From a virus: DNA of 30,987 bases. The position numbers were made by a program, and so were the translations under genes. Location: positions 1 to 30,987 of the IMG/VR virus record IMGVR_UViG_3300012984_000007; one strand, given 5' to 3'. Below the pieces are notes generated by a model, which was given only the letters and a program-made list of their open reading frames with translations, did no database searches and was not told the DNA's origin. Below, one piece after another: positions 1 through 30,987 of the stretch (within the stretch, counting starts at the first letter, position 1; every line of letters starts with the position of its first letter).

Positions 1-123
1 CGGACCTATTAGAACTTCCTCTACTAACTGATAAGGAGAAGACGGCCATGACACAGACCGAGCTAACACAAAGGATCCTTGATAACACGATTGATTACTT
101 GAAAAGAGCTCCTAGTAACACAC
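1..123. repeat. Direct terminal repeat, left copy
   Basis: The first 123 bases are identical to the last 123 (30865-30987). The repeat covers the leader and the first 25 codons of the gene at 48. It either closes a circular or circularly permuted genome of 30,864 bp (assembler overlap) or is a true short terminal repeat. That it runs into a coding sequence favours the overlap explanation. Confidence 0.95.
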
Positions 124-383
124 TAGAGGTGTCTAGTCTTCTCTCCTTGATAAAGGCCGATATGACTGATGTCTTCTTTAAGAAGAATGAGGTAGAGGCG
201 ACAGTTAGATATAGGATCTATTCTACATTGAAGTACTGGACTCGTAAGACAGATACTTATCATCCTTACATCTTTCTAGAAGAGCTTCAATCATACTTGC
301 CGATTAGATTAGACGAGCTTGATCATCTTTGCGAGAAGGTATCTTACATCCTTAATCAGGAGTTTGATCTAACAGTTGATTAA
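48..383 (+). CDS. Hypothetical early-region protein, 111 aa
   Basis: I do not recognise this protein. It is 111 residues long, mostly predicted helical, with mixed charge and no membrane segment, signal peptide or metal-binding cluster. The ATG is preceded by a strong site, AAGGAGAA at 33-40, and just upstream by CTAACTG, a variant of the leader motif found before many genes here. It is the second gene of the rightward arm: across the circular junction it follows the gene at 30416-30826 after an 85-base gap. Its place near the main rightward promoter suggests early expression, which is inference. A partial second copy sits at 30912-30987 because of the terminal repeat. Confidence 0.8.
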   Translation: MTQTELTQRILDNTIDYLKRAPSNTLEVSSLLSLIKADMTDVFFKKNEVEATVRYRIYSTLKYWTRKTDTYHPYIFLEELQSYLPIRLDELDHLCEKVSYILNQEFDLTVD

Positions 384-391
384 CTAAAGCG

Positions 392-435
392 CGTATATTA
401 TACAGATCAACAAAGAAGAAAACGTATAATACACG
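392..435. promoter_or_regulatory. Pair of palindromic operator-like sites
   Basis: Two 13-base near-palindromes lie in the gap between the genes at 48 and 483: CGTATATTATACA (392-404) and CGTATAATACACG (423-435), centres 31 bases apart. Both match the consensus CGTRTAATAYACG that recurs at 10286, 17671, 17686 and 24682. The second contains a perfect TATAAT, but I see no good -35 box 17 bases upstream. This suggests either an activator-dependent promoter or a repressor operator. CTAACTG at 462-468 follows before the next ribosome binding site. Confidence 0.5.
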
Positions 436-482
436 ACATCAACCTATTTCAGTTTTCACTACTAACTGAGTGGAGGTTGAGA

Positions 483-596
483 ATGAAACAGAGTAACATG
501 GAGCGAGTACACAAGATCAAGTGCTTTTGGATGTTGACATTGATCATCACCTTAGCACTAGCAGCAACGTGGTTAGACAGAATCCTCTATGGGTAA
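483..596 (+). CDS. Small membrane protein, 37 aa
   Basis: This short open frame starts at an ATG seven bases after the GGAGG site at 472-476, which is itself preceded by CTAACTG. The product has a basic N-terminus (MKQSNMERVHKIK) and one hydrophobic stretch, roughly residues 14-31 (CFWMLTLIITLALAATWL), then a short polar tail (DRILYG). This is the layout of a single-pass inner-membrane microprotein. In phages such proteins can be holin-like, exclusion or host-modulating factors, but nothing here decides which. The strong leader supports it as a real gene despite its size. Confidence 0.65.
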   Translation: MKQSNMERVHKIKCFWMLTLIITLALAATWLDRILYG

Positions 597-622
597 TAGA
601 GGGAGTATTTTACGGATAAAAC

Positions 623-639
623 ATCCAACCTAGTTGGAT
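623..639. other. Small hairpin between two genes
   Basis: ATCCAAC and GTTGGAT form a 7-bp stem with a 3-base loop, 37 bases upstream of the next ATG. It has no T-run, so it is not a convincing terminator. It could protect the mRNA or mark a processing site. Confidence 0.35.
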
Positions 640-675
640 AAAGATCACAACATAACAAAAGGAGAAAGAACCGTT

Positions 676-1014
676 ATGTATGAGAATGAACTAGAGGTAG
701 CTAAGACCTCTCTAAATGAAGCTTATGCAGAAAGAGCCAAGTATCTTGGTAGTGATGTTTTTACGGCAGATTATGATATTGCTACTCATAAGATTGTTCT
801 TGCCCAAACTGCTCTAAGAGATGTCTTAGACAAGATGGAACTAGACAAGAAGAGATACATGGTCCAACATGGAGATAATGTTTCTCAGTTGGTAAAAGAG
901 TTTCTTATTCAATGGGGAGTTGATGAGTCTGGACTCAAGAATGGCATTGATCTTTACGCGATGTTTGATATTGTCTACAGCTTCTTGAAAAACAAGAACT
1001 TGATCAAGGAATAA
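676..1014 (+). CDS. Hypothetical protein, 112 aa
   Basis: Start chosen at ATG 676 because AAAAGGAGAAAG at 657-668 is well spaced before it. An in-frame TTG at 634 lies upstream of that site and has no ribosome binding site of its own. The product is acidic and helical: MYENELEVAKTSLNEAYAER looks like the start of a coiled coil, and the C-terminal half (VSQLVKEFLIQWGVDESGLKNG) is more globular. No family recognised. It is followed after 12 bases by the gene at 1027, so the two are very likely co-transcribed. Confidence 0.75.
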   Translation: MYENELEVAKTSLNEAYAERAKYLGSDVFTADYDIATHKIVLAQTALRDVLDKMELDKKRYMVQHGDNVSQLVKEFLIQWGVDESGLKNGIDLYAMFDIVYSFLKNKNLIKE

Positions 1015-1026
1015 AAGGAGAAAACA

Positions 1027-1692
1027 ATGAGTGAAGAGTTTGTAACAAAGGAAGAGTTCGAGGAACTCAAAGCTGAACTAGTTTTGGACAGCCAGTCAGT
1101 ATCTTCTATTACAAGGAAGATTGAAAATCTTGAACAGAAGATCAAGGACCTATCTGATTGGGCCCTAGATATTAAGCAAGCACAGGAAAAGAGAGTTGAT
1201 GGGGTAGTTGACCGGCTTAATAAGCTTGTCACTGAAGTAGCTGAGTTGAATCCCGCTGCACAAGAGATTAAGAGAATCAAGTATGAAATCGTAAAGGCCG
1301 CAGCCAAGGACAATAATGAAGAAGAGGTGAAGAATCTCACAAAGCTTCTTGAACATCTATTGTCTTTTTCTAGTCTGTCAAAAGAAACTATTGTTCAGTC
1401 AGTTGATTTGAATAAGGATAAAGTTTCCGCGTGGGCAGTAGCAGTTGTTTATAGAGATGAATCTTCACAAGAAGATCCTTCATTAGAACAAACTTTTGAC
1501 GTAATAGATTCTAGATGTGAAGAAGGTGTTACTATGAATGTGTATCTTCATAAACTAGAACTCCACCAAACCATCATCGCCGCCATTGATGAACTTGCTG
1601 CCATCAAGATCGTAGAGGATCATCTTCTCAGAGAACACGGAGAGAACCTTCACATCATCAGCAGAGTAGCAACTCGCATTGAGAGTGTATAA
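1027..1692 (+). CDS. Coiled-coil hypothetical protein, 221 aa
   Basis: The N-terminal half, about residues 1-85, has heptad-like spacing of Leu/Ile/Val among Glu and Lys and reads as a long coiled coil. The middle (residues ~85-130) stays charged and helical, and the rest is more mixed, ending in helical EDHLLREHGENLHIISRVATRIESV. There is no signal peptide, membrane segment or catalytic motif. A good site (AAAGGAGAAAAC) precedes the ATG. The stop codon is directly followed by the ATG of the gene at 1693, indicating translational coupling. A structural or scaffolding role in the early region is possible, but function is unknown. Confidence 0.75.
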   Translation: MSEEFVTKEEFEELKAELVLDSQSVSSITRKIENLEQKIKDLSDWALDIKQAQEKRVDGVVDRLNKLVTEVAELNPAAQEIKRIKYEIVKAAAKDNNEEEVKNLTKLLEHLLSFSSLSKETIVQSVDLNKDKVSAWAVAVVYRDESSQEDPSLEQTFDVIDSRCEEGVTMNVYLHKLELHQTIIAAIDELAAIKIVEDHLLREHGENLHIISRVATRIESV

Positions 1693-2124
1693 ATGTCTAA
1701 TATCACAAATACTAAGATATTTTCTACTTGGCAATATGCGGGTCATTTTGATGGTGAAGATGAGGAAGGCAATAAAGGGGTATGTACTCATAGAGTGGTA
1801 CAATGGCAGGGAGACAATCTTGAAGCTATCGTAGAGTTCTTTGGAAAAGATGCTAATGAGTTTAATCCTCACATAGGTCAGTTTAATAATCTTCATTTTT
1901 ATGATAACGAAGAGTTTGAACCAATAGGAACTTACTTGAGTTATTCAGGTGGGGAAGGATATAAGACCTTTACAGAAAAGCTTTTTAATGAGAAGTACTT
2001 TTGGATTGATCCAGAAGTTCTCCCAGAGATTGTGAAGAATAACCTTTGTCGGCCTATCTCTTTTATTCAAAAAGAAGATAAAGAAATACTTAACCAAAAC
2101 CAACCATTAAAAGGAGAAAACTAA
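1693..2124 (+). CDS. Hypothetical acidic protein, 143 aa
   Basis: It begins immediately after the previous stop codon (TAA then ATG), with no obvious ribosome binding site, so translation probably depends on coupling. The product is acidic and rich in aromatic residues, with FDGEDEEGNKG near residue 18 and several Tyr/Phe/Trp, suggesting a compact beta-rich or alpha/beta domain. Its last codons contain AAAAGGAGAAAA, which is the ribosome binding site for the next gene, and the two reading frames share one base. No family recognised. Confidence 0.72.
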   Translation: MSNITNTKIFSTWQYAGHFDGEDEEGNKGVCTHRVVQWQGDNLEAIVEFFGKDANEFNPHIGQFNNLHFYDNEEFEPIGTYLSYSGGEGYKTFTEKLFNEKYFWIDPEVLPEIVKNNLCRPISFIQKEDKEILNQNQPLKGEN

Positions 2125-2354
2125 TGGACAATGAAGAAAAATATCTTGTAGCAGTTCTTTATCAGAATGATATGGGAGCTCTTCAAGTAGGGGCAGACAT
2201 TGTTTTTGCCACTGATCTAGAAAGTGCACAGAAGACTGCTGAACAGATCTACAAGAACAGTTTTGATGGAACCGGATCTCTAAAGCAGAACAAGACCTTG
2301 AAGCTTGTTGTAAGTCGGGCAGGTCTTGTTAGTGCATCAGAAAGTTGGAAATAA
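2124..2354 (+). CDS. Hypothetical small protein, 76 aa
   Basis: The start overlaps the previous stop (TAATG). The ribosome binding site AAAAGGAG lies inside the upstream gene, 7 bases before the ATG. The product (EEKYLVAVLYQNDMGALQVGA..., then a helix SAQKTAEQIYKNS, then KTLKLVVSRAG) reads as a beta-alpha-beta miniature domain without charged clusters or membrane segments. It ends the block 676-2354. A 118-base gap with a hairpin follows. Confidence 0.72.
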   Translation: MDNEEKYLVAVLYQNDMGALQVGADIVFATDLESAQKTAEQIYKNSFDGTGSLKQNKTLKLVVSRAGLVSASESWK

Positions 2355-2371
2355 CTAAACAAAATCTGGCC

Positions 2372-2414
2372 CCTCACTCTTCAGTTTACTGAAGTAAACG
2401 AGCTGAAAGTGAGG
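2372..2414. other. Strong interrupted hairpin in intergenic gap
   Basis: CCTCACTCTTCAG (2372-2384) pairs with CTGAAAGTGAGG (2403-2414), with an inner TTTACT/AGTAAA stem, giving a long hairpin just after the stop at 2354. Downstream sequence is AAAGGTTTTCACTTTTG, only a broken T-run. A weak terminator or RNA-stabilising structure is likeliest. Confidence 0.5.
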
Positions 2415-2472
2415 AAAGGTTTTCACTTTTGCGTGTGGTAGGAAAATGTTAGATTTAACAGGAGATAATACA

Positions 2473-2622
2473 ATGCCATTGAAAGAAGGTTCCTCAAAGG
2501 AAACCATTGAGAAGAACACTCAAACAGAGATTGAAGCAGGTAAGGATCCAAAGCAAGCTTTTGCCATCGCCGTCTCTAAGTCACAAGAAGATAGAAAGAA
2601 CAAAGAACAGGAGAAGAAGTAA
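2473..2622 (+). CDS. Small conserved phage protein (MPLKEGSSKETI type), 49 aa
   Basis: The sequence starts MPLKEGSSKETIEKNT and continues with EIEAGKDPKQAFAIAVSKSQ. This pattern (MPLK-x-G-x-S-K-x-x-I, then G-x-P-K-Q-A-x-A-I-A) is one I recognise from small proteins encoded near the packaging genes of many tailed phages. Their function is not established. AGGAG at 2459-2463 is well placed before the ATG. An in-frame ATG at 2446 would add nine residues, but the family normally starts at MPLK. The C-terminal tail is Lys/Glu-rich and probably disordered. Its stop overlaps the next start (TAATG). Confidence 0.75.
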   Translation: MPLKEGSSKETIEKNTQTEIEAGKDPKQAFAIAVSKSQEDRKNKEQEKK

Positions 2623-2990
2623 TGGAGGAGATCTACTCAAACTATCTTTCATTCAGAGAGCTCTTTGATGCTCTTCCTAGATTGGTTGAAGAAGGGGATC
2701 AGAAGCTTCAACATGCTTTTGATCATACCAGACGGTTGATGGAAGATGCGACCAATAACTTTCATCAAGAGAAGATCAATGAACAAGAGTTCAATGATCA
2801 AACAAAGGATCTTTTTCAACTACAAGAGAAGATCAATACAAAGCGCGGGTTCGTTTACTTCACAGGAAATAGACTTCAACAAGAGCTTAGGTTTCTAGCT
2901 TTCCATTGTGGAGACACGAGTATCCCAGCTGAGATTGTACCTATGCCAAAAGAGAACCCTAATCTTCCACAGCCTGAAGTTAAAGAGTAA
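2622..2990 (+). CDS. Hypothetical helical protein, 122 aa
   Basis: The start overlaps the previous stop by one base, and GGAGAAG at the end of the upstream gene acts as ribosome binding site. Residues ~15-85 are strongly helical and charged (HAFDHTRRLMEDATNNFHQEKINEQEFNDQTK), consistent with a helical hairpin or coiled coil. The last 20 residues are proline-rich (VPMPKENPNLPQPEVKE). It lies in the run of small genes that leads into terminase. A packaging or regulatory accessory is conceivable but not shown. Confidence 0.7.
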   Translation: MEEIYSNYLSFRELFDALPRLVEEGDQKLQHAFDHTRRLMEDATNNFHQEKINEQEFNDQTKDLFQLQEKINTKRGFVYFTGNRLQQELRFLAFHCGDTSIPAEIVPMPKENPNLPQPEVKE

Positions 2991-2995
2991 ACAGA

Positions 2996-3595
2996 ATGGC
3001 TAGTTATGATAATGATCGACTTCAACAACTACAAGCTTCATATCTAGCCTCTAGATCTCAACATGATCTGAATGATCTTTTTAATGCTATGAAAGAAGCG
3101 ACATCAGTTATCTTGAACAGCATGTTGAAGAAGTCAGGTCTCTCATTCAATCAAGAGAGAAGAGAAGAGTTGGTTGAAGATGCATGCTACAGATACTTGT
3201 TCTTACGATTATTGATTAAAGACCCAAAGTACTCTTTGTTAGGGATGGAGCTCAAGTATCAACTTGTTTACTTCCTTCATAACTCTAATCAAAAGAGACG
3301 CGATAAGATCTACTCTCTAGAACAAACATTAGATAATGCACCAGAGACTGAGATCACTTCTGTTTGGAAGTCTAAACAGAAACAAGAAGAAGATCAAGCA
3401 GATTACTTAGAACAACTGTTAACTGATAGTAGGATCAATGGCAAACGAGTGATCTTAACACTGTTAACAGAACGGTACTTTAAGAACGCTTTGAAGAAGT
3501 TAGCTGTGTTCTGCAGTTACACCTTGTTAAGAGACTGGGTGACTAGGATCAAGGTCATCTACGACATGATCCATTATAAAAGAAAGAGAAGATAA
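2996..3595 (+). CDS. Putative sigma-like (region 2-like) phage protein, 199 aa
   Basis: The segment around residues 22-105 reads DLNDLFNAMKEATSVILNSM, then ERREELVEDACYRYLFLRLL, then LKYQLVYFLHNSNQKRRDKI. To me this resembles the helical N-terminal (region 2-like) part of divergent phage sigma-type proteins, in which 'EELVxDAxxRxxxxxLKDP' precedes a basic helix. The C-terminus (residues ~165-199) is strongly basic and ends HYKRKRR. I see no convincing region 4. If the match is right it may redirect host RNA polymerase to phage promoters. Equally it could be a helical packaging accessory. It follows the previous gene by 5 bases and precedes the ribbon-helix-helix-like gene directly. Confidence 0.45.
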   Translation: MASYDNDRLQQLQASYLASRSQHDLNDLFNAMKEATSVILNSMLKKSGLSFNQERREELVEDACYRYLFLRLLIKDPKYSLLGMELKYQLVYFLHNSNQKRRDKIYSLEQTLDNAPETEITSVWKSKQKQEEDQADYLEQLLTDSRINGKRVILTLLTERYFKNALKKLAVFCSYTLLRDWVTRIKVIYDMIHYKRKRR

Positions 3596-3778
3596 ATGAA
3601 CAGTAGAAAAGGTAAGTCCTACTCGTTCTACATCAACCCTTTGATCTATGACGAGTTTGTTAAGACGTTAAGACAACAAGGCATCGATGCAGCGAGTCCA
3701 ATAGTAGAGTACCTGATGGACTGGTACACAACAAAGTATTACGAGGAACCCAATGAACAACCCAATGAGACAGTTTAA
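3596..3778 (+). CDS. Ribbon-helix-helix-like protein, 60 aa
   Basis: The ATG follows the previous stop codon directly. The sequence has one basic beta-type strand (KSYSFYINPLIYDEFV), a short helix (KTLRQQGID) and a second helix (ASPIVEYLMDWYTTKYY), then an acidic polar tail. That order and length fit the Arc/CopG ribbon-helix-helix fold, whose dimers bind palindromic DNA. The assignment is by pattern only. If right, it is a natural candidate reader of the CGTRTAATAYACG palindromes. It overlaps the next gene by 26 bases. Confidence 0.5.
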   Translation: MNSRKGKSYSFYINPLIYDEFVKTLRQQGIDAASPIVEYLMDWYTTKYYEEPNEQPNETV

Positions 3779-3989
3779 GAAAGATGTGAGAAGAGCACCT
3801 AATGAAGATCTAATCACCTTTAGAGAGAGCTTCAAACACATCGTAGACACATCTGATAAACTTCTAAGTAAAGATTACTCTAAGTTACCAGTCGATCAAA
3901 TCGGTGTAGCTATGGAAGACATTCAGACGTGGAGATTGTTTTGTGTCAAGACCGTTAATGATGAGATCCTTCGTAGAGAACTGGACTAA
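3753..3989 (+). CDS. Hypothetical protein, 78 aa, overlapping start
   Basis: It begins inside the end of the previous gene, with CGAGGAA about five bases ahead of the ATG as ribosome binding site. The protein is helical and charged (MRQFKKDVRRAPNEDLITFR ... ILRRELD). Being the last gene before TerL and small, it occupies the position of a small terminase subunit. However, it is shorter than usual and has no visible helix-turn-helix, and the DNA-recognition role may instead belong to the N-terminus of TerL. Its stop codon forms part of a CTAACTA motif (3986-3992). Confidence 0.65.
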   Translation: MNNPMRQFKKDVRRAPNEDLITFRESFKHIVDTSDKLLSKDYSKLPVDQIGVAMEDIQTWRLFCVKTVNDEILRRELD

Positions 3990-4000
3990 CTATTAATCTT

Positions 4001-5797
4001 ATGAGTGACGAAAAAAATAATATTGATAATACTACACAACCATCTACGATACCACAAAAAGATGTGTTTGAGAAGCCAAAGAGAAAGCCTAGGAACCCTG
4101 CTGTAGTAAAGGGTGGGCCTCCATTAAATCCTTATGGAAGACCTAAAGGATCTCAGAACCTTTCTACAAGAGTTAGAGAGGCCTTTCTTAATAGCTTAGG
4201 TGGTTCAGACTCTAAGAGTGCTGCTGCTCGTAACATAGATTATCTCAGTAAGTTCTTCAATAACTTCATTGAGGAAGCTATAAAGAACCCAGCTGGTTCT
4301 GCAGCTCGTACTCTGTTTCAACACATCACCCCAGAGCAACTCCTTAAAGAGATGGAGAGAGCACAAGAAGCTGAGTATCGACGCAACAATGAGTTCATGA
4401 ACTATCGACTCTTCATTCGTGGCTTTGACAAACAACAACAGGTTCTATTGAGCAAGTCAGATCGTATCGGTTTGATGTGTGGTCGCCGTGCAGGTAAGTC
4501 AAAGACCAATGAGTTGTTAGGTGTTCAGGCTGCTATCAAGGATAGTCATCAAAGAGCTTTGATCATTGGTCTATCGGTTGGCACCACAGAGAAGATCTAT
4601 CGAGATGGGATCAATAACCTTCTCACTGATCTTGGTATTGAGTTTGTTTATGATGGTAGCTCTTGTACCTTCAAACTTGACAACAACTCCATCATTCAGT
4701 TATCTGGTAACGCCAACAAAGCAGAGCAAGAGAAGTATCGAGGTTTACATTGGGACTTGATCATCGTTGATGAGGCTCAGTCACAAAGACACTTGACTGC
4801 CTTCATGGATGAGGTCATCAAGCCAATGTTGTTGGACACTAAGGGAAGACTTGTTCTTACCGGTTCTGGCCCACGTACTCGTGGTACCGCGTGGGAGAAG
4901 TTCTATGTGGAAGCACAACCAAGTGACCTACGATTGAACTGGAACATCTCTAACAACCCTCATATCGCAGACTATCAAAGTGCTCTAGCTGGGGTTCGTG
5001 AAAGAGAACATCTTGAAGAGACTGATGCTCTTTACTTGAGAGAGTACCTTGGTCAGATTGTGTATGATGACGATGCTCTTGTCTATCGAATGAAAGATCA
5101 GAACTACTTCACAGACGCAGACATCGTTGAGTGGCTTAAAGGTCAGTCTAGTGAGGACATTCGCTTCATGGCAGGTCTTGACTTCGGTATCAGAGACTCA
5201 GATGGTCTTGCTGTCATCATGTACTCTGAGAAGAGAAATGAGAAGTTCTTGGTTTATGAGTACAAGAAGTCTGGAACAGGCTTTGTTGAGTTGATGGAAG
5301 CTATCAAAGACGCCAAGAGATATATAGCTGAAGATCCCATCTTTAGTAGGATCTCACCTCATCATCGACAGTTCAACATCTTTGCTGATACTTCAGAAGC
5401 CAAGTGGTTGCCTGATGCTAGAACTCATCACGGCATCACTAACATCTTCCCTATTGCTAAGGAGTCTGTTGAGGTCTCTATTCAGACACTTAGAGATGAA
5501 GTTAGAAAGGAACAACTCAAGATCAGAAAGAATGGACCATTTGATGAAGAGTGTTTGAGGATCGTGTTCAAGAGAATCGATCTACCTAACCAACCTTCTA
5601 TCATCACTAGAGAGATCGATCACGACATCTATCACCCAGACATCCATGATGCCATTCGTTATGCTTTTCGTAACTATTGGTTGACACACAAGCAAGATCA
5701 CTTTGTACAACCTGAGAGTGAGAAGACACTAGACCAAACACATTTTGAGCGACAAGCTCAAAGATTAACTGAAAACTACAATGATTCATTGTTTTAA
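4001..5797 (+). CDS. terL: Terminase large subunit with DUF5681-like N-terminus, 598 aa
   Basis: This is the DNA-packaging motor ATPase and nuclease, acting at the portal vertex. Walker A is GRRAGKS at residues 161-167, and Walker B is DLIIVDEAQ with D257/E258. The coupling motif follows as LVLTGSG. The C-terminal nuclease (RNase H-like) shows LDFG at D394, FADT at D463 and HPDIHDAIRYA at D547/D550, the usual acidic triad. Unusually, residues ~25-60 carry GGPPLNPYGRPKGSQN, the signature I know from DUF5681 proteins, which elsewhere are small stand-alone proteins next to terminases. This suggests a small-subunit-like domain fused to the motor. There is no clear ribosome binding site before ATG 4001, so coupling to the upstream gene is likely. 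Confidence 0.95.
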   Translation: MSDEKNNIDNTTQPSTIPQKDVFEKPKRKPRNPAVVKGGPPLNPYGRPKGSQNLSTRVREAFLNSLGGSDSKSAAARNIDYLSKFFNNFIEEAIKNPAGSAARTLFQHITPEQLLKEMERAQEAEYRRNNEFMNYRLFIRGFDKQQQVLLSKSDRIGLMCGRRAGKSKTNELLGVQAAIKDSHQRALIIGLSVGTTEKIYRDGINNLLTDLGIEFVYDGSSCTFKLDNNSIIQLSGNANKAEQEKYRGLHWDLIIVDEAQSQRHLTAFMDEVIKPMLLDTKGRLVLTGSGPRTRGTAWEKFYVEAQPSDLRLNWNISNNPHIADYQSALAGVREREHLEETDALYLREYLGQIVYDDDALVYRMKDQNYFTDADIVEWLKGQSSEDIRFMAGLDFGIRDSDGLAVIMYSEKRNEKFLVYEYKKSGTGFVELMEAIKDAKRYIAEDPIFSRISPHHRQFNIFADTSEAKWLPDARTHHGITNIFPIAKESVEVSIQTLRDEVRKEQLKIRKNGPFDEECLRIVFKRIDLPNQPSIITREIDHDIYHPDIHDAIRYAFRNYWLTHKQDHFVQPESEKTLDQTHFERQAQRLTENYNDSLF

Positions 5798-5826
5798 CTC
5801 TAACTATATCTAACAAAGGAAACCCC

Positions 5827-6150
5827 ATGAGTCTATTTCAAAAGAGTGCTAAGAAGCTTCAAGAAGAGAAAGAAGCTGCTGCAAAGAAAAGGATCTTTGA
5901 TCAAGCTTATCAGATCGCTGAGACAGCTTACAAGAAAGAACAAGAGTATGAGAAACTAACTCACTCTGATCTTAACTATGCCATCATTGAAGACCTGATC
6001 AAGGCCGCTAGATTAACTGGTACCGTGACCATCGAGTTACTCGGACCAACTGGTGATAAGAGCAAACCTTCTGCTATCTTCACGATCATCTCTAACGATG
6101 GTGACATCATCACTGACAAACTAGATCAAGCCTCTAGAGATCTCTTCTAA
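5827..6150 (+). CDS. Hypothetical protein between terminase and portal, 107 aa
   Basis: The N-terminal 50 residues are a charged helix (SAKKLQEEKEAAAKKRIFDQ). The C-terminal half looks like a small beta domain (TVTIELLGPTGDK ... AIFTIISNDGDII). No family recognised. The leader contains CTAACTA (5799-5805) followed by AAAGGAAA. Lying between the packaging motor and the portal, with short gaps on both sides, it is probably part of the head-assembly operon, perhaps a packaging or portal accessory, which is inference. Confidence 0.75.
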   Translation: MSLFQKSAKKLQEEKEAAAKKRIFDQAYQIAETAYKKEQEYEKLTHSDLNYAIIEDLIKAARLTGTVTIELLGPTGDKSKPSAIFTIISNDGDIITDKLDQASRDLF

Positions 6151-6159
6151 GGAACACCA

Positions 6160-8139
6160 ATGCCTATTAAAACAGACATGACAGAACAGCAAGTTAAGGC
6201 CGATATCCAATGGTTAGAAGGCCGCCTTGCTGCACGAGACATGAAGTACCAAAGATCATTGAACAGGTTCACCGCTAACGGTCAAAGACGCGAGACCATT
6301 CGTGAGCTCTACAACAACCCTCTAAGTTACTTCATGACAGGTGTAGACACCAACACTGGTATCTTACCTGCTATTAACATTGGCCGCTCCATGGCCTTGA
6401 CACTTCAATCTAAGCTTACTCAGACCAAAGGACGAATCTTCTTCAACCCAATCAAGGGTCTTTGGGAGACAACTAAGGTCGCACGAAACGCACAGATCTT
6501 CTTTGATACCTTCATTGACAGAGACCAAACTATGGACCACGTGTCTAAGGCAGTTCTAGCTGGTTTGGTGTTTGACATGGGAGTTATCTGGATCGATGAA
6601 GAGACTAAGTCAACTAAGGTTGTTCGTCCTTGGGAGTTCTTTGTTGACCCTGCTGAGTGGCACTACTCGGAGAAGATCAGTCGATGCTCTGTTCGTTTTG
6701 AACAGTATCCATTGGTTAACCTAAAAGATAAGATCCAAGACAATCAGATCCTGAAGTCCAGGTTAGAGCAAGACCTTCATGCTAAGTCTGCAGTTCGTTA
6801 TTACTGGGATCTAGTAAACAAGAAGCGTTGGTTGTTCGCAGATGGTAATGTTCTAGTTGAGGTAAAAGACATCGATTATGATGAGATCCCTTTTGCTATC
6901 TTCTTCTATAACAGCCCACTTAAGAGCTTCTTCAGCACCTCTGTTATGGACAACACCACTCCTAATCAACGACAGATTGATAAGATCCTTCGTCGTTTGA
7001 ATGATGCTGTCACCTTCTCTCCAGCTAACACTATCTTTGTGCCATCTACTTCAACAACTTCTAAAGGACTTGAACTTCCAAAGGAGATGCAGAACAGGAT
7101 TGGTGAGATCGTTCCTATTGATATGACATTGGGTCAAGTCGTAGTTTCTACACCAGCTCCTATCAACGAGATGTACGTCGAGTTGATCAAGTTCTTTGAG
7201 ACTGAATCCTTCAATCAAGAAGGAGTCTCTCAACTCTCTGCTCAATCTAAGAAGCCAACCGGCATCACCTCTGGTGTTGCACTTGACACACTACAAGATG
7301 TTGAGTCTGAGCGCTTCCAAGCGCAGGTAGATAACCTCATCAAGTTCATGCAAGACATCTACACTAAGATGATCAAGATCTTTCCAAAGAATGATCCAAT
7401 CCTTCCTAAGAGAGTTAATCGAGCCACACTAAAATGGAGCTCCATCGTTGATCAATGGGATCAGATTAGTCTGTCATCTAGCATGGCATCAACTCTTTCT
7501 AAAGATCCAGAGGTTAAGCTTCAACAACTAGAAAAGTTGCTTGCTCAAGGTTTGATCAATGCTAATGCTGTTGCTGAGTTGATGCAGTTACCTGACCTTG
7601 AGGGAGCTTACTCTGCAGCTACTGCTTCGTATGATGATTGCCAAAAGATTATTGAGAGAGTCATCGAGAAAGACAACTACAACTTCAACCCCGTTGTTAA
7701 CCTTCAGATGTTGCTTTATGAATCTGTCTCAATGTACCTTCAACTAGACTCTGTTGATGAGGACCCAGCCATTCTAACTAAGGTCTCTAAGTTGATCGAG
7801 TTGGTCACAGCTAAGATCAACGACAAGAACAACATCCAGAACCCTGCTCAACCAGCACCTGGACCTTCTAAAGATGTTAACGTTCAGGATCAAGCTCTTA
7901 ATGGAGCCCAGATCACTGGTGTTATTGAGGTTCTTAAGTCTGTCTCAGATGGTTCTATTACCTATCAGCAAGCCATTCCTCTACTCTCTGCCGCTATGCC
8001 TAATCTTCCTATTCAACAGATTGAAGACATGGTAGGAGCTCCACATCAAACACCTGGACAAGCTCCAGTTAATCCTGCACCAACTGCTGCTCTTGGAGCA
8101 GCAGGACAACAAGTAACAGCTCCTGCTACAGCGAGCTAA
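6160..8139 (+). CDS. Portal (head-tail connector) protein, 659 aa
   Basis: Its length, position directly after TerL and before the scaffold and capsid, and sequence style identify it as the podovirus-type portal. This dodecameric ring is the DNA channel and tail attachment site. Residues ~1-60 (WLEGRLAARDMKYQRSLNRF ... ETIRELYNNP) are helical. The core follows with GILPAINIGRSMALTLQSKL, then a typical stem/wing pattern. The region near residue 350 (FNQEGVSQLSAQSKKPTGITSGVA) matches the conserved S-A-x-x-x-P-x-G-x-x-S/T-G-x-A portal motif. The last ~110 residues are Pro/Gln/Ala-rich and probably a barrel or flexible tail. AAGGAA precedes the ATG. Confidence 0.9.
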   Translation: MPIKTDMTEQQVKADIQWLEGRLAARDMKYQRSLNRFTANGQRRETIRELYNNPLSYFMTGVDTNTGILPAINIGRSMALTLQSKLTQTKGRIFFNPIKGLWETTKVARNAQIFFDTFIDRDQTMDHVSKAVLAGLVFDMGVIWIDEETKSTKVVRPWEFFVDPAEWHYSEKISRCSVRFEQYPLVNLKDKIQDNQILKSRLEQDLHAKSAVRYYWDLVNKKRWLFADGNVLVEVKDIDYDEIPFAIFFYNSPLKSFFSTSVMDNTTPNQRQIDKILRRLNDAVTFSPANTIFVPSTSTTSKGLELPKEMQNRIGEIVPIDMTLGQVVVSTPAPINEMYVELIKFFETESFNQEGVSQLSAQSKKPTGITSGVALDTLQDVESERFQAQVDNLIKFMQDIYTKMIKIFPKNDPILPKRVNRATLKWSSIVDQWDQISLSSSMASTLSKDPEVKLQQLEKLLAQGLINANAVAELMQLPDLEGAYSAATASYDDCQKIIERVIEKDNYNFNPVVNLQMLLYESVSMYLQLDSVDEDPAILTKVSKLIELVTAKINDKNNIQNPAQPAPGPSKDVNVQDQALNGAQITGVIEVLKSVSDGSITYQQAIPLLSAAMPNLPIQQIEDMVGAPHQTPGQAPVNPAPTAALGAAGQQVTAPATAS

Positions 8140-8178
8140 GATTTCACCCCTAACTATACAAGGAGAAGAACAAAACAA

Positions 8179-8817
8179 ATGAATGATTTAGATCCAACCA
8201 CCTTGAGTGATGAACAGAAGAATGAGCTCATTGCTGCTCTATTCGCTGAGAGAGCTAATGCTGCTGCAGTTGCACCAGCTGAGACTCATGACGAACCCGA
8301 TGGCGATGAACAACTTCCTAAGTGGGCCGAGATGCTTTATGGACAGCTTAAGGCTATCTGTGAAAGACTTGACCCTCTCGAAGACGTGGTCATGAATGGA
8401 CTCGTTGAGCCCATCAACCAACGATACACTGAAGGCATCAGAAGCTCTGGCATCGATGCACTCTCTGCTAAGTATGGAGATCTATTTGCACCGCACCTTG
8501 ATGCTATTAAGGCATTAGAAGGTGAGAATGCAGATCCACTCTCTGCACTTTATGATCATCTTCAGGATGTTAAGAAGACTACACCTGATCTTTCAGAAGA
8601 AGATGAATCTTCTGGAGTTCAAGCTTGGGTAAAGTCCATTGCTGATGCTCTAGATGCTAAGCGCTCTGCACTTGGTCCTGGTGCTTCAGTAGAAAAGACA
8701 ACTGTTACAGCAGTTCCTGCTGGTACAGCCGACAAGAACCTTCAAGACAAGGTTCAAGCAAAGATCGCCGCTATGAAGGCTAAGAACGCCGCTAGTGGTA
8801 AGAACATTAACCTTTAA
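8179..8817 (+). CDS. Putative capsid scaffolding protein, 212 aa
   Basis: This Ala/Asp/Glu-rich, helical protein sits between portal and major capsid, which is the standard scaffold position and size. The N-terminal half is acidic (ETHDEPDGDEQLPKWAEMLY) with central helices. The last ~35 residues are basic and Ala/Lys-rich (DKVQAKIAAMKAKNAASGKN), resembling the helix-turn-helix capsid-binding tail of scaffolds. There is no protease motif. Its leader has CTAACTA (8150-8156) three bases before AAGGAG. The next gene follows after 16 bases. The call rests on context and composition. Confidence 0.75.
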   Translation: MNDLDPTTLSDEQKNELIAALFAERANAAAVAPAETHDEPDGDEQLPKWAEMLYGQLKAICERLDPLEDVVMNGLVEPINQRYTEGIRSSGIDALSAKYGDLFAPHLDAIKALEGENADPLSALYDHLQDVKKTTPDLSEEDESSGVQAWVKSIADALDAKRSALGPGASVEKTTVTAVPAGTADKNLQDKVQAKIAAMKAKNAASGKNINL

Positions 8818-8833
8818 GGAGAACACATAATCT

Positions 8834-10210
8834 ATGAGTATTCTAGATCCTACGTTAGCCGCAGTTTACAAGGAGTGGTACACCGACAAGAGTCCTTATG
8901 ATACCTACTTCAGAAACTCTCCTCTCGTAAAAACTATCCCCACCTCCAGAATCGGTGGTAAGACCTACAACGTCTTCCTCGATATGGGAAACGGTGGTAA
9001 CGCTTCCGGCTCTCTAAGAGCTTCTACCGACAACATGATCGCCAATGGCAACGGACCTTCTGCTCAGTTCGCCATCTCTAGCGGTCAGATGTTCGCAACC
9101 TTCCAGATCGCACAGGCTGACATTCTAGCTTCTAGAACTGTTCGTGGTGCCTTCGTTCCTGCTCCAGTTCTCTTGCTTCACAAGAGTCTTGACAGCTTCA
9201 GAAAGTTGATGGCCATCTCCCTTTACGGATCTGGTTTCGGTGAGATCGGACACCCAGTGGTCATCACGACTGTTGTTGGTGCCAACACCATGACCTTGAC
9301 CGACCAAACCACTGCTAACTCACTTGCAGTTGGACAGGTCTTCAGAGTCACCAACGGTGCACTTCCATCTTCTTCTGTCAGAACTTCTAAGAACACTGTT
9401 ACTCACGTCAACGGACTCTCTATTACCTTTACCAGTGACACGATTGAAACCTGGGCTGTGACTGACTGGATTGAGCTTGATGGTTGTAGAAATGGATCCA
9501 CTCCACTTCTTCCTGTTGGACTCTCTGCTTGGCTTCCTACTGTAGGAAACCGTGTTCCTGGTTCTGCATGGGACGCTTACATCGCTGCTCCTTTCTTCGG
9601 AGTTGACCGTTCTATCAACGCAGCTTCTGCTGGTCAGTTCATCCTTCGAGATGTAGGTGGTTCTGAGAAGTACACCGATGCCGTTACTCGTGGTGTTAAC
9701 GCAGTAAGAACCGCTGGTGGTCTTCCTGACCTCTTGGTCATCAACCCACAGATCTACTTCAAGATCGTTCAAGAACTCAACGCTCAGACCAACCTTTGGC
9801 AAGCCATCAACATGACTGCTTCTAACAACAACCCTAATGAAGTTGTTCGTGGTATCTCTCAGTTGAAGTTCGCCTTCAGCTCAACCTGGGTCGATCAGAC
9901 CTTCGACGATCCTTGGTGCCCAACCTTCACTGGTTACATCCTTCAGAAGGATGTTCTAGAGCTCGCTGCTCTTACCAACGTTGAGACCCCTCTTAACGAC
10001 GGTATTTCTGGCAATGATCCTGGAAAGCAACCAATCGACCAAACGAGTGCTCCCGATCTCAACTACTACTGGTTGATTGAGGACTACTTGACCTCTATGC
10101 CTGGCCCAATCGTACAGAACGGTGCTCAGCTTCAGGTCGCTGTTCAGTTCTACGGATGCTGGGTCAACCACGCTCCTTCTAACTGCGCAGTCATCAACTT
10201 CGTTAGCTAA
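8834..10210 (+). CDS. Major capsid protein, 458 aa
   Basis: Position after scaffold, size, and a codon choice visibly biased toward C-ending codons (AAC, ATC, TTC, GAC), unlike most neighbours, indicate the highly expressed capsid shell protein. The start SILDPTLAAVYKEWYTDKSP and the ending QVAVQFYGCWVNHAPSNCAVI fit a HK97-fold podovirus capsid. Residues ~135-205 (VVITTVVGANTMTLTDQTTA ... SITFTSD) are beta-rich and look like an inserted surface domain. GGAG at 8818-8821 is about 12 bases before the ATG, longer than average. A strong terminator follows at 10240, capping the head operon. The fold is inferred, not shown. Confidence 0.85.
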   Translation: MSILDPTLAAVYKEWYTDKSPYDTYFRNSPLVKTIPTSRIGGKTYNVFLDMGNGGNASGSLRASTDNMIANGNGPSAQFAISSGQMFATFQIAQADILASRTVRGAFVPAPVLLLHKSLDSFRKLMAISLYGSGFGEIGHPVVITTVVGANTMTLTDQTTANSLAVGQVFRVTNGALPSSSVRTSKNTVTHVNGLSITFTSDTIETWAVTDWIELDGCRNGSTPLLPVGLSAWLPTVGNRVPGSAWDAYIAAPFFGVDRSINAASAGQFILRDVGGSEKYTDAVTRGVNAVRTAGGLPDLLVINPQIYFKIVQELNAQTNLWQAINMTASNNNPNEVVRGISQLKFAFSSTWVDQTFDDPWCPTFTGYILQKDVLELAALTNVETPLNDGISGNDPGKQPIDQTSAPDLNYYWLIEDYLTSMPGPIVQNGAQLQVAVQFYGCWVNHAPSNCAVINFVS

Positions 10211-10239
10211 TCACTAACCTAGATCGCACGTTCTTTGGT

Positions 10240-10280
10240 CTAACTGGGATTTAACTTTTTCTCCCAGTTAGGCCTTTTTT
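10240..10280 (+). terminator. Rho-independent terminator after capsid gene
   Basis: A perfect 10-bp stem, CTAACTGGGA (10240-10249) with TCCCAGTTAG (10262-10271), has a 12-base loop and is followed by GCC and six Ts (10275-10280). It separates the head genes from the tail genes. Confidence 0.9.
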
Positions 10281-10285
10281 ATGCT

Positions 10286-10315
10286 CGTGTAATACACGAC
10301 TCCATGAACTAACTA
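10286..10315 (+). promoter_or_regulatory. Palindromic operator or promoter-like site plus CTAACTA
   Basis: The perfect 13-base palindrome CGTGTAATACACG (10286-10298) lies six bases after the terminator. CTAACTA (10309-10315) follows, then the AGAAGGA ribosome binding site for the adaptor gene. A site placed directly after a terminator and before the tail operon is where a new promoter is expected. TGTAAT within the palindrome could be a -10 box, but no good -35 is visible. Confidence 0.55.
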
Positions 10316-10342
10316 TAGATCTCAGAAGGAACATAACACAAG

Positions 10343-11731
10343 ATGCCTTACACTGCCAGCCAGATCATCAGAGAGGCTAGATCTCTTTCAGACTTCCAGA
10401 ACGCTGAGACGATCACCTATGAAGATGAGCTCCAACTTATCAATGAAGCTTACCGAGACATCTACAACAGGTACACTGAGTCTGATGGCGATTACTGGGT
10501 CAATGAGGTCATCATCGACCTTGGTTCACAATACCTCGATCCAAACGCTCAAAACGCCTACTTGATTCCGCTCCCTAGTGATTTCTATAAGATCAGATGG
10601 GTTAGCTACAAGAACAACACCATGTGGTCTCCAGTGAACCGATTCTCGACAGCTGACAGAGATGATTGGCCTGGTGTTCCAATGTATCGAATCAAGAATG
10701 ATGACCTATGGATCATCTCTCCACTTGGTTCCATTCCTCAGATCAAGATGGGTTACTACATCCCACCTCAAGTTGTCACAGCACCACAAGACAGCATTCA
10801 GTTTCAACCTGACCTTCCTGCTTACAACGTACCTAACATCAAGAGTGTGTTCTATATCGCCGATGACATCTTGTTGTTTGCCTATGGTTTTATCCTTAAA
10901 GTAGATAATGGAACAGCTAACAACCAAACTATTGATCTCTACACTCACACTAACCCAATCGACAACGTCGTTTATTACAGAGGTTATGCTTACTTCAAAG
11001 ACACTGTGACAAGTGGCATCTATCGACACACAACTGACTTGTCAACTCCCTTTGTTACACCTACTTTGATCTTGAGCAACGTTAACAACTTTGTTATTCA
11101 AAACAATAAGATCATCTACTCAACGGCGGCTATAACTCAGAAGTCAAATCTAGATGGATCTACTCCAGTTCTAGTATCTTCTTCTCCAACCATCAGTTAC
11201 CAATATGCTGAAGCTAAGAACACAGTTCCAGTTTACATCGATGCTAGTTCTTCAACAATCGTTGTTGGTGGAGTTCTATCTAATGTTACTAACGCAGTTA
11301 GATTGACCACTTATCTTGGTCAAGTCTTTTGGCTTGACTCTAATCAAGATTGGTATCAAGCAACTTATGATCCAGTTACTCATGTACTCTCTACTCCTGT
11401 TCTTCGTCAAGAAGGAGTCCTTAAGGTTGGAAACAACGTTGGATCTAACTTCTACCCGGTGGTTGGTGAAGGAGTGTTTGCTAATGACCTCACTGAAGAC
11501 ACCATCTTCGATTATCCCTCCAACGAGGTCAATGAGATCATGACTTACTCATCTGCTTTTGGCTACTCTAGAAAGATCAATGACCTACCTAAGATGCAGT
11601 CTCTTACTTCTGAGATTGTTAACTTGTGGGATAGATTTTGGTCAGTTAATCGCCGAGATGAGTATCAGTTTCAACGAATCAACAACTACTACAAAGACGA
11701 TACTGGTGGTTATGGTTGGGGAGCTTGGTAA
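10343..11731 (+). CDS. Head-tail adaptor with inserted propeller-like domain, 462 aa
   Basis: Residues 1-165 (ASQIIREARSLSDFQNAETI, then YEDELQLINEAYRDIYNRY, ending KMGYYIPPQV) have the pattern of podovirus adaptor proteins that dock under the portal. Residues ~386-462 (PSNEVNEIMTYSSAFGYSRK ... WSVNRRDEYQFQRINNYY) resemble the end of the same family. Between them lie ~220 residues of short beta-strand repeats (LFAYGFILKVD, VVYYRGYAYFKD, VIQNNKIIYS, GQVFWLDSNQDWY), typical of a beta-propeller. Usual adaptors are about 150-250 residues, so this is an insertion. It could decorate the neck or contact the host. The leader carries CTAACTA and AAGGA. The next gene starts at the GTG overlapping its last base region. 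Confidence 0.75.
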   Translation: MPYTASQIIREARSLSDFQNAETITYEDELQLINEAYRDIYNRYTESDGDYWVNEVIIDLGSQYLDPNAQNAYLIPLPSDFYKIRWVSYKNNTMWSPVNRFSTADRDDWPGVPMYRIKNDDLWIISPLGSIPQIKMGYYIPPQVVTAPQDSIQFQPDLPAYNVPNIKSVFYIADDILLFAYGFILKVDNGTANNQTIDLYTHTNPIDNVVYYRGYAYFKDTVTSGIYRHTTDLSTPFVTPTLILSNVNNFVIQNNKIIYSTAAITQKSNLDGSTPVLVSSSPTISYQYAEAKNTVPVYIDASSSTIVVGGVLSNVTNAVRLTTYLGQVFWLDSNQDWYQATYDPVTHVLSTPVLRQEGVLKVGNNVGSNFYPVVGEGVFANDLTEDTIFDYPSNEVNEIMTYSSAFGYSRKINDLPKMQSLTSEIVNLWDRFWSVNRRDEYQFQRINNYYKDDTGGYGWGAW

Positions 11732-14700
11732 GTGCCTAACACACCAGATGCACTAGAGATCAATCTTAAGGCCTCACTCAACGTTGACACAGTTAATGAA
11801 GATGTGTTCTCATTTGGAGATAACACTGCTCCATCTAATGACAACACAGGCATTGAGAGACTAGGTGGTGTTAAGAATCTTTGGGAGACCGAGGTTCTAA
11901 ACCCAACTAATAGCTATGCCTTTGAGACACAAAATGGTCAAACCATGCTCATTGAGCCCACCTCTGACCCTAACATCAACAATCTAGTTGTAGATGGAAA
12001 CTCTGTTGCAAACATCTCTGCTTGGGGTATAGAAAGAAGAGTTAGAATCACCAACGTCGATGACCCTATGGTTTGTGTAGGAGACACCTACATAACATGT
12101 CAGTTGAACGTTAACGTTGTCACAATCTCTGAGTTTGACTTTGACAACAATCTTCTTTCTTCTAGAACAGTTACCTTTACAAACTTACTGCCTTATGTCA
12201 GTTTTATCACAAGCATCAACTTCGTAAGATACCAATCTCCTCATTATGCAGACTCTCAAGAGTTCTTACTCAGATTAGGTGGACAAACTATCATCCTTAA
12301 GGAGTCAACTCCTAACCAACCTATTGTCCCAACCTTCGCTTCTTCTACCATGCTTGGAACAGGAAATGCTATCAACGCTTCTGTTGTTTACAATGGCTTC
12401 TTAGTTGTTGCCGGAGCTAACGGAAGAGTCGCTTCTTTTGATGGTTTTAACTGGAAGAACTATGATGGTTCTGGTTCAGGAACTGGACCTTTCAATGGTG
12501 GTACTGTAGTTAACAACCAAACTATTCAATGTATGATCGTTTGGAATGGCTTCTTAGTCGTTGCAGGAGCTGGTGGTTTACTAGGTTCTTGGGACGGTTC
12601 TGCTTGGAAGAACTATGATGCTTCAGGCATCGGAACTGGACCTTCAGATAATGCAACCTTGATTGGTGCTGTCACCATCTTTGCTATGACCATTTGGTCT
12701 GGTTTCTTAATCGTAGGTGGTGGTTCTGGACGAATGGGATCCATGTCCAATGTCTCCACCAAGTTTGTTTATACGACAACTCAAACGACATTGATGGCTG
12801 GTCGAAACATCCCAGCTCCAACCTCAAATGCTACACTAATCGGATCAAACACGATCACAGCACTTGCTGTTTACACAGCAGTTAATACACCATCTTCACC
12901 AGGCGTATTGATGGTAGCAGGTGGTGGTGGTCTTGTTGCTTCTTGGGATGGTGGTTGGGTCAACAGCTCAGGTACATTATCTCCAGCTACCTCGGCATCA
13001 TCTTGGTCACTTAGAACTCAAGGTGTTACTTCCAGCAACCAAGCAGGTCTATGGGCTTATGGTAATGGTATCTGGCTCTCTGCTATTCAATCTAGCTTAA
13101 ACAACCCAGAGTTCTTAACAAGTACTGATGGTCAGACTTGGACAGGTCGACCCTTAAGTGTTGGTGTTACTTTCCAGTGTATCACTTTCGGTGGTGGTTT
13201 GTTTGTCCTTGCTGGTAACAAGTCCACAGCAGATAATCAAATGGTCTATACCTCACCAGATGGTATCACATGGACCCTTAGAAACACAACTACTACTCCA
13301 ACGTCTAGTGGTTGGGGTTCTGTTGGATATGGTAATGGTCTTTATGTTTTAGGTGCAAGAGATAACACACAAACTACCATCTTAACTTCTCCAGATGCCA
13401 TCACTTGGACCAGCAGATCTACTCCAACTTCTCTTAACTTAGGTTGGTCTGATATCACTTATGGTGCAGGTCTTTATGTTGTCTTAACAAGAGCCGCAGG
13501 TTCTGGTGCAACTAACAACGTTATCACCTCACCAGACGGCATCACATGGACAGCTCGTACCACACCTGTAGCTGCAGGTGGTACTGGTAACGGATGGACT
13601 CACGTTACCTTTGGTAATGGTATCTTTGTTGCTACCTCACTATCTGGATCATCAACTGCTGTTGTTATGACCTCTACTGACGGTATCAACTGGACTGCTA
13701 GAACAGGTATCTCTTCAACTGGTGGTTTAGGAAGACCTGATTATGTCAATGGAATCTGGTGTTCATTTTTCCAAAATGCTACATCAACTAACGCAGTCAT
13801 CACCTCACCAGATGGTATCACTTGGACCACTCAAACTACGCCAGCTCCAGGTGCAGGTGGTTGGACAGGTTTAACAGCAGGAGGAACTGCTGATGGACCA
13901 GGTAGATTCATCGTTGGTTCTAACGGTCAAGGTACTCAGAACTCAATCATTGTCTCTGTTCCATCTACACCTTTCCCAATCTTTAACAACGCAACAGTCA
14001 CCTCTACTTTTACCATCAATGCTATGTACGCAGATAGCTCAATCATCGTGTTCTGTGCAAGCTCTGGTTTACTAGGTAACTACAGCTCTGGTGCCTTCCA
14101 CAACTATAACTCAGGTCTAGCTTTCACCAACAACCAAACTGCTGTTGGAATAAGTGACATCTTATCTATCACTAAGTTCGGAACTACTTGGGTTATAGGC
14201 TCTGGTTCAACAGGTCGATTAGCCTCTTGGGATGGAACAAACTGGAAGAACTATGATGCTACAGGAACAGGTACAGGTGTCTCCAACAATGGTACCATTG
14301 TTGGAGCTTCTAGCATAACAACTCTATCAGTCTACAACTCTCAACTTTGGGCAGGATCAGCTGGTGGAACTGCTAACAACATGTCAAGCTCTGGCTCTTT
14401 TGTTCCACCTTACATCATCCCAGCTGGTGGTTCTGTTGTTTATCTTCTTGGTGGACAATCCATCTTAGGATACCCTTACACCTATCGTTATGAGAACGGA
14501 CTCTACATCCTAGCACTAGTTAACAATGGACTCAACACAGGTTACATCATTGATGAGACCTTGCATCAAGCTACGCCTCTTAAGGTTAGCTATGCTATGC
14601 CACAAATCTCTAATGGAAAGACGCGTCACATCCTCATTGAGACCCCTCGCTTTGATGGTGCTAACTACTACACGGTCTCAACCGTTGGTTACACTGACTT

Positions 14701-16585
14701 CACAACTTTCACAGCAACTCAACAATACCCAACTACAGGGATCACCAATGCCAATGCTATCAAGCAAAGTCACATTGGGTTCAACTACAGTGATTCAACT
14801 CTAACTAGAGGGTCTTCATCAATCACTGAGTTCTTGGTACCTCAGACTCAATCAACTCCAACAAGCTTCTACAGCTTCTTCCAAAGCAACACAAACACCA
14901 CTGTTCTTGGTTTTGGTAAGTTAACTAACAGCTTTGGAGTTGTACCAGATGTTCCATTTGAGATCAGAACCATCTGGACTGGTACTGACTTGGCTGGTGC
15001 TAACCAAGCTACCCTTAGCGTTGCGGTACTTGATGGTAACCCAACAGATGCAATGGGTACTCTTTTGACAAATGTCGGTACATTTGATGACTCTTACACT
15101 CCTCAAGTTAACAGTGGTAGAAGAACTCTTTATAAAGACTCCACTGATGGTTCTTGGTACATCGTTGTTCTATCTAGAACCCCATCAGCACCAATCCAAC
15201 AAGAGAGCACGTATCTTTACAAGATCAACACCATTAGCTTGTTGAACCTTTACAATAGCCAAACTCGCCAAGTAGGAATCGGAAGCTCAGACTGGAATGG
15301 TAGAATGTTATTCACTAGCTCTGCAACTCCAGTAACAGGAACCTCAGAAGCTGTTACTCTTTTCCAAGGTGCCTTCTCAAACGGTATTGATTCTGGTGTC
15401 AAGATCATCGACATCCCAAGTGCAACTTCTGGTAACATCAGTGTTCTAGGTGCACGAGTTCCAGGCTTCAGAAACTCTATCAACAGTCAGTTCTTCGTTA
15501 ATACTTATGTGTCTCCTCCTGCTGTTGCACCGGCCACCATTAACGTTTCTAACCCAGCTTACTTGTTCAGCACTCTAAATGACGGTTCTAAGTTTGTTGT
15601 CTCTAGTCAACAAGGAACCTTCTACACTCAACAGACAAGAGTTCCAATCGCCATTGGAGGGGTTTACTTTCTAGACATCGTTAACTTGACCAATCAAACT
15701 TGGTTGCTTGAGAATGGTTATGAAGGTTACTTGGTAGGTAACAGTTTCATCGGAAGTTACCTAGGCTTCCAGTTGCTAGGTCAAACTTACCTCTTTGATG
15801 GTGAGTGGATCTACATAACTCAACAAGACACCTCAGGGTTCTTTAGTATCCCAACCATCATTGCTCCAGCTTCTGGAATGCAGTACATCGCCTCCGCTGA
15901 AACCTTGGTTTACTTTAGATCTGGTTTTGACAACAGCTTGTACGTCTTCAATGGTGAAAGAAGCCTTCAAAAGAACCAACGATTCACAGCTATGGAACCC
16001 ATCATTGACGGTCAATACTCTGTCAGAGATAAGACTTTAGTTCTTCAAACTGAGAACACCTTGATCTTTGTTAGAGATAACTCAACAGAGAATGGTATCA
16101 TCACCACAAAGAATGACAAGAAGGCAACTCAATCTGGTCTTAGACTTTACAACACAAGTAAAGGACTTATCGTTGGTAATAACACTGGACAGTGGCAGTA
16201 CACCCTTGATTCTCTAGATGATACCTCAACAGTTGTTCCATTGAAGTACAGCACCGCTTACTACGGTTTGACCACTAACAAGAAGAGTTATCTCAAGAGC
16301 TACATCTTGACCTTGTACAGCTCAACTCAACAAGCTCTAACACTTAAGGTCACTCACAATGCCTTTGACCAAGATCATCCTTACGAACAGACCGCATATT
16401 ATAAGGTCTCTCCGTCTGACTATAATGGTCAAGGATACACAAGAGTTAGGCTTCAACCTAAGAGCATGAACAACCTAGCTAACCAACTCACCATTGAGTG
16501 TGATGATGAAGTTCTTCTCTTGAACCTCACAGCTATCTATGAAGAGAAAGAGAACGCAGTCATCAAACCTAAACTAAGCAGATAA
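11732..16585 (+). CDS. Giant tail hub/nozzle protein with nested beta-propellers, 1617 aa
   Basis: It starts with GTG immediately after the adaptor stop, with GGGGAG at 11718-11723 as ribosome binding site. The ends of the protein resemble podovirus nozzle or packaged-DNA stabilisation proteins of the P22 gp10 / T7 gp12 kind. These are the N-terminus GIERLGGVKNLWETEVLNP and the C-terminus LDSLDDTSTVVPLKYSTAYY ... TRVRLQPKSMNNLANQLTIE. Known members are 470-800 residues, so this one is about twice as long. The excess is residues ~200-880. Blades of the type SWDGxxWKNYDxxGxGTGP occur near residues 234, 286, 336, 404, 784 and 832. Six Asp-box repeats (TSPDGITWT) at ~465-700 interrupt them. It forms the tail tip and may bind surface glycans. 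Confidence 0.8.
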   Translation: MPNTPDALEINLKASLNVDTVNEDVFSFGDNTAPSNDNTGIERLGGVKNLWETEVLNPTNSYAFETQNGQTMLIEPTSDPNINNLVVDGNSVANISAWGIERRVRITNVDDPMVCVGDTYITCQLNVNVVTISEFDFDNNLLSSRTVTFTNLLPYVSFITSINFVRYQSPHYADSQEFLLRLGGQTIILKESTPNQPIVPTFASSTMLGTGNAINASVVYNGFLVVAGANGRVASFDGFNWKNYDGSGSGTGPFNGGTVVNNQTIQCMIVWNGFLVVAGAGGLLGSWDGSAWKNYDASGIGTGPSDNATLIGAVTIFAMTIWSGFLIVGGGSGRMGSMSNVSTKFVYTTTQTTLMAGRNIPAPTSNATLIGSNTITALAVYTAVNTPSSPGVLMVAGGGGLVASWDGGWVNSSGTLSPATSASSWSLRTQGVTSSNQAGLWAYGNGIWLSAIQSSLNNPEFLTSTDGQTWTGRPLSVGVTFQCITFGGGLFVLAGNKSTADNQMVYTSPDGITWTLRNTTTTPTSSGWGSVGYGNGLYVLGARDNTQTTILTSPDAITWTSRSTPTSLNLGWSDITYGAGLYVVLTRAAGSGATNNVITSPDGITWTARTTPVAAGGTGNGWTHVTFGNGIFVATSLSGSSTAVVMTSTDGINWTARTGISSTGGLGRPDYVNGIWCSFFQNATSTNAVITSPDGITWTTQTTPAPGAGGWTGLTAGGTADGPGRFIVGSNGQGTQNSIIVSVPSTPFPIFNNATVTSTFTINAMYADSSIIVFCASSGLLGNYSSGAFHNYNSGLAFTNNQTAVGISDILSITKFGTTWVIGSGSTGRLASWDGTNWKNYDATGTGTGVSNNGTIVGASSITTLSVYNSQLWAGSAGGTANNMSSSGSFVPPYIIPAGGSVVYLLGGQSILGYPYTYRYENGLYILALVNNGLNTGYIIDETLHQATPLKVSYAMPQISNGKTRHILIETPRFDGANYYTVSTVGYTDFTTFTATQQYPTTGITNANAIKQSHIGFNYSDSTLTRGSSSITEFLVPQTQSTPTSFYSFFQSNTNTTVLGFGKLTNSFGVVPDVPFEIRTIWTGTDLAGANQATLSVAVLDGNPTDAMGTLLTNVGTFDDSYTPQVNSGRRTLYKDSTDGSWYIVVLSRTPSAPIQQESTYLYKINTISLLNLYNSQTRQVGIGSSDWNGRMLFTSSATPVTGTSEAVTLFQGAFSNGIDSGVKIIDIPSATSGNISVLGARVPGFRNSINSQFFVNTYVSPPAVAPATINVSNPAYLFSTLNDGSKFVVSSQQGTFYTQQTRVPIAIGGVYFLDIVNLTNQTWLLENGYEGYLVGNSFIGSYLGFQLLGQTYLFDGEWIYITQQDTSGFFSIPTIIAPASGMQYIASAETLVYFRSGFDNSLYVFNGERSLQKNQRFTAMEPIIDGQYSVRDKTLVLQTENTLIFVRDNSTENGIITTKNDKKATQSGLRLYNTSKGLIVGNNTGQWQYTLDSLDDTSTVVPLKYSTAYYGLTTNKKSYLKSYILTLYSSTQQALTLKVTHNAFDQDHPYEQTAYYKVSPSDYNGQGYTRVRLQPKSMNNLANQLTIECDDEVLLLNLTAIYEEKENAVIKPKLSR
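13121..13840 (+). repeat. Six coding Asp-box repeats inside the nozzle gene
   Basis: A coding motif, T-S-[PT]-D-[GA]-x-[TN]-W-T, recurs near 13124, 13252, 13386, 13527, 13671 and 13803, spaced 43-48 codons. It is preserved partly at DNA level (CACCAGATGGTATCAC variants). This is the BNR/Asp-box pattern of sialidase-like six-bladed propellers. The repeats diverge at synonymous positions, so they are old protein repeats rather than recent DNA duplications. Confidence 0.85.
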
Positions 16586-16598
16586 GGAAACTACAACT

Positions 16599-17672
16599 AT
16601 GGCAGGATTACTAGATAACATCGGACAGTTCATCTCAGGTTCTCACACTAATGAAGGTGTTGAAGCTGAGAAGGATCTTGGAAAGACTGGAGAACAGGTC
16701 GTTCAACAGGGCCAAGGTCTCATTGGACAAGGTACCAATCAACTTCAGAAACAAACTAACACAGCTAACAAACTCGCTGGCTCAGAGAATGAAGCCTATC
16801 AGGAGTCTGTTGGTGCAAACGCTGGTGATACCCTTAAGAAAGGAATCGCTGCATCAGAACCCATCGCTCAACAAGCTGCAGAAGAACAAGCTTCAGGTGT
16901 AGCTAAGACTCAACTAGAAGCTTCAAGGACTGCTGGGTTAAACAAAGGTGAAGCTGCACTTCATGCTGGTCAAGCTGGTGGAAATGCTTACACCTCTACT
17001 TATGCTCCAGCTCTTCAGAATGAACAGAGTCAATACAACACCCTAGCACTTCAAAGAGGACAACAGGCACTTCAAGAACAAGGTCTTGGATTGACTGGTG
17101 CCGGTAAGATCGCTGAGACTGGTGTGTCTGAACTTAACCCAGGTCTTGGTGCACAATCAACTGCTGCTCAAGCTCAGATTGATCAAGGCAATAGAGAACA
17201 AGCTGCTGGAGGTGGTCTATTAGGTGGTGCTATTTCAGGCATCTCAAGTCTACTCTCTGACGTAAGACTCAAGACCAACATCACTCCATCTGGTTCAGTT
17301 GAAGATCTCATGACAAAGTTCAAGTCTCCTAAGACAGTTTCTAATGTCGATGTACTTCTAGCTAAGTACAAAGATAGTTCAGACCCAATCAAGAAGCTTG
17401 CAGCTAATGTCACCCCAGTTGATTTCAACTATAAACCTGGGATTGGTGAAGATCCTAACAAACAAAGAGTTGGAGTTCTTGCACAAGATCTTGAGAAGAC
17501 CGATGCTAAGGACAATGTTGTTGTAGCACCTGATGGAACTAAGACCATCGATGTTCCACAACAGACTGGAACCAACACCAACTGGATCGTTCAACTTGCA
17601 CAGAAATCTGTTGAACAAGAAAGCATGATCAAGGACCTACAGGCTCAACTCTCGAAACTTCAAGGGAAGTAA
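16599..17672 (+). CDS. Ejection-type protein with C-terminal S74 autochaperone domain, 357 aa
   Basis: Residues 1-215 are Gln/Ala/Gly-rich and helical (GNAYTSTYAPALQNEQSQYN), like small podovirus internal or ejection proteins. From residue 220 the sequence SDVRLKTNI opens an S74 intramolecular chaperone domain, followed by DFNYKPG, RVGVLAQDLEKTD and NWIVQLAQKSVEQESMIKDL (the usual C-terminal helix). In S74 proteins, cleavage falls between Ser and Asp, helped by a Lys five residues on. Here S220, D221 and K225 fit exactly, so self-release of ~137 residues is predicted. S74 domains normally end trimeric fibres or spikes, and this N-terminus does not look like a fibre. Ribosome binding site AAGGAA. 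Confidence 0.8.
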   Translation: MAGLLDNIGQFISGSHTNEGVEAEKDLGKTGEQVVQQGQGLIGQGTNQLQKQTNTANKLAGSENEAYQESVGANAGDTLKKGIAASEPIAQQAAEEQASGVAKTQLEASRTAGLNKGEAALHAGQAGGNAYTSTYAPALQNEQSQYNTLALQRGQQALQEQGLGLTGAGKIAETGVSELNPGLGAQSTAAQAQIDQGNREQAAGGGLLGGAISGISSLLSDVRLKTNITPSGSVEDLMTKFKSPKTVSNVDVLLAKYKDSSDPIKKLAANVTPVDFNYKPGIGEDPNKQRVGVLAQDLEKTDAKDNVVVAPDGTKTIDVPQQTGTNTNWIVQLAQKSVEQESMIKDLQAQLSKLQGK

Positions 17673-17730
17673 TATATTACACGAGTTTGTAATACACGAT
17701 TCACCCTTCTAACTATGTAATACAAGGAAC
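17671..17730 (+). promoter_or_regulatory. Two palindromic operator-like sites plus CTAACTA leader
   Basis: AATATATTACACG (17671-17683) and TTTGTAATACACG (17686-17698) lie 15 bases apart, right at the end of the S74 gene. CTAACTA (17709-17715) and a partial third copy (TATGTAATACAAG) follow, then the AAGGAA site for the next gene. The arrangement parallels 392-470 and 10286-10330 and suggests a regulated start of the downstream ejection-protein block. Confidence 0.5.
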
Positions 17731-17738
17731 GCTAAAAC

Positions 17739-18752
17739 ATGGCTCAGACTCCACAGACTTCATCCCCAACTTCTTCTTATGGTTCTGTTAAACCAGTTGC
17801 TGCAGCTGTTCAACAAACTGACTTCAACCCTTTCATGTCTGCTGATGATAAACTAAAGCAAGCTGCTTTAGCTGCTTCATCTCCTAAGCCAGTTCCTGGG
17901 TCCGATGCAGATTCTCAATCTTCACTCACAGCTCTTCAAGCTCCTCCTACCGCTGGAGGTACTTACGGTTATGGTACAGGATTGAATCGAACCACGTTAG
18001 ATCCCAATGCTCCAAAGATCCAGAACTTCCCAAGCTTTGCCGAGTGGCAACAGGCCTTGAGAAACTATCAAGCTGGGATGGCGGCTTCCGCTGGTGCCTT
18101 CAGAGGACCTCCTGTGGCTACTCCTCCTGTCGTGGTAGCTGCAAAGCCATCTCCTGCCCCAAGTGTAACCAAAACCGCACCATTAACGATTGAGACAAAA
18201 CCGATCCAAGAGGTCAACACCAAAGGTCCAGAACCGATCATCACTCAGACAGAGTCTCCAACTGAGACACCTCAGGGACCAGAACTACCTCCTTCACCAC
18301 AAGATCCTTCCTTTTGGGACAAGATCGGAAAGATCGCTAAGGACACAGGAAAGGGCATCACAGATGTTCTAGGAACTGCTCTTGCTGGTTACAACGCAGG
18401 ACTGACTGGTAAAACACTTGATTTTAACACCACAGTTCAAGGTATGGAGAAGCAACAAGCTAACCAAGAGAAGCAACAGGCTTCTAGTTATCTTCAACAG
18501 TTTAAGGTTCTTGATGCTCAACAATCCTTTCAAAACAAACAAGCTCAACTTGATAGAGATCATGACACTGCTATTCAGAACGCCAAGACTCAAGAAGAGA
18601 AAGATGCTGCCAACAAAGCTTATGCTCAACAGTCTAAGGAGAATGCTTTGAATAGAGAGAATGCTATTCAACAAACTCTCATCTCTGCTGGTAAGACTCA
18701 AAACGTTCTACCTAACTCTGGAACCAAACAAGATCCGGCAGGCATTAGATAA
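17739..18752 (+). CDS. Putative internal virion/ejection protein, 337 aa
   Basis: Residues ~1-190 are low-complexity, rich in Pro, Ser, Thr and Ala (PPVVVAAKPSPAPSVTKTAP), hence probably disordered. Residues ~195-225 contain a Gly/Lys helix (FWDKIGKIAKDTGKGITDVL), possibly amphipathic. Residues ~235-325 are a long Gln-rich charged helix (KQQANQEKQQASSYLQQFKV ... KAYAQQSKENALNRENAIQQ). Such an extended, helical protein after the nozzle gene fits the ejection proteins that leave the podovirus head with the DNA. No exact family recognised. The leader has CTAACTA and AAGGAA. Its stop overlaps the next start (TAATG). Confidence 0.6.
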   Translation: MAQTPQTSSPTSSYGSVKPVAAAVQQTDFNPFMSADDKLKQAALAASSPKPVPGSDADSQSSLTALQAPPTAGGTYGYGTGLNRTTLDPNAPKIQNFPSFAEWQQALRNYQAGMAASAGAFRGPPVATPPVVVAAKPSPAPSVTKTAPLTIETKPIQEVNTKGPEPIITQTESPTETPQGPELPPSPQDPSFWDKIGKIAKDTGKGITDVLGTALAGYNAGLTGKTLDFNTTVQGMEKQQANQEKQQASSYLQQFKVLDAQQSFQNKQAQLDRDHDTAIQNAKTQEEKDAANKAYAQQSKENALNRENAIQQTLISAGKTQNVLPNSGTKQDPAGIR

Positions 18753-21085
18753 TGACACTAGAACAACAAAAAGCTCTGTTAGTTGGAGCTAACAATCCAC
18801 CTGATCAAGTTACTCTTGCTACTCCGATTGATACCTCTAATCTATCAGCTTTAACCCCAATGCCTGGTCCTACACCAGGTCCTGCTCCATCTCCAGGTCC
18901 TACACCTTCCGGTGTAGTGGTCACAACTCCTCCATCTCCTGTTCAAGACAATGATCTTTGGGGTAACCTTGGAGCTGGTGGTTATAGTGCTTTGAATGAA
19001 GCAACTCTAGGACTCCCTGAGCTCATTGTTAAAGCTGCTAACACAGATGCCTACAAGAAACTTAAGGAGTTTCAAGCTAAGCATCAACTAGCATCAGACA
19101 TTGGGTCTGGTGTTGGTCTTGTTGGTTCTGCTTTCATCCCAGGTGGTGCCATCCTTAAGGGAGTTGGACTAGCTGGTAAAGTACTTGGTGCTGGTAAACT
19201 TGGAGCAGATCTTCTAGTTAAAGCTGGAGAGAAGCTTGCTGCACCTGCCACTGGTTTTGTAGGTAATGCTCTTAAGATCGGTGGTCAAGCTGCTGAACAA
19301 GGTGCTGTCAGAGTTGCTACTGGAAATGAAACACCATTAGAAGCCGCTGAACAAACAGGCATCGGTGCTTTGACTGGTGGTGTTCTAGGTAAGATCGCTC
19401 AGAAACTACCTGCTTCTGGTGCCTTAACTGGAGATGCTGCAAAGGACGCAGCTGGAATAGCTCAAGCTCCTGGTGAATCTCTAGGTACCTTCGGAGTTAA
19501 CGAACTCAAAGAAGGCGTGAACAAACTCAGACTCAACTCTCTTCTTGGTGGAGAAGGAAACACTCGTGCACTTAGATCGGCTATCAATGCTTATGGTTTG
19601 AAGTCACCAATCTCTAAGGTCAAGAACGTTCCAGATTATCTACAAGATGTTGTTGACTTTGCTGATGCTAATGGCATCCAAGGTAAGCGTGGTTTTGATG
19701 CTGCTCTAAAGCAGAATGGAAAGAACTGGAATGCCATCGATGATGCCTTTCAGAAGAACGCTCCTGAGACTTGGAACTCTGATCTCATCAATCACTTAAC
19801 TAATGATCCTGATGTCGTCGAGTCTGTTGTTAACTCTGGACAGAAGTCCACGCAAGATCTTGCTGATGAGGTAGCTAAGACTCTAGCTAGCCCTAACGCA
19901 GACATCATGGCTCTTCGTAACAAACTTGGAAACATCGTTAAAGGTGGAATAACAAGTCCTGATCCTGCCATCAATGCAAGAGCTCAAGCCGCTGGTAAGA
20001 TCAAGAGCTCACTTTACGACTTCATCGCTGATAACTCTCAACTAGATCCTGACTTCATCAACTCAACAAAACACACCTACAAAGTTCTTCAACCTTGGAT
20101 TCAATCTGAAGCAAGAGACGTTGTTAGTTTGAAGGGTGTTTTTGGTTCAGGTTCTCCTACCGAAGAGAAGGAATCTATTCGAGATCTTCTTGCTAGAGGA
20201 GCAGCAGGAGCAGGCACGGGTGCTGCAGCTTCTGGTGGATTAGACGTTGCACAAGGTCAAGACTTTGATCCTGGTAAAGCCTTGCTTGCAGCAGGTGCAG
20301 GTTCTGTTCTTGGTGGTGCCGCTCCTAAGATCCTTGCTGGACTTGCTAACATTGTTCCTAACCAACTTGCTAAAGGTGCTTCTGCTGTTCTTCGTTCTAA
20401 CCCAGAACTTGCTGAACAAGCAGGTGCTGCATCTGAAGCTATTGGAAAAGGTCTCACTGTTGGTGGAGGCCCTGCTGCTGCTATTGCTGCAAGACTTCCT
20501 CAAGCATTAAGTCCTGGACAACTACCTAATCAAGCAACTCCTCAGATTAATCCTGACACCAAAGAACCTCTACCAGACTCAACTGGAAACTACACTATCT
20601 CTGAACCTCTTAGAGCTAAGTTGAACGAGGTCTATCATGATTACTACAAAGACTTAACTCCTCAAGACTTCGTAGATAAGGTACTCTCTAAGACCAAGAA
20701 CTTCTCAGACCCTGAGATCTCTGCTAAGATCATCTATCCAAATGATGTTAAATCTCAAGAAGAGTATGTGAAGAACTTTAGTGACTACAACACAGTTAAG
20801 AAACTTAACATCTTCAACGATCAAGGAACTGGACCTGGAAAGGCCATCACTGGAAACGGTTTTGGACTTAGCTTCATCGCTGATCCAGAGTATCAAGCAC
20901 TTCGACAAGTGATGATCAACCAAGCCTCAGACCATGACATCTCTAAGAGAGAAGAAGCTGCTAAGAGAGTGGATAAAGATCTGTCTCTTGTTAGACAGTT
21001 TCCTTCACTTCTTCCTGAACTTCTTTCAAGTCCTAAGTACAATCTTCAAGGACAGAACCTTAAACAACTCGGAGTACTAACTTAA
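18752..21085 (+). CDS. Large putative ejection/internal virion protein, 777 aa
   Basis: After a proline-rich start (TPMPGPTPGPAPSPGPTPSG) the protein alternates helices with Gly/Ala-rich segments. Those near residues 110-165 (ASDIGSGVGLVGSAFIPGGA) and 485-540 (GAAGAGTGAAASG, AGAGSVLGGAAPKIL) resemble glycine-zipper or membrane-active helices. The middle (residues ~250-460) is a regular helical domain. No transglycosylase or peptidase motif is visible to me. Size, composition and position match the largest ejection protein of podoviruses, which helps form the channel across the envelope. It overlaps the previous gene by one base and is followed by the small gene at 21087. Confidence 0.65.
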   Translation: MTLEQQKALLVGANNPPDQVTLATPIDTSNLSALTPMPGPTPGPAPSPGPTPSGVVVTTPPSPVQDNDLWGNLGAGGYSALNEATLGLPELIVKAANTDAYKKLKEFQAKHQLASDIGSGVGLVGSAFIPGGAILKGVGLAGKVLGAGKLGADLLVKAGEKLAAPATGFVGNALKIGGQAAEQGAVRVATGNETPLEAAEQTGIGALTGGVLGKIAQKLPASGALTGDAAKDAAGIAQAPGESLGTFGVNELKEGVNKLRLNSLLGGEGNTRALRSAINAYGLKSPISKVKNVPDYLQDVVDFADANGIQGKRGFDAALKQNGKNWNAIDDAFQKNAPETWNSDLINHLTNDPDVVESVVNSGQKSTQDLADEVAKTLASPNADIMALRNKLGNIVKGGITSPDPAINARAQAAGKIKSSLYDFIADNSQLDPDFINSTKHTYKVLQPWIQSEARDVVSLKGVFGSGSPTEEKESIRDLLARGAAGAGTGAAASGGLDVAQGQDFDPGKALLAAGAGSVLGGAAPKILAGLANIVPNQLAKGASAVLRSNPELAEQAGAASEAIGKGLTVGGGPAAAIAARLPQALSPGQLPNQATPQINPDTKEPLPDSTGNYTISEPLRAKLNEVYHDYYKDLTPQDFVDKVLSKTKNFSDPEISAKIIYPNDVKSQEEYVKNFSDYNTVKKLNIFNDQGTGPGKAITGNGFGLSFIADPEYQALRQVMINQASDHDISKREEAAKRVDKDLSLVRQFPSLLPELLSSPKYNLQGQNLKQLGVLT

Positions 21086-21086
21086 C

Positions 21087-21458
21087 ATGAATGATCTCAC
21101 ACAACAAGCTACTACTCCAGTTGATGCTAGTGCATTGAAGAACAGACTCTTGTCTGTGTTCACTGCTTCTAAACCAAAGCCAACTCAAGCTGAACTTGCA
21201 CCTCCTTCAAAACCTGTTGCAACACCACCTCCTACTGTTAATGCTAACACCATGGGAAACGTCCAAGCTTTAGTTTGGAAAGATGGTAAAGCTCCACCTC
21301 CACCTGAGAACCCAGATGCACCTGGTGCACAATCTACTCTACCTAATCCTGGTGATACTCCAGGCACTCCTCCAGTTAAGTCTCCTAATCTCAACACTCT
21401 TGAGAACAAAGGAACTGCTGGAACCTTGGTGAACCCTAAAGGATGGGCTGGTCTTTAA
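21087..21458 (+). CDS. Proline-rich hypothetical protein, 123 aa
   Basis: The start lies one base after the previous stop. Apart from a short helix (DASALKNRLLSVFTASKPKP) it is low-complexity with Pro/Thr/Ala tracts (KPVATPPPTVNANT, APPPPENPDAPGAQ). It shares this style with the N-termini of the two preceding genes. It is probably disordered, perhaps a linker, accessory ejection or anchoring protein. Function unknown. Its stop codon overlaps the ATG I favour for the fibre gene. Confidence 0.6.
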   Translation: MNDLTQQATTPVDASALKNRLLSVFTASKPKPTQAELAPPSKPVATPPPTVNANTMGNVQALVWKDGKAPPPPENPDAPGAQSTLPNPGDTPGTPPVKSPNLNTLENKGTAGTLVNPKGWAGL

Positions 21459-22348
21459 TGGCAGGAGCTAGTCTAAAATATCCATCTACTTCTCTTGTTG
21501 CCAGTGCTGACAACTTAACTTCTACTTCAGTCAATAAAAGTGTTCTAGATCTTTTGAAGAAGCTTAATGAAACCAACACTAGAATAGATGATCTTTCTCC
21601 TGGAACAACTACAGGTATCTATGACTCTGGAACAACTAGTTCAGGAAACTGGATTCGTTATGTTGATGGTACCATGACATGTTGGGGTTCTATTACTGCT
21701 ACAAGTAAAGGAACCCCTGGTCAGTTTACAACTCTACTCCACTTTAATGTAGCAACAATAGCTTTTCCTCAAGTCTTCTTAACTCTTCCTACTGTAACTT
21801 CCAGCATCTTACAACCTTTTGGTAATGCTAATGATGCAGTAGGGGGATCAATCACCAACTTAACTACATCAGGATGTAACATCGGAGGGTACATTGGTGT
21901 TGATGCTTTCCAAACCTTAACTTGGATAGCTATGGGAAGATGGGCGAATGCCACTCAAGGTTCTCCAAACACTTACAATGTTGTTGGAAACACAGCAGTT
22001 GCAATCACTTGTAGATCAGGTCCTTTAACAGCTACTGTTAACGTTCCTATCCCTCTTGCCATTCTATCTCAAACAGGAAAAGGAACTTATAGTAGTGGAA
22101 CTTTTACTGTAGCAGTTGCTGGTACATATCTAATGAACATTCATGGAAGCAACTCAAGTAGTGGTGCTAACTCTTTTTGGACCTTTATCAATGGCGTAAA
22201 AACAAAACAGGTTGCATCATTCCCAGCTATAGGTTACTCAGTCTCTGGAGTAGAACTTGTTTATGCAAATGTTGGAGACACCTTAGCATTCATTTGTGAT
22301 GCAACACAAAACTTAGATAACTTAGGATCTGGTTTCAGTTTAATCTAA
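21458..22348 (+). CDS. Tail fibre / receptor-binding protein with C1q-like tip, 296 aa
   Basis: The N-terminal part has a short coiled coil (SVLDLLKKLNETNTRIDDLS), typical of trimeric fibres. It is followed by SSGNWIRYVDGTMTCWGSIT, a motif seen in the terminal domains of many phage fibres (G-x-W-I-R-x-x-D-G-T-M-x-C-W-G). The last ~125 residues (TATVNVPIPLAILSQTGKGT ... GTYLMNIHGSN ... VGDTLAFICD) match the jelly-roll pattern of C1q/TNF-like tips. It probably binds the host surface. I chose ATG 21458 because it overlaps the previous stop. An in-frame ATG at 21443 would add five residues. Confidence 0.8.
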   Translation: MAGASLKYPSTSLVASADNLTSTSVNKSVLDLLKKLNETNTRIDDLSPGTTTGIYDSGTTSSGNWIRYVDGTMTCWGSITATSKGTPGQFTTLLHFNVATIAFPQVFLTLPTVTSSILQPFGNANDAVGGSITNLTTSGCNIGGYIGVDAFQTLTWIAMGRWANATQGSPNTYNVVGNTAVAITCRSGPLTATVNVPIPLAILSQTGKGTYSSGTFTVAVAGTYLMNIHGSNSSSGANSFWTFINGVKTKQVASFPAIGYSVSGVELVYANVGDTLAFICDATQNLDNLGSGFSLI

Positions 22349-22381
22349 CCACAGCTAACTATACAAAAAGGAGAAACAGTA

Positions 22382-22633
22382 ATGTCAGCAATCGTCATGA
22401 ACCCTGATAACAACAGTATTGTTGGATGGGGTCTTAGAGCATCTAGGGTAGATGCACAAAATGAGATCGGTCTCATCAAGGTTCAAGTAAATGAACCAAC
22501 AGATTCAGATCCAGGTTTCTATTACATCGGGACCACTGATAGAGATTCTTACTCTATCATTGAAACTGATTACCCAGAAGACATCTTAACTGTCACGTAC
22601 AAGTACGTTGATGGTGCATTCGTACAGCAATAA
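22382..22633 (+). CDS. Small fibre-associated hypothetical protein, 83 aa
   Basis: The leader is strong: CTAACTA at 22355-22361, then AAAAAGGAGAAA. The product is beta-rich and acidic (NPDNNSIVGWGLRASRVDAQ, DPGFYYIGTTDRD, ILTVTYKYVDGAFVQQ) with no membrane segment. Placed right after the receptor-binding protein, it could be a fibre chaperone, fibre cap or a small virion protein. None of these can be proved from sequence. Confidence 0.7.
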   Translation: MSAIVMNPDNNSIVGWGLRASRVDAQNEIGLIKVQVNEPTDSDPGFYYIGTTDRDSYSIIETDYPEDILTVTYKYVDGAFVQQ

Positions 22634-22683
22634 ATGATCTCTAGTATTTTGATCCACTCTTACATCAAGGAAAAAACAACATC

Positions 22684-23061
22684 ATGAACGAGGAACATCA
22701 ATATATAAAGGAGATTCTGGAGACAAAGTTCGATGCATTTGCTGAGTTGTTAAAGTCAGAGCTCGGACATCTTAAGGAAGAGGTCAAGAAGATTGAACTT
22801 AACCTTGAGACTCATAGGTCTACTAGTGATGAGGAAACTGTGAAGATGGAACAATCTATTGTTCGAATCCATCTCAGGATCGACAGCTTAGAAGAGCGTC
22901 TCAAGAAAGCAGAAACACCAGCTAAACCAAATAGGTTAGAGCAGATCAAGACGGCAGCTATTAGTTGGGCCGTTCCAATCTTGATGATCTCAATAGTTTG
23001 GTTGATTGGTTCAGGCACCATTGAGAAGTTCATTGATTTCATACTTCACTTGAACAAATAA
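22684..23061 (+). CDS. Coiled-coil protein with C-terminal membrane segment, 125 aa
   Basis: Residues 1-80 form a heptad-rich, highly charged coiled coil (FAELLKSELGHLKEEVKKIE ... RIDSLEERLKKAE). After a short basic linker (KPNRLEQIKTA) comes one hydrophobic span, about residues 95-110 (ISWAVPILMISIVWLIGSG). This tail-anchored topology is like XhlA-type holin partners and some phage membrane-anchoring factors. It is the only clear membrane protein in the rightward late region besides the 37-aa one, so a lysis role is possible. Ribosome binding site AAGGAA, about 12 bases before the ATG. Confidence 0.7.
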   Translation: MNEEHQYIKEILETKFDAFAELLKSELGHLKEEVKKIELNLETHRSTSDEETVKMEQSIVRIHLRIDSLEERLKKAETPAKPNRLEQIKTAAISWAVPILMISIVWLIGSGTIEKFIDFILHLNK

Positions 23062-23074
23062 AAGGAAGATAACT

Positions 23075-23182
23075 ATGTCTGAAGAACAAGAAGAGACTGA
23101 ACAGAAACAAGACCCTGAGTGGTTGTTAAACATCGAGACCATCTATGATGGCCATGAAGTTTGTGAATCATGCGAAGGGTAA
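23075..23182 (+). CDS. Acidic microprotein with a C-x-x-C pair, 35 aa
   Basis: A short frame after AAAAGGAAGATAACT, well spaced. The first half is very acidic (SEEQEETEQKQDPEW) and the end is HEVCESCEG, with two cysteines in C-x-x-C spacing and a preceding His. One zinc or redox half-site is possible, but 35 residues are too few for certainty. The ribosome binding site and tight packing between neighbours support it as coding. Confidence 0.5.
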   Translation: MSEEQEETEQKQDPEWLLNIETIYDGHEVCESCEG

Positions 23183-23209
23183 TCCGATTAAACTAACAAG
23201 GAGCTTTTA

Positions 23210-24199
23210 ATGGCTAATCCAAATCTAATCTTCCTTCTTCCACCACTTCCTGGTGCTGTAGTAGGTGGAGCATCTCAATATACAGACACTGTTTTAACAG
23301 ACACGCAAGGTGTTTGGAACACTTACATAATCCCTTCTGGGATTGGACCTAACATTGGAGTAGCACTATCTGCTCCTAGTACCGCAGTAGTTAAACTTCA
23401 AGCTACAGTTGATAGCATCGCTGCGGTTAGTGGTCAAGATACTCTAGCTGAAGCCGTGACTTTGATCGCAGCAACTTCCTACACTGGTTGGTCTGTAGGT
23501 ACTTCTGGTGGGGTTATTACCTTTACTGCTGATTCTACTGGTGCAAGAGATGGTACTTACAACTATGACAACGGACAAACTGGTGTCAATGGTTCTATCT
23601 CATTGACCACACAAGGTAAGACTGCTGTGAATGCTGTTGATACTTTAACTATTCTCACACCTGCTATAGCAAATGGTAATGTTGGAGTTGCTCTTAATGG
23701 TGGATCAAATGTTGATACCGCAGTTCTTTTAGGAGACACTGCTGCACAAGTTGCTACCAAGATTGCAGCCTCTATTTTTACTGGTTATGTGGTCACTAAC
23801 CCTTCTCCTGGAGTGGTTGTCTTTACAGCTTCTACACCTGGTCCTCAAGTTGGAGCTAACACTCTAACACCTAATGCAACTGGTGTCACTGGTACCTTGC
23901 TTCAAACAACTGCCGGTGTTACTGCTGTAGCAGCCATCGCTAAGTTGACCTTAACAAGCGGCGCCTCTCAAGTAGGTACTGTCACTGTTAAGTTAAATGG
24001 TGTAGCTTTTACAACTGAAATCACTGAATCTACTAGCATTCTCTGGGTCGATGTTCCTAATGCTACTTCAACTGGAGGTACAGCTTACATTGGAGGTATC
24101 TCTTATCCCATCACAGCTTTGAGATCATATGTTGCAACGGCTCTAGCTTCTAATAAGGCCACTGTTTCAATCAGAACCAATGGAGCTAAGTACTGGTAA
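23210..24199 (+). CDS. Beta-rich repeat virion protein (fibre or decoration candidate), 329 aa
   Basis: CTAACAAGGAG precedes the ATG. Two related modules of about 90 residues are visible: residues ~60-145 (ATSYTGWSVGTSGGVITFTA ... GKTAVNAVD) and ~145-245 (ASIFTGYVVTNPSPGVVVFT ... TAGVTAVAAI). Each shows an xxTGYxV, GVVxFTA, GVTGTL pattern. The last ~80 residues form another beta domain. It has no membrane segment or catalytic motif. This Ala/Thr/Val/Gly-rich, Cys-free composition is typical of phage surface or fibre modules. Being last in the late operon, just before the terminator, fits a decoration or accessory fibre protein. Confidence 0.65.
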   Translation: MANPNLIFLLPPLPGAVVGGASQYTDTVLTDTQGVWNTYIIPSGIGPNIGVALSAPSTAVVKLQATVDSIAAVSGQDTLAEAVTLIAATSYTGWSVGTSGGVITFTADSTGARDGTYNYDNGQTGVNGSISLTTQGKTAVNAVDTLTILTPAIANGNVGVALNGGSNVDTAVLLGDTAAQVATKIAASIFTGYVVTNPSPGVVVFTASTPGPQVGANTLTPNATGVTGTLLQTTAGVTAVAAIAKLTLTSGASQVGTVTVKLNGVAFTTEITESTSILWVDVPNATSTGGTAYIGGISYPITALRSYVATALASNKATVSIRTNGAKYW

Positions 24200-24220
24200 C
24201 TAAGCTCTTCTAAAAGTAAA

Positions 24221-24246
24221 GCCTCCCTAGGGAGGCTTTTTCTTTA
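24221..24246. terminator. Bidirectional terminator between converging arms
   Basis: GCCTCCCTAGGGAGGC (24221-24236) is a perfect 16-base palindrome followed by TTTTTC on the plus strand. On the minus strand it is followed by TTTACTTTTA. It sits between the rightward gene ending at 24199 and the leftward gene ending at 24244, so it can stop transcription from both sides. Confidence 0.9.
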
Positions 24247-24615
24247 TTTACTATGGTGATCATGAAGCTGTCTAATCACGAATCTTAACATTGTTAAGTC
24301 CTTGATTCTTTGATTGATCTGTTTCCTAACATCTCCAGATAATCTCTTAACTATCTTGGTCAAGTAAGTGATGTCCATCTTAAATCTGTTGTAGCAGACA
24401 ACCAAGAGGTCTAGACCTGTTTGTCTGTCCGTTCCTGTCTCCAACCACTTGATTAGTTTAGCGAAACTGTCTGTCTCAGGTATGATCGCTATCTGGTCAT
24501 CCATGGTGGACCCTCCGTCTACAGCTGTCATCTTCCCTTTGAAAGATATGACCTTTGATCTCGAGCGAACCGGTGACCACCACCAAGCCTTTAACGCGTG
24601 TAATATATCAGGCAT
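24244..24615 (-). CDS. Hypothetical leftward protein, 123 aa
   Basis: Not recognised. It starts with an aromatic/basic stretch (HALKAWWWSPVRSRSKVISF), has an acidic loop (DGGSTMDDQIAIIPETD) and a helical C-terminal half (DITYLTKIVKRLSGDVRKQI) ending LHDHHSK. There is no clear membrane segment. The leader is excellent: on the minus strand CTGCCACTAACTATAATACA, then AAAAGGAGAAAGG before the ATG. Its first codons contain a copy of the CGTGTAATATAT palindrome (24597-24609). It is the last gene of the leftward arm and reads into the bidirectional terminator. Confidence 0.7.
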   Translation of the reverse strand: MPDILHALKAWWWSPVRSRSKVISFKGKMTAVDGGSTMDDQIAIIPETDSFAKLIKWLETGTDRQTGLDLLVVCYNRFKMDITYLTKIVKRLSGDVRKQINQRIKDLTMLRFVIRQLHDHHSK

Positions 24616-24651
24616 GAACCTTTCTCCTTTTGTATTATAGTTAGTGGCAGA

Positions 24652-24680
24652 AAATAAAAAAGACCACCCGAAGGTGGTCT
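24652..24680 (-). terminator. Leftward terminator with UUCG tetraloop
   Basis: On the minus strand, AGACCACC-TTCG-GGTGGTCT forms an 8-bp stem capped by a C(UUCG)G tetraloop and followed by TTTTTATTTT. This is a textbook terminator for the gene at 24704-25141. Confidence 0.95.
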
Positions 24681-24681
24681 C

Positions 24682-24694
24682 TTTGTAATATACG
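24682..24694. promoter_or_regulatory. Palindrome copy TTTGTAATATACG
   Basis: This is a match to the recurring CGTRTAATAYACG element. It lies between the stop of the gene at 24704 and its terminator, an unexpected place for a promoter of a leftward gene. Its role may be architectural, or it may act on the unit beginning at 24615. Confidence 0.35.
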
Positions 24695-24703
24695 AGGAAC
24701 TCT

Positions 24704-25141
24704 TTACTTGATCAAGTCAAGAAGAGTTTTTATAGCTACTTTGATCTTGTCTAGTTCCTCCTTCATGTTTTGATTTTCAAGCTTCAAGGCTTCGTTCTCT
24801 TCCTTCAAAGTGTTCATCTGATTTCTCAATGGAGAAACTCTAACCGTAGTTAAGGTCTCTTCATTCTTCTGAACTATGTTTCCAATGACCGTCACGATCA
24901 TAGGTTTGCCTGTAGCATCTCCTACGATAGCGACGATCTCTTGATCCTTGAAGGTTGTCAAACGACCGTGCTTAGGTTTGTCCATGTCGAACTGAATCCC
25001 GATGTCCTGATGGAACCAATGAACTCCCTTCTGGCCTTCTAGAACCTGTTCAGTGAACTCCCTTTTGTCGTTGAGATCGACTATGCCGAACCGAAGTTCA
25101 AGCTGCTCTTGTGCATGTTTGGAAAGTCCGTCGATGTACAT
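24704..25141 (-). CDS. Hypothetical protein with C-terminal coiled coil, 145 aa
   Basis: The first ~100 residues look like a compact alpha/beta domain (MYIDGLSKHAQEQLELRFGI, EGQKGVHWFHQDIGIQFD, EIVAIVGDATGKPMIVTVIG). The last ~40 are a leucine-zipper-like coiled coil (NTLKEENEALKLENQNMKEE). Thus a dimeric, possibly regulatory protein. No family recognised. AAAGGAG lies close before the ATG on the minus strand. A terminator precedes it at 25176, so its expression may depend on readthrough, and it is followed by the UUCG terminator. Confidence 0.72.
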   Translation of the reverse strand: MYIDGLSKHAQEQLELRFGIVDLNDKREFTEQVLEGQKGVHWFHQDIGIQFDMDKPKHGRLTTFKDQEIVAIVGDATGKPMIVTVIGNIVQKNEETLTTVRVSPLRNQMNTLKEENEALKLENQNMKEELDKIKVAIKTLLDLIK

Positions 25142-25163
25142 TCAAACTCCTTTGGTTTGTGGT

Positions 25164-25199
25164 CTAAAAGAACGAAAGGGGACCTTTTGGGGTCCCCTT
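25164..25199 (-). terminator. Leftward terminator between two genes
   Basis: On the minus strand, AAGGGGACC pairs with GGTCCCCTT (plus 25176-25199), followed by TTTCGTTCTTTT. It ends the unit encoding the 90-aa protein at 25219 and may attenuate transcription into the gene at 24704-25141. Confidence 0.85.
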
Positions 25200-25218
25200 A
25201 AATCCTAGTTATGAAAGG

Positions 25219-25491
25219 CTAGTTGCTCTTGATGTTCTGGATACGAACGTACTTGCCCTTGTCCGTCTCGTTGGCCTTGACGAAGACCCAAACGTTCACG
25301 GCCGTCACATTCCCGATGTTCTTCTGGAGGCTGGTCAGGTGCTTGATCATCTCGGCGATCTGAACGGCAACCTTTTCCTTCTTCAGATCACCACGCTTGG
25401 CAGCGATCTCCTTCTTGGCAGCTTCCTTGATCTTGAAGATGTCCTTCTCGATCTGAGTCATGTCCTCGAACTTCTTCTTGCTGTTGGCCAT
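25219..25491 (-). CDS. Lys-rich small protein with distinct codon usage, 90 aa
   Basis: Start chosen at the ATG (complement of 25489-25491) following CAGGAGGGCCGCAAAG on the minus strand. Longer in-frame starts at 25542 and 25569 lack ribosome binding sites, and the last overlaps the promoter's -10 box. The product is basic and helical (MANSKKKFEDMTQIEKDIFK ... AAKKEIAAKRGDLKKEKVAV), then a beta-like end (VNVWVFVKANETDKGKYVRI). It uses CTG, CGT, AGC and GCC codons and is clearly GC-richer than its neighbours. With its own promoter and terminator, it is probably a strongly expressed, possibly nucleic-acid-binding early protein, or a recent acquisition. Function unknown. Confidence 0.72.
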   Translation of the reverse strand: MANSKKKFEDMTQIEKDIFKIKEAAKKEIAAKRGDLKKEKVAVQIAEMIKHLTSLQKNIGNVTAVNVWVFVKANETDKGKYVRIQNIKSN

Positions 25492-25567
25492 CTTTGCGGC
25501 CCTCCTGTTCAACGAGCATCTAGTCTTCCATACGGAAGGCATTTTGTTTTGCTCATCTGATAGTTCC

Positions 25568-25595
25568 ATTATACACCGAACAAAAAGTTTGTACA
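25568..25595 (-). promoter_or_regulatory. Leftward sigma-70-type promoter
   Basis: On the minus strand, TGTACA (25595-25590), a 16-base spacer and TATAAT (25573-25568), followed by GG. The same TGTACA/TATAAT arrangement occurs at 27518-27546. It drives the gene at 25219 through a ~70-base leader. Confidence 0.7.
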
Positions 25596-25614
25596 CTACT
25601 TTTGAAACTTTTTT

Positions 25615-25649
25615 CAAAAAAAGAAAAGGCCTAGGAATAACCCTAGGCC
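25615..25649 (-). terminator. Leftward terminator
   Basis: On the minus strand, GGCCTAGG-GTTATT-CCTAGGCC (plus 25628-25649) is followed by TTTTCTTTTTTTG. It is a strong intrinsic terminator for the gene at 25660-26016, directly upstream of the next promoter. Confidence 0.93.
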
Positions 25650-25659
25650 CTACAACGAC

Positions 25660-26016
25660 TTAGCTCTTGGTGATCTCGTCGATCTTGATCTTCAGTTGAT
25701 CGATCTGGTTGTCTGTCTCAACCACAAGCCTCTCAAGTGACTGATAATCGGTCTCAATCATCTTGACTGTGGTCTTGTGGTTGTGATTCATCCACTCATA
25801 GGTAAAAACTCCTATGGCGATCCAGATTCCCAGGGCTCCAACGAGTGATAGGTTAGGATTGGCAGCTGCCATGAAGACATTGAAGATAGCAGCAGGAACC
25901 AGACCAATGGAGATCGAGGTCATCAAGGTCTTGGATTTGGATTGTTTCTCCAACCTCTTGATCTCGATCTTCAACTCCGTCAAACGTTTCGATCCTTCGT
26001 GAATAAAGACTCCCAT
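25660..26016 (-). CDS. Two-membrane-segment protein, holin-like, 118 aa
   Basis: Start chosen at the ATG complementary to 26014-26016 because GTAGGAGGTGAAC stands directly before it. An in-frame GTG two codons earlier is inside that site. The product has a charged N-terminal helix (SKRLTELKIEIKRLEKQSKS), two hydrophobic spans (about residues 34-52, SISIGLVPAAIFNVFMAAA, and 57-75, LSLVGALGIWIAIGVFTYE) and a C-terminal coiled coil (DYQSLERLVVETDNQIDQLK). Two spans with both ends cytoplasmic is the class II holin layout, but length and coiled coils also fit superinfection-exclusion or envelope-tethering proteins. It is last in a cluster of envelope-directed proteins. Confidence 0.7.
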   Translation of the reverse strand: MGVFIHEGSKRLTELKIEIKRLEKQSKSKTLMTSISIGLVPAAIFNVFMAAANPNLSLVGALGIWIAIGVFTYEWMNHNHKTTVKMIETDYQSLERLVVETDNQIDQLKIKIDEITKS

Positions 26017-26034
26017 GTTCACCTCCTACAAACT

Positions 26035-26056
26035 CTCCCTGTCGTACGACAGGGAG
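26035..26056. other. Perfect 22-base palindrome upstream of the holin-like gene
   Basis: CTCCCTGTCGT and its exact complement meet without a loop at 26045/26046. The site lies between the stop at 26071 and the ribosome binding site at 26022-26028, so as RNA it would form a hairpin just before translation starts. No T-run follows on the minus strand. Operator, attenuator or RNA-processing site. Confidence 0.55.
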
Positions 26057-26070
26057 TTATTTCTGTTGTC

Positions 26071-26355
26071 TTACTTGTGGTGAGAAACGGCAGCGTAGGC
26101 AATCGCAGAGCCAGCGATGATGGCCACGCTTGTAGAGATGGAGCTGAAGAGGAACAAGCCAATCGCTTGGCGATAAGCAGTGTCCCTCTCCTCGATGGTC
26201 TTCTTGAGCTCAGCCCTGAGATCAGCTTCAACCTTAGTATCGGTCTGAGTCTGAGTGGTCTGAGTATCGGCTGGTGGAGGAATAACTTCCCCTTCAGCGA
26301 AGATCGTGGTAGACAGCGTGAGAGCCATCAAAGTAGTAGCAATGAACCTTTTCAT
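26071..26355 (-). CDS. Secreted/membrane protein with signal peptide and C-terminal membrane segment, 94 aa
   Basis: Start set at the ATG complementary to 26353-26355, after CTAACTACATG and AAAAGGAGAA on the minus strand. An in-frame TTG six bases earlier is less likely. Residues 1-20 (MKRFIATTLMALTLSTTIFA) are a signal peptide with a likely cut after A20. Then comes a Pro/Thr/Gln linker (PPPADTQTTQTQTD), a charged helix (VEADLRAELKKTIEERDTAY) and a hydrophobic span (~residues 63-88, AIGLFLFSSISTSVAIIAGS). An exported helix with a C-terminal anchor is not a standard spanin or holin. Its neighbours (a lipoprotein and a two-span protein) suggest an envelope-disrupting or exclusion module. Confidence 0.7.
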   Translation of the reverse strand: MKRFIATTLMALTLSTTIFAEGEVIPPPADTQTTQTQTDTKVEADLRAELKKTIEERDTAYRQAIGLFLFSSISTSVAIIAGSAIAYAAVSHHK

Positions 26356-26407
26356 AAACAAGTTCTCCTTTTCATGTAGTTAGTTACTATATCTCAGAAA
26401 GGTTGAA

Positions 26408-26426
26408 TGATGGAAAACTTCCATCA
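26408..26426. other. Small hairpin between lipoprotein and secreted-protein genes
   Basis: TGATGGAA and TTCCATCA form an 8-bp stem with a 3-base loop. No good T-run follows on the minus strand, so only weak termination or mRNA protection is expected. Confidence 0.45.
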
Positions 26427-26915
26427 TCAATAGTAGAAACCATTACCATCAGGCCTCCACAAACCATCCGAGTATTGACTCAAGTCAAAGATGGATAGAG
26501 TGTGAGTAGGGTCTTGATAGGTACTAGTCCAAACTACCTTAGAACCAACCTTCTGAATGACCTGTGTGCTGTACACAACAGGTAAAACCGGACAAGGTAC
26601 GTTGACGTCTTGAACTGGGTAACTGTTGCTGTTGAATAAGTAGTGAAAGATCACCTCGCCATTGTCATTCAAAACTCTCCAATCCACAGTTGTGTTCGAT
26701 GGTGGTGGAGGAAGAACGACCACGTGAAGTTGTACCGTAGGGCCTGAGTAAGGCGTAGGTGTAGGACTAGGTGAAGGATCAGGATCACCAGCTTTCGTAG
26801 AAGGTGTTGAAGTAGGTGTAGGAAGTCCAACACTAACGATTCCACTAGTGTTCGTCGTTGGTGAATCGCAGGCCACCATCAACAGTGACAACAGTATCAA
26901 GACCATGTATCTCAT
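26427..26915 (-). CDS. Predicted lipoprotein, 162 aa
   Basis: The N-terminus (MRYMVLILLSLLMVAC) is a lipoprotein signal with a near-lipobox LMVA|C17, so the mature protein would start with acylated Cys followed by Asp. In Escherichia coli, Asp after Cys favours inner-membrane retention, but host rules may differ. Residues ~30-60 are a Pro/Ser/Thr linker (PTPTSTPSTKAGDPDPSPSP), then comes a beta-rich domain (TVQLHVVVLPPPPSNTTVDW ... VVYSTQVIQKVGSKVVW) with no catalytic motif. The proline-rich lipoprotein resembles outer-membrane spanins, though it is long for that. Superinfection exclusion is an alternative. AAAAGGAGAG precedes the ATG. Confidence 0.75.
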   Translation of the reverse strand: MRYMVLILLSLLMVACDSPTTNTSGIVSVGLPTPTSTPSTKAGDPDPSPSPTPTPYSGPTVQLHVVVLPPPPSNTTVDWRVLNDNGEVIFHYLFNSNSYPVQDVNVPCPVLPVVYSTQVIQKVGSKVVWTSTYQDPTHTLSIFDLSQYSDGLWRPDGNGFYY

Positions 26916-26929
26916 GGTTCTCTCCTTTT

Positions 26930-26950
26930 CTATGTGATGTCAAAGACCAT
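26930..26950 (-). CDS. Possible six-residue leader peptide (MVFDIT)
   Basis: On the minus strand, TAGGAGG lies 11 bases before ATG GTC TTT GAC ATC ACA TAG, and the stop is closely followed by the AAAAGGAG of the lipoprotein gene. The ribosome binding site lies in the loop of a hairpin (26957-26973). It could couple or gate translation of the lipoprotein. So short a frame may be chance. Confidence 0.25.
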   Translation of the reverse strand: MVFDIT

Positions 26951-26956
26951 TACCGT

Positions 26957-27051
26957 TCGCTCCTCCTAAGCGACACTCCACTCCGTTTTCTTCCTCTACG
27001 ACTGGTGACGTAGCATCGGCACGTTAGAGTCTCCCACGTCTGAGGTGGGAG
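26957..27051 (-). ncRNA. Structured leader region (three hairpins)
   Basis: Between the stop at 27059 and the lipoprotein gene, three stems are visible: 27031-27051 (CTCCCAC/GTGGGAG), 26996-27013 (CTACG/CGTAG) and 26957-26973 (TCGCT/AGCGA, loop TAGGAGG on the minus strand). None has a clear T-run. The density of structure suggests an RNA-level control element for the envelope-protein genes. No known riboswitch class recognised. Confidence 0.4.
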
Positions 27052-27058
27052 GTTTGTC

Positions 27059-27499
27059 TTAGATGAACCACCAACCCAAGGACATCCTCGTCCTTTGATC
27101 GATGAGCTGCTGCATGACGCGTCGTTTCTGATACGACACTGGAACCTGTCCCTTGTAGAGACGTTGGCTCACAACCTCGTAAAGATCGTCAGCATGAGTG
27201 TCTAACAGCTTGTAGTTTTGATTGGACTCTTCATACTGTCCGATGATGAAGATCACCAACTCCGGAAGAGTGGTGTAAACTCTAGAGTACCTCCTAGGAG
27301 CCTTGGTCTTGGGAAGCTCCAACCTGTTTTGGATGAACCAATAATGGTTCAGAAACTCCTTCGTATGGTCTGGAGCAAACACGAAGGCTCCAACCTCAGG
27401 TCTTGCCAACGACAAGCCCATGTACGTGTGCGATCTGATGTTCCCCTTGAACTCAAGATCGTCATCTGTGGTCAGATGAACCTTTCTGAACTGATGCAT
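27059..27499 (-). CDS. Hypothetical protein, 146 aa
   Basis: Not recognised. The product is globular and aromatic-rich (HTYMGLSLARPEVGAFVFAP, TKEFLNHYWFIQNRLELP) with a basic, helical C-terminus (SQRLYKGQVPVSYQKRRVMQ ... RTRMSLGWWFI). There is no membrane segment or signal peptide. GGAGGTGCAAGA precedes the ATG on the minus strand, with a perfect promoter ~20 bases further up, so its mRNA has a very short leader. It probably starts the transcription unit that continues into the lipoprotein and membrane genes. Codon choice is somewhat GC-richer than in the NUMOD genes upstream. Confidence 0.72.
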   Translation of the reverse strand: MHQFRKVHLTTDDDLEFKGNIRSHTYMGLSLARPEVGAFVFAPDHTKEFLNHYWFIQNRLELPKTKAPRRYSRVYTTLPELVIFIIGQYEESNQNYKLLDTHADDLYEVVSQRLYKGQVPVSYQKRRVMQQLIDQRTRMSLGWWFI

Positions 27500-27517
27500 T
27501 CTTGCACCTCCAGGTCC

Positions 27518-27546
27518 ATTATATCACAAGATTCAAAAGATGTACA
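27518..27546 (-). promoter_or_regulatory. Leftward sigma-70-type promoter with extended -10
   Basis: On the minus strand, TGTACA (27546-27541), a 17-base spacer and TATAAT (27523-27518), preceded by TGA (extended -10) and followed by GG. It directs the gene at 27059-27499. Confidence 0.8.
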
Positions 27547-27621
27547 CAACAAAAGAAAGATGAAGAAAGTTCCGTCTTACTACCATTAACTTTACACTGT
27601 TAAGATTCGTGAACTGGCAAA

Positions 27622-27646
27622 TAAAAAAGGCTGCCTAAGGGCAGCC
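27622..27646 (-). terminator. Leftward terminator
   Basis: On the minus strand, GGCTGCC-CTTA-GGCAGCC is followed by TTTTTTATTTG. A clear intrinsic terminator ending the unit with the gene at 27666, ~75 bases before the next promoter. Confidence 0.95.
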
Positions 27647-27665
27647 CGTTTCAATCTATTTATAT

Positions 27666-27869
27666 TTACTTCTTAACTTTACTGACCGAGGTACTGAAGT
27701 GGTTCTTGATATGGGTGACCACTCCATCTTGAGTCAAGGTCAATCGGTCTGAAGGATACCACTTCCTCATATGATCAAGGGCTTCCTTCAACTTGTCAAA
27801 CTCAAACTCTTTAACATCATGGCCTGAACAAGTCCGTCCCTTTACAATCATCTTGACCTTAGTTTTCAT
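27666..27869 (-). CDS. Small basic protein, 67 aa
   Basis: Start chosen at the ATG complementary to 27867-27869, seven bases after AAGGAG on the minus strand. Longer in-frame versions lack a ribosome binding site and would run through the promoter at 27889. The product (MKTKVKMIVKGRTCSGHDVK, helix DKLKEALDHMRKWYPSDRLT, then LTQDGVVTHIKNHF) reads as a beta-alpha-beta domain rich in Lys, His and Arg. No family recognised. It follows the NUMOD3 gene and has its own possible promoter. Confidence 0.7.
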   Translation of the reverse strand: MKTKVKMIVKGRTCSGHDVKEFEFDKLKEALDHMRKWYPSDRLTLTQDGVVTHIKNHFSTSVSKVKK

Positions 27870-27888
27870 CTTCAATCTCCTTGAGTAC

Positions 27889-27917
27889 AATGTACCATAC
27901 ATACGTAAACGTGTACA
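27889..27917 (-). promoter_or_regulatory. Possible third TGTACA promoter
   Basis: On the minus strand, TGTACA (27917-27912), a 17-base spacer, then TACATT (27894-27889), a weaker -10. The TGTACA and spacing match the other two leftward promoters. It would serve the 67-aa gene. Confidence 0.45.
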
Positions 27918-27934
27918 CAGGAAGATGAAACATT

Positions 27935-29032
27935 TTACAATCGAGTCCAATGGTAACCTCCAACCTCTTTGTTGTTATCAATAGCATATCTCATCGTGTT
28001 GCTCTTGAATGAAATGGAGACTGTAGGATCCAAGTTTAAGCTGTCGTAAGCTATGACCATGGACTTGAAGATCTCACCTGTTTCGACGCATTGAACAGGT
28101 TTAGAGTTTCCTAAGTTATTTGGGTTTGGACCTCTAAGTTTGATCTCTCTATTCATCGTAGGTTGTAGATCTTTCTTCTTAGCATTCGTAGCCTTTCTCG
28201 TAGCAGAGATCTTAGACCTTGTCTCAGGAGATAACCTTCTATTTCTGTTGGCTTCACTGATCTTCTCTCTCATCTCAGGTGTCCAAACTTGTTTAGGTCT
28301 TGGCTTAGAGACCTTCTGTTGAGACATCAACAACTCACCTCTAATCTTTCGTTCTTTTTTAACTGACTCTTCTCGTTCAGCGAAGGCATCATCTAGAACA
28401 TGATTAGATGCAGGAGCTTTGATATCTTTGTTGATCCAATGATCTTTCTTAGCTCTAGCTTCTTCTTCAGTTAAGGCCCAGAAGATGTCCTCATAAGGAC
28501 GTTTGTTTAAGTAGATCCCTCTCTTAGTTCTATCATTAACATTGAACGAGTCATCAAAGGTGACTTGAAGTTCATCAGAGTCTAGAGAAACTCCAAACAA
28601 CTTTCTACTCTTGTCTAGAGTCTTGATCAATCTAGTGATCTTAGTTCCTATGATGTTGTCAATGTCTCTTGGAAATCTCTTAACAAAGTTATGGCCACTC
28701 GTCTTCATGATATAACCTGAAGAGTAGATCCTTCCATATTTCTCTTCTATATCATCAATATGAGAGAAGACCTCCCAAGTGACGGTCTCCATGTACACGA
28801 TCCTTGGGTACTCAAAGTCTTCTAACTCAGCTAGCTCTTCATAAGTTAAGGTCTTCTTCTTAAGTTCATGAAGATCCTTTCTTTTCAACCAATCTATCTT
28901 ATCTTGTCTTGTCACCAATAGACTATGAAAGTAGAACTCATACTCAGGAGATGGATGCCTTCGTCTTTCTGGTTCAGGTCCATAGTCATCATCTAAGATG
29001 TCAATGAGGCGGAGTTCAAAGTCTGAGATCAT
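27935..29032 (-). CDS. NUMOD3 / IENR1-like DNA-binding protein, 365 aa
   Basis: Residues ~249-282 (VWTPEMREKISEANRNRRLS, then PETRSKISATRKA) are two NUMOD3-type repeats, a DNA-binding motif known from homing endonucleases. Residues ~311-365 (PVQCVETGEIFKSMVIAYDS ... GGYHWTRL) match a NUMOD1/IENR1-like winged module. The N-terminal ~240 residues are charged, helical and unrecognised, with no HNH, GIY-YIG or LAGLIDADG nuclease signature. Hence it is probably not an active homing endonuclease but a sequence-specific DNA-binding protein, or one with an unfamiliar catalytic domain. It is the third gene of the first leftward operon. GGAG and TAACTATA precede the ATG. Confidence 0.75.
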   Translation of the reverse strand: MISDFELRLIDILDDDYGPEPERRRHPSPEYEFYFHSLLVTRQDKIDWLKRKDLHELKKKTLTYEELAELEDFEYPRIVYMETVTWEVFSHIDDIEEKYGRIYSSGYIMKTSGHNFVKRFPRDIDNIIGTKITRLIKTLDKSRKLFGVSLDSDELQVTFDDSFNVNDRTKRGIYLNKRPYEDIFWALTEEEARAKKDHWINKDIKAPASNHVLDDAFAEREESVKKERKIRGELLMSQQKVSKPRPKQVWTPEMREKISEANRNRRLSPETRSKISATRKATNAKKKDLQPTMNREIKLRGPNPNNLGNSKPVQCVETGEIFKSMVIAYDSLNLDPTVSISFKSNTMRYAIDNNKEVGGYHWTRL

Positions 29033-29046
29033 GGTATGTAGTATAG

Positions 29047-29166
29047 TTACTCCACCATGAAGAAGTGTTCGTCAACAGTCAACAGAAGTTTCTTCAAGAG
29101 AAGCTCCTTCTCCTTTGGTTCTAATCTAGACAACAAATCAATCAATGTCTTCTCATCATCTTCCAT
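29047..29166 (-). CDS. Small helical protein, 39 aa
   Basis: A short frame fitted exactly between its neighbours: its ATG lies one base past the stop of the gene at 29168, and its own stop precedes the next ATG by 14 bases. AGGAACAG is the ribosome binding site. The product (MEDDEKTLIDLLSRLEPKEK, then ELLLKKLLLTVDEHF) is a charged amphipathic helical hairpin. Its stop codon lies within GGAGTAACTATA, the leader of the NUMOD3 gene. Perhaps a small regulator. Function unknown. Confidence 0.6.
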   Translation of the reverse strand: MEDDEKTLIDLLSRLEPKEKELLLKKLLLTVDEHFFMVE

Positions 29167-29167
29167 G

Positions 29168-30118
29168 TTACACCTGTTCCTTTTTCTTTCTATTTCTTGT
29201 GATCTTCTTAAATCTTTCGTCTAACAGTTCCTTAAACTTCTTTTTGAAGTCCTCGGAGTTAGGATACTGTTCTTGTAAGTTCTCAAGTGTCTCAGTTCTA
29301 AAGGCCGTCCACCAATGACCATTCTTTCCTTTGATCTTACTCTTGTCACTTGTCACTACTTTATTCAAGTTAGATATGTTTGTTGAGTCTGAATCAATCA
29401 ACTCTTTATATGCATCTGTCACAGAATCAAAGTTAAAACTTTCTTCAGTCTCTTTACAAATCATTGTGATTCTAACAGTTCTGTTATTTGTAAAAGCTAA
29501 ACCATAACGTTTCATTGATCTCTGTGTTTCTTTTGAAGCCAAGGAAACCTTCTTAATCTTACCATCAAAAAGGTTCTCGTAAGTTCCTTCACTACTATCA
29601 AGAATGTAGGATCCTTTCATCACACTCCACTCATTCAACTGACTGATCGGTAAGTACAAGATGCCTGACAATACTGTGAAACCTTTCATCAACAAAGCTT
29701 CGTCACCTGCTTTCGTATATGTGTCGATGATGTCATAAAGTTTCTTTGAATCCATCACATGGACATAAGTTAAGTCTTTGTCTTTCTTATCGACAAAGGA
29801 TAAGATGAAGTTGTCAACTGTGTTCAAGTAACTGTGCTTGTTCTTTCCGATAAACACCTTCAAACAATAATCATAAACCACCTGATCATCAAGTCCTGTC
29901 CCTGTAGCCATCCATTGTGCTGATGTCGTCACTCTACTAAAGGTTTTATTTCCTTTGTCATCTGTCCAATAAAGATGTGCCGTCTTATGAACTTCTCTGT
30001 TGAACCTTGTTACCTTCATAAAGGATCCACCTTTAATGAAGAACTCCTCATTTAAGACACCTGAGATGTTATTGATGACATGATCCAAGATTTTATGAGA
30101 AACCAAATATTGATTCAT
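29168..30118 (-). CDS. Protein with C-terminal IENR1-like module, first leftward gene, 316 aa
   Basis: Residues ~214-275 (VRITMICKETEESFNFDSVT, DAYKELIDSDSTNISN, KGKNGHWWTAF) show the same pattern as the C-terminus of the NUMOD3 protein two genes downstream: Cys-x-Glu-Thr, F-x-S-x-x-x-A-Y-x-x-L and a terminal GHWW/GYHW. The first ~210 residues (WTDDKGNKTFSRVTTSAQWM ... SYLNTVDNFILSFVDKKDK) are unrecognised, and the end is a basic helix (FKKITRNRKKKEQV). It is the first gene leftward from the divergent control region. A DNA-binding regulator or initiator is plausible. The leader is CTAACTAAGTC then AAGGAG. Confidence 0.6.
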   Translation of the reverse strand: MNQYLVSHKILDHVINNISGVLNEEFFIKGGSFMKVTRFNREVHKTAHLYWTDDKGNKTFSRVTTSAQWMATGTGLDDQVVYDYCLKVFIGKNKHSYLNTVDNFILSFVDKKDKDLTYVHVMDSKKLYDIIDTYTKAGDEALLMKGFTVLSGILYLPISQLNEWSVMKGSYILDSSEGTYENLFDGKIKKVSLASKETQRSMKRYGLAFTNNRTVRITMICKETEESFNFDSVTDAYKELIDSDSTNISNLNKVVTSDKSKIKGKNGHWWTAFRTETLENLQEQYPNSEDFKKKFKELLDERFKKITRNRKKKEQV

Positions 30119-30190
30119 GATAAAACTCCTTATGACTTAGTTAGTATAAGAAAAAGACATAAGTTAGAAAAAATAAAATAAATGTTCTAA

Positions 30191-30339
30191 ATAAGACAGT
30201 GTTCAAAGAAACTCAAAGATACTATAACATTTTAGTTGATCTGAGTCTTGTTATGTACTCGCTTAAAAAAGACAGTTGTAGTAATCATATTATCTTACTA
30301 TTATTATAGTTCTTAGTGCTTAATACAACTGTCCTTTTT
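30191..30339. repeat. Inverted and direct operator-like repeats in control region
   Basis: AAAAAAGACAGTTGTA (30265-30280) and TACAACTGTCCTTTTT (30324-30339) are inverted copies matching at 15 of 16 positions, 43 bases apart. A shorter copy, AAGACAGT, is at 30193-30200. The left arm covers the -35 box and the right arm lies just past the expected start of the rightward promoter, a layout suited to repression by looping or to an origin. Confidence 0.65.
30276..30304 (+). promoter_or_regulatory. Main rightward promoter candidate
   Basis: TTGTAG (30276-30281), a 17-base AT-rich spacer and TATTAT (30299-30304) predict a start near 30311 and a ~105-base leader before the gene at 30416. The whole gap 30119-30415 holds no long gene. 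It is AT-rich and divergent, and is the best origin or switch candidate in the genome. A weaker leftward candidate is TATAGT, complement of 30221-30226, with a poor -35. Confidence 0.6.
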
Positions 30340-30350
30340 AGGAAGCTAAG

Positions 30351-30398
30351 ATGAACAAAATGAAGATTCAACCTTTTCAAACTACTGCCACTAACTAA
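30351..30398 (+). CDS. Possible 15-residue leader peptide
   Basis: AGGAAG, five bases, then ATG encodes MNKMKIQPFQTTATN, and the stop is formed by CTAACTAA, the leader motif of the following gene. It is within the predicted 5' leader of the 30416 gene and could couple translation. Low certainty because of its length. Confidence 0.3.
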   Translation: MNKMKIQPFQTTATN

Positions 30399-30415
30399 TC
30401 ATAAAGGAGAAGATC

Positions 30416-30826
30416 ATGGCAAAGAAGAACACCAAGAAGATTCATGAGGACATTGTCAAAGAGGTCAAGTCTAGACTTAGATCAAATGGCTACAGGTTCT
30501 TAGAGAACGGGGCTAAACAATACTTGATCATCGACAATGTGATCCAACCTTTAGAGATCAAGGGAACAATCAACAAACAGGGAGACCATATCTACCTTGA
30601 GTATTGGAACAATCAACAAGTTGCTATTTGGAATCGTCCAGGACCCGCGTGGTTCGCTTACTACATCAATGATCAGGTTATCATTTGTAAGTGGAAGGAG
30701 TTGAAAGACGCGGCACTGGTAAAGCTCCACGAGTTAACTAGTATGCCTAACTACTACAAGGAGACATTGACCTCTTGTGGATACTTGTTTCCAATCAAGG
30801 ACATCCCTAATGCAAGGATCTACTAG
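30416..30826 (+). CDS. First rightward gene, hypothetical protein, 136 aa
   Basis: The leader CTAACTAATCATAAAGGAGAAG precedes the ATG. The product starts with a basic helix (AKKNTKKIHEDIVKEVKSRL), then YLIIDNVIQPLEIKG, DHIYLEYWNNQQVAIWNRPG, WFAYYINDQVIICKWKEL and a helical end. The D-x(7)-E-x-K and the 'GxxxLEY ... GWxY ... DxIIxxxxxxL' order faintly resemble phage PD-(D/E)XK-type nuclease-like proteins. This is a weak resemblance, and key residues are not secure. Being first from the main promoter, it is probably early expressed. After its stop the sequence runs through a 10-base palindrome (AGGTTAACCT, 30840-30849) into the terminal repeat. Confidence 0.75.
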   Translation: MAKKNTKKIHEDIVKEVKSRLRSNGYRFLENGAKQYLIIDNVIQPLEIKGTINKQGDHIYLEYWNNQQVAIWNRPGPAWFAYYINDQVIICKWKELKDAALVKLHELTSMPNYYKETLTSCGYLFPIKDIPNARIY

Positions 30827-30864
30827 TCTGTTCCAGTTGAGGTTAACCTTGATCTTGAGTGGCT

Positions 30865-30987
30865 CGGACCTATTAGAACTTCCTCTACTAACTGATAAGG
30901 AGAAGACGGCCATGACACAGACCGAGCTAACACAAAGGATCCTTGATAACACGATTGATTACTTGAAAAGAGCTCCTAGTAACACAC
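30865..30987. repeat. Direct terminal repeat, right copy
   Basis: Identical to 1-123. Removing one copy joins the gene at 30416-30826 to the gene at 48 with an 85-base gap and gives a continuous rightward operon. Confidence 0.95.
30912..30987 (+). CDS. Partial duplicate of the gene at 48-383
   Basis: The first 25 codons of the 111-aa gene, repeated because the window overlaps itself. It is cut by the window end and is not a separate gene. Confidence 0.9.
   Translation, partial: MTQTELTQRILDNTIDYLKRAPSNT

Follow-up and report, generated by a model that had tools for sequence, protein, structure and literature searches.

What is a small phage doing with three consecutive leftward genes for a lipoprotein, a secreted protein with a C-terminal membrane segment and a holin-like protein? 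The locus (positions 26915-25660) lies in IMG/VR record IMGVR_UViG_3300012984_000007, analysed here over its full length of 30,987 nucleotides (the window). An original prediction had offered two answers, a new lysis module or a superinfection-exclusion system on the inner and outer membranes. On the evidence below we place a non-canonical two-component spanin with a holin-like protein first, as a tentative reading, and an exclusion operon close behind it.

The phage and its genome

The record represents a whole virus whose first and last 123 bases are identical:

1-123 (left copy) and 30865-30987 (right copy), no strand: direct terminal repeat, exact 123-bp identity

Because of this exact repeat the genome is probably complete or circular, at 30,864 bp. 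The rightward structural genes encode a terminase large subunit (TerL, 4001-5797), a portal (6160-8139), an SU10-type adaptor (10343-11731), a Peptidase_S74 protein (16599-17672) and a tail-fibre-like protein (21443-22348), while the leftward gene block spans 30118-24244. All 36 listed genes were compared with PHROGs (seven of them only at E ≤ 0.001) and 30 of the 36 with Pfam. Family matches were obtained for 10 genes, eight in PHROGs at E ≤ 0.001 and two more over the Pfam cut-off, and three of the eight PHROG matches (18752, 24704 and 25219) are weak and may reflect composition. The other 26, the presumed major capsid protein among them, matched no family at these levels, and the same scans of the 36 genes of this probably complete genome recognised no DNA polymerase, primase or helicase.

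The virus is a small, unclassified tailed phage without close relatives. TerL had no match in phage records at an E limit of 1e-5; with the limit at 10 the best match was Thermus phage Riverbug (E 2e-6, 24.6% identity), and an alignment of TerL with four named phages led to at least 66 viral contigs with segments 21-31% identical. The capsid, portal, adaptor and a 777-aa virion protein gave nothing useful in the phage-record or viral-contig collections tried for each, and tblastn of all 36 genes against 70 loci matched only TerL at E ≤ 0.01. Likewise, the three proteins of the locus had no significant relative in PHROGs, Pfam, NCBIfam, PADLOC, phage records or viral contigs. In genome contigs TerL found nothing useful, and the 94-aa secreted protein had a single match (L073), which was dropped as it covers the signal peptide only (residues 1-22). 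The contig search relied on exact 8-residue words, so that distant relatives would escape it. Thus, the search for the same trio in related phages, proposed with the original prediction, found neither the trio nor close relatives of the core proteins, and consequently yields no conservation evidence.

A hint of a Gram-negative host comes from the lipoprotein and from a 58-aa protein (2446-2622) assigned to phrog_2423 (1.3e-18). The latter has matches in 402 phage records, of which 288 are named Pseudomonas and most of the remainder have Gram-negative hosts.

A compact leftward unit

The three genes are the second to fourth of a compact four-gene leftward unit (27499-25660) with promoter-like and terminator-like signals of its own. 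The first gene of this unit, the promoter and the terminal repeat had all been missed by the original prediction. The features of the unit, in the direction of transcription, are the following (z, folding relative to shuffles):

27628-27647, minus strand: intrinsic terminator ending the upstream leftward unit, 8-pair stem and T run (region z -3.44)
27515-27547, minus strand: promoter-like P1, GTGTACA-N17-TATAATGGA, near-consensus sigma70-type with extended -10 (TG), 10/12 consensus
27059-27499, minus strand: first gene, 146 aa, no hydrophobic segment
27031-27051, minus strand: 7-bp intercistronic hairpin in region 27062-26916 (z 0.10, not special)
26427-26915, minus strand: lipoprotein, 162 aa, with lipobox Cys16, Asp at +2, Pro/Thr-rich linker and one further Cys (Cys108)
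26403-26430, minus strand: intercistronic hairpin overlapping the lipoprotein stop codon (region 26430-26362, z -2.14)
26071-26355, minus strand: protein with signal peptide and C-terminal anchor, 94 aa from the likelier start ATG 26355, predicted type I (N-out, C-in)
26035-26056, minus strand: perfect 22-nt palindromic hairpin between the third and fourth genes (region 26074-26017, z -3.66)
25660-26016, minus strand: probable two-span, holin-like protein, 118 aa from the likelier start ATG 26016, predicted N-in/C-in with a cytoplasmic coiled-coil tail
25626-25651, minus strand: intrinsic terminator ending the unit after the last gene, 11-pair stem and T run (region z -4.81)
25565-25596, minus strand: promoter-like P2, of the same type as P1, preceding the next leftward genes

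Promoter-like sites are no more frequent than chance predicts (13 against 17.0 expected between 22000 and 30987); the case for P1 and P2 is one of site quality and of location between terminators and genes. Among 30 listed promoter-like sites only these two carry an exact TATAAT, and five reach a score of 10/12. The pattern common to P1 and P2 was built from the two sites themselves, which makes its zero-chance figure post hoc.

A near-palindrome, CTTAACANTGTTAAG, occurs with at most two mismatches at four sites, one directly upstream of P1 (27590-27604) and three intragenic (3454-3468, 24284-24298 and 28679-28693). Allowing three mismatches gives seven sites against 2.2 expected, a number reached in 0 of 100 shuffles, and the element is a possible operator.

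All three genes of the trio stand as originally placed, each preceded by a Shine-Dalgarno sequence and each scoring best in its own frame for codon use. The in-frame scores are 0.26 for the 94-aa protein (at most -0.14 in the other five frames), 0.18 for the 118-aa protein (at most -0.05) and 0.09 for the lipoprotein (at most -0.00 elsewhere, a slim margin over one antisense frame). These values are below most of those of the reference, 13 long training genes that score themselves at 0.14-0.66. The first gene of the unit, for which family-library searches found no relatives, scores -0.015 in frame, yet this is the highest of its six frames. Hairpins between the genes, which had been suggested to tune expression, are borne out for two of the three intercistronic regions; the region upstream of the lipoprotein gene does not fold better than its shuffles. 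None of these hairpins is among the listed leftward-strand terminators, and they are therefore more likely to be RNA-processing or stabilising elements.

The locus is a real and well-bounded envelope operon. A chance origin of its cluster of membrane proteins is only moderately unlikely: with four of the 36 genes counted as membrane-bearing, three in a row have a probability of 0.018. The figure becomes 0.045 if a 1617-aa ORF (11732-16585) is included, which passes the energy threshold but is judged a virion protein, and 0.31 at the loosest membrane threshold, where nine genes are counted.

The three envelope proteins

The predicted lipobox of the first protein (LMVA|C) passes a PROSITE-like pattern and fails the strict form [LVI][ASTVI][GAS]C through Met at -3. 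The Pro-rich linker of the original prediction is present, as a Pro/Thr-rich stretch. The mature lipoprotein has 147 residues, with Cys108, 63% of the way along from the lipid anchor, as the sole Cys besides the lipidated one. Its C-terminal part is possibly beta-rich; an AF2 model placed strands there at low confidence only (pLDDT 41) and was discarded as useless. The best and sole PHROG match at E ≤ 1 is to phrog_812 (Rz-like spanin), at E 0.019 and over residues 1-38, that is, signal peptide and linker. A six-frame scan of the genome found this to be the only lipobox ORF preceded by a Shine-Dalgarno sequence, and two additional ones appeared when that filter was removed, both antisense to gene 1027-1692. 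In lambda, T7 and T1 the lipobox rule recovered each of the five known lipoproteins among the 11 ORFs that it found; two of the five (Bor and T7 18.7) lack the Shine-Dalgarno mark, and the filter thus loses real lipoproteins.

The 94-aa protein has a cleavable-type signal peptide (residues 1-20), a 45-residue stalk and a C-terminal hydrophobic segment (66-90), in agreement with the secreted, C-terminally anchored protein originally described, albeit with a borderline energy for the segment (1.03). The predicted topology is type I. The stalk carries no heptad signal (p 0.66). Weak library matches below cut-off, for example to CwsA (E 0.092), NetB (E 0.005) and SAVED_peptidaseM48 in PADLOC (E 0.022), were not taken as relatives.

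For the 118-aa protein, the second hydrophobic segment is good (energy -0.15). The first is weak by energy (2.17; hydropathy 1.69), and for this reason the two-span architecture originally described, along with the predicted N-in/C-in topology, is probable rather than certain. The N-terminal tail is basic (8 K/R against 4 D/E), and the C-terminal tail has a strong heptad pattern, reached by 0 of 2000 shuffles. AF2 gave two long helices (2-52 and 58-117) with a best pLDDT of 69.8 (five models, 41.7-69.8), and a Foldseek search with this model returned nothing at E ≤ 0.001. No holin family was matched in PHROGs, Pfam or NCBIfam. The sole match in phage records, to a tape-measure protein (E 0.5), was rejected. 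The probable two spans with a short loop and the predicted topology, if they hold, would be those of class II holins, as which the T7 gene 17.5 product is annotated; the 118-aa length with a coiled-coil tail and the absence of an adjoining endolysin or a family match set it apart from them.

Lysis, exclusion or separate functions

In the reading that we tentatively prefer, the unit would deliver three proteins into the host envelope for lysis. The lipoprotein and the adjoining 94-aa protein would together bridge the periplasm as a two-component spanin-like complex, in which the latter, a type I protein, would take the inner-membrane position usually held by a type II one; the pair would then resemble a unimolecular spanin divided into two chains. 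The 118-aa protein would serve as a holin-like protein of class II or regulate a holin. This reading leads because the lipoprotein is the only Shine-Dalgarno-preceded one found in the genome, because no canonical type II gene was found near it, and because its neighbour has the reverse topology named by Kongari et al. 2018 (PMC6139136). In that survey 586 of 677 Gram-negative phage genomes have a spanin system; of the 91 (about 13%) in which none is recognisable, 31 have a lipoprotein without a linked i-spanin. Its authors suggest that i-spanins might also be type I proteins with a C-terminal anchor, or lipoproteins of the inner membrane, both of which their search criteria left out (PMC6139136).

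In line with the original prediction, the scans showed no canonical spanin pair and no holin with a family match. The six-frame scan revealed no intact type II i-spanin gene in its vicinity; five ORFs of 42-63 aa with an N-terminal transmembrane segment (6596-6724, 7901-8035, 18068-18244, 18369-18521 and 27793-27984) all overlap other genes, and none is within 1.2 kb of the lipoprotein gene on the same strand. A comparison of 71 sources (823 kb, the window among them) yielded six lipobox ORFs, and that of the window alone has a type I neighbour on its own strand within 1.2 kb; the cleavage-site rule used was tuned to accept the 94-aa protein, and most of the sources are partial contigs selected for distant similarity of their TerL. 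Of the other five ORFs, one (L065) has type II neighbours and one (L051) a two-span neighbour; the only further type I call was made in L023, antisense to the lipobox ORF of that source. No report of a type I i-spanin was found in the literature searched, which included passages of PMC6139136, PMC7692668 and PMC9239132. If the pair works as a spanin, it would offer a concrete and testable type I example together with a rule for finding others.

The pair resembles two-component spanins such as lambda Rz/Rz1 and T4 PseT.3/PseT.2 in that a lipoprotein with a Pro-rich stretch adjoins a single-anchor inner-membrane protein. The summed periplasmic length (147 + 45 = 192 residues) lies inside the surveyed range of 62-300, and the position of the lone Cys also agrees with the survey, being on the side expected from the one-Cys cases (PMC6139136). 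At least one periplasmic Cys is present in 507 of 528 surveyed pairs, here Cys108, and beta character is commoner in separated o-spanins (PMC6139136). Unlike in these systems, the partner is of type I, with a signal peptide and a C-terminal anchor; the lipoprotein gene comes first, its product has Asp at +2 and a large C-terminal part, and phrog_812 (see above) was the only, non-significant, spanin-family match by sequence or profile. By the strict definition the pair is outside the two-component spanin family, since its partner is not type II, although it may still work like a spanin. If the two proteins join, the product would have a lipid anchor at one end and a C-terminal transmembrane anchor at the other, as in the unimolecular spanin T1 gp11. 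Here, however, these two elements are divided over two genes, and the lipoprotein has an extra Cys, whereas none of 58 surveyed u-spanins has a periplasmic one (PMC6139136).

Several features argue against a spanin. Typical late lysis genes differ from this unit, which is read against the direction of the structural genes and from a host-type promoter; the lipoprotein gene precedes that of the putative partner; the membrane segment of the 94-aa protein is borderline and the first span of the 118-aa protein weak; another membrane gene (22684-23061, see below) has a position more usual for lysis; no relatives were found for the three proteins, and fold searches gave nothing at E ≤ 0.001. Moreover, in enterics Asp at +2 holds a lipoprotein in the inner membrane, though the source that describes this doubts the rule and finds the signal rarer elsewhere (PMC6469965), and such retention would misplace an o-spanin. 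No endolysin was recognised in the unit or elsewhere by family scans of the 36 genes. The original prediction had also reported none, and the observation stands for these scans; it carries little weight, because 26 of the genes match no family. The only matched family with endolysin in its name, phrog_342, matches the 777-aa protein over a 152-residue stretch (E 7e-6) that was taken as low-complexity, and Pfam finds no lysin domain in it.

Next in rank, and somewhat unlikely in our estimate, is an exclusion or conversion-type operon in which the lipoprotein and the two membrane proteins, made early from the host-type promoter, would block adsorption or DNA entry. The lipoprotein would be kept in the inner membrane by Asp +2 or would face an outer-membrane receptor. 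A lysis-type reading gains detail from the operon boundaries and from the pairing of a lipoprotein with a type I protein; exclusion is favoured by the +2 Asp (PMC6469965), the separate leftward unit and the near-consensus sigma70-type P1. T1 Cor (annotated as superinfection exclusion) and lambda Bor, neither of them a spanin, are likewise lipobox proteins encoded on the strand opposite the adjoining structural or lysis genes. For two phage lipoproteins that can block receptors, T5 Llp and Rtp45, the exclusion mechanism has been solved (PMC9586334, PMC12685063), and T5 Llp, T1 Cor and Rtp45 share with the present protein a location in a unit away from recognised lysis genes. However, Llp, of 61 residues, and Rtp45, of about 6 kDa, are small proteins, and like the Cor family they contain an intramolecular disulphide (PMC9586334, PMC12685063). 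In its mature form the present lipoprotein is 147 residues long, with a single Cys apart from the one that is lipidated. The known cases are also described as lone lipoproteins rather than as part of a trio, there is no sequence match to them, and PADLOC matched neither the lipoprotein nor the 118-aa protein, its hit to the 94-aa protein being that at E 0.022 noted above. Should exclusion be correct, the operon would be a multi-gene system unlike the small lipoproteins with solved structures (PMC9586334, PMC12685063).

Slightly less favoured, and again unlikely, is that the genes do not form a single module. They would then be part of a unit for early host takeover in which each product has a task of its own, for instance in cell division, transport or membrane potential, and the true lysis genes would lie elsewhere. 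With 26 of 36 genes outside any family, an unrecognised endolysin or holin is quite possible, the unit opens with a gene lacking a membrane segment, and the clustering is only moderately unlikely under looser thresholds (0.045 to 0.31); the three consecutive envelope proteins, at a chance of 0.018 under the preferred threshold, speak against it. A conventional lysis cassette elsewhere, which would have undercut the original prediction, was sought and none was recognised. The search turned up one gene only, a candidate for an alternative holin or accessory protein, in a place, after the tail-fibre gene, that is common for lysis genes:

22684-23061, plus strand: coiled-coil protein with a C-terminal membrane segment, 125 aa, after the tail-fibre-like gene

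Far less probable is that the operon is the whole lysis system of an endolysin-less phage, combining a reverse-topology spanin, a coiled-coil holin and a soluble product of the first gene, which would jointly disrupt the envelope, for instance through a block of wall synthesis rather than digestion of the wall. About as improbable is a kinship of the 118-aa protein with accessory membrane proteins (Mu releasin DUF2730, SLATT pore-forming effectors) instead of holins. The DUF2730 profile scored 16.4 bits (E 0.01, cut-off 24.9) and SLATT_5 16.1 bits (E 0.0059, cut-off 60), and neither identity was accepted at scores so far under the curated cut-offs. The DUF2730 match (66-117) extends over part of the second span and the cytoplasmic coil, in an out-to-in orientation like that of Mu gp25, although DUF2730 proteins have a single N-terminal transmembrane segment and, among active phages, occur in transposable ones only (PMC9239132). 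SLATT_5 also appeared at E ≤ 1 in nine of 14 control genomes, in no case over the cut-off, in a control search in which the window was without it.

Elsewhere in the genome, the leftward block contains a homing-endonuclease-like ORF (27935-29032; phrog_314, E 4.6e-9, with NUMOD3 below cut-off). In the AT-rich region between the divergent gene blocks lies a 24-nt inverted repeat (30264-30287 / 30317-30340, 88% complementary), a possible origin or control site.
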